35,295 nt of DNA from Clostridiales bacterium (lineage in GTDB: Bacteria > Bacillota > Clostridia > Oscillospirales > Oscillospiraceae). Positions 1 through 35,295 of this stretch are shown piece after piece; position 1 is the first letter of the stretch; every line of letters begins with the position of its first letter. Made by a program: the position numbers and the translations under genes. The DNA lies in assembly GCA_029010715.1 (NCBI GenBank), contig JAQXKZ010000035.1, positions 1-35,295 on the forward strand. Direction: 5' to 3'. The notes beneath the pieces are model-generated. The model was not told the origin of the DNA, did not search any database, and was given only the letters and a program-made list of their open reading frames with translations.

Positions 1-897
1 GAAGTTGTCGTCAGAATCAGCGGCAACACCGGCGAATTCAAGTACGACGGCACCGAAAAGTCCGTTAGCGGTTACAAAGTTGTATCCATCAGCAATCCTC
101 TTTACACCGAGGACGACTTCACCTTCAACGGCAGCGAGGCATCCGCCAAAGGCACCAACGTGAACACCTACAATATGGGTCTCACCAATACCAGCTTCAC
201 CAACAAAAACCAGAATTTCACCAATGTCAGGTTCGTGGTTGAAGACGGCAGCCTGACCATCACTCCGCGCAGCATCATCCTGACTTCCGCTTCCGACTCC
301 AAGGTATACGACGGTACTCCTCTCACCAACGACAGCTTTGAGGTATCCGGCGACGGCTTCGTCGGTGATGACTCCGTGACGGTTACCGTATCCGGCTCCC
401 AGACCGACGCGGGCAGCAGCGCGAACACCTTCACCTACACTCTGAGTGACGGCGTCAATGCCGACAACTACAGCATCAGCAAGGTTGAAGGCATCCTGAC
501 GGTCAATAAGCGTCCTTTGGTTGTCTCCGGAAAGAACGCCACCAGGACCTACAACGGTGAGGAACAGTACGTTGAAGGCATCTCCTCCATCGTTGGCCTT
601 GTAAGCGGACACAGCGCTCACAACTTCACTCACTACGCAAGCGGCACCGAGATCGGTGATTACGCCGGTACCTTCGGTGATGACTACTACATAACCGATG
701 AAGACGGCAACGATGTCACCGACAACTACGATGTAAGCTTCCGCCCCGGTATCCTGAGGATCTACAAGTTCGATCCCAAGGCGCCTCCCAAAACCGGCGA
801 CGAAAGCCAGCTTGGTCTCTGGCTTGGCCTGATGACGCTCTCCGCTCTCGGCGGTTTCAGCGTCCTGTTCATGGGCAGGAAGCGCAGGAACAAGTAA
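1..897 (+). CDS. Sortase-anchored surface protein with MBG/YDG repeats (5' end outside window)
   Basis: The frame is open from the first base, so the gene starts upstream and only the last 298 residues are visible. They hold about three repeats of the MBG/YDG type, each starting near a Y-D/N-G motif (KYDGTEK, VYDGTPL, TYNGEEQ) and ending in a G-x-L-x-I/V strand. Such repeats build stalk-like extracellular proteins. The C-terminus is a cell-wall sorting signal: PPKTG near residue 262 (an LPXTG variant with Pro for Leu), a hydrophobic segment, and a basic tail RKRRNK. The protein is probably exported, cleaved by sortase and attached to peptidoglycan. The ligand or role (adhesion or surface layer) cannot be read from this fragment. 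A strong hairpin terminator follows the stop codon. A GTG at 160 is internal, not the start. Confidence 0.88.
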   Translation, partial: EVVVRISGNTGEFKYDGTEKSVSGYKVVSISNPLYTEDDFTFNGSEASAKGTNVNTYNMGLTNTSFTNKNQNFTNVRFVVEDGSLTITPRSIILTSASDSKVYDGTPLTNDSFEVSGDGFVGDDSVTVTVSGSQTDAGSSANTFTYTLSDGVNADNYSISKVEGILTVNKRPLVVSGKNATRTYNGEEQYVEGISSIVGLVSGHSAHNFTHYASGTEIGDYAGTFGDDYYITDEDGNDVTDNYDVSFRPGILRIYKFDPKAPPKTGDESQLGLWLGLMTLSALGGFSVLFMGRKRRNK

Positions 898-935
898 GCG
901 CGTCGCGGCTGACAAAAAGCTGAACACATAAGACC

Positions 936-972
936 CAGGGGGCTGGCCGGAACGGCTTGCCCCCTGTTTTTT
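936..972 (+). terminator. Rho-independent terminator of surface protein gene
   Basis: A perfect 8-bp stem (936-943 with 959-966, CAGGGGGC/GCCCCCTG) is followed by six T residues. It lies 39 nt after the stop codon. Confidence 0.9.
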
Positions 973-1354
973 ACCCATGACATAGATTCTCCGCAGCTTT
1001 GCTGCCCGGCGCTGAAGCCCCCAGATGAATACGGAATGCATTCAGCGGCTTATTGCTCCGCTTAATACACTTTCCGTTCAGCGAGTGGCATGTATGCGCG
1101 CCAATGTTGCACACCGGCTGCGTCTCTGTGCGCAAAGTTTTATCCGGAGGCTTGATTAAGCCCTGTAAGGATTTTTTCCGGTGGGCATCTAAAGGCGCAC
1201 TGAATATTATTTCTCCTCCATCTGCTGCTCCGCCGCCCGTTAACGCTCACTTACGCTCCATACCGAGGCTGTGCTGACTGCCAGACTGCTTTTTAGCATC
1301 TCGCTTCACTTGAAGGCGCCTCCTCCGGCAAACCCGGTGGTTTCCGGGAGTAAT
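973..1354. other. Intergenic stretch without recognisable gene
   Basis: This region lies between the terminator of the surface protein gene and the terminator of coaX. Open frames exist here, but none has a ribosome binding site or protein-like composition. A 10-bp palindrome, GAATGCATTC, is present near 1034. I see no convincing RNA gene, promoter or mobile element. Confidence 0.5.
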
Positions 1355-1360
1355 AAAAAA

Positions 1361-1390
1361 ATGCTTCTCCCGCAGGAGAAGCATTTTTTC
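1361..1390 (-). terminator. Terminator of the ECF-coaX operon (bidirectional shape)
   Basis: The arms ATGCTTCTCC (1361-1370) and GGAGAAGCAT (1375-1384) form a perfect 10-bp stem with a 4-nt loop. The stem is flanked by A7 on one side and T6 on the other, so it can act on both strands. It lies 15 nt past the coaX stop. Confidence 0.93.
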
Positions 1391-1405
1391 TTTGTGTTCC
1401 GGTAT

Positions 1406-2182
1406 TTACTTGCCTGGTTTGTTCTTCTCGTAAAGCACCCACAGGCCCTTCAGGAGCAGATCTCCGTCGCAAATGATATCACTATGCTTGCAGTAGGGTA
1501 TAACGCTCTGAGCGAGGCCTCCCGTGGCTACCACGGTGCATTTGCAGCCGAGCTCCGCCTCCATGCGTTCTATCATGCCGTCGAGCAGAGCCGCCGTACC
1601 GTAGACAGCACCGCTGCGCATCGAGTCTACGGTGTTCGTGGCGATGATCTTTTTCGGCGGCAGTATGGATATGTCAGGCAGCAGGCTCGTGCCCGAGGAA
1701 AGCGCCCCGTACGAAAGCTTGATGCCCGGGATTATGGCGCCGCCGCGGTAACTGCCTTCCTTGTCGACAACGACCATGGTCGTTGCCGTGCCCATGTCGA
1801 TTACTATGAGCGGCATACCGTAGCAGGCCACAGCCGCGACACTGCCGACGACCAGGTCCGCCGCCATGGTGGACGGATCGTCTATGCGGACGTTCATGCC
1901 GGTCTTCATGCCGGGGCCCACGACCATTGGCTTCTTCCCGGTCAGTCTCTCCACTGCGAGCTTAAGCGACTCCGTCACCGGCGGAACGACCGACGAAATG
2001 ATCGAGCCCTCGAAGCTCTTCAGATCTATGCCATAGAAGTCCGTCACCTGCCTGAGCTTTATGGCATATTCACTGCCTGTTTCGCGCAGGTCGGTATGAA
2101 TACGGATAATATTAAGGATTTCGCCCTTTTCAATAATGCCCAGGACAATGTTGGTGTTGCCAACGTCTATAGCAAGTATCAT
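1406..2182 (-). CDS. coaX: Type III pantothenate kinase CoaX
   Basis: CoaX phosphorylates pantothenate with ATP, the first committed step of coenzyme A synthesis in the cytosol. The 258-residue length is normal for the family. Visible motifs are the N-terminal phosphate loop DVGNTN (6-11), SSVVP (63-67), the second phosphate loop DMGTATT (129-135) and GGAIIPG (147-153). The usual G-A-D-R segment reads A-A-D-L here (107-110); the Asp is kept and the Arg is lost, a variation to note but not a clear sign of inactivity. The gene starts 2 nt after the stop of the ECF transporter S component, so the two are co-transcribed from the promoter at 2833-2861. The pairing suggests that the transporter brings in pantothenate. 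Confidence 0.96.
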   Translation of the reverse strand: MILAIDVGNTNIVLGIIEKGEILNIIRIHTDLRETGSEYAIKLRQVTDFYGIDLKSFEGSIISSVVPPVTESLKLAVERLTGKKPMVVGPGMKTGMNVRIDDPSTMAADLVVGSVAAVACYGMPLIVIDMGTATTMVVVDKEGSYRGGAIIPGIKLSYGALSSGTSLLPDISILPPKKIIATNTVDSMRSGAVYGTAALLDGMIERMEAELGCKCTVVATGGLAQSVIPYCKHSDIICDGDLLLKGLWVLYEKNKPGK

Positions 2183-2184
2183 GT

Positions 2185-2781
2185 TCAGCCCTTCTTCGCG
2201 TACTTGATTATTGAAGTGATGCCGGAGGAGAGCACAAGGTTCACAGCCAGCTCCACCAGGAAGTTCACCCCGGCGAGACCGAAGAGAACAAAATAGATCA
2301 TACCCTGACCGCTGGCCCAGCTCTCAAGCGTGGAGGTGAAGAAAGTCAGCATACCGAGTATAAAAAGTCCGGTGTTGACCACCGGGCAAACGATACCCGC
2401 AACCACCACGCCAATAAGCTCTTTCTTCTTTGCCAGAAGTCTGTACACCAGTCCGGCAAGCCAGCCTGCCAGAACGCCTTTGCCGATGCATATCAGGATA
2501 CAGCCGAAAGCGTTGATGCCCATAAGCAGCATTACCGTTCCGCCGTCCCAGCCGATTATGCCGGTCAGCAATACTACAAGACCGAAAACTCCGCCAAGCA
2601 GAGCGCCGGCCGAGCTGCCGTACACAGCAGCGCCGATGATAATAGGTGCCAATGCCAATGTGATTGGGAAAGGACCGAAGCGCACGAAATTGCTCAAAAC
2701 CTGCAGCACGACGATTATCGCCGAGAACAGGGCCAGTCCGGTCTTGCGCCGGAGTCCTTTACGGGGTGTTGCGTTACTCAT
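2185..2781 (-). CDS. ECF transporter S component, probable pantothenate importer
   Basis: This is a 198-residue hydrophobic protein with about six membrane segments and a short basic N-terminus (TPRKGLRRK). That is the size and layout of the substrate-binding S component of an energy-coupling factor vitamin transporter. Features typical of the family are the early RFGPFPITLALAPIIIG segment and the following small-residue helix AGALLGGVFGLV. It would work with a shared EcfAAT module encoded elsewhere; none is in this window. Specificity for pantothenate is inferred only from its position immediately upstream of coaX. The start is supported by an AGGAGG-type site about 7 nt upstream. It is the first gene of a two-gene operon. 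Confidence 0.85.
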   Translation of the reverse strand: MSNATPRKGLRRKTGLALFSAIIVVLQVLSNFVRFGPFPITLALAPIIIGAAVYGSSAGALLGGVFGLVVLLTGIIGWDGGTVMLLMGINAFGCILICIGKGVLAGWLAGLVYRLLAKKKELIGVVVAGIVCPVVNTGLFILGMLTFFTSTLESWASGQGMIYFVLFGLAGVNFLVELAVNLVLSSGITSIIKYAKKG

Positions 2782-2832
2782 ATTAAATTCCTCCTGCTGT
2801 CGCTCCGCTCTGGGCGGATGCGGCGCATGGTC

Positions 2833-2861
2833 ATTATATTACCCCATCATACAGTTGTCAA
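2833..2861 (-). promoter_or_regulatory. Consensus sigma-A promoter of ECF-coaX operon
   Basis: On the minus strand, a perfect TTGACA (2856-2861) and a perfect TATAAT (2833-2838) are separated by exactly 17 bp. The -10 lies about 50 nt upstream of the ECF gene start. Confidence 0.9.
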
Positions 2862-2902
2862 CAATTTGTATGATTATTTTGTTTTAAAAATAACGTTTTT
2901 CA

Positions 2903-2933
2903 CCGGCGAAACCGCGGGATTCAGCTTCGCCGG
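2903..2933 (-). terminator. Probable terminator of the polysaccharide deacetylase gene
   Basis: On the minus strand, CCGGCGAA (from 2933) pairs with TTCGCCGG (to 2903) across a 15-nt loop. A T-rich stretch containing GTTATTTTT follows, though it starts several bases after the stem. A smaller 7-bp hairpin (2944-2965) sits directly at the stop codon. Confidence 0.55.
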
Positions 2934-2965
2934 ATTATTTCGTCCGGAATAGAAGTGCATTCCGG

Positions 2966-4429
2966 TCAGTTGTTGACCCCATGGTGCGCGTCGGGGCTGG
3001 TCATGTCGAGGGCACGGAACGTATAACCGTTCTGCAGACCCCAGATTATTACCGATTCAACGGCGTTGACGCTGAAGTCCTTTATGTCGTGCTGCAGCAC
3101 AACCGACGCTTTCATTCCCCGGCATCCGGCTTCTATATTGTCAACGACGACATTGGTCCTGGTCGTCTCACCCGCGTCGCCTGAGGACACATTCCAGTCG
3201 AAGTACTTATAGCCCATATCGGTGAGCGCTTTTGTCAGGCGTGACATTATGCCCGGATTGAAGGAGCTGACCGTGTTTGAGCTGCCGCCCGGGAAGCGAT
3301 ACAGATTGGTGTAGCAGCCTGTCTGCTCGTATATGACGTCCTGCATGGCATAGAAATCCTCGAAAAAGGCCTCCTCGCTGGAATATATAGACTTGTAGTT
3401 ATGTGAGTAGGTGTGCACTCCTACGCTGTGTCCCTCGTTGACTTCACGCGCTATCATGTCGTAGTACTTGGGATTTGCCGCGGTGACGAAGAAGGTCGCC
3501 TTGACATTGTACTTTGCGAGTACGTCCAGCAGCTTCCCCGTGTATGGGCCCGGTCCGTCGTCGAAGGTCAGGTATATCGTCTTTGTGTCCGGCGTCACCA
3601 CATCCGGCCTGTTCGCCGGGATTACGGTCACGTTGCGCACGGCGCTTACCGAGTTGCCCAGCTCATTTGTAATTGTGTAGACTATCCGGTAGTCGCCGGC
3701 AAGATAGGCTACGACGTTGCTGTCCACCTGGACCAGCTGGGTCAGATCGTCCCCGGCTCCGTCGGTCGCGGAGTATCCGGGGTCGGTAAAACCGGCGCTC
3801 GCCGTAACCACCATGTTCTCGTCCCCGTAGAGCACGATACGCGGCTCGGTCTTTATATACTGTATCTCGCGCTCCGCTGTCGCGGTATTGCCGGAGGAGT
3901 CGGTGACGGTATATATGATCTTGTCCTCGTTCTCCGCGCGGATGACTTTTGCAGTGAGGTCTCCGTCGCAGTTGTCGCTTGCCGTGTAGCCCTCCTCCAC
4001 ATAGCCGGTCATCCAGCTGGCCTCGTAGCCCTCTTTGTGCTTGAGCTCTATGACCGGCGGCTGTGTGTCCACGACATTGACATGCCGCTCTGTACTGTAG
4101 TCACGGAAGAGATAGCGCACTCCGTATTTGATCGTATAGCTTCCGAGTGCCTCTGTGTTCACAGTGCCCTCGGTCTTTATTTCCAGCTGCCTGTTTCCCT
4201 CTCCGAAGAGCTTCCCTGTCGAGACCGCATATATGCCGGGGTCTTTGAATGTCGTGCCGTACTCCTGCGTCACGTTGTCCGAACCCGACATGTAAAAGCG
4301 CACATGCCGCGCGTCGATAACAGTCGCCACCGCAATGATTATCACCAGATATATCAGCAGCACCGCGACTATCACCTTCAGCCTCCTGCTCCTACCTCCG
4401 GATCTTTTTTCTCTGTTTCCGTCTTTCAT
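2966..4429 (-). CDS. Membrane-anchored polysaccharide deacetylase with Ig-like (DUF5011-type) repeats
   Basis: This protein probably removes acetyl groups from peptidoglycan or another cell-envelope polymer outside the cell. Residues 1-17 are basic, 18-38 form one membrane anchor, and about 45-270 hold three Ig-like repeats of the DUF5011 kind with recurring D-P-G-Y and Y-T-V-T-D-S-S-G-N motifs. Residues 283-480 form a NodB-homology catalytic domain. All five NodB motifs are seen: TFDDGP (288-293), the metal-binding HTYSH (339-343), RFPGG (378-382), DWN (411-413) and LQHD (445-448). The metal triad Asp291-His339-His343 is intact, so the enzyme should be active. The gene stands alone on this strand and diverges from glyQS. 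The SD site is weak; the ATG at 4429 is the first reasonable start. Confidence 0.93.
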   Translation of the reverse strand: MKDGNREKRSGGRSRRLKVIVAVLLIYLVIIIAVATVIDARHVRFYMSGSDNVTQEYGTTFKDPGIYAVSTGKLFGEGNRQLEIKTEGTVNTEALGSYTIKYGVRYLFRDYSTERHVNVVDTQPPVIELKHKEGYEASWMTGYVEEGYTASDNCDGDLTAKVIRAENEDKIIYTVTDSSGNTATAEREIQYIKTEPRIVLYGDENMVVTASAGFTDPGYSATDGAGDDLTQLVQVDSNVVAYLAGDYRIVYTITNELGNSVSAVRNVTVIPANRPDVVTPDTKTIYLTFDDGPGPYTGKLLDVLAKYNVKATFFVTAANPKYYDMIAREVNEGHSVGVHTYSHNYKSIYSSEEAFFEDFYAMQDVIYEQTGCYTNLYRFPGGSSNTVSSFNPGIMSRLTKALTDMGYKYFDWNVSSGDAGETTRTNVVVDNIEAGCRGMKASVVLQHDIKDFSVNAVESVIIWGLQNGYTFRALDMTSPDAHHGVNN

Positions 4430-4594
4430 CTATATCCGCACCTGGCTCCATGCATTTAAAAAATTATTTGAATGATTATTATACGCTTATTGTATTTCTT
4501 CTATTATACACCGTCCGTCAAATAATGGAAGAGCCTGTCTGCTTATCATTCTGAAGATAGTTTAAGAATTGACTTTCCATTTTTGCAGTTTTTG

Positions 4595-4623
4595 TTGATA
4601 TATGCCAACAATTCTGGTATATT
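4595..4623 (+). promoter_or_regulatory. Promoter of glyQS-nadE
   Basis: TTGATA (4595-4600) and TATATT (4618-4623) are 17 bp apart, with an extended -10 TG at 4615-4616. The transcript would have a leader of about 75 nt with two small GC hairpins (GCCGG-type near 4650 and CTGCGGC/GCCGCAG near 4674-4692) ahead of the SD AGGAAAGGAAG. The leader is too short for a T-box. Confidence 0.7.
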
Positions 4624-4705
4624 ATAGTTTTGTCGGAACAGACAGTGCCGGCTGCGCCGGCAAAAAATAATCTCTGCGGCAGCCAGCCGCAGGAAAGGAA
4701 GAAAA

Positions 4706-6142
4706 ATGAAGAATACCGAAAAGACAATGGACAAAATCGTGGCCCTGTGCAAGAACAGAGGCTTCATCTTCGCCGGCTCCGAGATCTACGGCGGTCTGGC
4801 CAACACCTGGGACTACGGCCCCCTTGGCGTTGAGCTGAAGAACAACGTCAAGAAAGCCTGGTGGAAGAAGTTTGTCCAGGAGAACCCTTACAACGTCGGC
4901 CTCGACGCTGCCATCCTTATGAACCCGCAGACCTGGGTCGCTTCCGGCCATCTCAGCGGCTTCTCCGACCCCTTGATGGACTGCCGCGAATGCCATGAGC
5001 GTTTCCGTGCCGATAAGCTCATCGAGGACTGGTGCAATGAGACCGCCTTCCAGCTCCCCAAGCCCATCGACGCCTTCTCCCAGAGTGAGATGAAAGCCTT
5101 CGTGGAGGAGCACAACATCCCCTGCCCCACCTGCGGCAAGCACAATTTCACCGACATCCGTCAGTTCAATCTGATGTTCAAGACCTTCCAGGGCGTCACC
5201 GAGGATGCGAAGAACAACGTGTATCTCCGTCCCGAGACCGCTCAGGGCATATTCACCAACTTTGTCAACGTCCAGCGCACCACACGCCGCAAGCTGCCCT
5301 TCGGCATCGGCCAGATCGGCAAGAGCTTCCGCAACGAGATCACCCCGGGCAACTTCATTTTCCGTGTGCGCGAGTTTGAGCAGATGGAGCTTGAGTTCTT
5401 CTGCCAGCCCGGCACCGATCTGGAGTGGTTCGACTACTGGCGCAGCTTCTGCCATAAGTTTCTGCTCGATATCGGCCTGAAGGACGAGAATCTGCGGCTG
5501 CGCGATCATGACCCGGAGGAGCTGTGCTTCTACTCCAAGGCGACCACGGACTTTGAGTTCCTCTTCCCCTTCGGCTGGGGCGAGCTCTGGGGCGTTGCCG
5601 ACCGTACCGACTACGACCTGACCCAGCACCAGACCGTCTCCGGCCAGGACCTGACTTACTACGACCAGGAGAAGAACGAGCACTATATCCCCTACGTCAT
5701 TGAGCCCTCCCTCGGCGTTGAGAGAACCGTTCTCTCCATCCTCTGCGACGCTTATGACGAGCAGGTCGTCGGTCAGGATAAGAAGGGCAATGACGACATA
5801 CGCACCGTGCTGCATTTGCACCCGGCCCTCGCCCCTTTCAAGTGCGCCATCCTGCCCCTGTCCAAGAAGGAGATCCTCACCGGCCCCGCCATGGAGCTCT
5901 ACAATGAGCTGAGCAAGGACTTCATGTGCGACTATGACGAAACCGGCTCCATCGGCAAGCGCTACCGCCGTGAGGATGAGATCGGCACCCCCTTCTGCAT
6001 TACCTTCGACTTCAATACCGTCGGCACCGAGACCGACGAGGCTGACCACTGTGTCACCGTCCGTGAGCGCGACAGCATGGAGCAGGTCCGCATCCCCATC
6101 AGTGAGGTCAGGGCATATATCTCCGAGCGCATCAAGTTCTGA
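4706..6142 (+). CDS. glyQS: Glycyl-tRNA synthetase, single-chain (alpha2) type
   Basis: This enzyme charges tRNA-Gly with glycine using ATP. At 478 residues it is the eukaryote/Firmicute-like homodimeric type, not the split alpha/beta type. The N-terminal segment carries [13 protein letters not shown] (29-41). Two cysteine pairs, C93-x2-C96 and C140-x2-C143, look like a zinc-ribbon insertion. The catalytic core shows [10 protein letters not shown] (174-183), class II motif 2 [19 protein letters not shown] (208-226) and motif 3 EPSLGVERT (333-341), where the usual Asp before the Arg is Glu. The C-terminal 130 residues form the anticodon-binding domain. Start and SD (AGGAAAGGAAG) agree well. 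nadE follows after 45 nt with no terminator, so co-transcription is likely. Confidence 0.97.
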
Positions 6143-6187
6143 GCACGGTTTTACCGCTGAAAAAAACATTAGATCAGGTGAATTGAA

Positions 6188-8071
6188 ATGAAGCATGGTT
6201 TTATTAAAGTTGCCGCCGCATCCCCCGTCATCAAGGTCGCAGACGCCGACTACAACGCCCGGCGCGTTATTGAAACGATAGCCGAGGCAAAGAAGCTCGG
6301 CGTGAAGGTTCTCGCGTTCTCTGAGCTCACGCTCACAGGCTGCTCATGCTTTGACCTTATCGGCCACAGAGTCATTCTCGAAGGCGCCAAAGCCGCACTT
6401 GCAAAGGTCATCGCCGCCACCGCCGGCACCGATATGCTTGTGTTCGTCGGCCTGCCCTACGCCGCCGGTTCACGTATTTACAGCTGCGCCGCCGCTATAT
6501 GTGACGGTGAACTGCTGGGTCTTGTTCCCAGAGAGAACGTCGGCGGAACTCATTTTCAGAGCTACGACGACGAGGAAGCCCTCGATGTCACTGTCGGTGA
6601 GCACGACAGCTTCCTCTCCTCCGACGTGCTGTTTGAGCACGCCTCCATGCCCGACCTGAAGGTCGCCGTGGAGCTCGGCGCCGACATGGACGCCGTCACC
6701 TCCCCCGCTCTGCGCCACGCCCTCTCCGGCGCTACTGTCGTCGTCCAGATGGCCTCCTTCCCCGAGACCGTCACCTCGACCGACGAGGCTGAGCTCAACA
6801 TCCGCTATGAGTCCAGGCGCCTCAAATGCGGCATTGTCATGGCTGCCCCCGGCAAAGGTGAAAGCACGACCGAGAACGTATACTCCGGCCTGTGCATGGT
6901 CGCCGAGAACGGCGTCGTCCTCGCCTCCGATGAACGCGAGAACAGCCTCGCCGTCAGCGAGATCGACGTTGAGCATATGATCAATCTCCGCCGCGCAGCA
7001 GGCGGCTTCGACGTCTGCGATTATCCGCACTATGTATGTCCCTGGGGCGGCGAGCTTGAAGAGACCGCCCTCACCCGCAGCTACTCAAAGCACCCGCATC
7101 TGCCCGAGAAGGCAGAGGACCTGCCGGCCTATTGCGAGCGTATGCTCGACATTCAGGTTTCCGGCCTTGTCAAACGCATGGAGTACGCCGGACTGGACCA
7201 CTGCGTCGTCGGCATCTCCGGCGGTGTCGACTCCACCCTCGCCGTCATGATCAGCGCGCGTGCAGTAAAGAAGATGGGCCTGCCCTCCACCAACGTCATC
7301 GCCTGCACTCTGCCCTGCTTCGGCACCTCCTCCCGCACCAAGTCCAATGCCATTGTCGTGGCTGAACAGCTGGGCTGCGAGGTCCGCGTTATAGACATCG
7401 GCAAGTCCGTATACCAGCACTTTGACGATATCGGTCATGCTCATGACGATTACTCCATCGCCTTTGAGAATGCTCAGGCACGTGAGCGTACTCAGGTCCT
7501 TATGGATATCGCCAACAAGGTCAACGGTCTTGACGTCGGCACTGAGGACCTCAGCGAGTTCGTCGACGGCTGGTGCACCTACAACGGCGACCATACCAGC
7601 ATGTACGACGTCAACCTCGGCCTGACCAAGACTCAGGTCCGCGCAAACGTCAGCTACATTGCCGCCAACACCGACGACAAGGTTCTGAAGGCCGCTCTCT
7701 ACGATGTGCTTGACTGCCCCGTCACCCCGGAGCTGCTGCCCATCCACGACGACCTCATCGAGCAGAAGAGTGAAGACGCTGTCGGCTCCTACAGCCTGCA
7801 GGACTTCTTCACGCACAAGATGATGATCTGCGGCTTCGGCCCGGAAAAGACCCTGCGGCTCGCCAAAACCGCCTACGGCGACGAGTTCACCGACGAGGAG
7901 CTGCTGCGCTGGATCACCAGTTACTGCAGGCGCTACTTCTCCCAGCAGTTCAAGCGCTCCTGCCTGATGGACGGTCCCGCCGTCGAGGCCTTCTCCGTCT
8001 CCCCGCGCACCGGTTTCCTGATCCCCTCGGATGCTGAAAACAGCCTCTTCCTGAAGGATCTCAGCAAATAA
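6188..8071 (+). CDS. nadE: Two-domain NAD synthetase with apparently inactive glutaminase half
   Basis: NadE converts nicotinate adenine dinucleotide to NAD with ATP and ammonia. Residues 1-275 form a nitrilase-like (CN hydrolase) domain that normally releases ammonia from glutamine; about 310-627 form the synthetase. The synthetase P-loop SGGVDST is intact (344-350), and TEDLSE and the following ADP- and NaAD-binding segments are present. In the nitrilase domain only the Glu of the Glu-Lys-Cys triad is visible (FSELTLTG, E46). The Lys position reads Arg115 (LVPRENV). The nucleophile Cys of the family motif E-I-C-E-D is replaced: the segment reads ELGAD, Gly164. I infer an enzyme fed by free ammonia or by another glutaminase. 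The length (627) fits the family. The SD is AGGTGA. A strong terminator follows. Confidence 0.95.
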   Translation: MKHGFIKVAAASPVIKVADADYNARRVIETIAEAKKLGVKVLAFSELTLTGCSCFDLIGHRVILEGAKAALAKVIAATAGTDMLVFVGLPYAAGSRIYSCAAAICDGELLGLVPRENVGGTHFQSYDDEEALDVTVGEHDSFLSSDVLFEHASMPDLKVAVELGADMDAVTSPALRHALSGATVVVQMASFPETVTSTDEAELNIRYESRRLKCGIVMAAPGKGESTTENVYSGLCMVAENGVVLASDERENSLAVSEIDVEHMINLRRAAGGFDVCDYPHYVCPWGGELEETALTRSYSKHPHLPEKAEDLPAYCERMLDIQVSGLVKRMEYAGLDHCVVGISGGVDSTLAVMISARAVKKMGLPSTNVIACTLPCFGTSSRTKSNAIVVAEQLGCEVRVIDIGKSVYQHFDDIGHAHDDYSIAFENAQARERTQVLMDIANKVNGLDVGTEDLSEFVDGWCTYNGDHTSMYDVNLGLTKTQVRANVSYIAANTDDKVLKAALYDVLDCPVTPELLPIHDDLIEQKSEDAVGSYSLQDFFTHKMMICGFGPEKTLRLAKTAYGDEFTDEELLRWITSYCRRYFSQQFKRSCLMDGPAVEAFSVSPRTGFLIPSDAENSLFLKDLSK

Positions 8072-8086
8072 TCCCGGACTATCCTC

Positions 8087-8127
8087 ACGGCCCCATGCGC
8101 TTGGCAGGCATGGGGCCGTTATTTTTT
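8087..8127 (+). terminator. Terminator after nadE
   Basis: The arms ACGGCCCCATGC (8087-8098) and GCATGGGGCCGT (8108-8119) form a 12-bp stem with a 9-nt loop, followed by TTA and T6. Confidence 0.95.
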
Positions 8128-8159
8128 CCGGTATTGTAGGCCGTTATTTTTTCCGGTAT
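8114..8159 (+). repeat. Tandem 25-bp duplication of the terminator tail
   Basis: A 21-bp sequence covering the last stem bases and T-tract of the nadE terminator (8114-8134) is repeated exactly at 8139-8159, a period of 25 bp. Only the first copy keeps the full hairpin. It looks like a recent local duplication. Confidence 0.85.
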
Positions 8160-8163
8160 CCGG

Positions 8164-8192
8164 TTGTAAGTTTCCCTTATTCGCTGTATAAT
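8164..8192 (+). promoter_or_regulatory. Promoter of gdhA
   Basis: TTGTAA (8164-8169) and a perfect TATAAT (8187-8192) have 17-bp spacing. The predicted leader of about 82 nt ends in the SD TTGGAGG at 8268-8274. Confidence 0.8.
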
Positions 8193-8278
8193 CAACATAA
8201 AACTCCGTTACGGCAGCACACCTTCTTCTGTTACGGAATGTGTACCATGCCCCGACGGAAAAAAAACCTTGGAGGTAA

Positions 8279-9631
<1,353 letters not shown>

Positions 9632-9645
9632 TACCCTTATCCGTA

Positions 9646-9689
9646 TAATGAATAAGACCCCGGCCAGTTGGTCGGGGTGTTCATAAGAC
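9646..9689 (+). repeat. Terminator-like repeat, copy A (inverted partner at 10339-10380)
   Basis: Just after the gdhA stop, AATAAGACCCCGGCC then a short loop and GGTCGGGGTGTTCATAAGAC form a hairpin (ACCCCG/CGGGGT). The same layout, with the 3' box CATAAGAC and a GTG(T/C)T lead-in, occurs on the minus strand directly after the araC-type gene. The conserved 15-bp box is 9675-9689 here, with one mismatch to its partner. Confidence 0.75.
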
Positions 9690-9699
9690 AGTGAAATAT

Positions 9700-9734
9700 G
9701 CAAAAGGCGTGGCTTTCGTGGTCGCGCCTTTTGC
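9700..9734 (+). terminator. Hairpin downstream of gdhA, possible terminator
   Basis: GCAAAAGGCG (9700-9709) pairs perfectly with CGCCTTTTGC (9725-9734) around a 15-nt loop. The T-rich arm is part of the stem, as in many bidirectional terminators. Confidence 0.6.
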
Positions 9735-9797
9735 CTTTAGAGGATAGCCGCAAAGCGGCGCAAGGGATGCAGTTCTTTTTCCGGAACGCAGTAACGC

Positions 9798-9875
9798 AAA
9801 ACGCCCAGGACATGCAAGTGTCCGGGGCGTTCAGTCTCACAGAGCGCACATACGGGGCTTGACCCGTATGTGCGC
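9798..9875. repeat. Two further strong hairpins between convergent genes
   Basis: The first hairpin (about 9798-9829) pairs AACGCCC-AGGACA with TGTCC-GGGGCGTT, with one internal mismatch. The second pairs GCGCACATACGGG (9844-9856) with CCCGTATGTGCGC (9863-9875), a perfect 13-bp stem with a 6-nt loop. Neither is followed by a T-tract. They may protect mRNA 3' ends or be REP-like elements. Confidence 0.65.
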
Positions 9876-9906
9876 CCTTATCTGTTCGACAATCTGGAAT
9901 TTATGC

Positions 9907-10221
9907 TCATCTTTCTTCATCATAGATGACGGTAACTATGGATTTTGAACCGCAGGTACCATTATTTTGTATATCATCAAAGTCAGAAACAAGGCTATCA
10001 GGAGAAATGGAATCCTTATAGGTTATTGTGTAGTCTATCCATCCGGGACTTTCATCCGTATCTTTTTCTCTGTTATATACATACTTCAAGAAATCCCAAT
10101 TAATTCCTTCCAGGTATGAACCCCTGTATGTTTCCACTTCCATGCTGATAATATTCTGAAATGGGATTCGCTCAATAAGTTCGACAAGTTTTTTTCTATC
10201 TTTGATTTTTAACTTTTGCAT
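9907..10221 (-). CDS. Small AT-rich hypothetical protein (104 aa)
   Basis: I do not recognise this protein. The ATG at 10221 is preferred because AAGGA lies about 12 nt upstream and a good promoter lies behind it; longer in-frame starts would add a cysteine-rich stretch overlapping that promoter. The product starts with a basic MQKLKIKDRKK segment, then a predicted alpha/beta fold with acidic stretches (REKDTDESP, FDDIQNNG) and an acidic C-terminus. It has no signal peptide or membrane segment. Its codons are far richer in A and T than those of the flanking genes. It sits alone between convergent gdhA and the araC-type gene, inside a pair of inverted repeats. It could be a horizontally acquired orphan, for example an immunity-type protein, but nothing in the sequence proves this. 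Confidence 0.6.
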   Translation of the reverse strand: MQKLKIKDRKKLVELIERIPFQNIISMEVETYRGSYLEGINWDFLKYVYNREKDTDESPGWIDYTITYKDSISPDSLVSDFDDIQNNGTCGSKSIVTVIYDEER

Positions 10222-10271
10222 TTTGTTACTCAATCCTTCACAAATTCCGATTTGCAGGTCTATTTGGTTGC

Positions 10272-10300
10272 ATATTATCACATAACAACATGGAGTGCAA
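10272..10300 (-). promoter_or_regulatory. Promoter of the 104-aa orphan gene
   Basis: On the minus strand, TTGCAC (10295-10300) and TAATAT (10272-10277) have 17-bp spacing. The predicted start point is about 45 nt upstream of the ATG at 10221. Confidence 0.65.
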
Positions 10301-10338
10301 GAATAGTCACAGCAGCGCAAACTGCCGGGACTGAAACC

Positions 10339-10380
10339 GTCTTATGAGCACCCGTCTTTGGTCGGGGCCTTATTATTCTA
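10339..10380 (-). repeat. Terminator-like repeat, copy B, after the AraC-type gene
   Basis: Read on the minus strand it begins at the stop codon itself: TAGAATAATAAGGCCCCGACC, a loop, GGGTGCTCATAAGAC. It aligns with copy A over about 38 nt with a few differences. The conserved 15-bp box is 10339-10353. Confidence 0.75.
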
Positions 10381-11274
10381 GGTCTGCCTGTCACGCGCCT
10401 CACGGCTGCGCCTGAACTCGCTCGGGCTCTGCCGGGCTATCATGCGGAAGCTGCGGTTGAAGTTCGCAATATTGCTGAATCCGCAAAGCGTTGCTATCTC
10501 AGTGACCGTTCTGCCGCCCTCGTCCAGATATCTCATCGCCCGCTCTATGCGCTTTCCGTTCACATACCGCCATACCGATATGCCGTTCATCCTTTTGAAC
10601 ACTGTAGAAAAATAGCTGCGGCTCATTCCTGCCGCCTTCGCTATATCGTCCAGCGTCAGATCCGAGGAGATGTTTCTGTTTATATAACTCATCGCCTCGT
10701 CCAGCTGCTGCAGATATCTGCGCTGCTCCCTGTCCGGCGCCGCGCGCAGTATATCGTGGTATTCGCGGCCGAGCAGCGCGAGGATCAGCATCAGCTCCGC
10801 CTTTATCATCAGCTCATACTCCGGCGCGGCCTCGGTCCCCTCCCGGTAGATGCGCCGCAGCAGCTCCGATACCCGGCGTGCCGTGTCGGTCTCGCCGTCG
10901 AGCCTGTTGTTGAAGCTCTCGCCGTGGTTAAGGAAAATTCCGAGATAACGCGAATCGAACATGTCGCTGCCGGGCGACCAGATATACCGCGGCTCGAACT
11001 GGAGGTTCAGCAGCCTGAACGGCGCCGTGCCGTCCACGGCGGTGATATAGTGCTCCTCATCGCTGCCGAGTATCACTATATCGCCCTCGCGGCAGCGCAG
11101 CGGGGTGTGCCGAACCTGCCACTCACATCCCCCGGAAACTACCGCCGATATCTCCAGCTGAGTGTGGTGATGCTCGATATAGGGCCTGCTTCCGGGCTCG
11201 GCGTCGGAGAAAAACATCGTCAGTGTGGGGTGTCCGTCTCCGTCCCTCGCCAATATAATTTGTTTAGTTCTCAT
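10378..11274 (-). CDS. AraC-family transcriptional regulator with cupin sensor domain
   Basis: This is a DNA-binding regulator of 298 residues. The N-terminal half is a cupin-like sugar-sensing domain (YIEHHHTQLEISAVVSGG, then CREGDIVILGSDEEHYI). The C-terminal 100 residues carry two helix-turn-helix motifs of the AraC/XylS type (LTLDDIAKAAGMSRSYFSTVFKRMNG, then VTEIATLCGFSNIANFNRSFR, shown here in part). The ATG at 11274 is chosen because GGAGG lies 10 nt upstream; a longer frame to 11385 would run through the promoter. It diverges from the enolase-family dehydratase, with two AT-rich dyads between them, so it probably controls that operon in response to a sugar or sugar acid. Activation is the usual mode in this family. 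Confidence 0.92.
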   Translation of the reverse strand: MRTKQIILARDGDGHPTLTMFFSDAEPGSRPYIEHHHTQLEISAVVSGGCEWQVRHTPLRCREGDIVILGSDEEHYITAVDGTAPFRLLNLQFEPRYIWSPGSDMFDSRYLGIFLNHGESFNNRLDGETDTARRVSELLRRIYREGTEAAPEYELMIKAELMLILALLGREYHDILRAAPDREQRRYLQQLDEAMSYINRNISSDLTLDDIAKAAGMSRSYFSTVFKRMNGISVWRYVNGKRIERAMRYLDEGGRTVTEIATLCGFSNIANFNRSFRMIARQSPSEFRRSREARDRQT

Positions 11275-11319
11275 TTTATTCCAGCCTCCGGTTTTCGCAG
11301 TGATTTCAGGCTTTTCTCT

Positions 11320-11348
11320 ATTATGCCCGCTGTCGTCGAACTTTGCAA
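11320..11348 (-). promoter_or_regulatory. Promoter of the AraC-type regulator
   Basis: On the minus strand, TTGCAA (11343-11348) and CATAAT (11320-11325) are separated by 17 bp. The leader is about 40 nt with the SD GGAGG. Confidence 0.7.
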
Positions 11349-11380
11349 GATAAAAATATTTTATCATATATTCGGAATAT
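11349..11380. promoter_or_regulatory. Two adjacent dyads, candidate operators between divergent promoters
   Basis: GATAAAA-ATA-TTTTATC (11349-11365) and ATATTC-G-GAATAT (11368-11380) are perfect inverted repeats. They lie between the -35 box of the regulator gene and the -35 box of the dehydratase operon. A regulator bound here would touch both promoters. Confidence 0.55.
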
Positions 11381-11385
11381 TTCAT

Positions 11386-11414
11386 TTGCTGTGCGCCGCG
11401 CCGCGGAATACAAT
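11386..11414 (+). promoter_or_regulatory. Promoter of the dehydratase operon
   Basis: TTGCTG (11386-11391) and TACAAT (11409-11414) have 17-bp spacing. The -35 box begins 6 bp after the second dyad. Confidence 0.65.
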
Positions 11415-11489
11415 GGCGATGCTTAAATCAAAAGCGCCGGCTGCCGGATGCGCGGCGTCCGTCCGGGTATATAACAGGAGGATAAAAAT

Positions 11490-12833
11490 ATGAGTTTCAA
11501 CAAGTGTTCCTCACCCACCGAGCTGAAGATCACCGATATGCGCTTTGTGGACATTATCGACGCCCCCAAGCGCTGCACAATCATGAAGATCATTACCAAT
11601 CAGGGCATAGAGGGCTACGGCGAGGTCAGAGACGCCGCCAGCAAGACCTACGCTTTGATGCTCAAAAGCCGTATTCTCGGCGAAAACCCCTGCAACGTCG
11701 ATAAGATATTCCACAAGATCAAGCAGTTCGGCGGCGAATCCCGTCAGGGCGGCGGCGTCTCTGGCATTGAGATCGCGCTCTGGGATCTGGCCGGCAAGGC
11801 CTACGGCGTGCCCATGTACCAGCTGCTCGGCGGCAAGTACCGCGACGAAGTCCGCGTCTACGCCGACACCGACGTCGACGGCAAGCACACCGGCCACGAC
11901 ATGGGGCTGGCGCTCAAAAAGCGTATGGACATGGGCTTCACCTTCCTGAAGATGGACCTCGGCATCGGTCTGCTGCTCGATGAGCCCGGCACCATCAACG
12001 CCCCTCTCGGCTTCATAGACGATATGAAGAAGTATGCCTCTCACGTGCTCAACGCACAGGGCGGCAGTGTCACCGCCGACATGGTCAGGCATCAGAAGAG
12101 CTACCAGATCGTCACCACCGCCCATCCCTTCACCGGTATACAGATCACCGAGAAGGGCCTTGATTACCTCGAAAACTACGTCCGGGAAGTACGTGACGTC
12201 ATCGGCTATGAAGTGCCCCTCGCCATTGACCACTTCGGCCATGTCCAGCTTGAAAGCTGCATCCGCTTCTGCCGCCGCATGGAGAAATACAACCTTGCCT
12301 GGGTGGAGGACCTGGCTCCCTGGATATACACCGATCATTATGTCCGCCTGCGCAATTCGACCTGCATTCCCATCTGCACCGGCGAGGACATCTACCTCAA
12401 GGAAGGCTATGAAAAGCTCATCAGAGCCGGCGGCGTCTCCGTCGTCCATCCAGACATTCTGACCTGCGGCGGCGCTCTGGAGCTCAAGAAGATCGCCGAT
12501 ATAGCCGACGAAAACGGCGTTGCCGTCGCTGTACACATGGCCGAAAGTCCGATCGCCTGCATGGCCGCCGTGCACACGGCAGCCGCCATGCACAACGTCC
12601 TCGCCCTTGAATACCACTCCGTAGACATCCCCTGGTGGAGCGACATGGTCAACGGCCTGCCCCACCCTCTCATCAAGAACGGCTTCATAAAGGTCCCCGA
12701 GGCTCCCGGTCTCGGCATTGAGTCCCTCAACGAGGAGCTGCTCGCTTCCCACATCAACCCCGACATTCCGGGGATGTGGGAGCCTACCGACAGCTGGAAC
12801 ACCGAGTTCTCCAACGACCGTATCTGGAGCTGA
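11490..12833 (+). CDS. Enolase-superfamily sugar-acid dehydratase-like protein
   Basis: Proteins of this mandelate racemase/muconate lactonizing group abstract a proton alpha to a carboxylate, most often to dehydrate aldonic or aldaric acids. The capping domain ends in GIEIALWDLAGKAYGVPMYQLLGG (92-115, written in part). Likely metal ligands are D247 (AIDHFG), E273 (VEDLAPW) and E299 (TGED). D322 and H349 could form the His-Asp dyad. The second-strand motif is K154-x-D156, not the K-x-K of mandelate racemase. An insertion of about 50 residues (roughly 163-215) separates it from the first metal ligand. The substrate cannot be assigned. SD AGGAGGAT supports the start. It is followed by SDR and RraA-type genes, a coherent sugar-acid pathway. 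Confidence 0.87.
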   Translation: MSFNKCSSPTELKITDMRFVDIIDAPKRCTIMKIITNQGIEGYGEVRDAASKTYALMLKSRILGENPCNVDKIFHKIKQFGGESRQGGGVSGIEIALWDLAGKAYGVPMYQLLGGKYRDEVRVYADTDVDGKHTGHDMGLALKKRMDMGFTFLKMDLGIGLLLDEPGTINAPLGFIDDMKKYASHVLNAQGGSVTADMVRHQKSYQIVTTAHPFTGIQITEKGLDYLENYVREVRDVIGYEVPLAIDHFGHVQLESCIRFCRRMEKYNLAWVEDLAPWIYTDHYVRLRNSTCIPICTGEDIYLKEGYEKLIRAGGVSVVHPDILTCGGALELKKIADIADENGVAVAVHMAESPIACMAAVHTAAAMHNVLALEYHSVDIPWWSDMVNGLPHPLIKNGFIKVPEAPGLGIESLNEELLASHINPDIPGMWEPTDSWNTEFSNDRIWS

Positions 12834-12852
12834 TTACGGATAATTAATCCGG

Positions 12853-12881
12853 GGCTGCAGCGCGAAACTTCCGCTGCAGCC
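12853..12881 (+). terminator. Hairpin after the dehydratase gene
   Basis: GGCTGCAGCG (12853-12862) pairs with CGCTGCAGCC (12872-12881) around a 9-nt loop. The tail TCTGTTTC is only weakly T-rich, so this may be a partial terminator that sets dehydratase above SDR expression. Confidence 0.55.
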
Positions 12882-13047
12882 TCTGTTTCATAAAAGCAGA
12901 GAATAACACTTATATTCGCACCCGCTTTTTGTCATTGTGCAACGCCCATTGCATATAGTGAAATCATTTGACATATACGCGGCGGTGGTTGAAAATACAT
13001 TTATAATATGAAATTCGGTGTAAGTCTATATATTCAGGAGGGATAAA

Positions 13048-13800
13048 ATGTTTGATCTGCACGGTAAGACCGCACTGGTCACCGGTTCGAGCCGCGGCAT
13101 AGGCCGCTCGGCTTTGCTGACGCTGGCCTCTCACGGTGCCAGGGTAATAATGCACTGCAGCAAAGCAAGTCCAGCCGCCGACAAAGCCGTGGAGCTGCTG
13201 AAAGAGGCCGGCGCTGACTTCCATACCGTATATGCCGACCTTTCAGAGCTGGACGGAGCCGGGAAGCTTTACTCACAGGTTGAGTCCCTCGGCCTCAAAG
13301 TCGACATTCTCATGCTCAACGCGTCCATAGAGCTCCGACGTGAGTGGACAAAGATCACGGACGAAGAATACGATCTGCAGATGAACACCAATCTGCGCTC
13401 ACCCATAAAGCTGCTGCAGCTTTTTGTGCCCGGGATGAAGGAGCGCGGCTGGGGCCGTATCATCACCATGGGCAGCGTCCAGCAGGTCAAGCCCGTCGAC
13501 GCCATGCTCATATACTCCGCAAGCAAGAGCGCGCTCAGAAACGTCTCCCTGTCGCTCGCCATGCAGCTCGCCCCGTACGGGATAACCGTCAACAACATTG
13601 CCCCCGGCGCCATACGCACCGACAGGAATGCCGAGGCTCTGTCCGACCCCTCTTATGAGGAGCACGTCCGCAGTCTCATCCCCGTCAGATACATCGGCCG
13701 GCCTGACGATATAAGCGCTCTGGTCCTCTATCTGGCGTCCGAGGAGAGCAAATACATGACCGGACAGGATATTTACATTGACGGCGGCAAAGGTCTGTGA
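13048..13800 (+). CDS. Short-chain dehydrogenase/reductase, sugar-acid type
   Basis: This is a classical SDR of 250 residues. It has the nucleotide loop TGSSRGIG (12-19) with Arg at the position common in NADP users, the catalytic Ser143, Tyr156 and Lys160 (YSASK), N114, and the C-terminal motif TGQDIYIDGGKGL. The usual NNAG motif reads LNAS (90-93). Family members near gluconate 5-dehydrogenase and ketoacyl reductases oxidise or reduce sugar acids. Given the dehydratase before it and the aldolase-like gene after it, it probably interconverts a keto-deoxy acid or aldonate. The SD AGGAGGGATAAA is strong. No correctly spaced promoter is obvious in the 214-nt gap upstream, although TTGACA (12968) and TATAAT (13002) both occur. 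Confidence 0.92.
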   Translation: MFDLHGKTALVTGSSRGIGRSALLTLASHGARVIMHCSKASPAADKAVELLKEAGADFHTVYADLSELDGAGKLYSQVESLGLKVDILMLNASIELRREWTKITDEEYDLQMNTNLRSPIKLLQLFVPGMKERGWGRIITMGSVQQVKPVDAMLIYSASKSALRNVSLSLAMQLAPYGITVNNIAPGAIRTDRNAEALSDPSYEEHVRSLIPVRYIGRPDDISALVLYLASEESKYMTGQDIYIDGGKGL

Positions 13801-13866
13801 TATAAAACACGGGGCCCGCTCCCCGCTTATAATACGCGATCATAAATCATTATGGAGGCACATCAT

Positions 13867-14799
13867 ATGCGTTTTAATAACAGCGAAGACATAATTGCTC
13901 TGACCCCCGAATGGAAGGGTGAGCGTTTCCCCGACGGCCGCCCCAAGGTCCCCGACAAGTATCTGGATGCTCTGCGCGGTATGACCCTCGAGGAGCTGTG
14001 GAAGCCCATATTCGTCCAGGGCTATGAGAATCAGTTCCTTGAAATGCAGAGCCTGCATCCGGAATTCAAGGAAAACGGCGACCTCAACTGCAAGCTCATC
14101 GGCCGCGCTGTTACCGCCGCCTACGGCCCCACCCGCCCCGACTACTACGCCGCATCTATGGCGCAGGCCGAGGCCGAAGGCCGCACCGGCACCCCCAACC
14201 AGTGGGTCATTGACAGTCTGACCGACCGCGACGTCATTGTCGTCGACATGTTCGATAAGGTCTATAAGGGCACCTTCCTCGGCGGCAACCTTACCACCGC
14301 CATGAAGAACAAGACTCACACGGGCGGCGCCGTCATCTGGGGCGGTATCAGAGATATCGAACAGATGAAGAAGGTCGACGGCATTCAGGTCTACTACAGG
14401 GGAATCGACCCGACCCCGATAAGGAACTTCGCCATGATAAGCTTCAACGCCCCCGTGCGTCTCGGCAGCGGCGAACATGCCGCGATGTGCCTGCCGGGCG
14501 ATATCGTCTACGGCTGCAGCGGCGGCGTATTGTTTATTCCTCCCCATCTGGTCGTGGAGGTCGTCGAAAACGGCGCCAAGACTCAGGTCAAGGACATGTT
14601 CGGCTTTGAAATGATTACCGCCAACAGGTTCACCACCGCCCAGATCGACAGGAACACCTGGTCTGTTGAGATGCTGGACATGCTCATGGACTTCATAAGG
14701 ACCGATCCCAGAGCCGCCCAGTACCGCGATATCGACTGGAGCCATGAATATGACATGGCCATCAACGGAGATCCCAACGATACCCAGTCGGCGCTTTGA
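13867..14799 (+). CDS. RraA-family protein, probable aldolase-type lyase
   Basis: The 310-residue product carries an RraA/HMG-aldolase-like fold in its C-terminal two thirds. It shows GRAVTA, then LGGNLTTAMKNKTHTGG and VIWGGIRDIEQ, with the catalytic-type Arg162-Asp163 pair, then PGDIVYGCSGGVLFIPP. Members of this family are often annotated as dimethylmenaquinone methyltransferase or RraA, but many are divalent-metal retro-aldolases of keto acids. Position behind an acid-sugar dehydratase and an SDR favours an aldolase or keto-acid lyase role. The ATG at 13867 is preferred over the ATG at 13852 because GGAGG at 13854-13858 then stands 8 nt upstream. The N-terminal 70 residues are an extension beyond the minimal family. 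Confidence 0.87.
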   Translation: MRFNNSEDIIALTPEWKGERFPDGRPKVPDKYLDALRGMTLEELWKPIFVQGYENQFLEMQSLHPEFKENGDLNCKLIGRAVTAAYGPTRPDYYAASMAQAEAEGRTGTPNQWVIDSLTDRDVIVVDMFDKVYKGTFLGGNLTTAMKNKTHTGGAVIWGGIRDIEQMKKVDGIQVYYRGIDPTPIRNFAMISFNAPVRLGSGEHAAMCLPGDIVYGCSGGVLFIPPHLVVEVVENGAKTQVKDMFGFEMITANRFTTAQIDRNTWSVEMLDMLMDFIRTDPRAAQYRDIDWSHEYDMAINGDPNDTQSAL

Positions 14800-14967
14800 T
14801 TCCCTCTTGTCGCCAACAAAAAAGCTGACCGGGCACAAGACGTTGTCCGTAAAACAGTATTGAGTACGTCCGAAGAATCCTGAACTTATTCGAGCGTTTT
14901 CCTGTGCGGCTGGTAGATTTTTCATATTTCATTAATATACTTTATTCAACGCGAGAGTCGGATAAAT

Positions 14968-14973
14968 TATAAT
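14968..14973 (+). promoter_or_regulatory. -10 box of a probable promoter for the small DUF1648 gene
   Basis: A perfect TATAAT lies 17 bp after a poor -35 candidate (TTCAAC, 14945-14950), in an AT-rich gap, 28 nt before the ATG. Confidence 0.4.
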
Positions 14974-15001
14974 TCCGATTACAATTTGTGGTGCTAATAA
15001 T

Positions 15002-15277
15002 ATGAAAAAGAATTCGATCAGTATCTTATTGGTTATTGCTGCAATTGGATTGGGCGTGATTTCATGGCTCCTTCTTCCCGACGTTGTTGCAGTACAGGTC
15101 GGGTTTGATGGCCAAATCACAAATACACTGCCGAAAATACCGGCTGTTGCCATTCCGTTAGGCGTGTCGCTTGTCGGCTCGGTAATGAATTTGACAGGCC
15201 AAAAGGAAAAAAAAGGATATATTCTTTCGGTCGCAGGTATTGCCGTTATGGTACTGAGCCTGTTTTTTAACCTATAA
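15002..15277 (+). CDS. Small DUF1648-like membrane protein
   Basis: This is a 91-residue protein with three hydrophobic segments (about 7-27, 46-62 and 73-90). The loop LPDVVAVQVGFDGQITNTLPK matches the pattern of DUF1648 domains (L-P-x-x-V/I-x-V-x-F-x-x-x-G), which occur in SdpI-like and related membrane proteins. A full SdpI protein is more than twice as long, so this is a lone or shortened unit. The function is unknown; the SdpI link to bacteriocin immunity is only family knowledge. The SD is weak (GTGGTG). The gene is more AT-rich than its neighbours and sits between the end of the RraA-type operon and the convergent minus-strand operon, suggesting separate acquisition. Confidence 0.7.
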   Translation: MKKNSISILLVIAAIGLGVISWLLLPDVVAVQVGFDGQITNTLPKIPAVAIPLGVSLVGSVMNLTGQKEKKGYILSVAGIAVMVLSLFFNL

Positions 15278-15426
15278 GCTCCAGTTTGTCGGGCTGTTGA
15301 AAAAACTTCAGGAACGAAAGGGCGCGCTTCTGTACTCTCCTGTCCGGAGCGGCGTGTGTCCTGCCCCTCTCAGCCTCCCCCGCGGCTCACTTGTCACACT
15401 GCTCAGCGCCGGTCCCCCGACAGTTT

Positions 15427-15470
15427 GCAAGCGCTCCCGAAAAGCTTTAAAGCTTTTCGGGAGCGCTTGC
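15427..15470. repeat. 44-nt perfect palindrome
   Basis: The two 22-nt halves, meeting between 15448 and 15449, are exact reverse complements with no loop. The left half begins GCAAGCGCTCCCGAAAAG. It lies in the gap between the convergent small membrane protein and the minus-strand operon end, so it can act as a terminator for either, though no T-tract follows on either side. Confidence 0.9.
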
Positions 15471-15494
15471 TGCTGCATGCCGTCTCAACGGCGT

Positions 15495-16526
15495 TTATTT
15501 TTTGAGTACTCTCCTGTAGTTGCGGCCTATGTTGTCCCACAGCTCTATAGGATCCTTCGCCGCGACGCTCGTGCCGAGGCCGCCGCGGTAGGTCCATGTG
15601 CCGAGACGGTCAACGCCGAGCTCCTCATACATGTCGACGACTCTGTCGATCTGGCTGAAGTCATCGGGCCTCTCGCTGTAGCCCATAAGCCAGCGCTCGG
15701 ACTCCTTGCCGTACTTTCTGGCGATAGCAACGGTGCGTTCGGTAATGCTGCGGAAGAAGCTCTCAGGCAGGCTCCACTTGATAATGGTGGTGGAAAACAC
15801 GTCAAAGTACGGGCAGGCGGCTACCATCTCCCAGTTGTCGTAGCCCCGCAGCTCGGTGACGTAGTAGCTGTTGAGCGTCGCGTGTACGCAGCAGGTGATC
15901 TCCAGCGACGGTTTGTATTCCTTGAGCGCCTTGGACACGCCTGCAAGCGTCTCCAGCGCCTCCCGCCAGCGAAACTGTTTGACGTCGTCGTTCATGAACC
16001 TCGGCATCTCATAGCCGTAGTAGGCTTCAAACTTCCTCATGCACTCGCTGCAGCGGCATGACCAGTCGTCTCCGGCGCCGCCTGTGATGGAGGCATAGGA
16101 CTTGGGATAGGCGTAGTGCGGCTCATCCCAGAAGAAACCGTCGACCTCGGTCTCGCGGGCGAGCTTCATGCAGATGCCCCTGAAATAGTCACGGAAGGAA
16201 TTGGTATTGAAGCAGGCGGCGTTGAGGACTTCCCCGGTGTACGCGGAGACCTGACGGTGGTGGATATTGTTCTGCAGGAAAAGGGATATCTGCTCGCCGC
16301 CGAAATACTTGCCTATGCCCCAGGTGTCGGCCAGCACACGCAGGCCCATCTCGTGGGCCTTGTCTACGATCAGCTTAATATTGGGGAACCAGAAGTCCAT
16401 GTCAAATTCCGTGATCGCGAGTATGACAGTGTCGCAGCCGTGCTCGAGCATCTCCTGAAAATCGCGTTCGGCGTTCTCAACATAATTGAGTCCGTAGTAG
16501 CTTATTGCGGTATGTTTGATTGCCAT
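15495..16526 (-). CDS. Glycosidase-like TIM-barrel protein, uncharacterised
   Basis: This is a 343-residue cytosolic protein with no signal peptide. It starts with a short strand and YYGLNYVENAERDFQEM, then shows beta/alpha repeats (CDTVILAITEFDM, GLRVLADTWGIGKYFGG). FFWDEPHYAYP (131-141) follows, with Asp134 and Glu135 as candidate catalytic acids, then a cysteine cluster CRCSECMRKFEAYYG (157-171). Such C-x-C-x2-C segments after an acidic strand end are seen in GH42-like and other hypothetical glycosidase barrels. The specificity is unknown and catalysis is inferred. It is the last gene of a six-gene operon with two SIS proteins, a sugar kinase and a Gfo/Idh oxidoreductase, so an intracellular sugar derivative is the likely substrate. 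SD AAGGAG is 7 nt from the ATG. Confidence 0.72.
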   Translation of the reverse strand: MAIKHTAISYYGLNYVENAERDFQEMLEHGCDTVILAITEFDMDFWFPNIKLIVDKAHEMGLRVLADTWGIGKYFGGEQISLFLQNNIHHRQVSAYTGEVLNAACFNTNSFRDYFRGICMKLARETEVDGFFWDEPHYAYPKSYASITGGAGDDWSCRCSECMRKFEAYYGYEMPRFMNDDVKQFRWREALETLAGVSKALKEYKPSLEITCCVHATLNSYYVTELRGYDNWEMVAACPYFDVFSTTIIKWSLPESFFRSITERTVAIARKYGKESERWLMGYSERPDDFSQIDRVVDMYEELGVDRLGTWTYRGGLGTSVAAKDPIELWDNIGRNYRRVLKK

Positions 16527-16536
16527 GCTTTTCTCC

Positions 16537-17613
16537 TTATCTGTTCAGGTATACGGGCTTGCCGGTGTAGATGGATTCGTAGCAGCGTACCATGGCCTCG
16601 ACCGTCTGGCGGTGCCACCGGAGGTTGATTTTGGGCTGCTTGTTGTTGAGGATACAGTCACAGAACTCGTCCATCATGCCTATCCACTCGTCGAAGTAGG
16701 TGTACTGGACTGCGTAGCGGTTGTTAGGTCCGCCGCAGTAGCTGTCGTTCGGGCCGAAGCAGTCGGCCTGTATTATCCCCTCGGTGCCGACAATGGAGAA
16801 ATTGACCTCCATGCGTTTCGGGTGCAGATCCCAGTTTATGGGTACCTTTGTCTTTGCCTCGTGGCGGGACCAGGACGGGTCAAGCAGGAACTTGCAGCCG
16901 TTCTTCATGCGCCCGGTTACATAGACGACGTCCTCTTCGCGTATATCGCGGATATTGTCGGCGACATCCGCGTAAACGTAATCATAATCGCTGCCGGTGA
17001 CCCACCGGAGCATATCGAAGATGTGCGGGTGGTCGCTGAGCGCGCCTCCGCGGCAGCGCTTGTCGCCCTCCCTGAGAGGGATGGCCTTGCCGTAGCTGAT
17101 CTCCGGGTCGCCCTGCCACGGGAACGCCCAGACCGGAGAAAGTGTTATGTTCGTCGCGTTGAAGGAGATGATGTCGCCTATCTCGCCGCTGCGGGCAAGC
17201 TCCAGCGCACGCGTGCAGGTCGGATTGTAGTGCATCTCCAGCTCGACCTGACAGATGACGCCGGCCTCGTCGACCATTTTTATCATGCGGTCGTACTCCT
17301 CGAGATCGAAGGTCGGTATCTTCATGGACAGCATGTGCTTGTGGTATTTGCAGCACAGCTCCATGTCCCCGTAGTGGCGGAAGTTCTCGCTCGCTATAAT
17401 TACGCCGTCTATCTCCGGGTGTTCTGCGAGCATCTGCTCGGTGCTGCGGTAAATGGGCACATCGTAGCCGTAGTCGCGGAAGTTCTTTTCGACCTCATCT
17501 GTAGCGCAGGAAACCGCCACCCAGTTGATCTTATTGTTGTCGTGAAGCGTCTGGTAATATTTGCGCACGTGTGCGTGTGTAAGGGACGCTATAGCAAGAT
17601 TTACCTGTCTCAT
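16537..17613 (-). CDS. Gfo/Idh/MocA-family oxidoreductase
   Basis: The product has 358 residues: an N-terminal Rossmann half and a C-terminal substrate half. The nucleotide loop is atypical, LAIASLTHAHVRKYY, with no glycine run. The usual E-K-P motif reads M-K-I-P, keeping the Lys (98). The catalytic-type D-x2-H-x2-D is present in GGALSDHPHIFDML. These features place it in the family, with an unusual cofactor site. Members oxidise or isomerise sugars, often with tightly bound NAD. The ATG at 17613 is chosen over the in-frame GTG at 17622 because GGAGGA, located in the end of the upstream gene, lies at the right distance. The gap to the upstream stop is 5 nt, so translation is coupled. Confidence 0.88.
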   Translation of the reverse strand: MRQVNLAIASLTHAHVRKYYQTLHDNNKINWVAVSCATDEVEKNFRDYGYDVPIYRSTEQMLAEHPEIDGVIIASENFRHYGDMELCCKYHKHMLSMKIPTFDLEEYDRMIKMVDEAGVICQVELEMHYNPTCTRALELARSGEIGDIISFNATNITLSPVWAFPWQGDPEISYGKAIPLREGDKRCRGGALSDHPHIFDMLRWVTGSDYDYVYADVADNIRDIREEDVVYVTGRMKNGCKFLLDPSWSRHEAKTKVPINWDLHPKRMEVNFSIVGTEGIIQADCFGPNDSYCGGPNNRYAVQYTYFDEWIGMMDEFCDCILNNKQPKINLRWHRQTVEAMVRCYESIYTGKPVYLNR

Positions 17614-17618
17614 GTTCT

Positions 17619-18398
17619 TCACTCCTCCACCGCGGCGTTGCTCAGCGTACTGCTGGCCTTCACCGCGGCCGCATAGACTTTCTCCATGTGCGCATAGTCG
17701 TCTCTGAGCTGCCCTATACGCGTCTCGTCCGTCAGAGCCCAGAGGATGAAGCGTATGCAGTCTGCCTGCGTGTTGTTCATCCCGTAGAGCTCGAAGTCGA
17801 TCTCGTTGTATTTCTCTGTCTTTTCACCCTTGAACACATATATCGGGTACTGGACGGTCTGAATATCGACCGGCAGATCGGAGGCTATACCGGTGCGTGC
17901 GACCACCTCGTGCAGCAGCACAGGCTCGCTGCCGTCAGGCAGGAAGCCCAGCTCCATGCTGGCCTTTACGTTGTTGCTCGCGGACATTATGCAGTTGGTG
18001 TATACCTCGCCGCTGAAGTCGGCGAAAACGTGGTCGATGCGCGCTCTTGTCACGAATTCAAAGAGGTTCGCTTCAAAAACCATTATGTCCTTGAGCGTGC
18101 GGGTGAACTCATCATGCTGCACCATGTGGTGTATACGCATCGCGAGCGCCGGCTCGACCATGCGGCGGTCGATAAGGCCGCGCAGCTGTATGTACTTTTG
18201 CTGGGCCTGCCAGTGGAACAGAGGCGTGTTGATCCACTCGTCCTGCGGCAGCTCTTTGTTGAAGTCGTAGAAGAAGCGAAACGCCCCCTTGCTGCACTTT
18301 ACCTTTACCGCGCCCTCCTCAGGAATTACGCAGAGCTCTTCGGCGGCTCTGTACTTCTCTGCCAGTTCAAGCAGTTTCGGGATAAACTCTTTCTCCAT
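17619..18398 (-). CDS. Uncharacterised 259-aa protein of the SIS/kinase operon
   Basis: I do not recognise a family. The protein is soluble and mixed alpha/beta, rich in charged and aromatic residues. It has an N-terminal helix (EFIPKLLELAEKYRAAEEL) and a helical middle with conserved-looking R-x-H-H-M-x-Q-H-D-E (87-98). The C-terminal half has a strand and loop IQTVQYPIYVFKGEKTEKYNE before two helices. It could be a distant partner of the Gfo/Idh protein, because it resembles such proteins in size and is directly coupled upstream of one, but no Rossmann loop is visible. It starts 12 nt after the SIS gene, with SD AAGGAG. It is probably an enzyme or enzyme subunit acting on the operon's substrate. 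Confidence 0.75.
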   Translation of the reverse strand: MEKEFIPKLLELAEKYRAAEELCVIPEEGAVKVKCSKGAFRFFYDFNKELPQDEWINTPLFHWQAQQKYIQLRGLIDRRMVEPALAMRIHHMVQHDEFTRTLKDIMVFEANLFEFVTRARIDHVFADFSGEVYTNCIMSASNNVKASMELGFLPDGSEPVLLHEVVARTGIASDLPVDIQTVQYPIYVFKGEKTEKYNEIDFELYGMNNTQADCIRFILWALTDETRIGQLRDDYAHMEKVYAAAVKASSTLSNAAVEE

Positions 18399-18410
18399 CT
18401 GTTCTGCTCC

Positions 18411-19166
18411 TTACAGCATTTTGATTCTGGGACTGTATTTTTCCAGATTCTTCTTGTTGAACTCGTCGCCGCCGGGCACGTTGGCGCTGCGCCAGAACGG
18501 GGGCTCCACCCCTCTTGCAAGGCAGCTCTTCGCGCACTCTATCTCGAGGCGGTGTACGATGTAAAAGTCGGTCATATTGGATATCGGTCCTATCGGCGTG
18601 TCAAAGCCGTCGAGTTTGACGACCGTGTCGCCCAGCGGGTTATAGTCGTCGATGCATACGTCGGCAAAGTCGAACAGGTTCTTATGCGAGGGGTGGCGCA
18701 GCTCGTAGTCCTTCGGGATGTTCTCCTGCCAGTCGGAGGAGGACACCGCGATTATCTTCACGCCGCGTTCCTTTGCCTCCATTGCCGCGTCTATGGTAGC
18801 GGCGTTGGTGCCGATGTTGTGGTAGATAATCAGCACGTCGTCCTTACGCAGATCGTAGTAATCCATTATAGCGCGGCCGTAGTTGACGCAGCGCTCCAGC
18901 GCGAGGTACTTCTGCGCCTGATTGAATACGGACAGCCCCGTCTCCATGCATGGGTTGATATTGCACAGTCCGCCCGCGCGGAAGAACATCTCTCCGACAG
19001 GCAGCGTCGTGTGTCCGCCTCCGCCGTAGACGTTTATGAGCCGGTCGTTCGCTATGGCGTCGGCCATCAGCTCCGCTGCGGCTTTGATGTTGGCATACTG
19101 CTCAGTCTCTATCTTGTTGAGCAGCTCGATCACTTTCGGAAGGTAGCCGTTGGAATTGTCAGTCAT
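18411..19166 (-). CDS. SIS-domain protein with altered phosphosugar loops
   Basis: This 251-residue protein is of the UPF0309-like SIS type. SIS domains bind phosphosugars and catalyse isomerisation or related reactions. It shows VYGGGGHTTLPVGEMFFRAGGL (in part near 47-68) and ends in EPPFWRSANVPGGDEFNKKN, both typical of the group. However, the loop that binds the sugar phosphate, S-T-S-G-V-N in its paralogue at 20195-20926, reads Y-H-N-I-G-T-N, and the G-H-S of the first loop reads G-H-T. Binding may therefore differ or be lost. The ATG at 19166 is chosen for SD AAGGAGA; an upstream in-frame ATG at 19232 would overlap the kinase gene. It may form a heteromer with its paralogue. Confidence 0.88.
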   Translation of the reverse strand: MTDNSNGYLPKVIELLNKIETEQYANIKAAAELMADAIANDRLINVYGGGGHTTLPVGEMFFRAGGLCNINPCMETGLSVFNQAQKYLALERCVNYGRAIMDYYDLRKDDVLIIYHNIGTNAATIDAAMEAKERGVKIIAVSSSDWQENIPKDYELRHPSHKNLFDFADVCIDDYNPLGDTVVKLDGFDTPIGPISNMTDFYIVHRLEIECAKSCLARGVEPPFWRSANVPGGDEFNKKNLEKYSPRIKML

Positions 19167-19228
19167 TTTCTTCTCCTTTTCTTTACCATCCGTTGACGGG
19201 TATACTCTGTCAGGCGTGTGAGCTCCTG

Positions 19229-20185
19229 TCAACCGATGCTGCCATCATTGAGTAACGGCCGGATATCAATCCGGGCATATGCTTTATCCAGTTCCGCCCT
19301 GTACGGCAGAGCCGGCATGACATATCTTTTTCTCACGCTGAGGGACGCCGCGTTTACCGCGTATTCGACCGCCGCGGCAAGGTCCACTCCCGCGGCCAGC
19401 TTCACCGCAAGCGCGCCGTTAAAGCAGTCTCCCGCGCCCGTCGTGTCGACCGCGCTGCCCTTCGCCGCCGGCAGCAGATACATTCTGTCCCCGTCGAGCA
19501 CAGCCGCGCCGTCCCCGCCCAGGGTTACCGCCGCGCGCCTGATACCGAGCCTCCTGAAGCCCTCCAGAAGCTCCGCCGGCCCGCTGTCCTCCGGTATTCC
19601 GAGCAGCTGCGCGGCCTCGATACGGTTCGGCGTGATCACCGCGAAGCGTCTAAGAAGCTCCGCGTCCATGGGCTCTGCCGGGGCCGGATTAAGCAGCGCC
19701 GGTACGCCGTGCTTTTCTGCCAGCCCGAGCGCCGTGATTACGGCCTCTGCCGGACACTCGTTGTTCAGCATCAGCATATCCGCGCCGCCTATAAGCGTCT
19801 CCCGGCTCCTGACGAACGCGGGCGACAAACAGTCCGCGGCGCCGCGGTAGACCGTGACCCGGTTCTCTCCGCCGCTGTCAGTCAGGATACAGGCATACGG
19901 GCTGTTCTCACGGTCCGTGTACTCCGTGACAGGCGTTATACCCTCATCCGAGAGAAACTGCACGCACTGCCGCGCCGCGTCATCGCGCCCCATACAGGAG
20001 ATGAAGCTCACCTGTGCGCCGAGCCTTGCCGCCGCGACCGCCTGGTTGCAGCCCTTGCCGCCGGGTTCGGTGTAGAGTCCGCCGGCCTTCAGCGTCTCGC
20101 CCGGTCCGTGGAAATGATCCACGCTCATGAATACCGAGCTGCCCGCGAGGCCGAGCACAACGATCTTCGGTCCGTCCTTTTTCAT
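19229..20185 (-). CDS. PfkB-family sugar kinase, ribokinase-like
   Basis: This kinase phosphorylates a sugar or sugar acid with ATP. It has both PfkB signatures: GGKGCNQAVAAARLG near residue 42-56 and DTTGAGDCFNGALA near 247-260, with the catalytic Asp in GAGD. NPAPAEP and ITPNRIEAAQLLG are also ribokinase-like. The length (318) is normal. The ATG at 20185 gives 7-nt spacing to GAGG; an ATG two codons earlier at 20191 is only 1 nt from it. It is flanked by the two SIS genes and starts within 12 nt of the first, so they are translated together. Kinase plus phosphosugar isomerases implies that an unphosphorylated sugar enters the cell, consistent with a TRAP transporter. The substrate is not readable. 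Confidence 0.93.
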   Translation of the reverse strand: MKKDGPKIVVLGLAGSSVFMSVDHFHGPGETLKAGGLYTEPGGKGCNQAVAAARLGAQVSFISCMGRDDAARQCVQFLSDEGITPVTEYTDRENSPYACILTDSGGENRVTVYRGAADCLSPAFVRSRETLIGGADMLMLNNECPAEAVITALGLAEKHGVPALLNPAPAEPMDAELLRRFAVITPNRIEAAQLLGIPEDSGPAELLEGFRRLGIRRAAVTLGGDGAAVLDGDRMYLLPAAKGSAVDTTGAGDCFNGALAVKLAAGVDLAAAVEYAVNAASLSVRKRYVMPALPYRAELDKAYARIDIRPLLNDGSIG

Positions 20186-20194
20186 ATACATACC

Positions 20195-20926
20195 TCAGAG
20201 ACTCGCTATGCGTCCCTTGTAGCGCTCGATGAGCTCCCTGTTTTTCTCCGCGCCGCCGGGCACATTGCCGCTGGCATATACCGGGGGCTTTATTCCCTTA
20301 TCCAGCAGCAGCTGTGCCGCTTCGGCCATGACGCTGTTTATGATATAGGTACTCGCCACCGTTGACACCGGGGTCATCTTCATGCCGAGTCCCGCGGGTT
20401 CAAGGCAGGCGTCGCCGTGGGGCGCGCCGTTGTCTATGCAGACGTCGCAGACCTCCTGCAGATGCTTCCCCAGCCTGTTCCCCGCTGCCTGCGTCAGATA
20501 GGCGTCAGACGAGATACCGACAACCGGAATGCCTCTTTTCCGGACCGCGTCCGCGAATTCGACCGGCACGGCGTTCACCCCGGAGGTGGACGCGCATATG
20601 AGCATATCCTTTTCTCCGATGCCGCATCCCTCCAGCACCTTTTCCGCAAGTCCCTCGGCTTTCTCCAGACGGCTGCTCTCCGACGCGCTCTCATGCAGCA
20701 TCAGCGGCTCATAGAATACCGGGCATACGCATCCCAGACCGCCCGCGCGGTAAAAGGTCTCCTCGGCGAGCATGTGTGAATGACCGCAGCCGAAAACATA
20801 AGCCATACCGCCTCGCCCGATCGCCTCAGACAGCAGCAAAGCAGCAGAAAGAATCCTGTCTTTCTGCGTACTTCTTATATATTCAATGGTGTCGGTCAGC
20901 ACTGCCGCGTATTCGTCCATAAGCAT
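20195..20926 (-). CDS. SIS-domain phosphosugar protein, UPF0309-like
   Basis: The 243-residue product matches the UPF0309-type SIS pattern closely: YVFGCGHSHMLAEETFYRAGGL (first part near 43-64), LMLHESASESSRLE, the phosphate-binding loop CASTSGVNAVPVE, DVCIDNGAPHGDA and the C-terminal PPVYASGNVPGGAEKN. It is probably an isomerase, deaminase-like or etherase-like enzyme on a phosphorylated (amino) sugar. It is the first gene of the operon running down to 15495. A hairpin with 11-bp arms (20958-20988) lies just upstream. No well-spaced promoter is clear between it and the transporter operon. Confidence 0.92.
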   Translation of the reverse strand: MLMDEYAAVLTDTIEYIRSTQKDRILSAALLLSEAIGRGGMAYVFGCGHSHMLAEETFYRAGGLGCVCPVFYEPLMLHESASESSRLEKAEGLAEKVLEGCGIGEKDMLICASTSGVNAVPVEFADAVRKRGIPVVGISSDAYLTQAAGNRLGKHLQEVCDVCIDNGAPHGDACLEPAGLGMKMTPVSTVASTYIINSVMAEAAQLLLDKGIKPPVYASGNVPGGAEKNRELIERYKGRIASL

Positions 20927-20957
20927 TGCAGTTTTACCCCGCTGTTTTTTATTATCA

Positions 20958-20988
20958 GAGCTGAGAACGGGAAATCAGTTCTCAGCTC
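20958..20988. promoter_or_regulatory. Inverted repeat upstream of the SIS-kinase operon
   Basis: GAGCTGAGAAC (20958-20968) and GTTCTCAGCTC (20978-20988) are perfect 11-bp arms around a 9-nt spacer, 31 nt before the first gene. It may be an operator, a leader hairpin near the SD, or a terminator acting on the plus strand, where a T-rich tail follows. Confidence 0.6.
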
Positions 20989-21160
20989 CTTTCTGTTTTT
21001 ACCGGCGCCGTTCACGGCGTCATTGGATTAATAAGCTTCCGGCTCGTCAGACCTCATTGGGAAGCTGACAAAATCCGCTCCTTATGCTTCTGCAGGCGCG
21101 CTGAAATCTGCGTGAGTAACCGTATGCGCGCTGCGCAAACGGTCGGCGGCGTTGCGGCAC

Positions 21161-21196
21161 ATCTCCGGTAAAAAGCAGACGCTTTTTACCGGAGAT
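21161..21196 (-). terminator. Strong hairpin terminating the TRAP operon
   Basis: The arms ATCTCCGGTAAAAAGC (21161-21176) and GCTTTTTACCGGAGAT (21181-21196) are perfect over 16 bp with a 4-nt loop. It begins 5 nt past the dctM stop. There is no free T-tract, but there is a T5 run inside the stem. Confidence 0.8.
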
Positions 21197-21201
21197 AAAT
21201 G

Positions 21202-22491
21202 TCAGAGCGTACCGTACATCAGGTTCGGTATGAATGTCGAGAACCAGGGCACGTAGGTCACAAGAAGCAGAACGATAACTGCGATTCCGATGAACGGCCA
21301 CAGATCCCTTATCATATCCCCGGTCTTCATCTTCAGAATACCTGAAACAAGGAAGATATAGGTGCCGAAAGGCGGCGTGATTGCTGCGAGGCCGCAGTTG
21401 AAGCACATCACAAGGCCGAAGTGGATGATGTCTATGCCAAGCGCTCTGACGACCGGGGCGAGCAGAGGAGCAATAACTATCATAGCGGCCATCGCATCCA
21501 TGAAGCAGCCGATCACCAGAAACAGGATGTTGCAGAGAATCAGGAACACGTATTTGTTGCTCGTGAGATTCAGCAGGGCGTTAGTCAGCGTGGACGGGAC
21601 ATTCTCCCATGACATGTAGTAGCTGAAAAGATTTGCCGCGCAGAGGATCATCATGACGGGAGCCGTGCTGTTGACGGCCTCGACCAGGATCTGCGGCATA
21701 CGCTTGAAGTCCAGCTTTTTATATACAAACTTACCGACGAAGATGGAGTAGAACGCCATCATGACGCCGCCTTCAGTCGCGGTGCAGACGCCGAAGCGAA
21801 GCAGCATAATCAGGCCGAAGGGCAGGAAGAGCGCCCACAGGGAAGACAGGAAAAGCTTGAACAGCTTTCTGCCCTCCATCATCCTCTTTCTGCCGCCGAC
21901 GTAGCCGCGCTTCTTGGAGATAATGTGGTTAGTGACCATGAAGGCGACACAGAGCAGCAGGCCGGGCAGATATCCGGAAGCCAGCAGGCGTCCGACCGAG
22001 CACTCGCAAAGGCAGGCAAACAGGATAAGGTTTATTCCGGGAGGAATGATAGGTGTGATGACTGCCGTAGCCGCAGTAATAGCCGCGGAGTAGGGCTTGG
22101 AGTAGCCGTACTTCAGCATCTCAGGAACGAGTATCTTGCATTCCATCGCGCAGTCGGCAGCGCCGGAGCCGGATACGCCGCCCATCAAAGTGGAAATAAG
22201 GACGTTGACATGGCCGAGACCGCCGGTCAGATGGCCGACAAGGCCGTCTGCAAACTCCATCAGCTTCTCGGAAATGCCGGAGTAGTTCATGATAGCTCCG
22301 GCAGTGATGAAAAAGGGTATTGCCATCAGGGACTGGGACTCACAGCTGGCAAGCAGCTTCTGAGCGACGACGGTCGCCTGTATGTACTGGTCGGAGAGGA
22401 AGTAAGGGATGCATACGATCATCATGGCGAACGAGCAGGGAACGCCAAGGAAGAACAGTGCGAGGACCACAAGCATGGGCCATGCTGTCAT
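21202..22491 (-). CDS. dctM: TRAP transporter large permease DctM
   Basis: This is the ion-coupled transport subunit of a tripartite TRAP importer. It has 429 residues and about 12 membrane segments. Family landmarks are LMGGVSGSGAADCAMECKIL (first part near 98), the IIPPG segment after VITPI, and SVGRLLASGYLPGLLL; a second half-repeat lies near FMDAMAAMIVIAPLL and ITPPFGTYIFL. The start ATG overlaps the dctQ stop in an ATGA tetranucleotide, so the two membrane subunits are translationally coupled. It works with DctQ and the lipoprotein DctP encoded just upstream. The substrate class is a carboxylate, inferred from DctP. Confidence 0.95.
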   Translation of the reverse strand: MTAWPMLVVLALFFLGVPCSFAMMIVCIPYFLSDQYIQATVVAQKLLASCESQSLMAIPFFITAGAIMNYSGISEKLMEFADGLVGHLTGGLGHVNVLISTLMGGVSGSGAADCAMECKILVPEMLKYGYSKPYSAAITAATAVITPIIPPGINLILFACLCECSVGRLLASGYLPGLLLCVAFMVTNHIISKKRGYVGGRKRMMEGRKLFKLFLSSLWALFLPFGLIMLLRFGVCTATEGGVMMAFYSIFVGKFVYKKLDFKRMPQILVEAVNSTAPVMMILCAANLFSYYMSWENVPSTLTNALLNLTSNKYVFLILCNILFLVIGCFMDAMAAMIVIAPLLAPVVRALGIDIIHFGLVMCFNCGLAAITPPFGTYIFLVSGILKMKTGDMIRDLWPFIGIAVIVLLLVTYVPWFSTFIPNLMYGTL

Positions 22492-23072
22492 TTACAGTCA
22501 CCCCTTTCTTCACCGGAGAATATATCTCTGCTGGCTTCGACCAGCTCCTGATCGACATTGTCCTCTTCATAATTGTTCTCATAACGGAGTCTGTATGCTT
22601 CCTTGTCGGTGAAGGACTGAATGAAGAAGTATACCGCATATACGGTCATGCTCAGGAAGCCGAGCGGAAGTGCGGCGTCCATTATCTTGTAGGACCAGCC
22701 GGAGTAGTTGAATACCTTTACCGCGTTTATCGTAAGCCTGTACCCGAGAATGGTAAGATACCCGAAAAGGATAATGAACGCGAAGTTCATGAGCTGTCTG
22801 ATAAGCATACGTCCCTTCGGAGGCAGCCTGTCAACAATGATGTCAATGCCGAAGTGGAGGTTTTTCTTATAGGCAGCCGCGCCGCCCACAAAGGTCACAT
22901 ACGCAAGGCAGATCATCGCCAGCTCGTCCGACCACGCTGTCGGGTTCCTGAAACAGTAGCGCATGATGACGTTGAAAAACACAGCGCACAGCATGACAGC
23001 TATCCCTGTAACGGCGATTATCTCCTCAATATGCAGGACGAACCATTTGAGACCATTCAATACTTTTTTCAC
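22488..23072 (-). CDS. dctQ: TRAP transporter small permease DctQ
   Basis: The protein has 194 residues with four membrane segments and the DctQ landmark NVIMRYCFRNPTAWSDELA (in part), followed by VGGAAAYKKNLHFGIDI. It is the small membrane subunit that pairs with DctM. The start is a GTG with GGGGTGAG close upstream; no ATG is available nearby. The C-terminus is acidic and extended (EDNVDQELVEASRDIFSGEER). It lies 223 nt downstream of dctP with two hairpins in the gap, so its message level may be set below that of the binding protein. Confidence 0.93.
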   Translation of the reverse strand: MKKVLNGLKWFVLHIEEIIAVTGIAVMLCAVFFNVIMRYCFRNPTAWSDELAMICLAYVTFVGGAAAYKKNLHFGIDIIVDRLPPKGRMLIRQLMNFAFIILFGYLTILGYRLTINAVKVFNYSGWSYKIMDAALPLGFLSMTVYAVYFFIQSFTDKEAYRLRYENNYEEDNVDQELVEASRDIFSGEERGDCK

Positions 23073-23191
23073 TGTCTCACCCCTGTAGTAATTGAGTCCT
23101 GGTTAGTTTTTATGCTTATATTTTATCAGGACCGGAGTCCTGTTCTCTCCCAAATTCACATGTTAATAAGGCTTTGAGCTTTGTTTTGGGG

Positions 23192-23270
23192 CGTCAGATT
23201 GTGATCTGACGAAATCGGATTGCGCGGTGCTGCCTTAGTAAGATGTGGAAGGGAAAGTCCCTTCCACATC
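23192..23270 (-). terminator. Two hairpins between dctP and dctQ (attenuator or mRNA stabiliser)
   Basis: The hairpin next to dctP pairs GATGTGGAAGGGA (23242-23254) with TCCCTTCCACATC (23258-23270), 13 bp. The second pairs CGTCAGAT (23192-23199) with ATCTGACG (23204-23211). On the transcribed strand, neither is followed by a good T-tract, so partial termination or 3'-end protection of dctP mRNA is more likely than full termination. Confidence 0.7.
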
Positions 23271-23295
23271 TAAAAGTTTTGTGTTTGGATTGAGC

Positions 23296-24375
23296 TTATT
23301 TGCAGGCTGCTGCGATCTCGTCCATGACGCCGTCGCGGAGCTTCAGGGTGACAGCCGCCTCAGCTGCTGCCTTCTGGAAAGCGGCGATATCGTCTGCGCT
23401 GGGCTCAACGATGGTGACGCCGGCTTCTTCGAATTTCTGCATGAACTCTTCGTTCTTGTCTGCGCAGAGCTTGGTGAACTCAACGCCGCCGTTGGTCAGC
23501 TCTTCGGTGATGACAGCCTGATCCTCAGGAGAGATCAGATTCCAGATTGCGGTGGAGGTGCCGAAGCATGCCGCGGCATAGGTGTGGTTGGAGAGGAAGG
23601 CATTCTTTGCCACTTCGAAGATGGAGTAGTCGGACAGGGTTGCGGCAGGAGCCTCGGCAGCCTCGACGACGCCGGACTCGATGTTGGTGTAAACCTCAGC
23701 GAAGGGGATACCGGAAACAGGGGATGCTCCCAGTGCAGAGAACCATGCTGCATAGGTGTCGGTCGGGACACGGATGAGCAGGCCCTTGAGGTCCTCGACG
23801 GAGTTGATGGGCTTGTTGGAGAGGATTATACGGGGAGCAGCGGCCCAGTTCATGCATATCATGTGGATGCCGCCGTTGTCCTCGAGCTCCTTGACCATGC
23901 TCTTCCACATGTCGGACTCGTTGAACTTGGCGATCTCATCGGTGGAGGAGAAAGCGAACATGCTGTCCATGGCGGTCATGTCGGCGCAGCCGTAGGGAGC
24001 CCAGGAGGAAGCGGAGGTGGAGGAGACTATGTTGCCGCCGAGGGAGATCTGCTCGATGCAGTCTGCGATGGAGCCCAGCTCATTGGACCAGTGCGGTTCA
24101 ATAATGACGCGGCCCTCGGTGCGGGACTCGACGTTCTCTTTTACGGTCTTCATGATCTGAGCGGTCTGGCTTTCGGGAGCCTCGGAGAAGGCAAAGCGCA
24201 GAACGACAGGCTCGGCTGCGGTCTCGGTACCGGCAGCAGGTGCTTCGGTCTCGGTGCCGGCAGCAGGCGCTTCGGTCTTGGTCTCGGTGCCGGCAGCAGG
24301 AGCGGAGCTTTCACCGCAGGCGCAGAGAGCAAATACCATGCAAAGTGCCATAATCAGTGCGAGGAACTTTTTCAT
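23296..24375 (-). CDS. dctP: TRAP transporter solute-binding lipoprotein DctP
   Basis: This extracellular binding protein (359 residues) captures a substrate and hands it to DctQM. The signal peptide ends in the lipobox L-C-A-C20, so it is lipid-anchored. A linker of repeated APAAGTET units (about 25-52) follows, encoded by three near-identical 20-nt copies at 24221-24300. The mature domain shows LLIRVPTDTYAAWFSALGASP and EVYTNIESGVVEAAEAP. Arg202 in IRVP is the conserved carboxylate-binding Arg of DctP-type proteins, so the substrate should be an organic acid such as a sugar acid. The ATG at 24375 is preferred over 24381 because AAGGAG is then 9 nt away. It diverges from an IclR regulator. 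Confidence 0.95.
   Translation of the reverse strand: MKKFLALIMALCMVFALCACGESSAPAAGTETKTEAPAAGTETEAPAAGTETAAEPVVLRFAFSEAPESQTAQIMKTVKENVESRTEGRVIIEPHWSNELGSIADCIEQISLGGNIVSSTSASSWAPYGCADMTAMDSMFAFSSTDEIAKFNESDMWKSMVKELEDNGGIHMICMNWAAAPRIILSNKPINSVEDLKGLLIRVPTDTYAAWFSALGASPVSGIPFAEVYTNIESGVVEAAEAPAATLSDYSIFEVAKNAFLSNHTYAAACFGTSTAIWNLISPEDQAVITEELTNGGVEFTKLCADKNEEFMQKFEEAGVTIVEPSADDIAAFQKAAAEAAVTLKLRDGVMDEIAAACK
24221..24300 (-). repeat. Short repeats encoding the DctP linker
   Basis: A 20-nt unit ending CCGGCAGCAGG occurs at 24221-24240, 24248-24267 and 24281-24300, with one mismatch in the first copy. Spacing is 27 and 33 bp, always in frame. It encodes APAAGTET linkers and may vary in copy number between strains. 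Confidence 0.8.
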
Positions 24376-24463
24376 TTTCATGTTCTCCTTTTTAGTTTAT
24401 TGGTCGAAACAGGCTTTACAGTTTCGGCATTCCGGATTGTTAAGGGCGGTGCCCGTTTACTTA

Positions 24464-24492
24464 ATCATAGGTCAATGCATATTAATAATCAA
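24464..24492 (-). promoter_or_regulatory. Promoter of the TRAP operon
   Basis: On the minus strand, TTGATT (24487-24492) and TATGAT (24464-24469) have 17-bp spacing. An ATTTC-N7-GAAAT dyad begins 3 bp upstream of the -35. Confidence 0.75.
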
Positions 24493-24495
24493 CAA

Positions 24496-24512
24496 ATTTC
24501 TTATTGTGAAAT
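24496..24512. promoter_or_regulatory. Candidate operator ATTTC-N7-GAAAT upstream of dctP
   Basis: This perfect 5-bp inverted repeat (6-bp if A24495 and T24513 are counted) has a 7-bp spacer. It is placed 3 bp upstream of the dctP -35. The same motif and spacing occur at the uxuA promoter (27593-27609). It is likely bound by the IclR regulator encoded next door or by the AraC-type regulator. Confidence 0.6.
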
Positions 24513-24569
24513 TAACCGTATGCCCTGATTTTACTGCGTTTTCAGGCTTTATTTTTTCGCTGACTTTTT

Positions 24570-24582
24570 ATTTTGGCAAAAT
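24570..24582. promoter_or_regulatory. Second dyad in the dctP-iclR gap
   Basis: ATTTTG-G-CAAAAT is a perfect inverted repeat in the middle of the divergent gap, between the dctP operator and the iclR promoter. It is a candidate regulator site. Confidence 0.45.
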
Positions 24583-24644
24583 GCACAAAGTTCTCCTTTT
24601 GCTTTTTGTTGAACATTCATGGTGGTTTAATAGGCGGACAAGCA

Positions 24645-24673
24645 TTGACTTTTTTCACCCGACATAATATATT
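24645..24673 (+). promoter_or_regulatory. Promoter of the IclR-family regulator
   Basis: TTGACT (24645-24650) and TATATT (24668-24673) have 17-bp spacing. The start point would fall near 24680, which rules out the ATG at 24679 as the start codon. Confidence 0.75.
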
Positions 24674-24714
24674 TCATAATGACAAACGGAGATGTACAGT
24701 CAGGAGACCGCCGA

Positions 24715-25470
24715 ATGATTAAATCAGTAAAAAAAGCCATGGATATCCTAACCATTCTCTCCGCCAACGCCGAAGAGCCCATCACGCTCAGCGAGCTTGC
24801 GGAAAAAACAGGGATGAACAAATCTACCTGCGTGCACATTGTGGACACCATGTGCGAGTCTTTCTATGTTGAGCGCGTCTCGCGCAAGGAGGGCTACCGT
24901 CTCGGTCCCTGGGCATATATGCTCTCGCGCTACGGCAGCTATCACAACTCGCTGACCAAGATATCCGTCTCGGTCCTCAAATGGCTGCATAAGCAGACCT
25001 GCGCCACCGTGTTCATATCGGTTCTCTGCAACGGGCGCAAATACATTGTCTACCATATAGACGACGACAATATCCTGCCCATGAGCGACGGCTCGATGAT
25101 ACAGGGCTATATTGAGACCACCGCCACCGGCCGTCTCCTGCTCGCCTCGCTCGACGCCGAGGCCTTTCATTATACGATCAGCCGCCGCACCGCTGACGAG
25201 ACCTATTCACGTTTTGAGTTTACCCAGGAGCTGAAGGACGAGCTCAAAAGCATCCGTACCAACGGCTACGCCCACGTCTCCGTCGACGTGCAGCAGACCC
25301 AGTCCTTTGCCTTCCCTGTCCATGACAGCTCGCGCGTGGTTGCGGCTCTCGGCATACTGTATTCCAACGATCTGGACACTCCGGAGTACCGCGCCAAGAT
25401 CATGAAGGCCGGCCGCACCGCCGCCAACGAGATCAGCCGCCGCCTTTCCTTCAAACAGGCAGTCATATAA
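24715..25470 (+). CDS. IclR-family transcriptional regulator
   Basis: The 251-residue regulator has an N-terminal winged helix-turn-helix (VKKAMDILTILSAN, ITLSELAEKTGMNKSTCVHIVDTM) and a C-terminal IclR effector domain (GRKYIVYHIDDD, TATGRLLLASL, TNGYAHVSVDVQQTQSFAFPV in part, ALGILYSND). IclR proteins sense small organic acids and usually control an adjacent operon. It diverges from the TRAP operon, so the transported acid or a metabolite is the expected effector. The ATG at 24715 is chosen because AGGAGA lies 7 nt upstream; the in-frame ATG at 24679 coincides with the predicted transcript start. A hairpin follows the stop. Confidence 0.94.
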   Translation: MIKSVKKAMDILTILSANAEEPITLSELAEKTGMNKSTCVHIVDTMCESFYVERVSRKEGYRLGPWAYMLSRYGSYHNSLTKISVSVLKWLHKQTCATVFISVLCNGRKYIVYHIDDDNILPMSDGSMIQGYIETTATGRLLLASLDAEAFHYTISRRTADETYSRFEFTQELKDELKSIRTNGYAHVSVDVQQTQSFAFPVHDSSRVVAALGILYSNDLDTPEYRAKIMKAGRTAANEISRRLSFKQAVI

Positions 25471-25510
25471 GCCGCCGCACCGGATTCGCCGCGCAAAATC
25501 GAAAAGGGGT

Positions 25511-25543
25511 CGCCGCAAATGCAGGCAATTTGCATTTGCGGCG
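25511..25543. terminator. Bidirectional terminator between iclR and the lactonase gene
   Basis: CGCCGCAAATGCA (25511-25523) pairs with TGCATTTGCGGCG (25531-25543), a 13-bp stem with a 7-nt loop. A short GTTTTA tail lies on the plus strand. The flanking genes converge here. Confidence 0.75.
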
Positions 25544-25557
25544 GCTCCCGTTTTACA

Positions 25558-26517
25558 TTATCCCGGCAGTATCGACCATGGCCGCTTCACGGCAAAGCGG
25601 CTCACCGGTTCCGCTCCTACACAGTCCCCGGCCCGGAACACGTATATCATATTCCCCGTCTCATCGGCGCAGAGGAGCCAGTCTCCCACTATGTTTATCT
25701 CGCGCAGTGACGCTCCCTGTGCGCAGCGTACCCACCCGGCCGGAGACAGCTCCGCCCCGTCAACGTTGTACACGCAGACACTGCCGTGCCCGCGGTTTGA
25801 AACATACAGCGTTTTTCCGTCCGCCGACATCCGTATCGCCGCCGCCGAGTTTTCGCCGCCAAAGCCGTCCGGGAGCGTTGAATACCTGTGCCGCAGCTCA
25901 AGCCTGCCCCCGGAATACTCCAGCGCGGCTGTCTCGGAGCATAGCTCCAGCGAGCACCACGCGAAGCGCCCGTCCTTTGAAAACAGCATGTGCCTGGGCC
26001 CGCTTCCCGCTTTGAATTCCAGCTCCGATACCCGCTCCAGCTCCGGGGTACATACATATATTCTGTCCGCGCCGAGGTCGCAGATGCACACATGCTTTCC
26101 GTCGGGCGCCGGTACCGTGCAGTGCGGATGCGAGCACTCCTGTCTCGGATCCGGGCCCCTGCCCCCGAAGGCTATCAGTCTGTCCGGCATCAGCGTGACC
26201 GTTCCGCTCAGGTAGTTCGCGCTGTACAGCCTGCCTTTCCATGGCAGTAAGTGTGCCGCAACGGTCCCGTGTACTGGCATAATCTCCCCCTTGCGGCGCA
26301 GTTTTCCGTCCGCTCCCGTCTCAAATTCCGCTATCCCGCTCTGCATCATGAACGGTTCGCGCATAAGAGCATAAAGCCTGTTCCCGGCTGAAGCCAGCCA
26401 TGCCACGCGGTCCAGAGGATAGAAGTCTCTCTGCCGGACACAGCCCTGTGCGTCTATGGCGCAGCGCAGTATTCCTCCGTCCCTGTCCTGTGAAGCCACG
26501 TAAAACTCTCTGTCCAC
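25558..26517 (-). CDS. Lactonase-family beta-propeller (6-phosphogluconolactonase-like)
   Basis: This 319-residue cytosolic protein has repeated blades of the seven-bladed lactonase family (YkgB/Pgl type). Typical blade motifs are LYSANYLSGTVTLMP, HPHCTVPAPDGKHVCICDLG (in part), GPRHMLFSKDGRFAW, and TLYVSNRGHGSVCVYNVDG. Such enzymes open aldonolactones, here perhaps unphosphorylated sugar lactones. The start is a GTG 4 nt after the uxuA stop, with GGAGG inside the end of uxuA, so the two are co-expressed from the promoter at 27561-27589. The partner dehydratase suggests a path from sugar lactone to aldonate to keto-deoxy acid. The family also includes muconate cyclases, so the chemistry is not certain. 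Confidence 0.88.
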   Translation of the reverse strand: MDREFYVASQDRDGGILRCAIDAQGCVRQRDFYPLDRVAWLASAGNRLYALMREPFMMQSGIAEFETGADGKLRRKGEIMPVHGTVAAHLLPWKGRLYSANYLSGTVTLMPDRLIAFGGRGPDPRQECSHPHCTVPAPDGKHVCICDLGADRIYVCTPELERVSELEFKAGSGPRHMLFSKDGRFAWCSLELCSETAALEYSGGRLELRHRYSTLPDGFGGENSAAAIRMSADGKTLYVSNRGHGSVCVYNVDGAELSPAGWVRCAQGASLREINIVGDWLLCADETGNMIYVFRAGDCVGAEPVSRFAVKRPWSILPG

Positions 26518-26521
26518 AGGC

Positions 26522-27484
26522 TCAGTCCTCCAGCGAGCCGGCCATCTCCATCAGACCTCTTAGATAGCCTATAGCGAACAGCCTTCCGACGCTCCCGTAG
26601 CCCGGGTGCTCCGCGTCTTCCCCGGCCATCGCCGGTACATGATCCACGCGCACGTAGCCGTGATAGCCGATATCGCGGTATGCCCTGACCGCCGCGGCCA
26701 TATCCGTCGGTCCGTTGTCGTGGAAAGTCTCATGGAAGCGGTATTTGTCTCCTCTTGTGTCCCTGAAGTGCACAAAATTGATCCTATCCCCGAAGCGGCG
26801 TATACACTCGACGACGTCCTCGCCCATGGCCTGAAAGCTGCCCTGGCACATCGTGATGCCCATGTTTGGGCTCGGCACCAGATTCACCGCCCGCTCCATC
26901 GCGTCGGCGCTGGTCAGTATGCGGCTGACCCCTCGTATCTCCGGCACCGGCGGGTCGTCCGGATGCAGCGCCAGCCTGACCCCGGCCTCCTCCGCGACGG
27001 GTACTATCGCCCTCTGCATGTATTCGAGGTTTTCCCAGAGCTGCCCTGCGCTTATCACCCCGGCCTCCGTGAGCTCCGGAGCGTCAAACTTTGAGTGGTC
27101 GTATTCGCTCACAAGCGCGCCGCCGCGCTCCGGATAGTCGAAGCTCGTGCGCGTCCAGCCAAAGTGCGCCATGAAGTTGTAGCAGAGCACCTCTATACCG
27201 AGTCTGCCCATATTGCGTATGAGTGTGCACATGGTCTCTATCTCCTCGTCACGCCCCGGCAGGCCCTGCTTTATTTTCTGGTTGGGCGGGGCCGGCTCGA
27301 TTATTTTCAGCCGGAAGCCTCGCTCTTCAAAATGCTCCTTCATCGCCTTGAGCTTCCCGTAGCTGCCCGCGATCTCATTCATATGTCCGTCTATCATGCG
27401 TCCGTCGGCATAACGTATACCCAGCTGAGAGGCATAGTCCCACTGCCTGTCCGGAGTATAGTAAAAGAAATCCGCTATTTTCAA
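26522..27484 (-). CDS. uxuA: Mannonate dehydratase (UxuA family)
   Basis: The UxuA family dehydrates D-mannonate to 2-keto-3-deoxygluconate in hexuronate breakdown. The 320-residue TIM barrel shows LCYNFMAHFGWTRT (100-113), LALHPDDPP with His174, MCQGSFQAMG with Cys213, NFVHFRDTRGD with His239, FHETFHDNG and VRVDHVP with Asp281. The Cys, His and Asp positions are those expected for the family's divalent metal site. It is somewhat shorter than the classical 350-390-residue enzymes, so a related aldonate is also possible. The start is TTG at 27484; no nearby ATG fits the frame, and the SD is poor (GGCGGA). A consensus promoter with an operator lies upstream. No kdgK or kdgA with a clear identity is in the window. 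Confidence 0.88.
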   Translation of the reverse strand: MKIADFFYYTPDRQWDYASQLGIRYADGRMIDGHMNEIAGSYGKLKAMKEHFEERGFRLKIIEPAPPNQKIKQGLPGRDEEIETMCTLIRNMGRLGIEVLCYNFMAHFGWTRTSFDYPERGGALVSEYDHSKFDAPELTEAGVISAGQLWENLEYMQRAIVPVAEEAGVRLALHPDDPPVPEIRGVSRILTSADAMERAVNLVPSPNMGITMCQGSFQAMGEDVVECIRRFGDRINFVHFRDTRGDKYRFHETFHDNGPTDMAAAVRAYRDIGYHGYVRVDHVPAMAGEDAEHPGYGSVGRLFAIGYLRGLMEMAGSLED

Positions 27485-27560
27485 TGCATCCGCCGTCCTT
27501 CCCGCTCCTTACCCGATTTTGCCGTGTCCAACTAACCGGCTTCGGCTTTATCATGTCTAA

Positions 27561-27589
27561 ATAATAGATTCCACCCATGTAAGTGTCAA
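27561..27589 (-). promoter_or_regulatory. Promoter of the uxuA-lactonase operon
   Basis: On the minus strand, a perfect TTGACA (27584-27589) and TATTAT (27561-27566) have 17-bp spacing. The leader is about 70 nt. Confidence 0.85.
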
Positions 27590-27592
27590 CGG

Positions 27593-27609
27593 ATTTCATG
27601 ATATGAAAC
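27593..27609. promoter_or_regulatory. Candidate operator ATTTC-N7-GAAAC upstream of uxuA
   Basis: The centre reads TTTCAT-GAT-ATGAAA (27594-27608), a perfect inverted repeat. It lies 3 bp upstream of the -35, the same geometry as at dctP (24496-24512). Confidence 0.62.
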
Positions 27610-27634
27610 TCTCTTTGGTATCTCCCGAAACATG

Positions 27635-27662
27635 TTGACAAACGGGCGCAATGATGTAAAAA
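27635..27662 (+). promoter_or_regulatory. Possible promoter of galM
   Basis: A perfect TTGACA (27635-27640) is followed after 16 bp by TAAAAA. The -10 is weak, so activation may be needed. Confidence 0.5.
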
Positions 27663-27700
27663 TCAGTTTAATAAAACAGATGTCCTAACGGAGGTTCATC

Positions 27701-28744
27701 ATGGTAAAATTCGATACAAGGGATTTCGGGCCCTGCAAAAACGGCAAAACCGCTGTCCTGATAAGCATGGCGGACGGCAGCGGCAATATAGCCCGGCTCA
27801 GCAGCTTCGGCGCTGCTCTGCAGTCCTTACTCGTCCGTGACCGCGGCGGACAGCTTACCGACGTCTCTCTCGGCTACGACTCCGCTGCCGGATATGAGTC
27901 CGCCGACGGCTGTCTAGGCTCCACCATGGGCCGCTGTACCGGCCGCATCAGCCGCAGCCGCTTCACGCTCTCCGGTGTTGAGTACCGCCTGAGCGACAAC
28001 AAAAACGGCTATCATATGCACGGCGGCTTCGAGGGCTTCCACAAAAAGCTCTGGGAATGGGAGCTTCTCTCCGACGGTGTGCGCTTCACCTACGTCTCCG
28101 CAGACGGGGAGGAGGGCTACCCCGGCGAGCTGACTGCGAAGGTCAGCTACCGCTGGCTGCGTGACGGCGTGCTCTCGCTGGAGTATGACTGTGTCAGCAG
28201 CAAAGAGACCGTCATCAATCTCACCAACCACAGCTATTTCAATCTCGGCGGTCATGCCTGCGGCAGTGCCCTCGGCCAGCGCCTGCAGATCTTCTCACAC
28301 GCCGTCGCCGCTCTCGGCGAAAACACCATACCCACCGGCGAACTCACAGACATTGCCGGTACCCCCCTCGATTTCCGGAAAAGCACCGTCATAGGCGACA
28401 GGATATACTCCGATTACGCACTCATCCGCAAAGTCGGCGGCTATGACCACTGCTACGTCATCGACGGCTCCGGCATGCGTCCCGCCGCCGTTCTCTCTTC
28501 CGATGCCACCGGTATAGAGATGTGTGTCAGCACCGACCTGCCTGTCCTCGGATTGTACACCGCGAATTTCCTCAGCCGCCGCCGGGGCAAGGGCGGCGCG
28601 GTGTATGACAGCTTCGGCGGAGTCTGTCTTGAGACCGAGTTTATGCCCAATGCCGTTAACCTGCCGGAATACGCGCCCAGGCCGGTTTTCAAAGCCGGTG
28701 AGCATTACCGATTCACCACGCTCTTTGCCTTCCGCAGCATCTGA
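27701..28744 (+). CDS. galM: Aldose 1-epimerase (galactose mutarotase)
   Basis: GalM interconverts alpha and beta anomers of aldohexoses in the cytosol. The 347-residue product has the family's conserved points: GRCTGRISRSRF (78-89), HMHGGFEGFHKKLWEW with His107 (105-120), LTNHSYFNLGG with catalytic His177 (174-184), GGYDHCY, and CLETEFMPNAVN with catalytic Glu311. The usual Gln after LET is Glu here. The SD CGGAGG supports the start. It diverges from uxuA, and the shared gap holds the ATTTC-N7-GAAAC dyad, so it may belong to the same response. The YcxB-like gene follows after 42 nt and may be co-transcribed. Confidence 0.95.
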   Translation: MVKFDTRDFGPCKNGKTAVLISMADGSGNIARLSSFGAALQSLLVRDRGGQLTDVSLGYDSAAGYESADGCLGSTMGRCTGRISRSRFTLSGVEYRLSDNKNGYHMHGGFEGFHKKLWEWELLSDGVRFTYVSADGEEGYPGELTAKVSYRWLRDGVLSLEYDCVSSKETVINLTNHSYFNLGGHACGSALGQRLQIFSHAVAALGENTIPTGELTDIAGTPLDFRKSTVIGDRIYSDYALIRKVGGYDHCYVIDGSGMRPAAVLSSDATGIEMCVSTDLPVLGLYTANFLSRRRGKGGAVYDSFGGVCLETEFMPNAVNLPEYAPRPVFKAGEHYRFTTLFAFRSI

Positions 28745-28786
28745 GTTATGGAAGTAAACAACGCTTCAAGCAGAAAGGGGAACTCA

Positions 28787-29353
28787 ATGCCGTCATATAC
28801 CGCCAGAATGGAGCACAATAAAGAGACTATAACGCGGCTGTCCGTCACGCAGTACAGCATTTTCGAGTTCGGCAAAAAGCTCATCCGTATTGTCACCGCC
28901 CTCGGCCTGATTATTTACGGGCTCTATGCCGACCAAAGCATGGTCACTCCTATGATCTGCCTCATAGTCGGCTGCATGCTCATCGCCAATTTCAATCTCC
29001 GCGCCAAGGTCCGCGCCGGCAAGATCATTGAGCAAATAAACGGCAATTTCCCCAAATCCAAGTACAGCTTCTTTGACGACAGCTTTACCGACTGCGGGGA
29101 CGGCAAGCCCATCCCCTATTCCCGGCTCATAAAGTTGGTTGAGGACAGGCAGTACATGTATCTCTTCATAAGCCGCATGTCCGCCTACATGGTCGATAAA
29201 TCCACCGTCGGCGGCGGCAGCGTTGATGATCTGAAATCCTACCTTACCCGTAAAACCGGAATGGAGTGGGTGCGTCCCGTGAGCTTTTTCAACTTCAGCA
29301 TCCGCAGTCTCATCAACCGTTCCGACCGGTACGAGGGACCGCGCCTGAAATAA
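28787..29353 (+). CDS. YcxB-like membrane protein
   Basis: This is a 188-residue protein with two adjacent membrane segments (about 37-72). A cytosolic C-terminal half follows, resembling the YcxB-like domain: SKYSFFDDSF, IPYSRLIKLVEDRQYMYLFISR (in part), and a closing DDLKSYLTRKTG. The family is widespread in Firmicutes and has no known function. The ATG at 28787 is preferred over 28748 because AAGGGGA stands just upstream. It is 42 nt behind galM; a functional link to sugar use is not evident. Confidence 0.82.
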   Translation: MPSYTARMEHNKETITRLSVTQYSIFEFGKKLIRIVTALGLIIYGLYADQSMVTPMICLIVGCMLIANFNLRAKVRAGKIIEQINGNFPKSKYSFFDDSFTDCGDGKPIPYSRLIKLVEDRQYMYLFISRMSAYMVDKSTVGGGSVDDLKSYLTRKTGMEWVRPVSFFNFSIRSLINRSDRYEGPRLK

Positions 29354-29442
29354 GCCGTCCCCGGCGCCGCGCTCGGACCAATACGGCCGCTGTAATACGC
29401 CCGAAGCATATTCCGGAGGCGCACTGAGCGCCGCAGCATTGA

Positions 29443-29480
29443 AATAACCGGGACATCACATGATGTCCCGGTTATATTTA
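29443..29480. terminator. Bidirectional terminator between convergent genes
   Basis: ATAACCGGGACATC (29443-29456) pairs with GATGTCCCGGTTAT (29461-29474) over 14 bp with a 4-nt loop, followed by ATTTATT on the plus strand. Confidence 0.85.
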
Positions 29481-29481
29481 T

Positions 29482-30102
29482 TCAGACCTTCGGCCAGGGG
29501 AAAACATACACCCCGCCGGGAGTGCCGGCATCTATCTCCATACTGTCGGAGGGCAGCATGTGTATCTGCTCCGGCTTGAACATCTCCAGAAAGCGGTCGA
29601 CGCCGGAAATGTTCTGGATGCCCCTGTGTCCCTCCCGGTAATGCATTGGGACAATGATCTTCGGCCCGACCGCGTCGGCGGTGCGCTTTGCCTGCGCCGC
29701 GTCTATGGTATAATAGCCTCCAACAGGTATCAGCAGCACCGTTACCTTCCCGAGCTCCTCCAGCTGCTTCTCAGACAGCTCGTGGCCGAGGTCACCAAGA
29801 TGCACAAGCGTCATTCCCTCGGTCGTGACAGCGGAGACGATATTGCTGCCGCGCAGCTCTCCCCGCTTCCCGTCATGCCATGTGGCCATCTGCCGCAGCT
29901 TCATCGCCGGCTTCACGCCCGAAAGCGTCACGCTCTCCGGTGAATAGTGGTCGCTGTGCCCGTGGCTGTATATGGCTGCGTCGGCACGCAGCTCCGGCAG
30001 CCTCAGTCCCGGGACGCTGCCCGGCTCATACGGGTCGAACACGACAGTTCCGTCCGGACTCTCCAGCCTGAAGCAGGCATGTCCGTACCAGGTGAGTTTC
30101 AT
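29482..30102 (-). CDS. Metallo-beta-lactamase-fold hydrolase (UPF0173-like)
   Basis: The 206-residue cytosolic protein begins MKLTWYGHACF as in small MBL-fold hydrolases. It carries the metal motif H47-x-H49-x-D51-H52 (SHGHSDH), HLGDLG with His101 and Asp104, and PMHYR with His154. This set is complete for a dinuclear metal centre. Related proteins are annotated UPF0173 or UlaG-like; UlaG opens ascorbate 6-phosphate lactone, so sugar-lactone hydrolysis is possible, but the sequence does not fix the substrate. It has its own strong promoter and an AAGGAG SD, and the TetR regulator lies upstream on the same strand. Confidence 0.88.
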   Translation of the reverse strand: MKLTWYGHACFRLESPDGTVVFDPYEPGSVPGLRLPELRADAAIYSHGHSDHYSPESVTLSGVKPAMKLRQMATWHDGKRGELRGSNIVSAVTTEGMTLVHLGDLGHELSEKQLEELGKVTVLLIPVGGYYTIDAAQAKRTADAVGPKIIVPMHYREGHRGIQNISGVDRFLEMFKPEQIHMLPSDSMEIDAGTPGGVYVFPWPKV

Positions 30103-30137
30103 CTTTCATGCTCCTTTCACTGCTGATTTATATTTTT

Positions 30138-30167
30138 ATTATACAGGCCGTCCCTGCACTTCGTCAA
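30138..30167 (-). promoter_or_regulatory. Promoter of the MBL-fold hydrolase gene
   Basis: On the minus strand, TTGACG (30162-30167) and a perfect TATAAT (30138-30143) are 18 bp apart. Confidence 0.8.
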
Positions 30168-30311
30168 TCTGTAAGTTAGCGGCACACTCCTCTGCGGCAT
30201 GGCTGCTTCTCCCCAGCCGCGGAATTGATTCATATAAAGCATGCGCGCCGCAGTTCGGCCAAAAAAGCTTCTTCCGCGGCGCAGCATCCCGGGCGTGGGG
30301 CTGTTTTGTTT

Positions 30312-30926
30312 TTATGAGACTCCCTTTTCCTCCTCCGTCAGCACGCTTTCCTTGAAATGCGGCGCCGTGAAGTAATATATCTGTTCAAAAGCCGTGCGGC
30401 ATGACTGCTCGTCGTTCTGCATCTCGCCGTAGTTGACGCGCGCGGCATAGCCAAGCAGCGTTTCAAACATCTGGTGCAGCAGCAGGGAAATGCTTATATC
30501 CGGCTTAAAGGCGATGCTCGCGATCATTTTCAGCCTCCTGTAGCATTCCAGATGCTCATCCCGGGCGTACTTCAGGAAATTGGCCGAATAGTAATAGCGG
30601 ATGTAAAAGCGGCAGTCGTCCGGTACCTCCAGAATGAACTCCCAGACATATTTGAAAAGCAGATAGCATCTTTCCTTCCATGATATCCCGGTAAGCCGCA
30701 TAACGGAGAGATGCTTCGTAATATATTCCACGAAGCGTGTATCCTCCATGTGCAGAGCTGCGCGGAGCAGATCCTCCTTGCTGCTGAAGCCCCGGTAAAT
30801 ATACGCCTCATTGAGTCCGGCCTCCGCGGCGATCAGCTTGGTGGTGGTCCTGTCCAGCCCCTCTCTGGCGACAACGCGCACTGCACTGTCAATCAGGTTT
30901 TGACGCATTTCCATAGTAATTGACAT
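30312..30926 (-). CDS. TetR-family transcriptional regulator
   Basis: The 204-residue regulator has an N-terminal TetR helix-turn-helix: LIDSAVRVVAREGLDRTTTKLIAAEAGLNEAYIYRGFSSKEDLL, shown here by its key parts AREGLDRTTTKLIA and AGLNEAYIYRGFSSKEDLL. The ligand-binding C-terminal region is helical and rich in aromatic residues, and assigns no effector. The ATG at 30926 is used because GGAGG lies 10 nt upstream; an in-frame start at 30950 would overlap that SD. Its promoter lies about 90 nt upstream with two direct repeats next to it. The targets may be itself, the downstream MBL-fold gene, or the dehydrogenase operon ending upstream. Confidence 0.9.
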   Translation of the reverse strand: MSITMEMRQNLIDSAVRVVAREGLDRTTTKLIAAEAGLNEAYIYRGFSSKEDLLRAALHMEDTRFVEYITKHLSVMRLTGISWKERCYLLFKYVWEFILEVPDDCRFYIRYYYSANFLKYARDEHLECYRRLKMIASIAFKPDISISLLLHQMFETLLGYAARVNYGEMQNDEQSCRTAFEQIYYFTAPHFKESVLTEEEKGVS

Positions 30927-31020
30927 CCAGTATTCCCCTCCCACAGCCAATATGGAGCATTGACTCAGGCAGCAAGGTCCTTTCTATACTGTAAATACGC
31001 GTGTCTGAGTTTTGGTAAAT

Positions 31021-31049
31021 ATTCTAACACCGTAATACAAAAAAGGCAA
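31021..31049 (-). promoter_or_regulatory. Promoter of the TetR-type regulator
   Basis: On the minus strand, TTGCCT (31044-31049) and TAGAAT (31021-31026) are separated by 17 bp. Confidence 0.6.
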
Positions 31050-31057
31050 GCATCCGG

Positions 31058-31095
31058 CAAAAATCAACTCATACACCGACAAAAATCAACTCATA
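31058..31095. repeat. Paired 16-bp direct repeats upstream of the tetR promoter
   Basis: CAAAAATCAACTCATA occurs at 31058-31073 and 31080-31095, 22 bp apart (about two helical turns). A near-identical CCG(G/A) precedes each copy. They begin 8 bp upstream of the -35. Confidence 0.85.
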
Positions 31096-31099
31096 TTAT

Positions 31100-31379
31100 A
31101 TGTGCAGTAAGCAGGCCGGGGACAAAGAAGCAACGGATTATAATGCATCATCCGCCCCAAAAGATTGAACTGCCCTCACGCCGCCTGTCCCGGGACGAAG
31201 CAGGCAGTCACAGACGTCGGGCAAAACAAGCTTGCCCGCGCCCGGGCAGCTCTGCCTGGGCCGAACGGAGAAGCGGTACGGCTCGTCGGCAGCGGCTTGT
31301 GTTGAAGCGCCGCATACTTCCCGGACATCTGCCTTTACCGGGGACTTCTGCAATAATCATACATAAACAGGCGCAAAAG
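31100..31379. other. GC-rich intergenic stretch without recognisable gene
   Basis: This lies between the tetR regulatory repeats and the terminator of the dehydrogenase operon. Open frames on both strands lack SD sites and protein-like composition. I see no RNA gene or mobile element. Confidence 0.45.
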
Positions 31380-31404
31380 GGCCGCGGCAAAAAATGCCGC
31401 GGCC
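31380..31404 (-). terminator. Terminator of the dehydrogenase operon
   Basis: GGCCGCGGCA (31380-31389) pairs with TGCCGCGGCC (31395-31404) around an A5 loop, followed on the minus strand by CTTTTGCG. It is 21 nt past the stop codon. Confidence 0.75.
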
Positions 31405-31425
31405 TGTTCATGAGATAAAAGTATG

Positions 31426-32877
31426 TCAAAGACCTGCGTCCAGAGCATCGGCTCTGTCAAGCAGCATCTGAACGAACTCGTCGTTCCAGATACCGGTAAA
31501 GTGAAGCAGGTCAATAACGGAAAAGCGGTTGCGCATAAGATGGCAGTTTGTAATGGCCCACCTGACCGTCTCAGCGTCGACCGGGAAGTTCAGCCGGCTG
31601 TAGCGGCAGGGAGCGTTTGCCCTGTGCATGCATGACGCAATGTATTCGGGCTTTTTGACCCACGGGGCGACACGCGCTTTGAAGGTATCAAAGTCTCTGA
31701 GAAACGCTTCAAATTTGTCGCGGTTTTCCGTCCAGGAGGCAAGCTTTTTCTGATAATCAGCCCAGCATTCGTCCGAGGCCGAGCCGGTGTCATCGAGCCA
31801 TGCGAAAGCGGCCTTCACCTTGGGCTCCATATCTTCAGCCGTCGGATAGCAGCGGTCAATATCGACCGACTTCGGGTCGAACTCGTTGAGCAGATAATCC
31901 CATATAATGCATGATATTATGCCGGAAACCGCGACCTGTGTGCCGTGGTAGCATATACCGGTATGCCGCACCTTGGATGCCATATCTATAAGATGGCTCA
32001 TGACGTGCTCCGACCCGGAGGCCGGGGAGCTCTCGTCGGCCAAACCCATTGACAAGCCGCTGAGAGTAAGCACATTTGCCAGATCTCCCAGCACCCTGCT
32101 GTCGCCGGCAGCGAGTTTACCGGAATTTTCAAGCAGTTCCTCGCACTGAGTCCGGATCATGTCGGACGGCGCGGTATGGAAATTCTTCCCGATGCCGAGA
32201 ACATTTGCCAGATACCAGTCGACGGGTGCCGTCCATGTTGCTATCAGGTCGCCGTAGCCGCTTACGTTCATCTCCGCCGGAGCCGCGCCGATAATATCCA
32301 TATCGATTATAAGTATCAGCGGGTAGCGTGAATGTACCGTGCGCTTGACGCCGTTGAAAAGCATGACGGAAGAATTGTCGGAAAACGCGTTGACGGAGAG
32401 CGCCGTCTGAACTATGACAAGCGGCAGTGGATTTTCCTTGTCATAGTAATATGTGGAATACTTGCACAGATCGCATATGGTACCGCCCCCTATGCCTACC
32501 ACGCAGTCTGCGCCTTCAAAATGTTCCTGGATTTTTGCAGCATTCTCCGGGGTGGCATGAACTATGCTGTCAGGCTCGGAGATCACGAGCCATTCCACAT
32601 CGAACTGTTCCCTGAGAAAGGCGTATATCCTTTCCTTGATATTTCTGCCGGCAGTATCTGCAATCTCCGTCGGGCCTGTAACCATAAGAACCCTGCGTCC
32701 GTCCGTCAGCGCTTTTACCGCCTCGCATACTCTGGCCGATTCGCCGTGGCCAATGCATATTTTTTTCATTCCGATGCTGCAAAGCCTTTCGGACTCTTCC
32801 TGCTCCATAAGGATTTCGTGCAGTTCGTCAAGCCTGGTTGCGTCGGCTCTTGCCAGACGAGTATCAATCATTATCAT
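31426..32877 (-). CDS. Glycerol-1-phosphate dehydrogenase family protein, paralogue 1
   Basis: This 483-residue protein belongs to the family of glycerol-1-phosphate, glycerol and dehydroquinate enzymes (EgsA/AraM branch of iron-type alcohol dehydrogenases). The nucleotide loop is GIGGGTICDLCKY (128-140). The expected metal ligands are Asp210 (SGYGDLIATW), His291 (SGSEHVMSH) and His311 (CYHGTQVA). It probably reduces or oxidises a phosphorylated three-carbon or sugar substrate with NAD(P). It is longer than classical EgsA (about 350-400), with extra segments at both ends. An in-frame ATG two codons in, at 32871, is better spaced to GGGGA. Last gene of its operon; only distantly like the neighbour at 32988-34229. 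Confidence 0.87.
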   Translation of the reverse strand: MIMIDTRLARADATRLDELHEILMEQEESERLCSIGMKKICIGHGESARVCEAVKALTDGRRVLMVTGPTEIADTAGRNIKERIYAFLREQFDVEWLVISEPDSIVHATPENAAKIQEHFEGADCVVGIGGGTICDLCKYSTYYYDKENPLPLVIVQTALSVNAFSDNSSVMLFNGVKRTVHSRYPLILIIDMDIIGAAPAEMNVSGYGDLIATWTAPVDWYLANVLGIGKNFHTAPSDMIRTQCEELLENSGKLAAGDSRVLGDLANVLTLSGLSMGLADESSPASGSEHVMSHLIDMASKVRHTGICYHGTQVAVSGIISCIIWDYLLNEFDPKSVDIDRCYPTAEDMEPKVKAAFAWLDDTGSASDECWADYQKKLASWTENRDKFEAFLRDFDTFKARVAPWVKKPEYIASCMHRANAPCRYSRLNFPVDAETVRWAITNCHLMRNRFSVIDLLHFTGIWNDEFVQMLLDRADALDAGL

Positions 32878-32987
32878 TCCCCATTCTGCCGCTCAAGTAT
32901 TCAGCGCAGCCGGAAGATGCGGCCACGTAAGCGGCCAACCGTGGCTTTCCTGACTGCGCTGCGGTATGAATGTGAGCCAGCGCGAGC

Positions 32988-34229
32988 TCAGCTGAAGTCG
33001 AGAACGCGAAGCATACGAATAAGAGTAAGCCTGTTGCGAATGGCGGCGGAGATTTCAAGCATCTCCTCTGCAAGCGCCGGGTCAATGCCGATATCCTCCG
33101 GGGTGTACTTGCAATGGCAGTCGGAATAGAGCTTCTCCATCTCCTCCACAGATGGGATCTTCGCTATCAGCCCGCGTATCTCATCCCAGTGGTCTACGAT
33201 ATTCTGCGGCGGGAAAGTGCCGAGAACGTCGTTCTCGTTTTCTTTCATTATGCCGGGGAGCAGCCGCTCTCCAAACTTCTCGCGTACCCACTCCTCTGTC
33301 AGCGGCTCAAAGGGCTTTGCTTTAGGCGTTTTCTTTGCGAGCTCATGGTAAACCTTGATGCATTCAAAGGTACCTACGCCCACGCATTCGCCGTGTATGC
33401 CCTCGGCGTTTTCAAATCTCGGCGGGTGCAGCTCCACCAGATGCGCCATGAGATGCTCCGCTCCGGAGGCTGCGCGGGAGTGGTTAAGCAGCTGCATTGT
33501 CAGGCCGCTCTCCATCTGAGCCATGGTCATCGCCTCATGGTCGGCAATTCCGGTCGCGGCATATTTATCCGCCGCCTCGCGCATAAGCCCCAGCGCATGC
33601 TCGGAAAGCTCCGCGACCATCGGGCAGTAATACTCCCCGTCTACCAGGTGTGAGATCCGCCAGTCGGTCAGCGATATGTATTTTGCCAGAATGTCGTTTA
33701 TTCCGCTTGATATCAGCCTCGGCGGCGCGCCCTTGATTATGTCCAGATCCGCCACGACAAGTACCGGTGCGCACATCGGAGTGGACTTCTTTTGCCCGTT
33801 GAGTATCGCCGAGCAAATATTTGCCGTGAACCCGTCGGAAGACGCCAGCGTCGGTATGGCTACGAAAGGAATACCCAGCTTATATGCGGGATAGCGTCCG
33901 AAATCCATGATGGTGCCGGCGCCGAACGCGACAATCACCTCCGGAGCCTCCAGCTGCTCCATCATCTTTTCAATGAGAGTATCCTCCGCGCGCAGGCCTT
34001 TCGCCTCAAGCACGATCTCCTGATCGGCCCGGACGTGCTTGCCCTCGGTAAGCTGATATACCATCGTGTCGTACACCACGACCCGGCGCTTGCCCGCGAG
34101 TCCGACTTCCTCCATATACTCCTCGAAGTGCTCCAGCGCGCCGTATTCCACAACGACCTTTTTAGTTTCCAGTACGTGCTCTCGACCGCAGACACATTTG
34201 CCCGCGTATTTTTCACAGTCCATTTTCAT
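32988..34229 (-). CDS. Glycerol-1-phosphate dehydrogenase family protein, paralogue 2 (AraM-like)
   Basis: The 413-residue product starts with a cysteine-rich C-x6-C-x-C-G-R-E-H segment (5-18), common in bacterial AraM-like proteins. The nucleotide loop is AFGAGTIMDFGRY (101-113), followed by PTLASSDGFTANICSA (126-141). The metal ligands are Asp179 (GINDILAKY), His259 (SGAEHLMAH) and His279 (GIHGECVG). It is a closer match to AraM/EgsA than the following gene. In some bacteria these enzymes make glycerol 1-phosphate; others sit in sugar operons with unknown roles. SD GGAGGA is 9 nt from the ATG. It lies 28 nt behind the flavin reductase-like gene and 110 nt before paralogue 1. Confidence 0.9.
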   Translation of the reverse strand: MKMDCEKYAGKCVCGREHVLETKKVVVEYGALEHFEEYMEEVGLAGKRRVVVYDTMVYQLTEGKHVRADQEIVLEAKGLRAEDTLIEKMMEQLEAPEVIVAFGAGTIMDFGRYPAYKLGIPFVAIPTLASSDGFTANICSAILNGQKKSTPMCAPVLVVADLDIIKGAPPRLISSGINDILAKYISLTDWRISHLVDGEYYCPMVAELSEHALGLMREAADKYAATGIADHEAMTMAQMESGLTMQLLNHSRAASGAEHLMAHLVELHPPRFENAEGIHGECVGVGTFECIKVYHELAKKTPKAKPFEPLTEEWVREKFGERLLPGIMKENENDVLGTFPPQNIVDHWDEIRGLIAKIPSVEEMEKLYSDCHCKYTPEDIGIDPALAEEMLEISAAIRNRLTLIRMLRVLDFS

Positions 34230-34257
34230 GTACGTCTTCCTCCGCTTTCTTCAGTTG

Positions 34258-34752
34258 TCAGATTGTGTCCAGCCGGGCGTATCCATCCCATGCAAAGAGC
34301 TGCGGCACATCAGGGCAGCCCTCGCAGGCTATTATTTCTGCAATGTAAAAAACGTGGTCGCTGACCTCTTTCATATCAGAGAGTCTGCACTCAAAAACCA
34401 CTCTGCTGCCGGATACGACCTGAGGGGCGATCGCAGTCGCTGCCTCAAGACGTATTCCGAACTCTTCCGCCTTGTTTATATCCCGGCCTGAGCAGCTGCC
34501 GCAGCGCAGAGCAGCCTCTTTGAGCTCCGCCCCGACGATATTCAGGGCAAACTCGCCGTGGCTCTGTATCAGCTTTCCGCTGAAGCCTTTCTTTCCAAGA
34601 CACACGCCCAGCATAGGTGGGCGGTTGGACAGAAAGGTCCACCAGGAAACGGCCATCAGGTTCGTCTCTGCGTCGTCATTCAGGCTTGACAGCAGCGCAA
34701 ACGGGGATGGGGCAGTAAGCCGCTGGGCCTGCGCGGTAGTTAATTTATCCAT
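34258..34752 (-). CDS. Flavin reductase-like FMN-binding protein
   Basis: The 164-residue protein matches the flavin reductase-like split-barrel: an N-terminal P-S-P-F-A-L-L-S-S segment, ETNLMAVSWWTFLSNRPPMLGVCL (in part near 29-52), GKLIQSHGEFALNIVG, and a C-terminal FYIAEIIACEG strand. Members bind FMN and supply reduced flavin or act as small oxidoreductases. A Cys pair CGSCSGRD near 84-91 is notable. It starts 11 nt behind the TIM-barrel gene, with a poor SD (AAAGG directly before ATG), so coupled translation is likely. Its link to two dehydrogenases suggests a shared redox step, but this is inference. Confidence 0.88.
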   Translation of the reverse strand: MDKLTTAQAQRLTAPSPFALLSSLNDDAETNLMAVSWWTFLSNRPPMLGVCLGKKGFSGKLIQSHGEFALNIVGAELKEAALRCGSCSGRDINKAEEFGIRLEAATAIAPQVVSGSRVVFECRLSDMKEVSDHVFYIAEIIACEGCPDVPQLFAWDGYARLDTI

Positions 34753-34763
34753 ACCTTTCGATC

Positions 34764-35295
34764 TTACTTTTTAGCCATATAGTCTGCAACGGCCTGAAGA
34801 TTCTCTCTGAAGCTGCCGTCGGCGACAAACTTTTTCTCAAAGAGAGCAGAACCCATCGTGAACGTCCAGGGGCCTATATCAAACATTGTGTCTATACGCT
34901 CGAAGCTGTTGATGGAGCCGGCAATGCATATCTTCGCGTCCACAGCCTTGCAGAACTCATATGCCAGTTTCTCGCCGTCCACGACATGACGGTAGGCCAG
35001 AATGTCAAAGCCCTTTATCCCCTTTGCCATAAGGTCTTTGGCGTTCTGGATTATCTCCTCATTTGTACCCTCAAGGATACTCGGGCTGCCGGAAACCTTT
35101 CCGACAAAGGGAAGGTAATCCATACCGTTATCTCTGAGAAGCTTTGCGACGGAGTCATAGTAAATGGTGCCCATGAGGTAATCAAAGCCGCAGTCAATGG
35201 CTGTCTGCGCACCGTCCAGACATGATGCTTCGTCATAGGTAACGACCTCAAGGAACGTGGTTTTTCCGGCCGATTTCATGGCGGCCGTCAGCTCT
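34764..35295 (-). CDS. TIM-barrel protein, epimerase/aldolase-like (5' end outside window)
   Basis: The frame stays open to the window edge (upstream codons read E-L-T-A-A before an internal Met), so only the last 176 residues are visible. They show the second half of a beta/alpha barrel: TTFLEVVTY, CGFDYLMGTIY, YLPFVGKVSG, GFDILAYRH, and a phosphate-binding-like strand end CIAGSINSFERID, then FTMGSALFEKKF. This layout resembles N-acylmannosamine-6-phosphate epimerases and related phosphosugar barrels. The conserved E-V-V-T-Y and A-G-S-I-N motifs point to a phosphate-bearing substrate. No exact family is assigned. It is the first visible gene of the operon with the flavin protein and the two glycerol-phosphate dehydrogenase paralogues. 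Confidence 0.7.
   Translation of the reverse strand, partial: ELTAAMKSAGKTTFLEVVTYDEASCLDGAQTAIDCGFDYLMGTIYYDSVAKLLRDNGMDYLPFVGKVSGSPSILEGTNEEIIQNAKDLMAKGIKGFDILAYRHVVDGEKLAYEFCKAVDAKICIAGSINSFERIDTMFDIGPWTFTMGSALFEKKFVADGSFRENLQAVADYMAKK

Follow-up and report, generated by a model that had tools for sequence, protein, structure and literature searches.

Six open reading frames lie head to tail on the minus strand between positions 20926 and 15495 of the window, the whole stretch of 35,295 nt that was analyzed, and gene content, co-occurrence in other genomes, predicted folds and residue patterns were computed for them. The first, SIS1 (20195..20926), is an SIS protein of the PRK02947/UPF0309 type that possesses all nine ligand and catalytic residues of NagS. 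It is followed by a ribokinase-like sugar kinase of the PfkB family (19229..20191), assigned from Pfam and NCBIfam, and by SIS2 (18411..19166), a second PRK02947/UPF0309 protein, without the phosphate serines of NagS. U259 (17619..18398) is a protein of 259 amino acids that is modeled with a Gfo/Idh fold and is too short to hold a Rossmann domain. GFO (16537..17622), a Gfo/Idh/MocA oxidoreductase, has 361 amino acids if read from a GTG and 358 from the ATG at 17613, where translation may begin. The last gene (15495..16526) encodes a protein of 343 amino acids, the barrel, predicted to be a GH42-like TIM barrel of the clan GH-A type. The intergenic gaps are, in order, 3, 62, 12, −4 (5 from the downstream ATG) and 10 nt, which confirms the six tightly packed genes described in an earlier reading of the sequence alone (the sequence-only reading), and this spacing suggests a single transcription unit. 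For SIS2, the ATG at 19166 is a likelier start than the TTG at 19232 of the ORF list because AGGAG, judged by eye, stands just 5' of it.

A complete TRAP transporter is encoded upstream on the same strand: the solute-binding protein DctP (23296..24381, PF03480), the small membrane subunit DctQ (22488..23072, PF04290) and the large membrane subunit DctM (21202..22491, PF06808). Because 275 nt and a 16-bp perfect inverted repeat with a loop of 4 (21161..21196) separate DctM from SIS1, joint transcription with the TRAP genes is only possible. An IclR-family regulator (24679..25470, plus strand) is divergent from DctP. A 44-nt perfect palindrome (15427..15470) starts 24 nt past the barrel stop and has no T-run behind it. 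Scans for promoter-like sites (9 vs 5.1, sd 2.3, in shuffled sequence) and terminator-like sites (12 vs 9.7, sd 3.6) were not clearly above the shuffles.

Conservation and the two modules

U259 and the barrel were searched with the same settings across 391 genomes from the class. Of these, 21 match the barrel profile, 12 at over 200 bits (one of these, G230, has a barrel truncated by a contig end) and nine more weakly. U259 is present in 10, all of which are among the 12 with a close barrel; the chance of this co-occurrence is 3e-18, a figure that assumes independent genomes, although relatives are not independent. In a set of 14 genomes, comprising 11 of the 12 with a close barrel and three with weaker barrels, GFO (E 1e-60) was found in nine and U259 in the same nine. 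G156 and G230 have the close barrel, and GFO and U259 were not found in them. Among 60 relatives, the window's own genome counted, U259 occurs in two (G000 and G029), and a scan of named genomes for U259 gave four loci (L002-L005) out of 63 pattern matches. The U259 family has 177 database proteins, or 219 after a profile search, and the barrel family has 495.

Loci L002, L004 and L005 contain all six genes by tblastn with the window proteins as queries. All six are also present in L003, but its SIS2-, SIS1- and PfkB-like genes and the end of a barrel lie at a distance of roughly 8 kb or more from U259-GFO. The order in L005 is TRAP, SIS1, PfkB, a divergent IclR gene, SIS2, barrel, U259, GFO, a GH20-like gene and an ABC transporter; L004 resembles it, with TRAP genes that are more distant and inverted. 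L006, a short stretch of G029, has PfkB, SIS2, U259, GFO and a partial barrel, and a 33% SIS match lies at the expected place of SIS1 (G029 C42:3958-4665). SIS2, U259, GFO and the barrel are found in L037, L038 and L039, with SIS1 and PfkB absent from the stretch, while the L036 stretch holds the barrel and SIS2 and has U259-GFO on a separate contig. L031 and L034 have SIS1, PfkB, U259, GFO and the barrel and no SIS2; a search of the corresponding genomes, G442 and G242, with SIS2 gave only a 34-37% match at the place of SIS1. The only places where TRAP genes were seen to accompany the set are the window, L004 and L005.

Because relatives hold the genes together, their grouping is not due to chance, and the sequence-only reading was right that they belong together. 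Its view of the six as a single set stands only in part: the genes do travel together, but the relatives show a split into two modules. Module A is SIS1 and the PfkB kinase, sometimes with TRAP; module B is SIS2, U259, GFO and the barrel. No fixed set is universal, because SIS2 is missing in G442 and G242 and both GFO and U259 are missing in G156 and G230. The comparison with other genomes that the sequence-only reading had proposed identifies U259, GFO and the barrel as the most constant members. The gene set is real, conserved and uncharacterized. The neighbors of the distant barrel homologs in L042 and L044 are housekeeping genes.

U259 and GFO

U259 had been described as unrecognised, which agrees with the absence of any Pfam or NCBIfam row; a PDB sequence search with it gave chance rows only. 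Its structure model has the fold of the C-terminal domain of Gfo/Idh enzymes, and levoglucosan dehydrogenase appears in its fold list. The Rossmann NAD-binding domain is missing: by eye, about 55 residues forming a helix and hairpin strands precede the C-terminal part, and homologs of 222-231 amino acids have even fewer. The range of the fold alignment nonetheless begins at residue 1. In 15 of 15 places U259 lies immediately before GFO. From the model, the short length and this adjacency we propose that U259 is a non-catalytic partner of GFO, with a Gfo/Idh fold minus the NAD-binding half.

Structure prediction, suggested earlier as a check, gave a Gfo/Idh fold for U259 and a GH42-like fold for the barrel, but the former is not matched by the profile comparison of U259 with GFO. 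Five hhalign runs, which covered three U259 alignments in local and global modes, were insignificant (P 0.028, 0.052, 0.075, 0.035 and 0.79). Pfam searches of seven U259 homologs gave PF22725 under the cut-off in two (E 0.012 and 0.044), no row in four, and an unrelated row at E 0.023 in one. U259 also diverges faster than its neighbors (50-58% vs 76-87% for GFO in L002-L006). The profile comparison, the homologs with no row or an unrelated one and the faster divergence all favor the alternative that U259 is no relative of Gfo/Idh enzymes, its sheet resembling theirs by chance or through a general alpha/beta layout, and that it is an independent enzyme or a regulator. We consider this rather improbable.

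GFO itself has three Pfam rows above the cut-off: PF01408 (34 bits, cut-off 24), PF22725 (52.9, cut-off 27) and PF02894 (31.8, cut-off 22.9). The PF01408 match begins at profile position 18, and S-L/M-T-H-x-H stands in place of the N-terminal glycine motif in 13 aligned sequences. K98, D194 and H197 (numbered from ATG 17613), which we take to be the catalytic positions of the Gfo/Idh family, are invariant in 11 aligned relatives. GFO would be expected to use NAD, and the altered glycine motif counts against this. Two sulfoquinovosidases (8qc3 and 8zn9), NAD-dependent Gfo/Idh glycosidases, have the fold assigned to GFO and modeled for U259; by their titles they are single glycosidases, whereas here oxidation and cleavage appear to be divided among several proteins.

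The best NCBIfam row of GFO is inositol 2-dehydrogenase, well under the cut-off, and D-xylose 1-dehydrogenase is also listed. Both rows would fit a sugar-acid route, in which GFO dehydrogenates an aldose or a sugar acid to a lactone, the products of nearby genes complete the pathway and the barrel is a side activity. Within 15 kb lie genes for a lactonase (25558-26517), a UxuA-like mannonate dehydratase (26522-27484), an enolase-family dehydratase (11490-12833), an SDR (13048-13800) and an RraA-like protein (13852-14799). The lactonase would open the lactone, and the two dehydratases and the RraA-like protein would complete the breakdown; TRAP importers, moreover, often carry acids. However, tblastn found no lactonase, mannonate dehydratase, enolase-family or RraA-like gene near the set in L002-L006 and L030-L045, where the only matches were SDR-like (27-28%, in L032 and L038), and the conserved partners of GFO are instead the barrel, U259 and SIS2. 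We consider the sugar-acid route quite unlikely.

The barrel and its neighbors

The barrel has no Pfam row, its sole NCBIfam row is at E 0.29 (9.7 bits vs a cut-off of 420), and a PDB sequence search gave chance rows only. Its model is a TIM barrel whose closest folds are GH42 (clan GH-A type), in support of the glycosidase-like barrel named in the sequence-only reading. D134-E135-P136-H137 after strand 4 and C157xC159xxC162 are invariant. E135 occupies the place of the acid/base glutamate after strand 4, an assignment made by strand order, without a GH42 residue alignment. The position of the glutamate that serves as nucleophile in retaining enzymes is not conserved: directly behind strand 7 (275-281), no acidic residue is invariant. 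D289, eight residues beyond the end of strand 7, is nearly invariant, and D294 is invariant in the close set only. In comparison with GH42 beta-galactosidases, the protein is short (343 vs about 650-700 amino acids) and has neither a Pfam match nor a glutamate that is conserved where strand 7 ends.

Genes for GH20-like proteins adjoin the set or lie within 2 kb of it in nine of the 17 places checked (L003, L004, L005, L030, L033, L034, L036, L039 and L040; L004 and L005, being closely related, do not count as two independent cases). The other eight, namely the window, L002, L006, L031, L032, L035, L037 and L038, have no such gene nearby; the stretches L006, L035 and L040 are short or truncated. 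Of the 391 class genomes, 101 have GH20, vs 11 of the 12 with a close barrel (2e-6, uncorrected for relatedness); the window's own genome has no GH20. The D-E pair is kept in six of eight aligned GH20-like proteins, an alignment that omitted the L030 protein, and is D-K in L033 and L036. These two exceptions and the lack of GH20 in the window's genome weaken the GH20-like neighbors as a pointer to the substrate.

The GH42-like fold, the D-E pair after strand 4 and the GH20-like neighbors are consistent with ordinary hydrolysis, and a pair of this kind is also used by GH20 and other substrate-assisted enzymes. The barrel would then be an inverting or substrate-assisted glycosidase, with no redox-assisted cleavage, and GFO/U259, SIS2, PfkB and SIS1 would convert the freed monosaccharide by oxidation or epimerisation, isomerisation and phosphorylation. 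Hydrolysis of this kind is doubtful because no acidic residue is invariant directly where strand 7 ends, and a retaining nucleophile has no conserved position there. Furthermore, L033 and L036 have a GH20-like gene, and the window needs an explanation free of GH20. We regard this alternative as somewhat unlikely.

Other neighbors are NAGLU-type genes (L003 and L037), a sulfatase (L038) and a GH3 gene that precedes a 29% barrel homolog (L041). GH88, RGL11-type and Antibiotic_NAT genes in L033 and GH113 in L036 give no hint of an aminosugar. The compound acted upon is probably imported and aminosugar-containing, and the neighbors do not fix the substrate.

SIS proteins, kinase and a possible catabolic route

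Both SIS proteins have SIS_2 and PRK02947 rows; against NF002805 (PRK02947, cut-off 135) they score 274.8 and 227.3 bits. The best NCBIfam row of the PfkB kinase is ribokinase (259.8 bits), below the cut-off of 299.65. Sulfo-EMP and Amadori-product pathways pair an SIS protein with a PfkB kinase; they were set aside because the six-gene run has no aldolase and both SIS proteins match PRK02947. That match also led us to set aside a MurNAc 6-phosphate etherase identity for either SIS gene.

SIS1 and SIS2 both match the solved structures 3cvj and NagS (9eol); NagS, a GlcNAc-6-phosphate dehydratase, is the closest solved relative of SIS2 and the second closest of SIS1. The NagS report names H53, S54, R64, S91, E94, S119, S121, D179 and N228 as ligand or catalytic residues (PMC12680351). 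Of the 26 rows compared, two in the wrong frame were left out, leaving 11 SIS1 and 13 SIS2 rows (the latter include L002 and L036, labeled SIS1 through hit naming). All nine residues are kept in 11 of 11 SIS1 rows. In 13 of 13 SIS2 rows, in contrast, the phosphate serines are lost (T54, L or I91, H119 and I121 in NagS numbering), while H53, R64, E94, D179 and N228 are retained. Because the two proteins differ at the phosphate site, NagS-like binding of a phosphosugar would be expected of SIS1 only, and the residue pattern hints that SIS2 takes an unphosphorylated sugar. According to the same report, NagS variants S54A, S119A and S121A remained functional in vivo, and the loss of serines in SIS2 is therefore no proof of lost phosphate use; remote clostridial and other NagS homologs are described there as failing to dehydrate GlcNAc-6P (PMC12680351).

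The explanation that we tentatively prefer, at well short of even confidence, is a catabolic operon of two modules that would cleave an imported sugar compound with redox assistance and also carry out a phosphorylation. The sequence-only reading had proposed redox-assisted cleavage of an intracellular glycoside or sugar ether followed by phosphorylation and isomerisation; the enzyme set would fit, with the substrate, product and reaction at the level of proposals. We infer the GFO-U259 partnership, the use of NAD, the substrate, every reaction and the order of reactions. GFO with NAD would oxidise a hydroxyl (C3 by family analogy) of an imported, probably aminosugar-containing glycoside, and U259 would pair with GFO via its C-terminal sheet and help to build the substrate site. 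In the GH42-like barrel, D134/E135 could then act as acid and base to break the activated bond, with no covalent nucleophile, and SIS2 would work on the freed open-chain, unphosphorylated sugar. In module A, TRAP would import a substrate, PfkB would phosphorylate a sugar and SIS1 would act on the phosphosugar. Several results weigh against this explanation: the insignificant U259-GFO profile comparison, the altered glycine motif of GFO, the loss of set members in G442, G242, G156 and G230, the activity of the NagS serine variants, the two GH20-like proteins with D-K, the lack of GH20 in the window's genome, the housekeeping surroundings of the L042 and L044 barrel homologs and the rarity of TRAP beside the set.

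Cleavage of glycosides with redox assistance entered carbohydrate biology fairly recently. The published account of the levoglucosan pathway of Bacillus smithii gives it as oxidation, elimination, hydration and reduction (PMC7676230). As in that pathway, a Gfo/Idh-type dehydrogenase would here start the intracellular cleavage of a sugar ether or glycosidic bond; a U259-like partner, GH42-like barrel, SIS and PfkB are present only here, as far as that account goes, and GFO scores 35.4 bits against the levoglucosan dehydrogenase NCBIfam family, whose cut-off is 650. The AtOGE 3-keto-glycoside beta-eliminases and the C-glycoside eliminases are likewise TIM barrels that cleave a C3-oxidised sugar, with a Mn2+ site formed by residues after strands 5 to 8 (PMC10628242). 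The present barrel, unlike these, is nearest to GH42 folds and has D134-E135 and CxCxxC.

The locus would represent a new oxidoreductive mode of glycoside breakage if three parts acted together, namely a Gfo/Idh heteromer in which one subunit has no Rossmann domain, a lyase or hydratase of GH42 fold without a nucleophile, and an SIS protein that lost its phosphate site and takes an unphosphorylated sugar (probably an aminosugar), a combination that we judge unlikely. The proposed GFO-U259 pair would be its most novel element. If true, active and cofactor-less Gfo/Idh subunits and a glycosidase fold without a nucleophile would widen the parts known for redox-assisted cleavage, and two families without a Pfam name, U259 and the barrel, would gain a function. 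The residue split between SIS1 and SIS2 makes the action of an SIS subfamily on unphosphorylated sugars directly testable. A literature search of titles and the starts of abstracts, mostly outside subscription journals, did not find the gene set, in keeping with the earlier statement that the layout matches no described pathway. The names BT_2158_fam and BT_2159_fam, which occur in NCBIfam rows of the window, reportedly derive from work on Bacteroides BT2157-2160.

The gap upstream of SIS1

The gap between the gene for DctM, the TRAP large subunit, and SIS1, the first gene of the six-gene operon, contains a perfect 16-bp inverted repeat (window 21161-21196), which is a possible attenuator or processing site.

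Homologous loci in relatives

GH20-like proteins are encoded near operon-gene homologues in some relatives. In an alignment of eight of them, the residues that follow one equivalent strand are D-E in six and D-K in the two at L033:6306-7667 and L036:7037-8401, which are therefore perhaps not hexosaminidases. Distant homologues (~24–25%) of the barrel, the operon's GH42-like TIM-barrel protein, are adjoined by RimP/NusA-type genes at L042:3600-4643 (neighbours assigned via Pfam) and L044:4725-5762 (by eye), and the wider barrel family may therefore have a different role. At L041:105-2710 a GH3 gene is directly followed by a distant barrel homologue (29%). Near the Gfo/Idh/MocA oxidoreductase (GFO) in L030, positions 3191-5034 encode a member of the ribulose-phosphate 3-epimerase family as well as a zinc alcohol dehydrogenase, with a DeoR-like gene, recognized by eye, in between.

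Other metabolic genes in the window

Consecutive plus-strand genes at 11490-14799 encode an enolase-superfamily dehydratase, an SDR and a 315-aa RraA-like protein. They adjoin an AraC-type regulator (10378-11385, minus strand) and possibly form a separate sugar-acid operon. A tandem pair on the minus strand, upstream of the IclR gene, encodes a lactonase with seven blades and a mannonate dehydratase of the UxuA type (25558-27484). Two adjacent minus-strand genes (31426-34229) encode Fe-ADH_2-type iron-containing alcohol dehydrogenase-like proteins.
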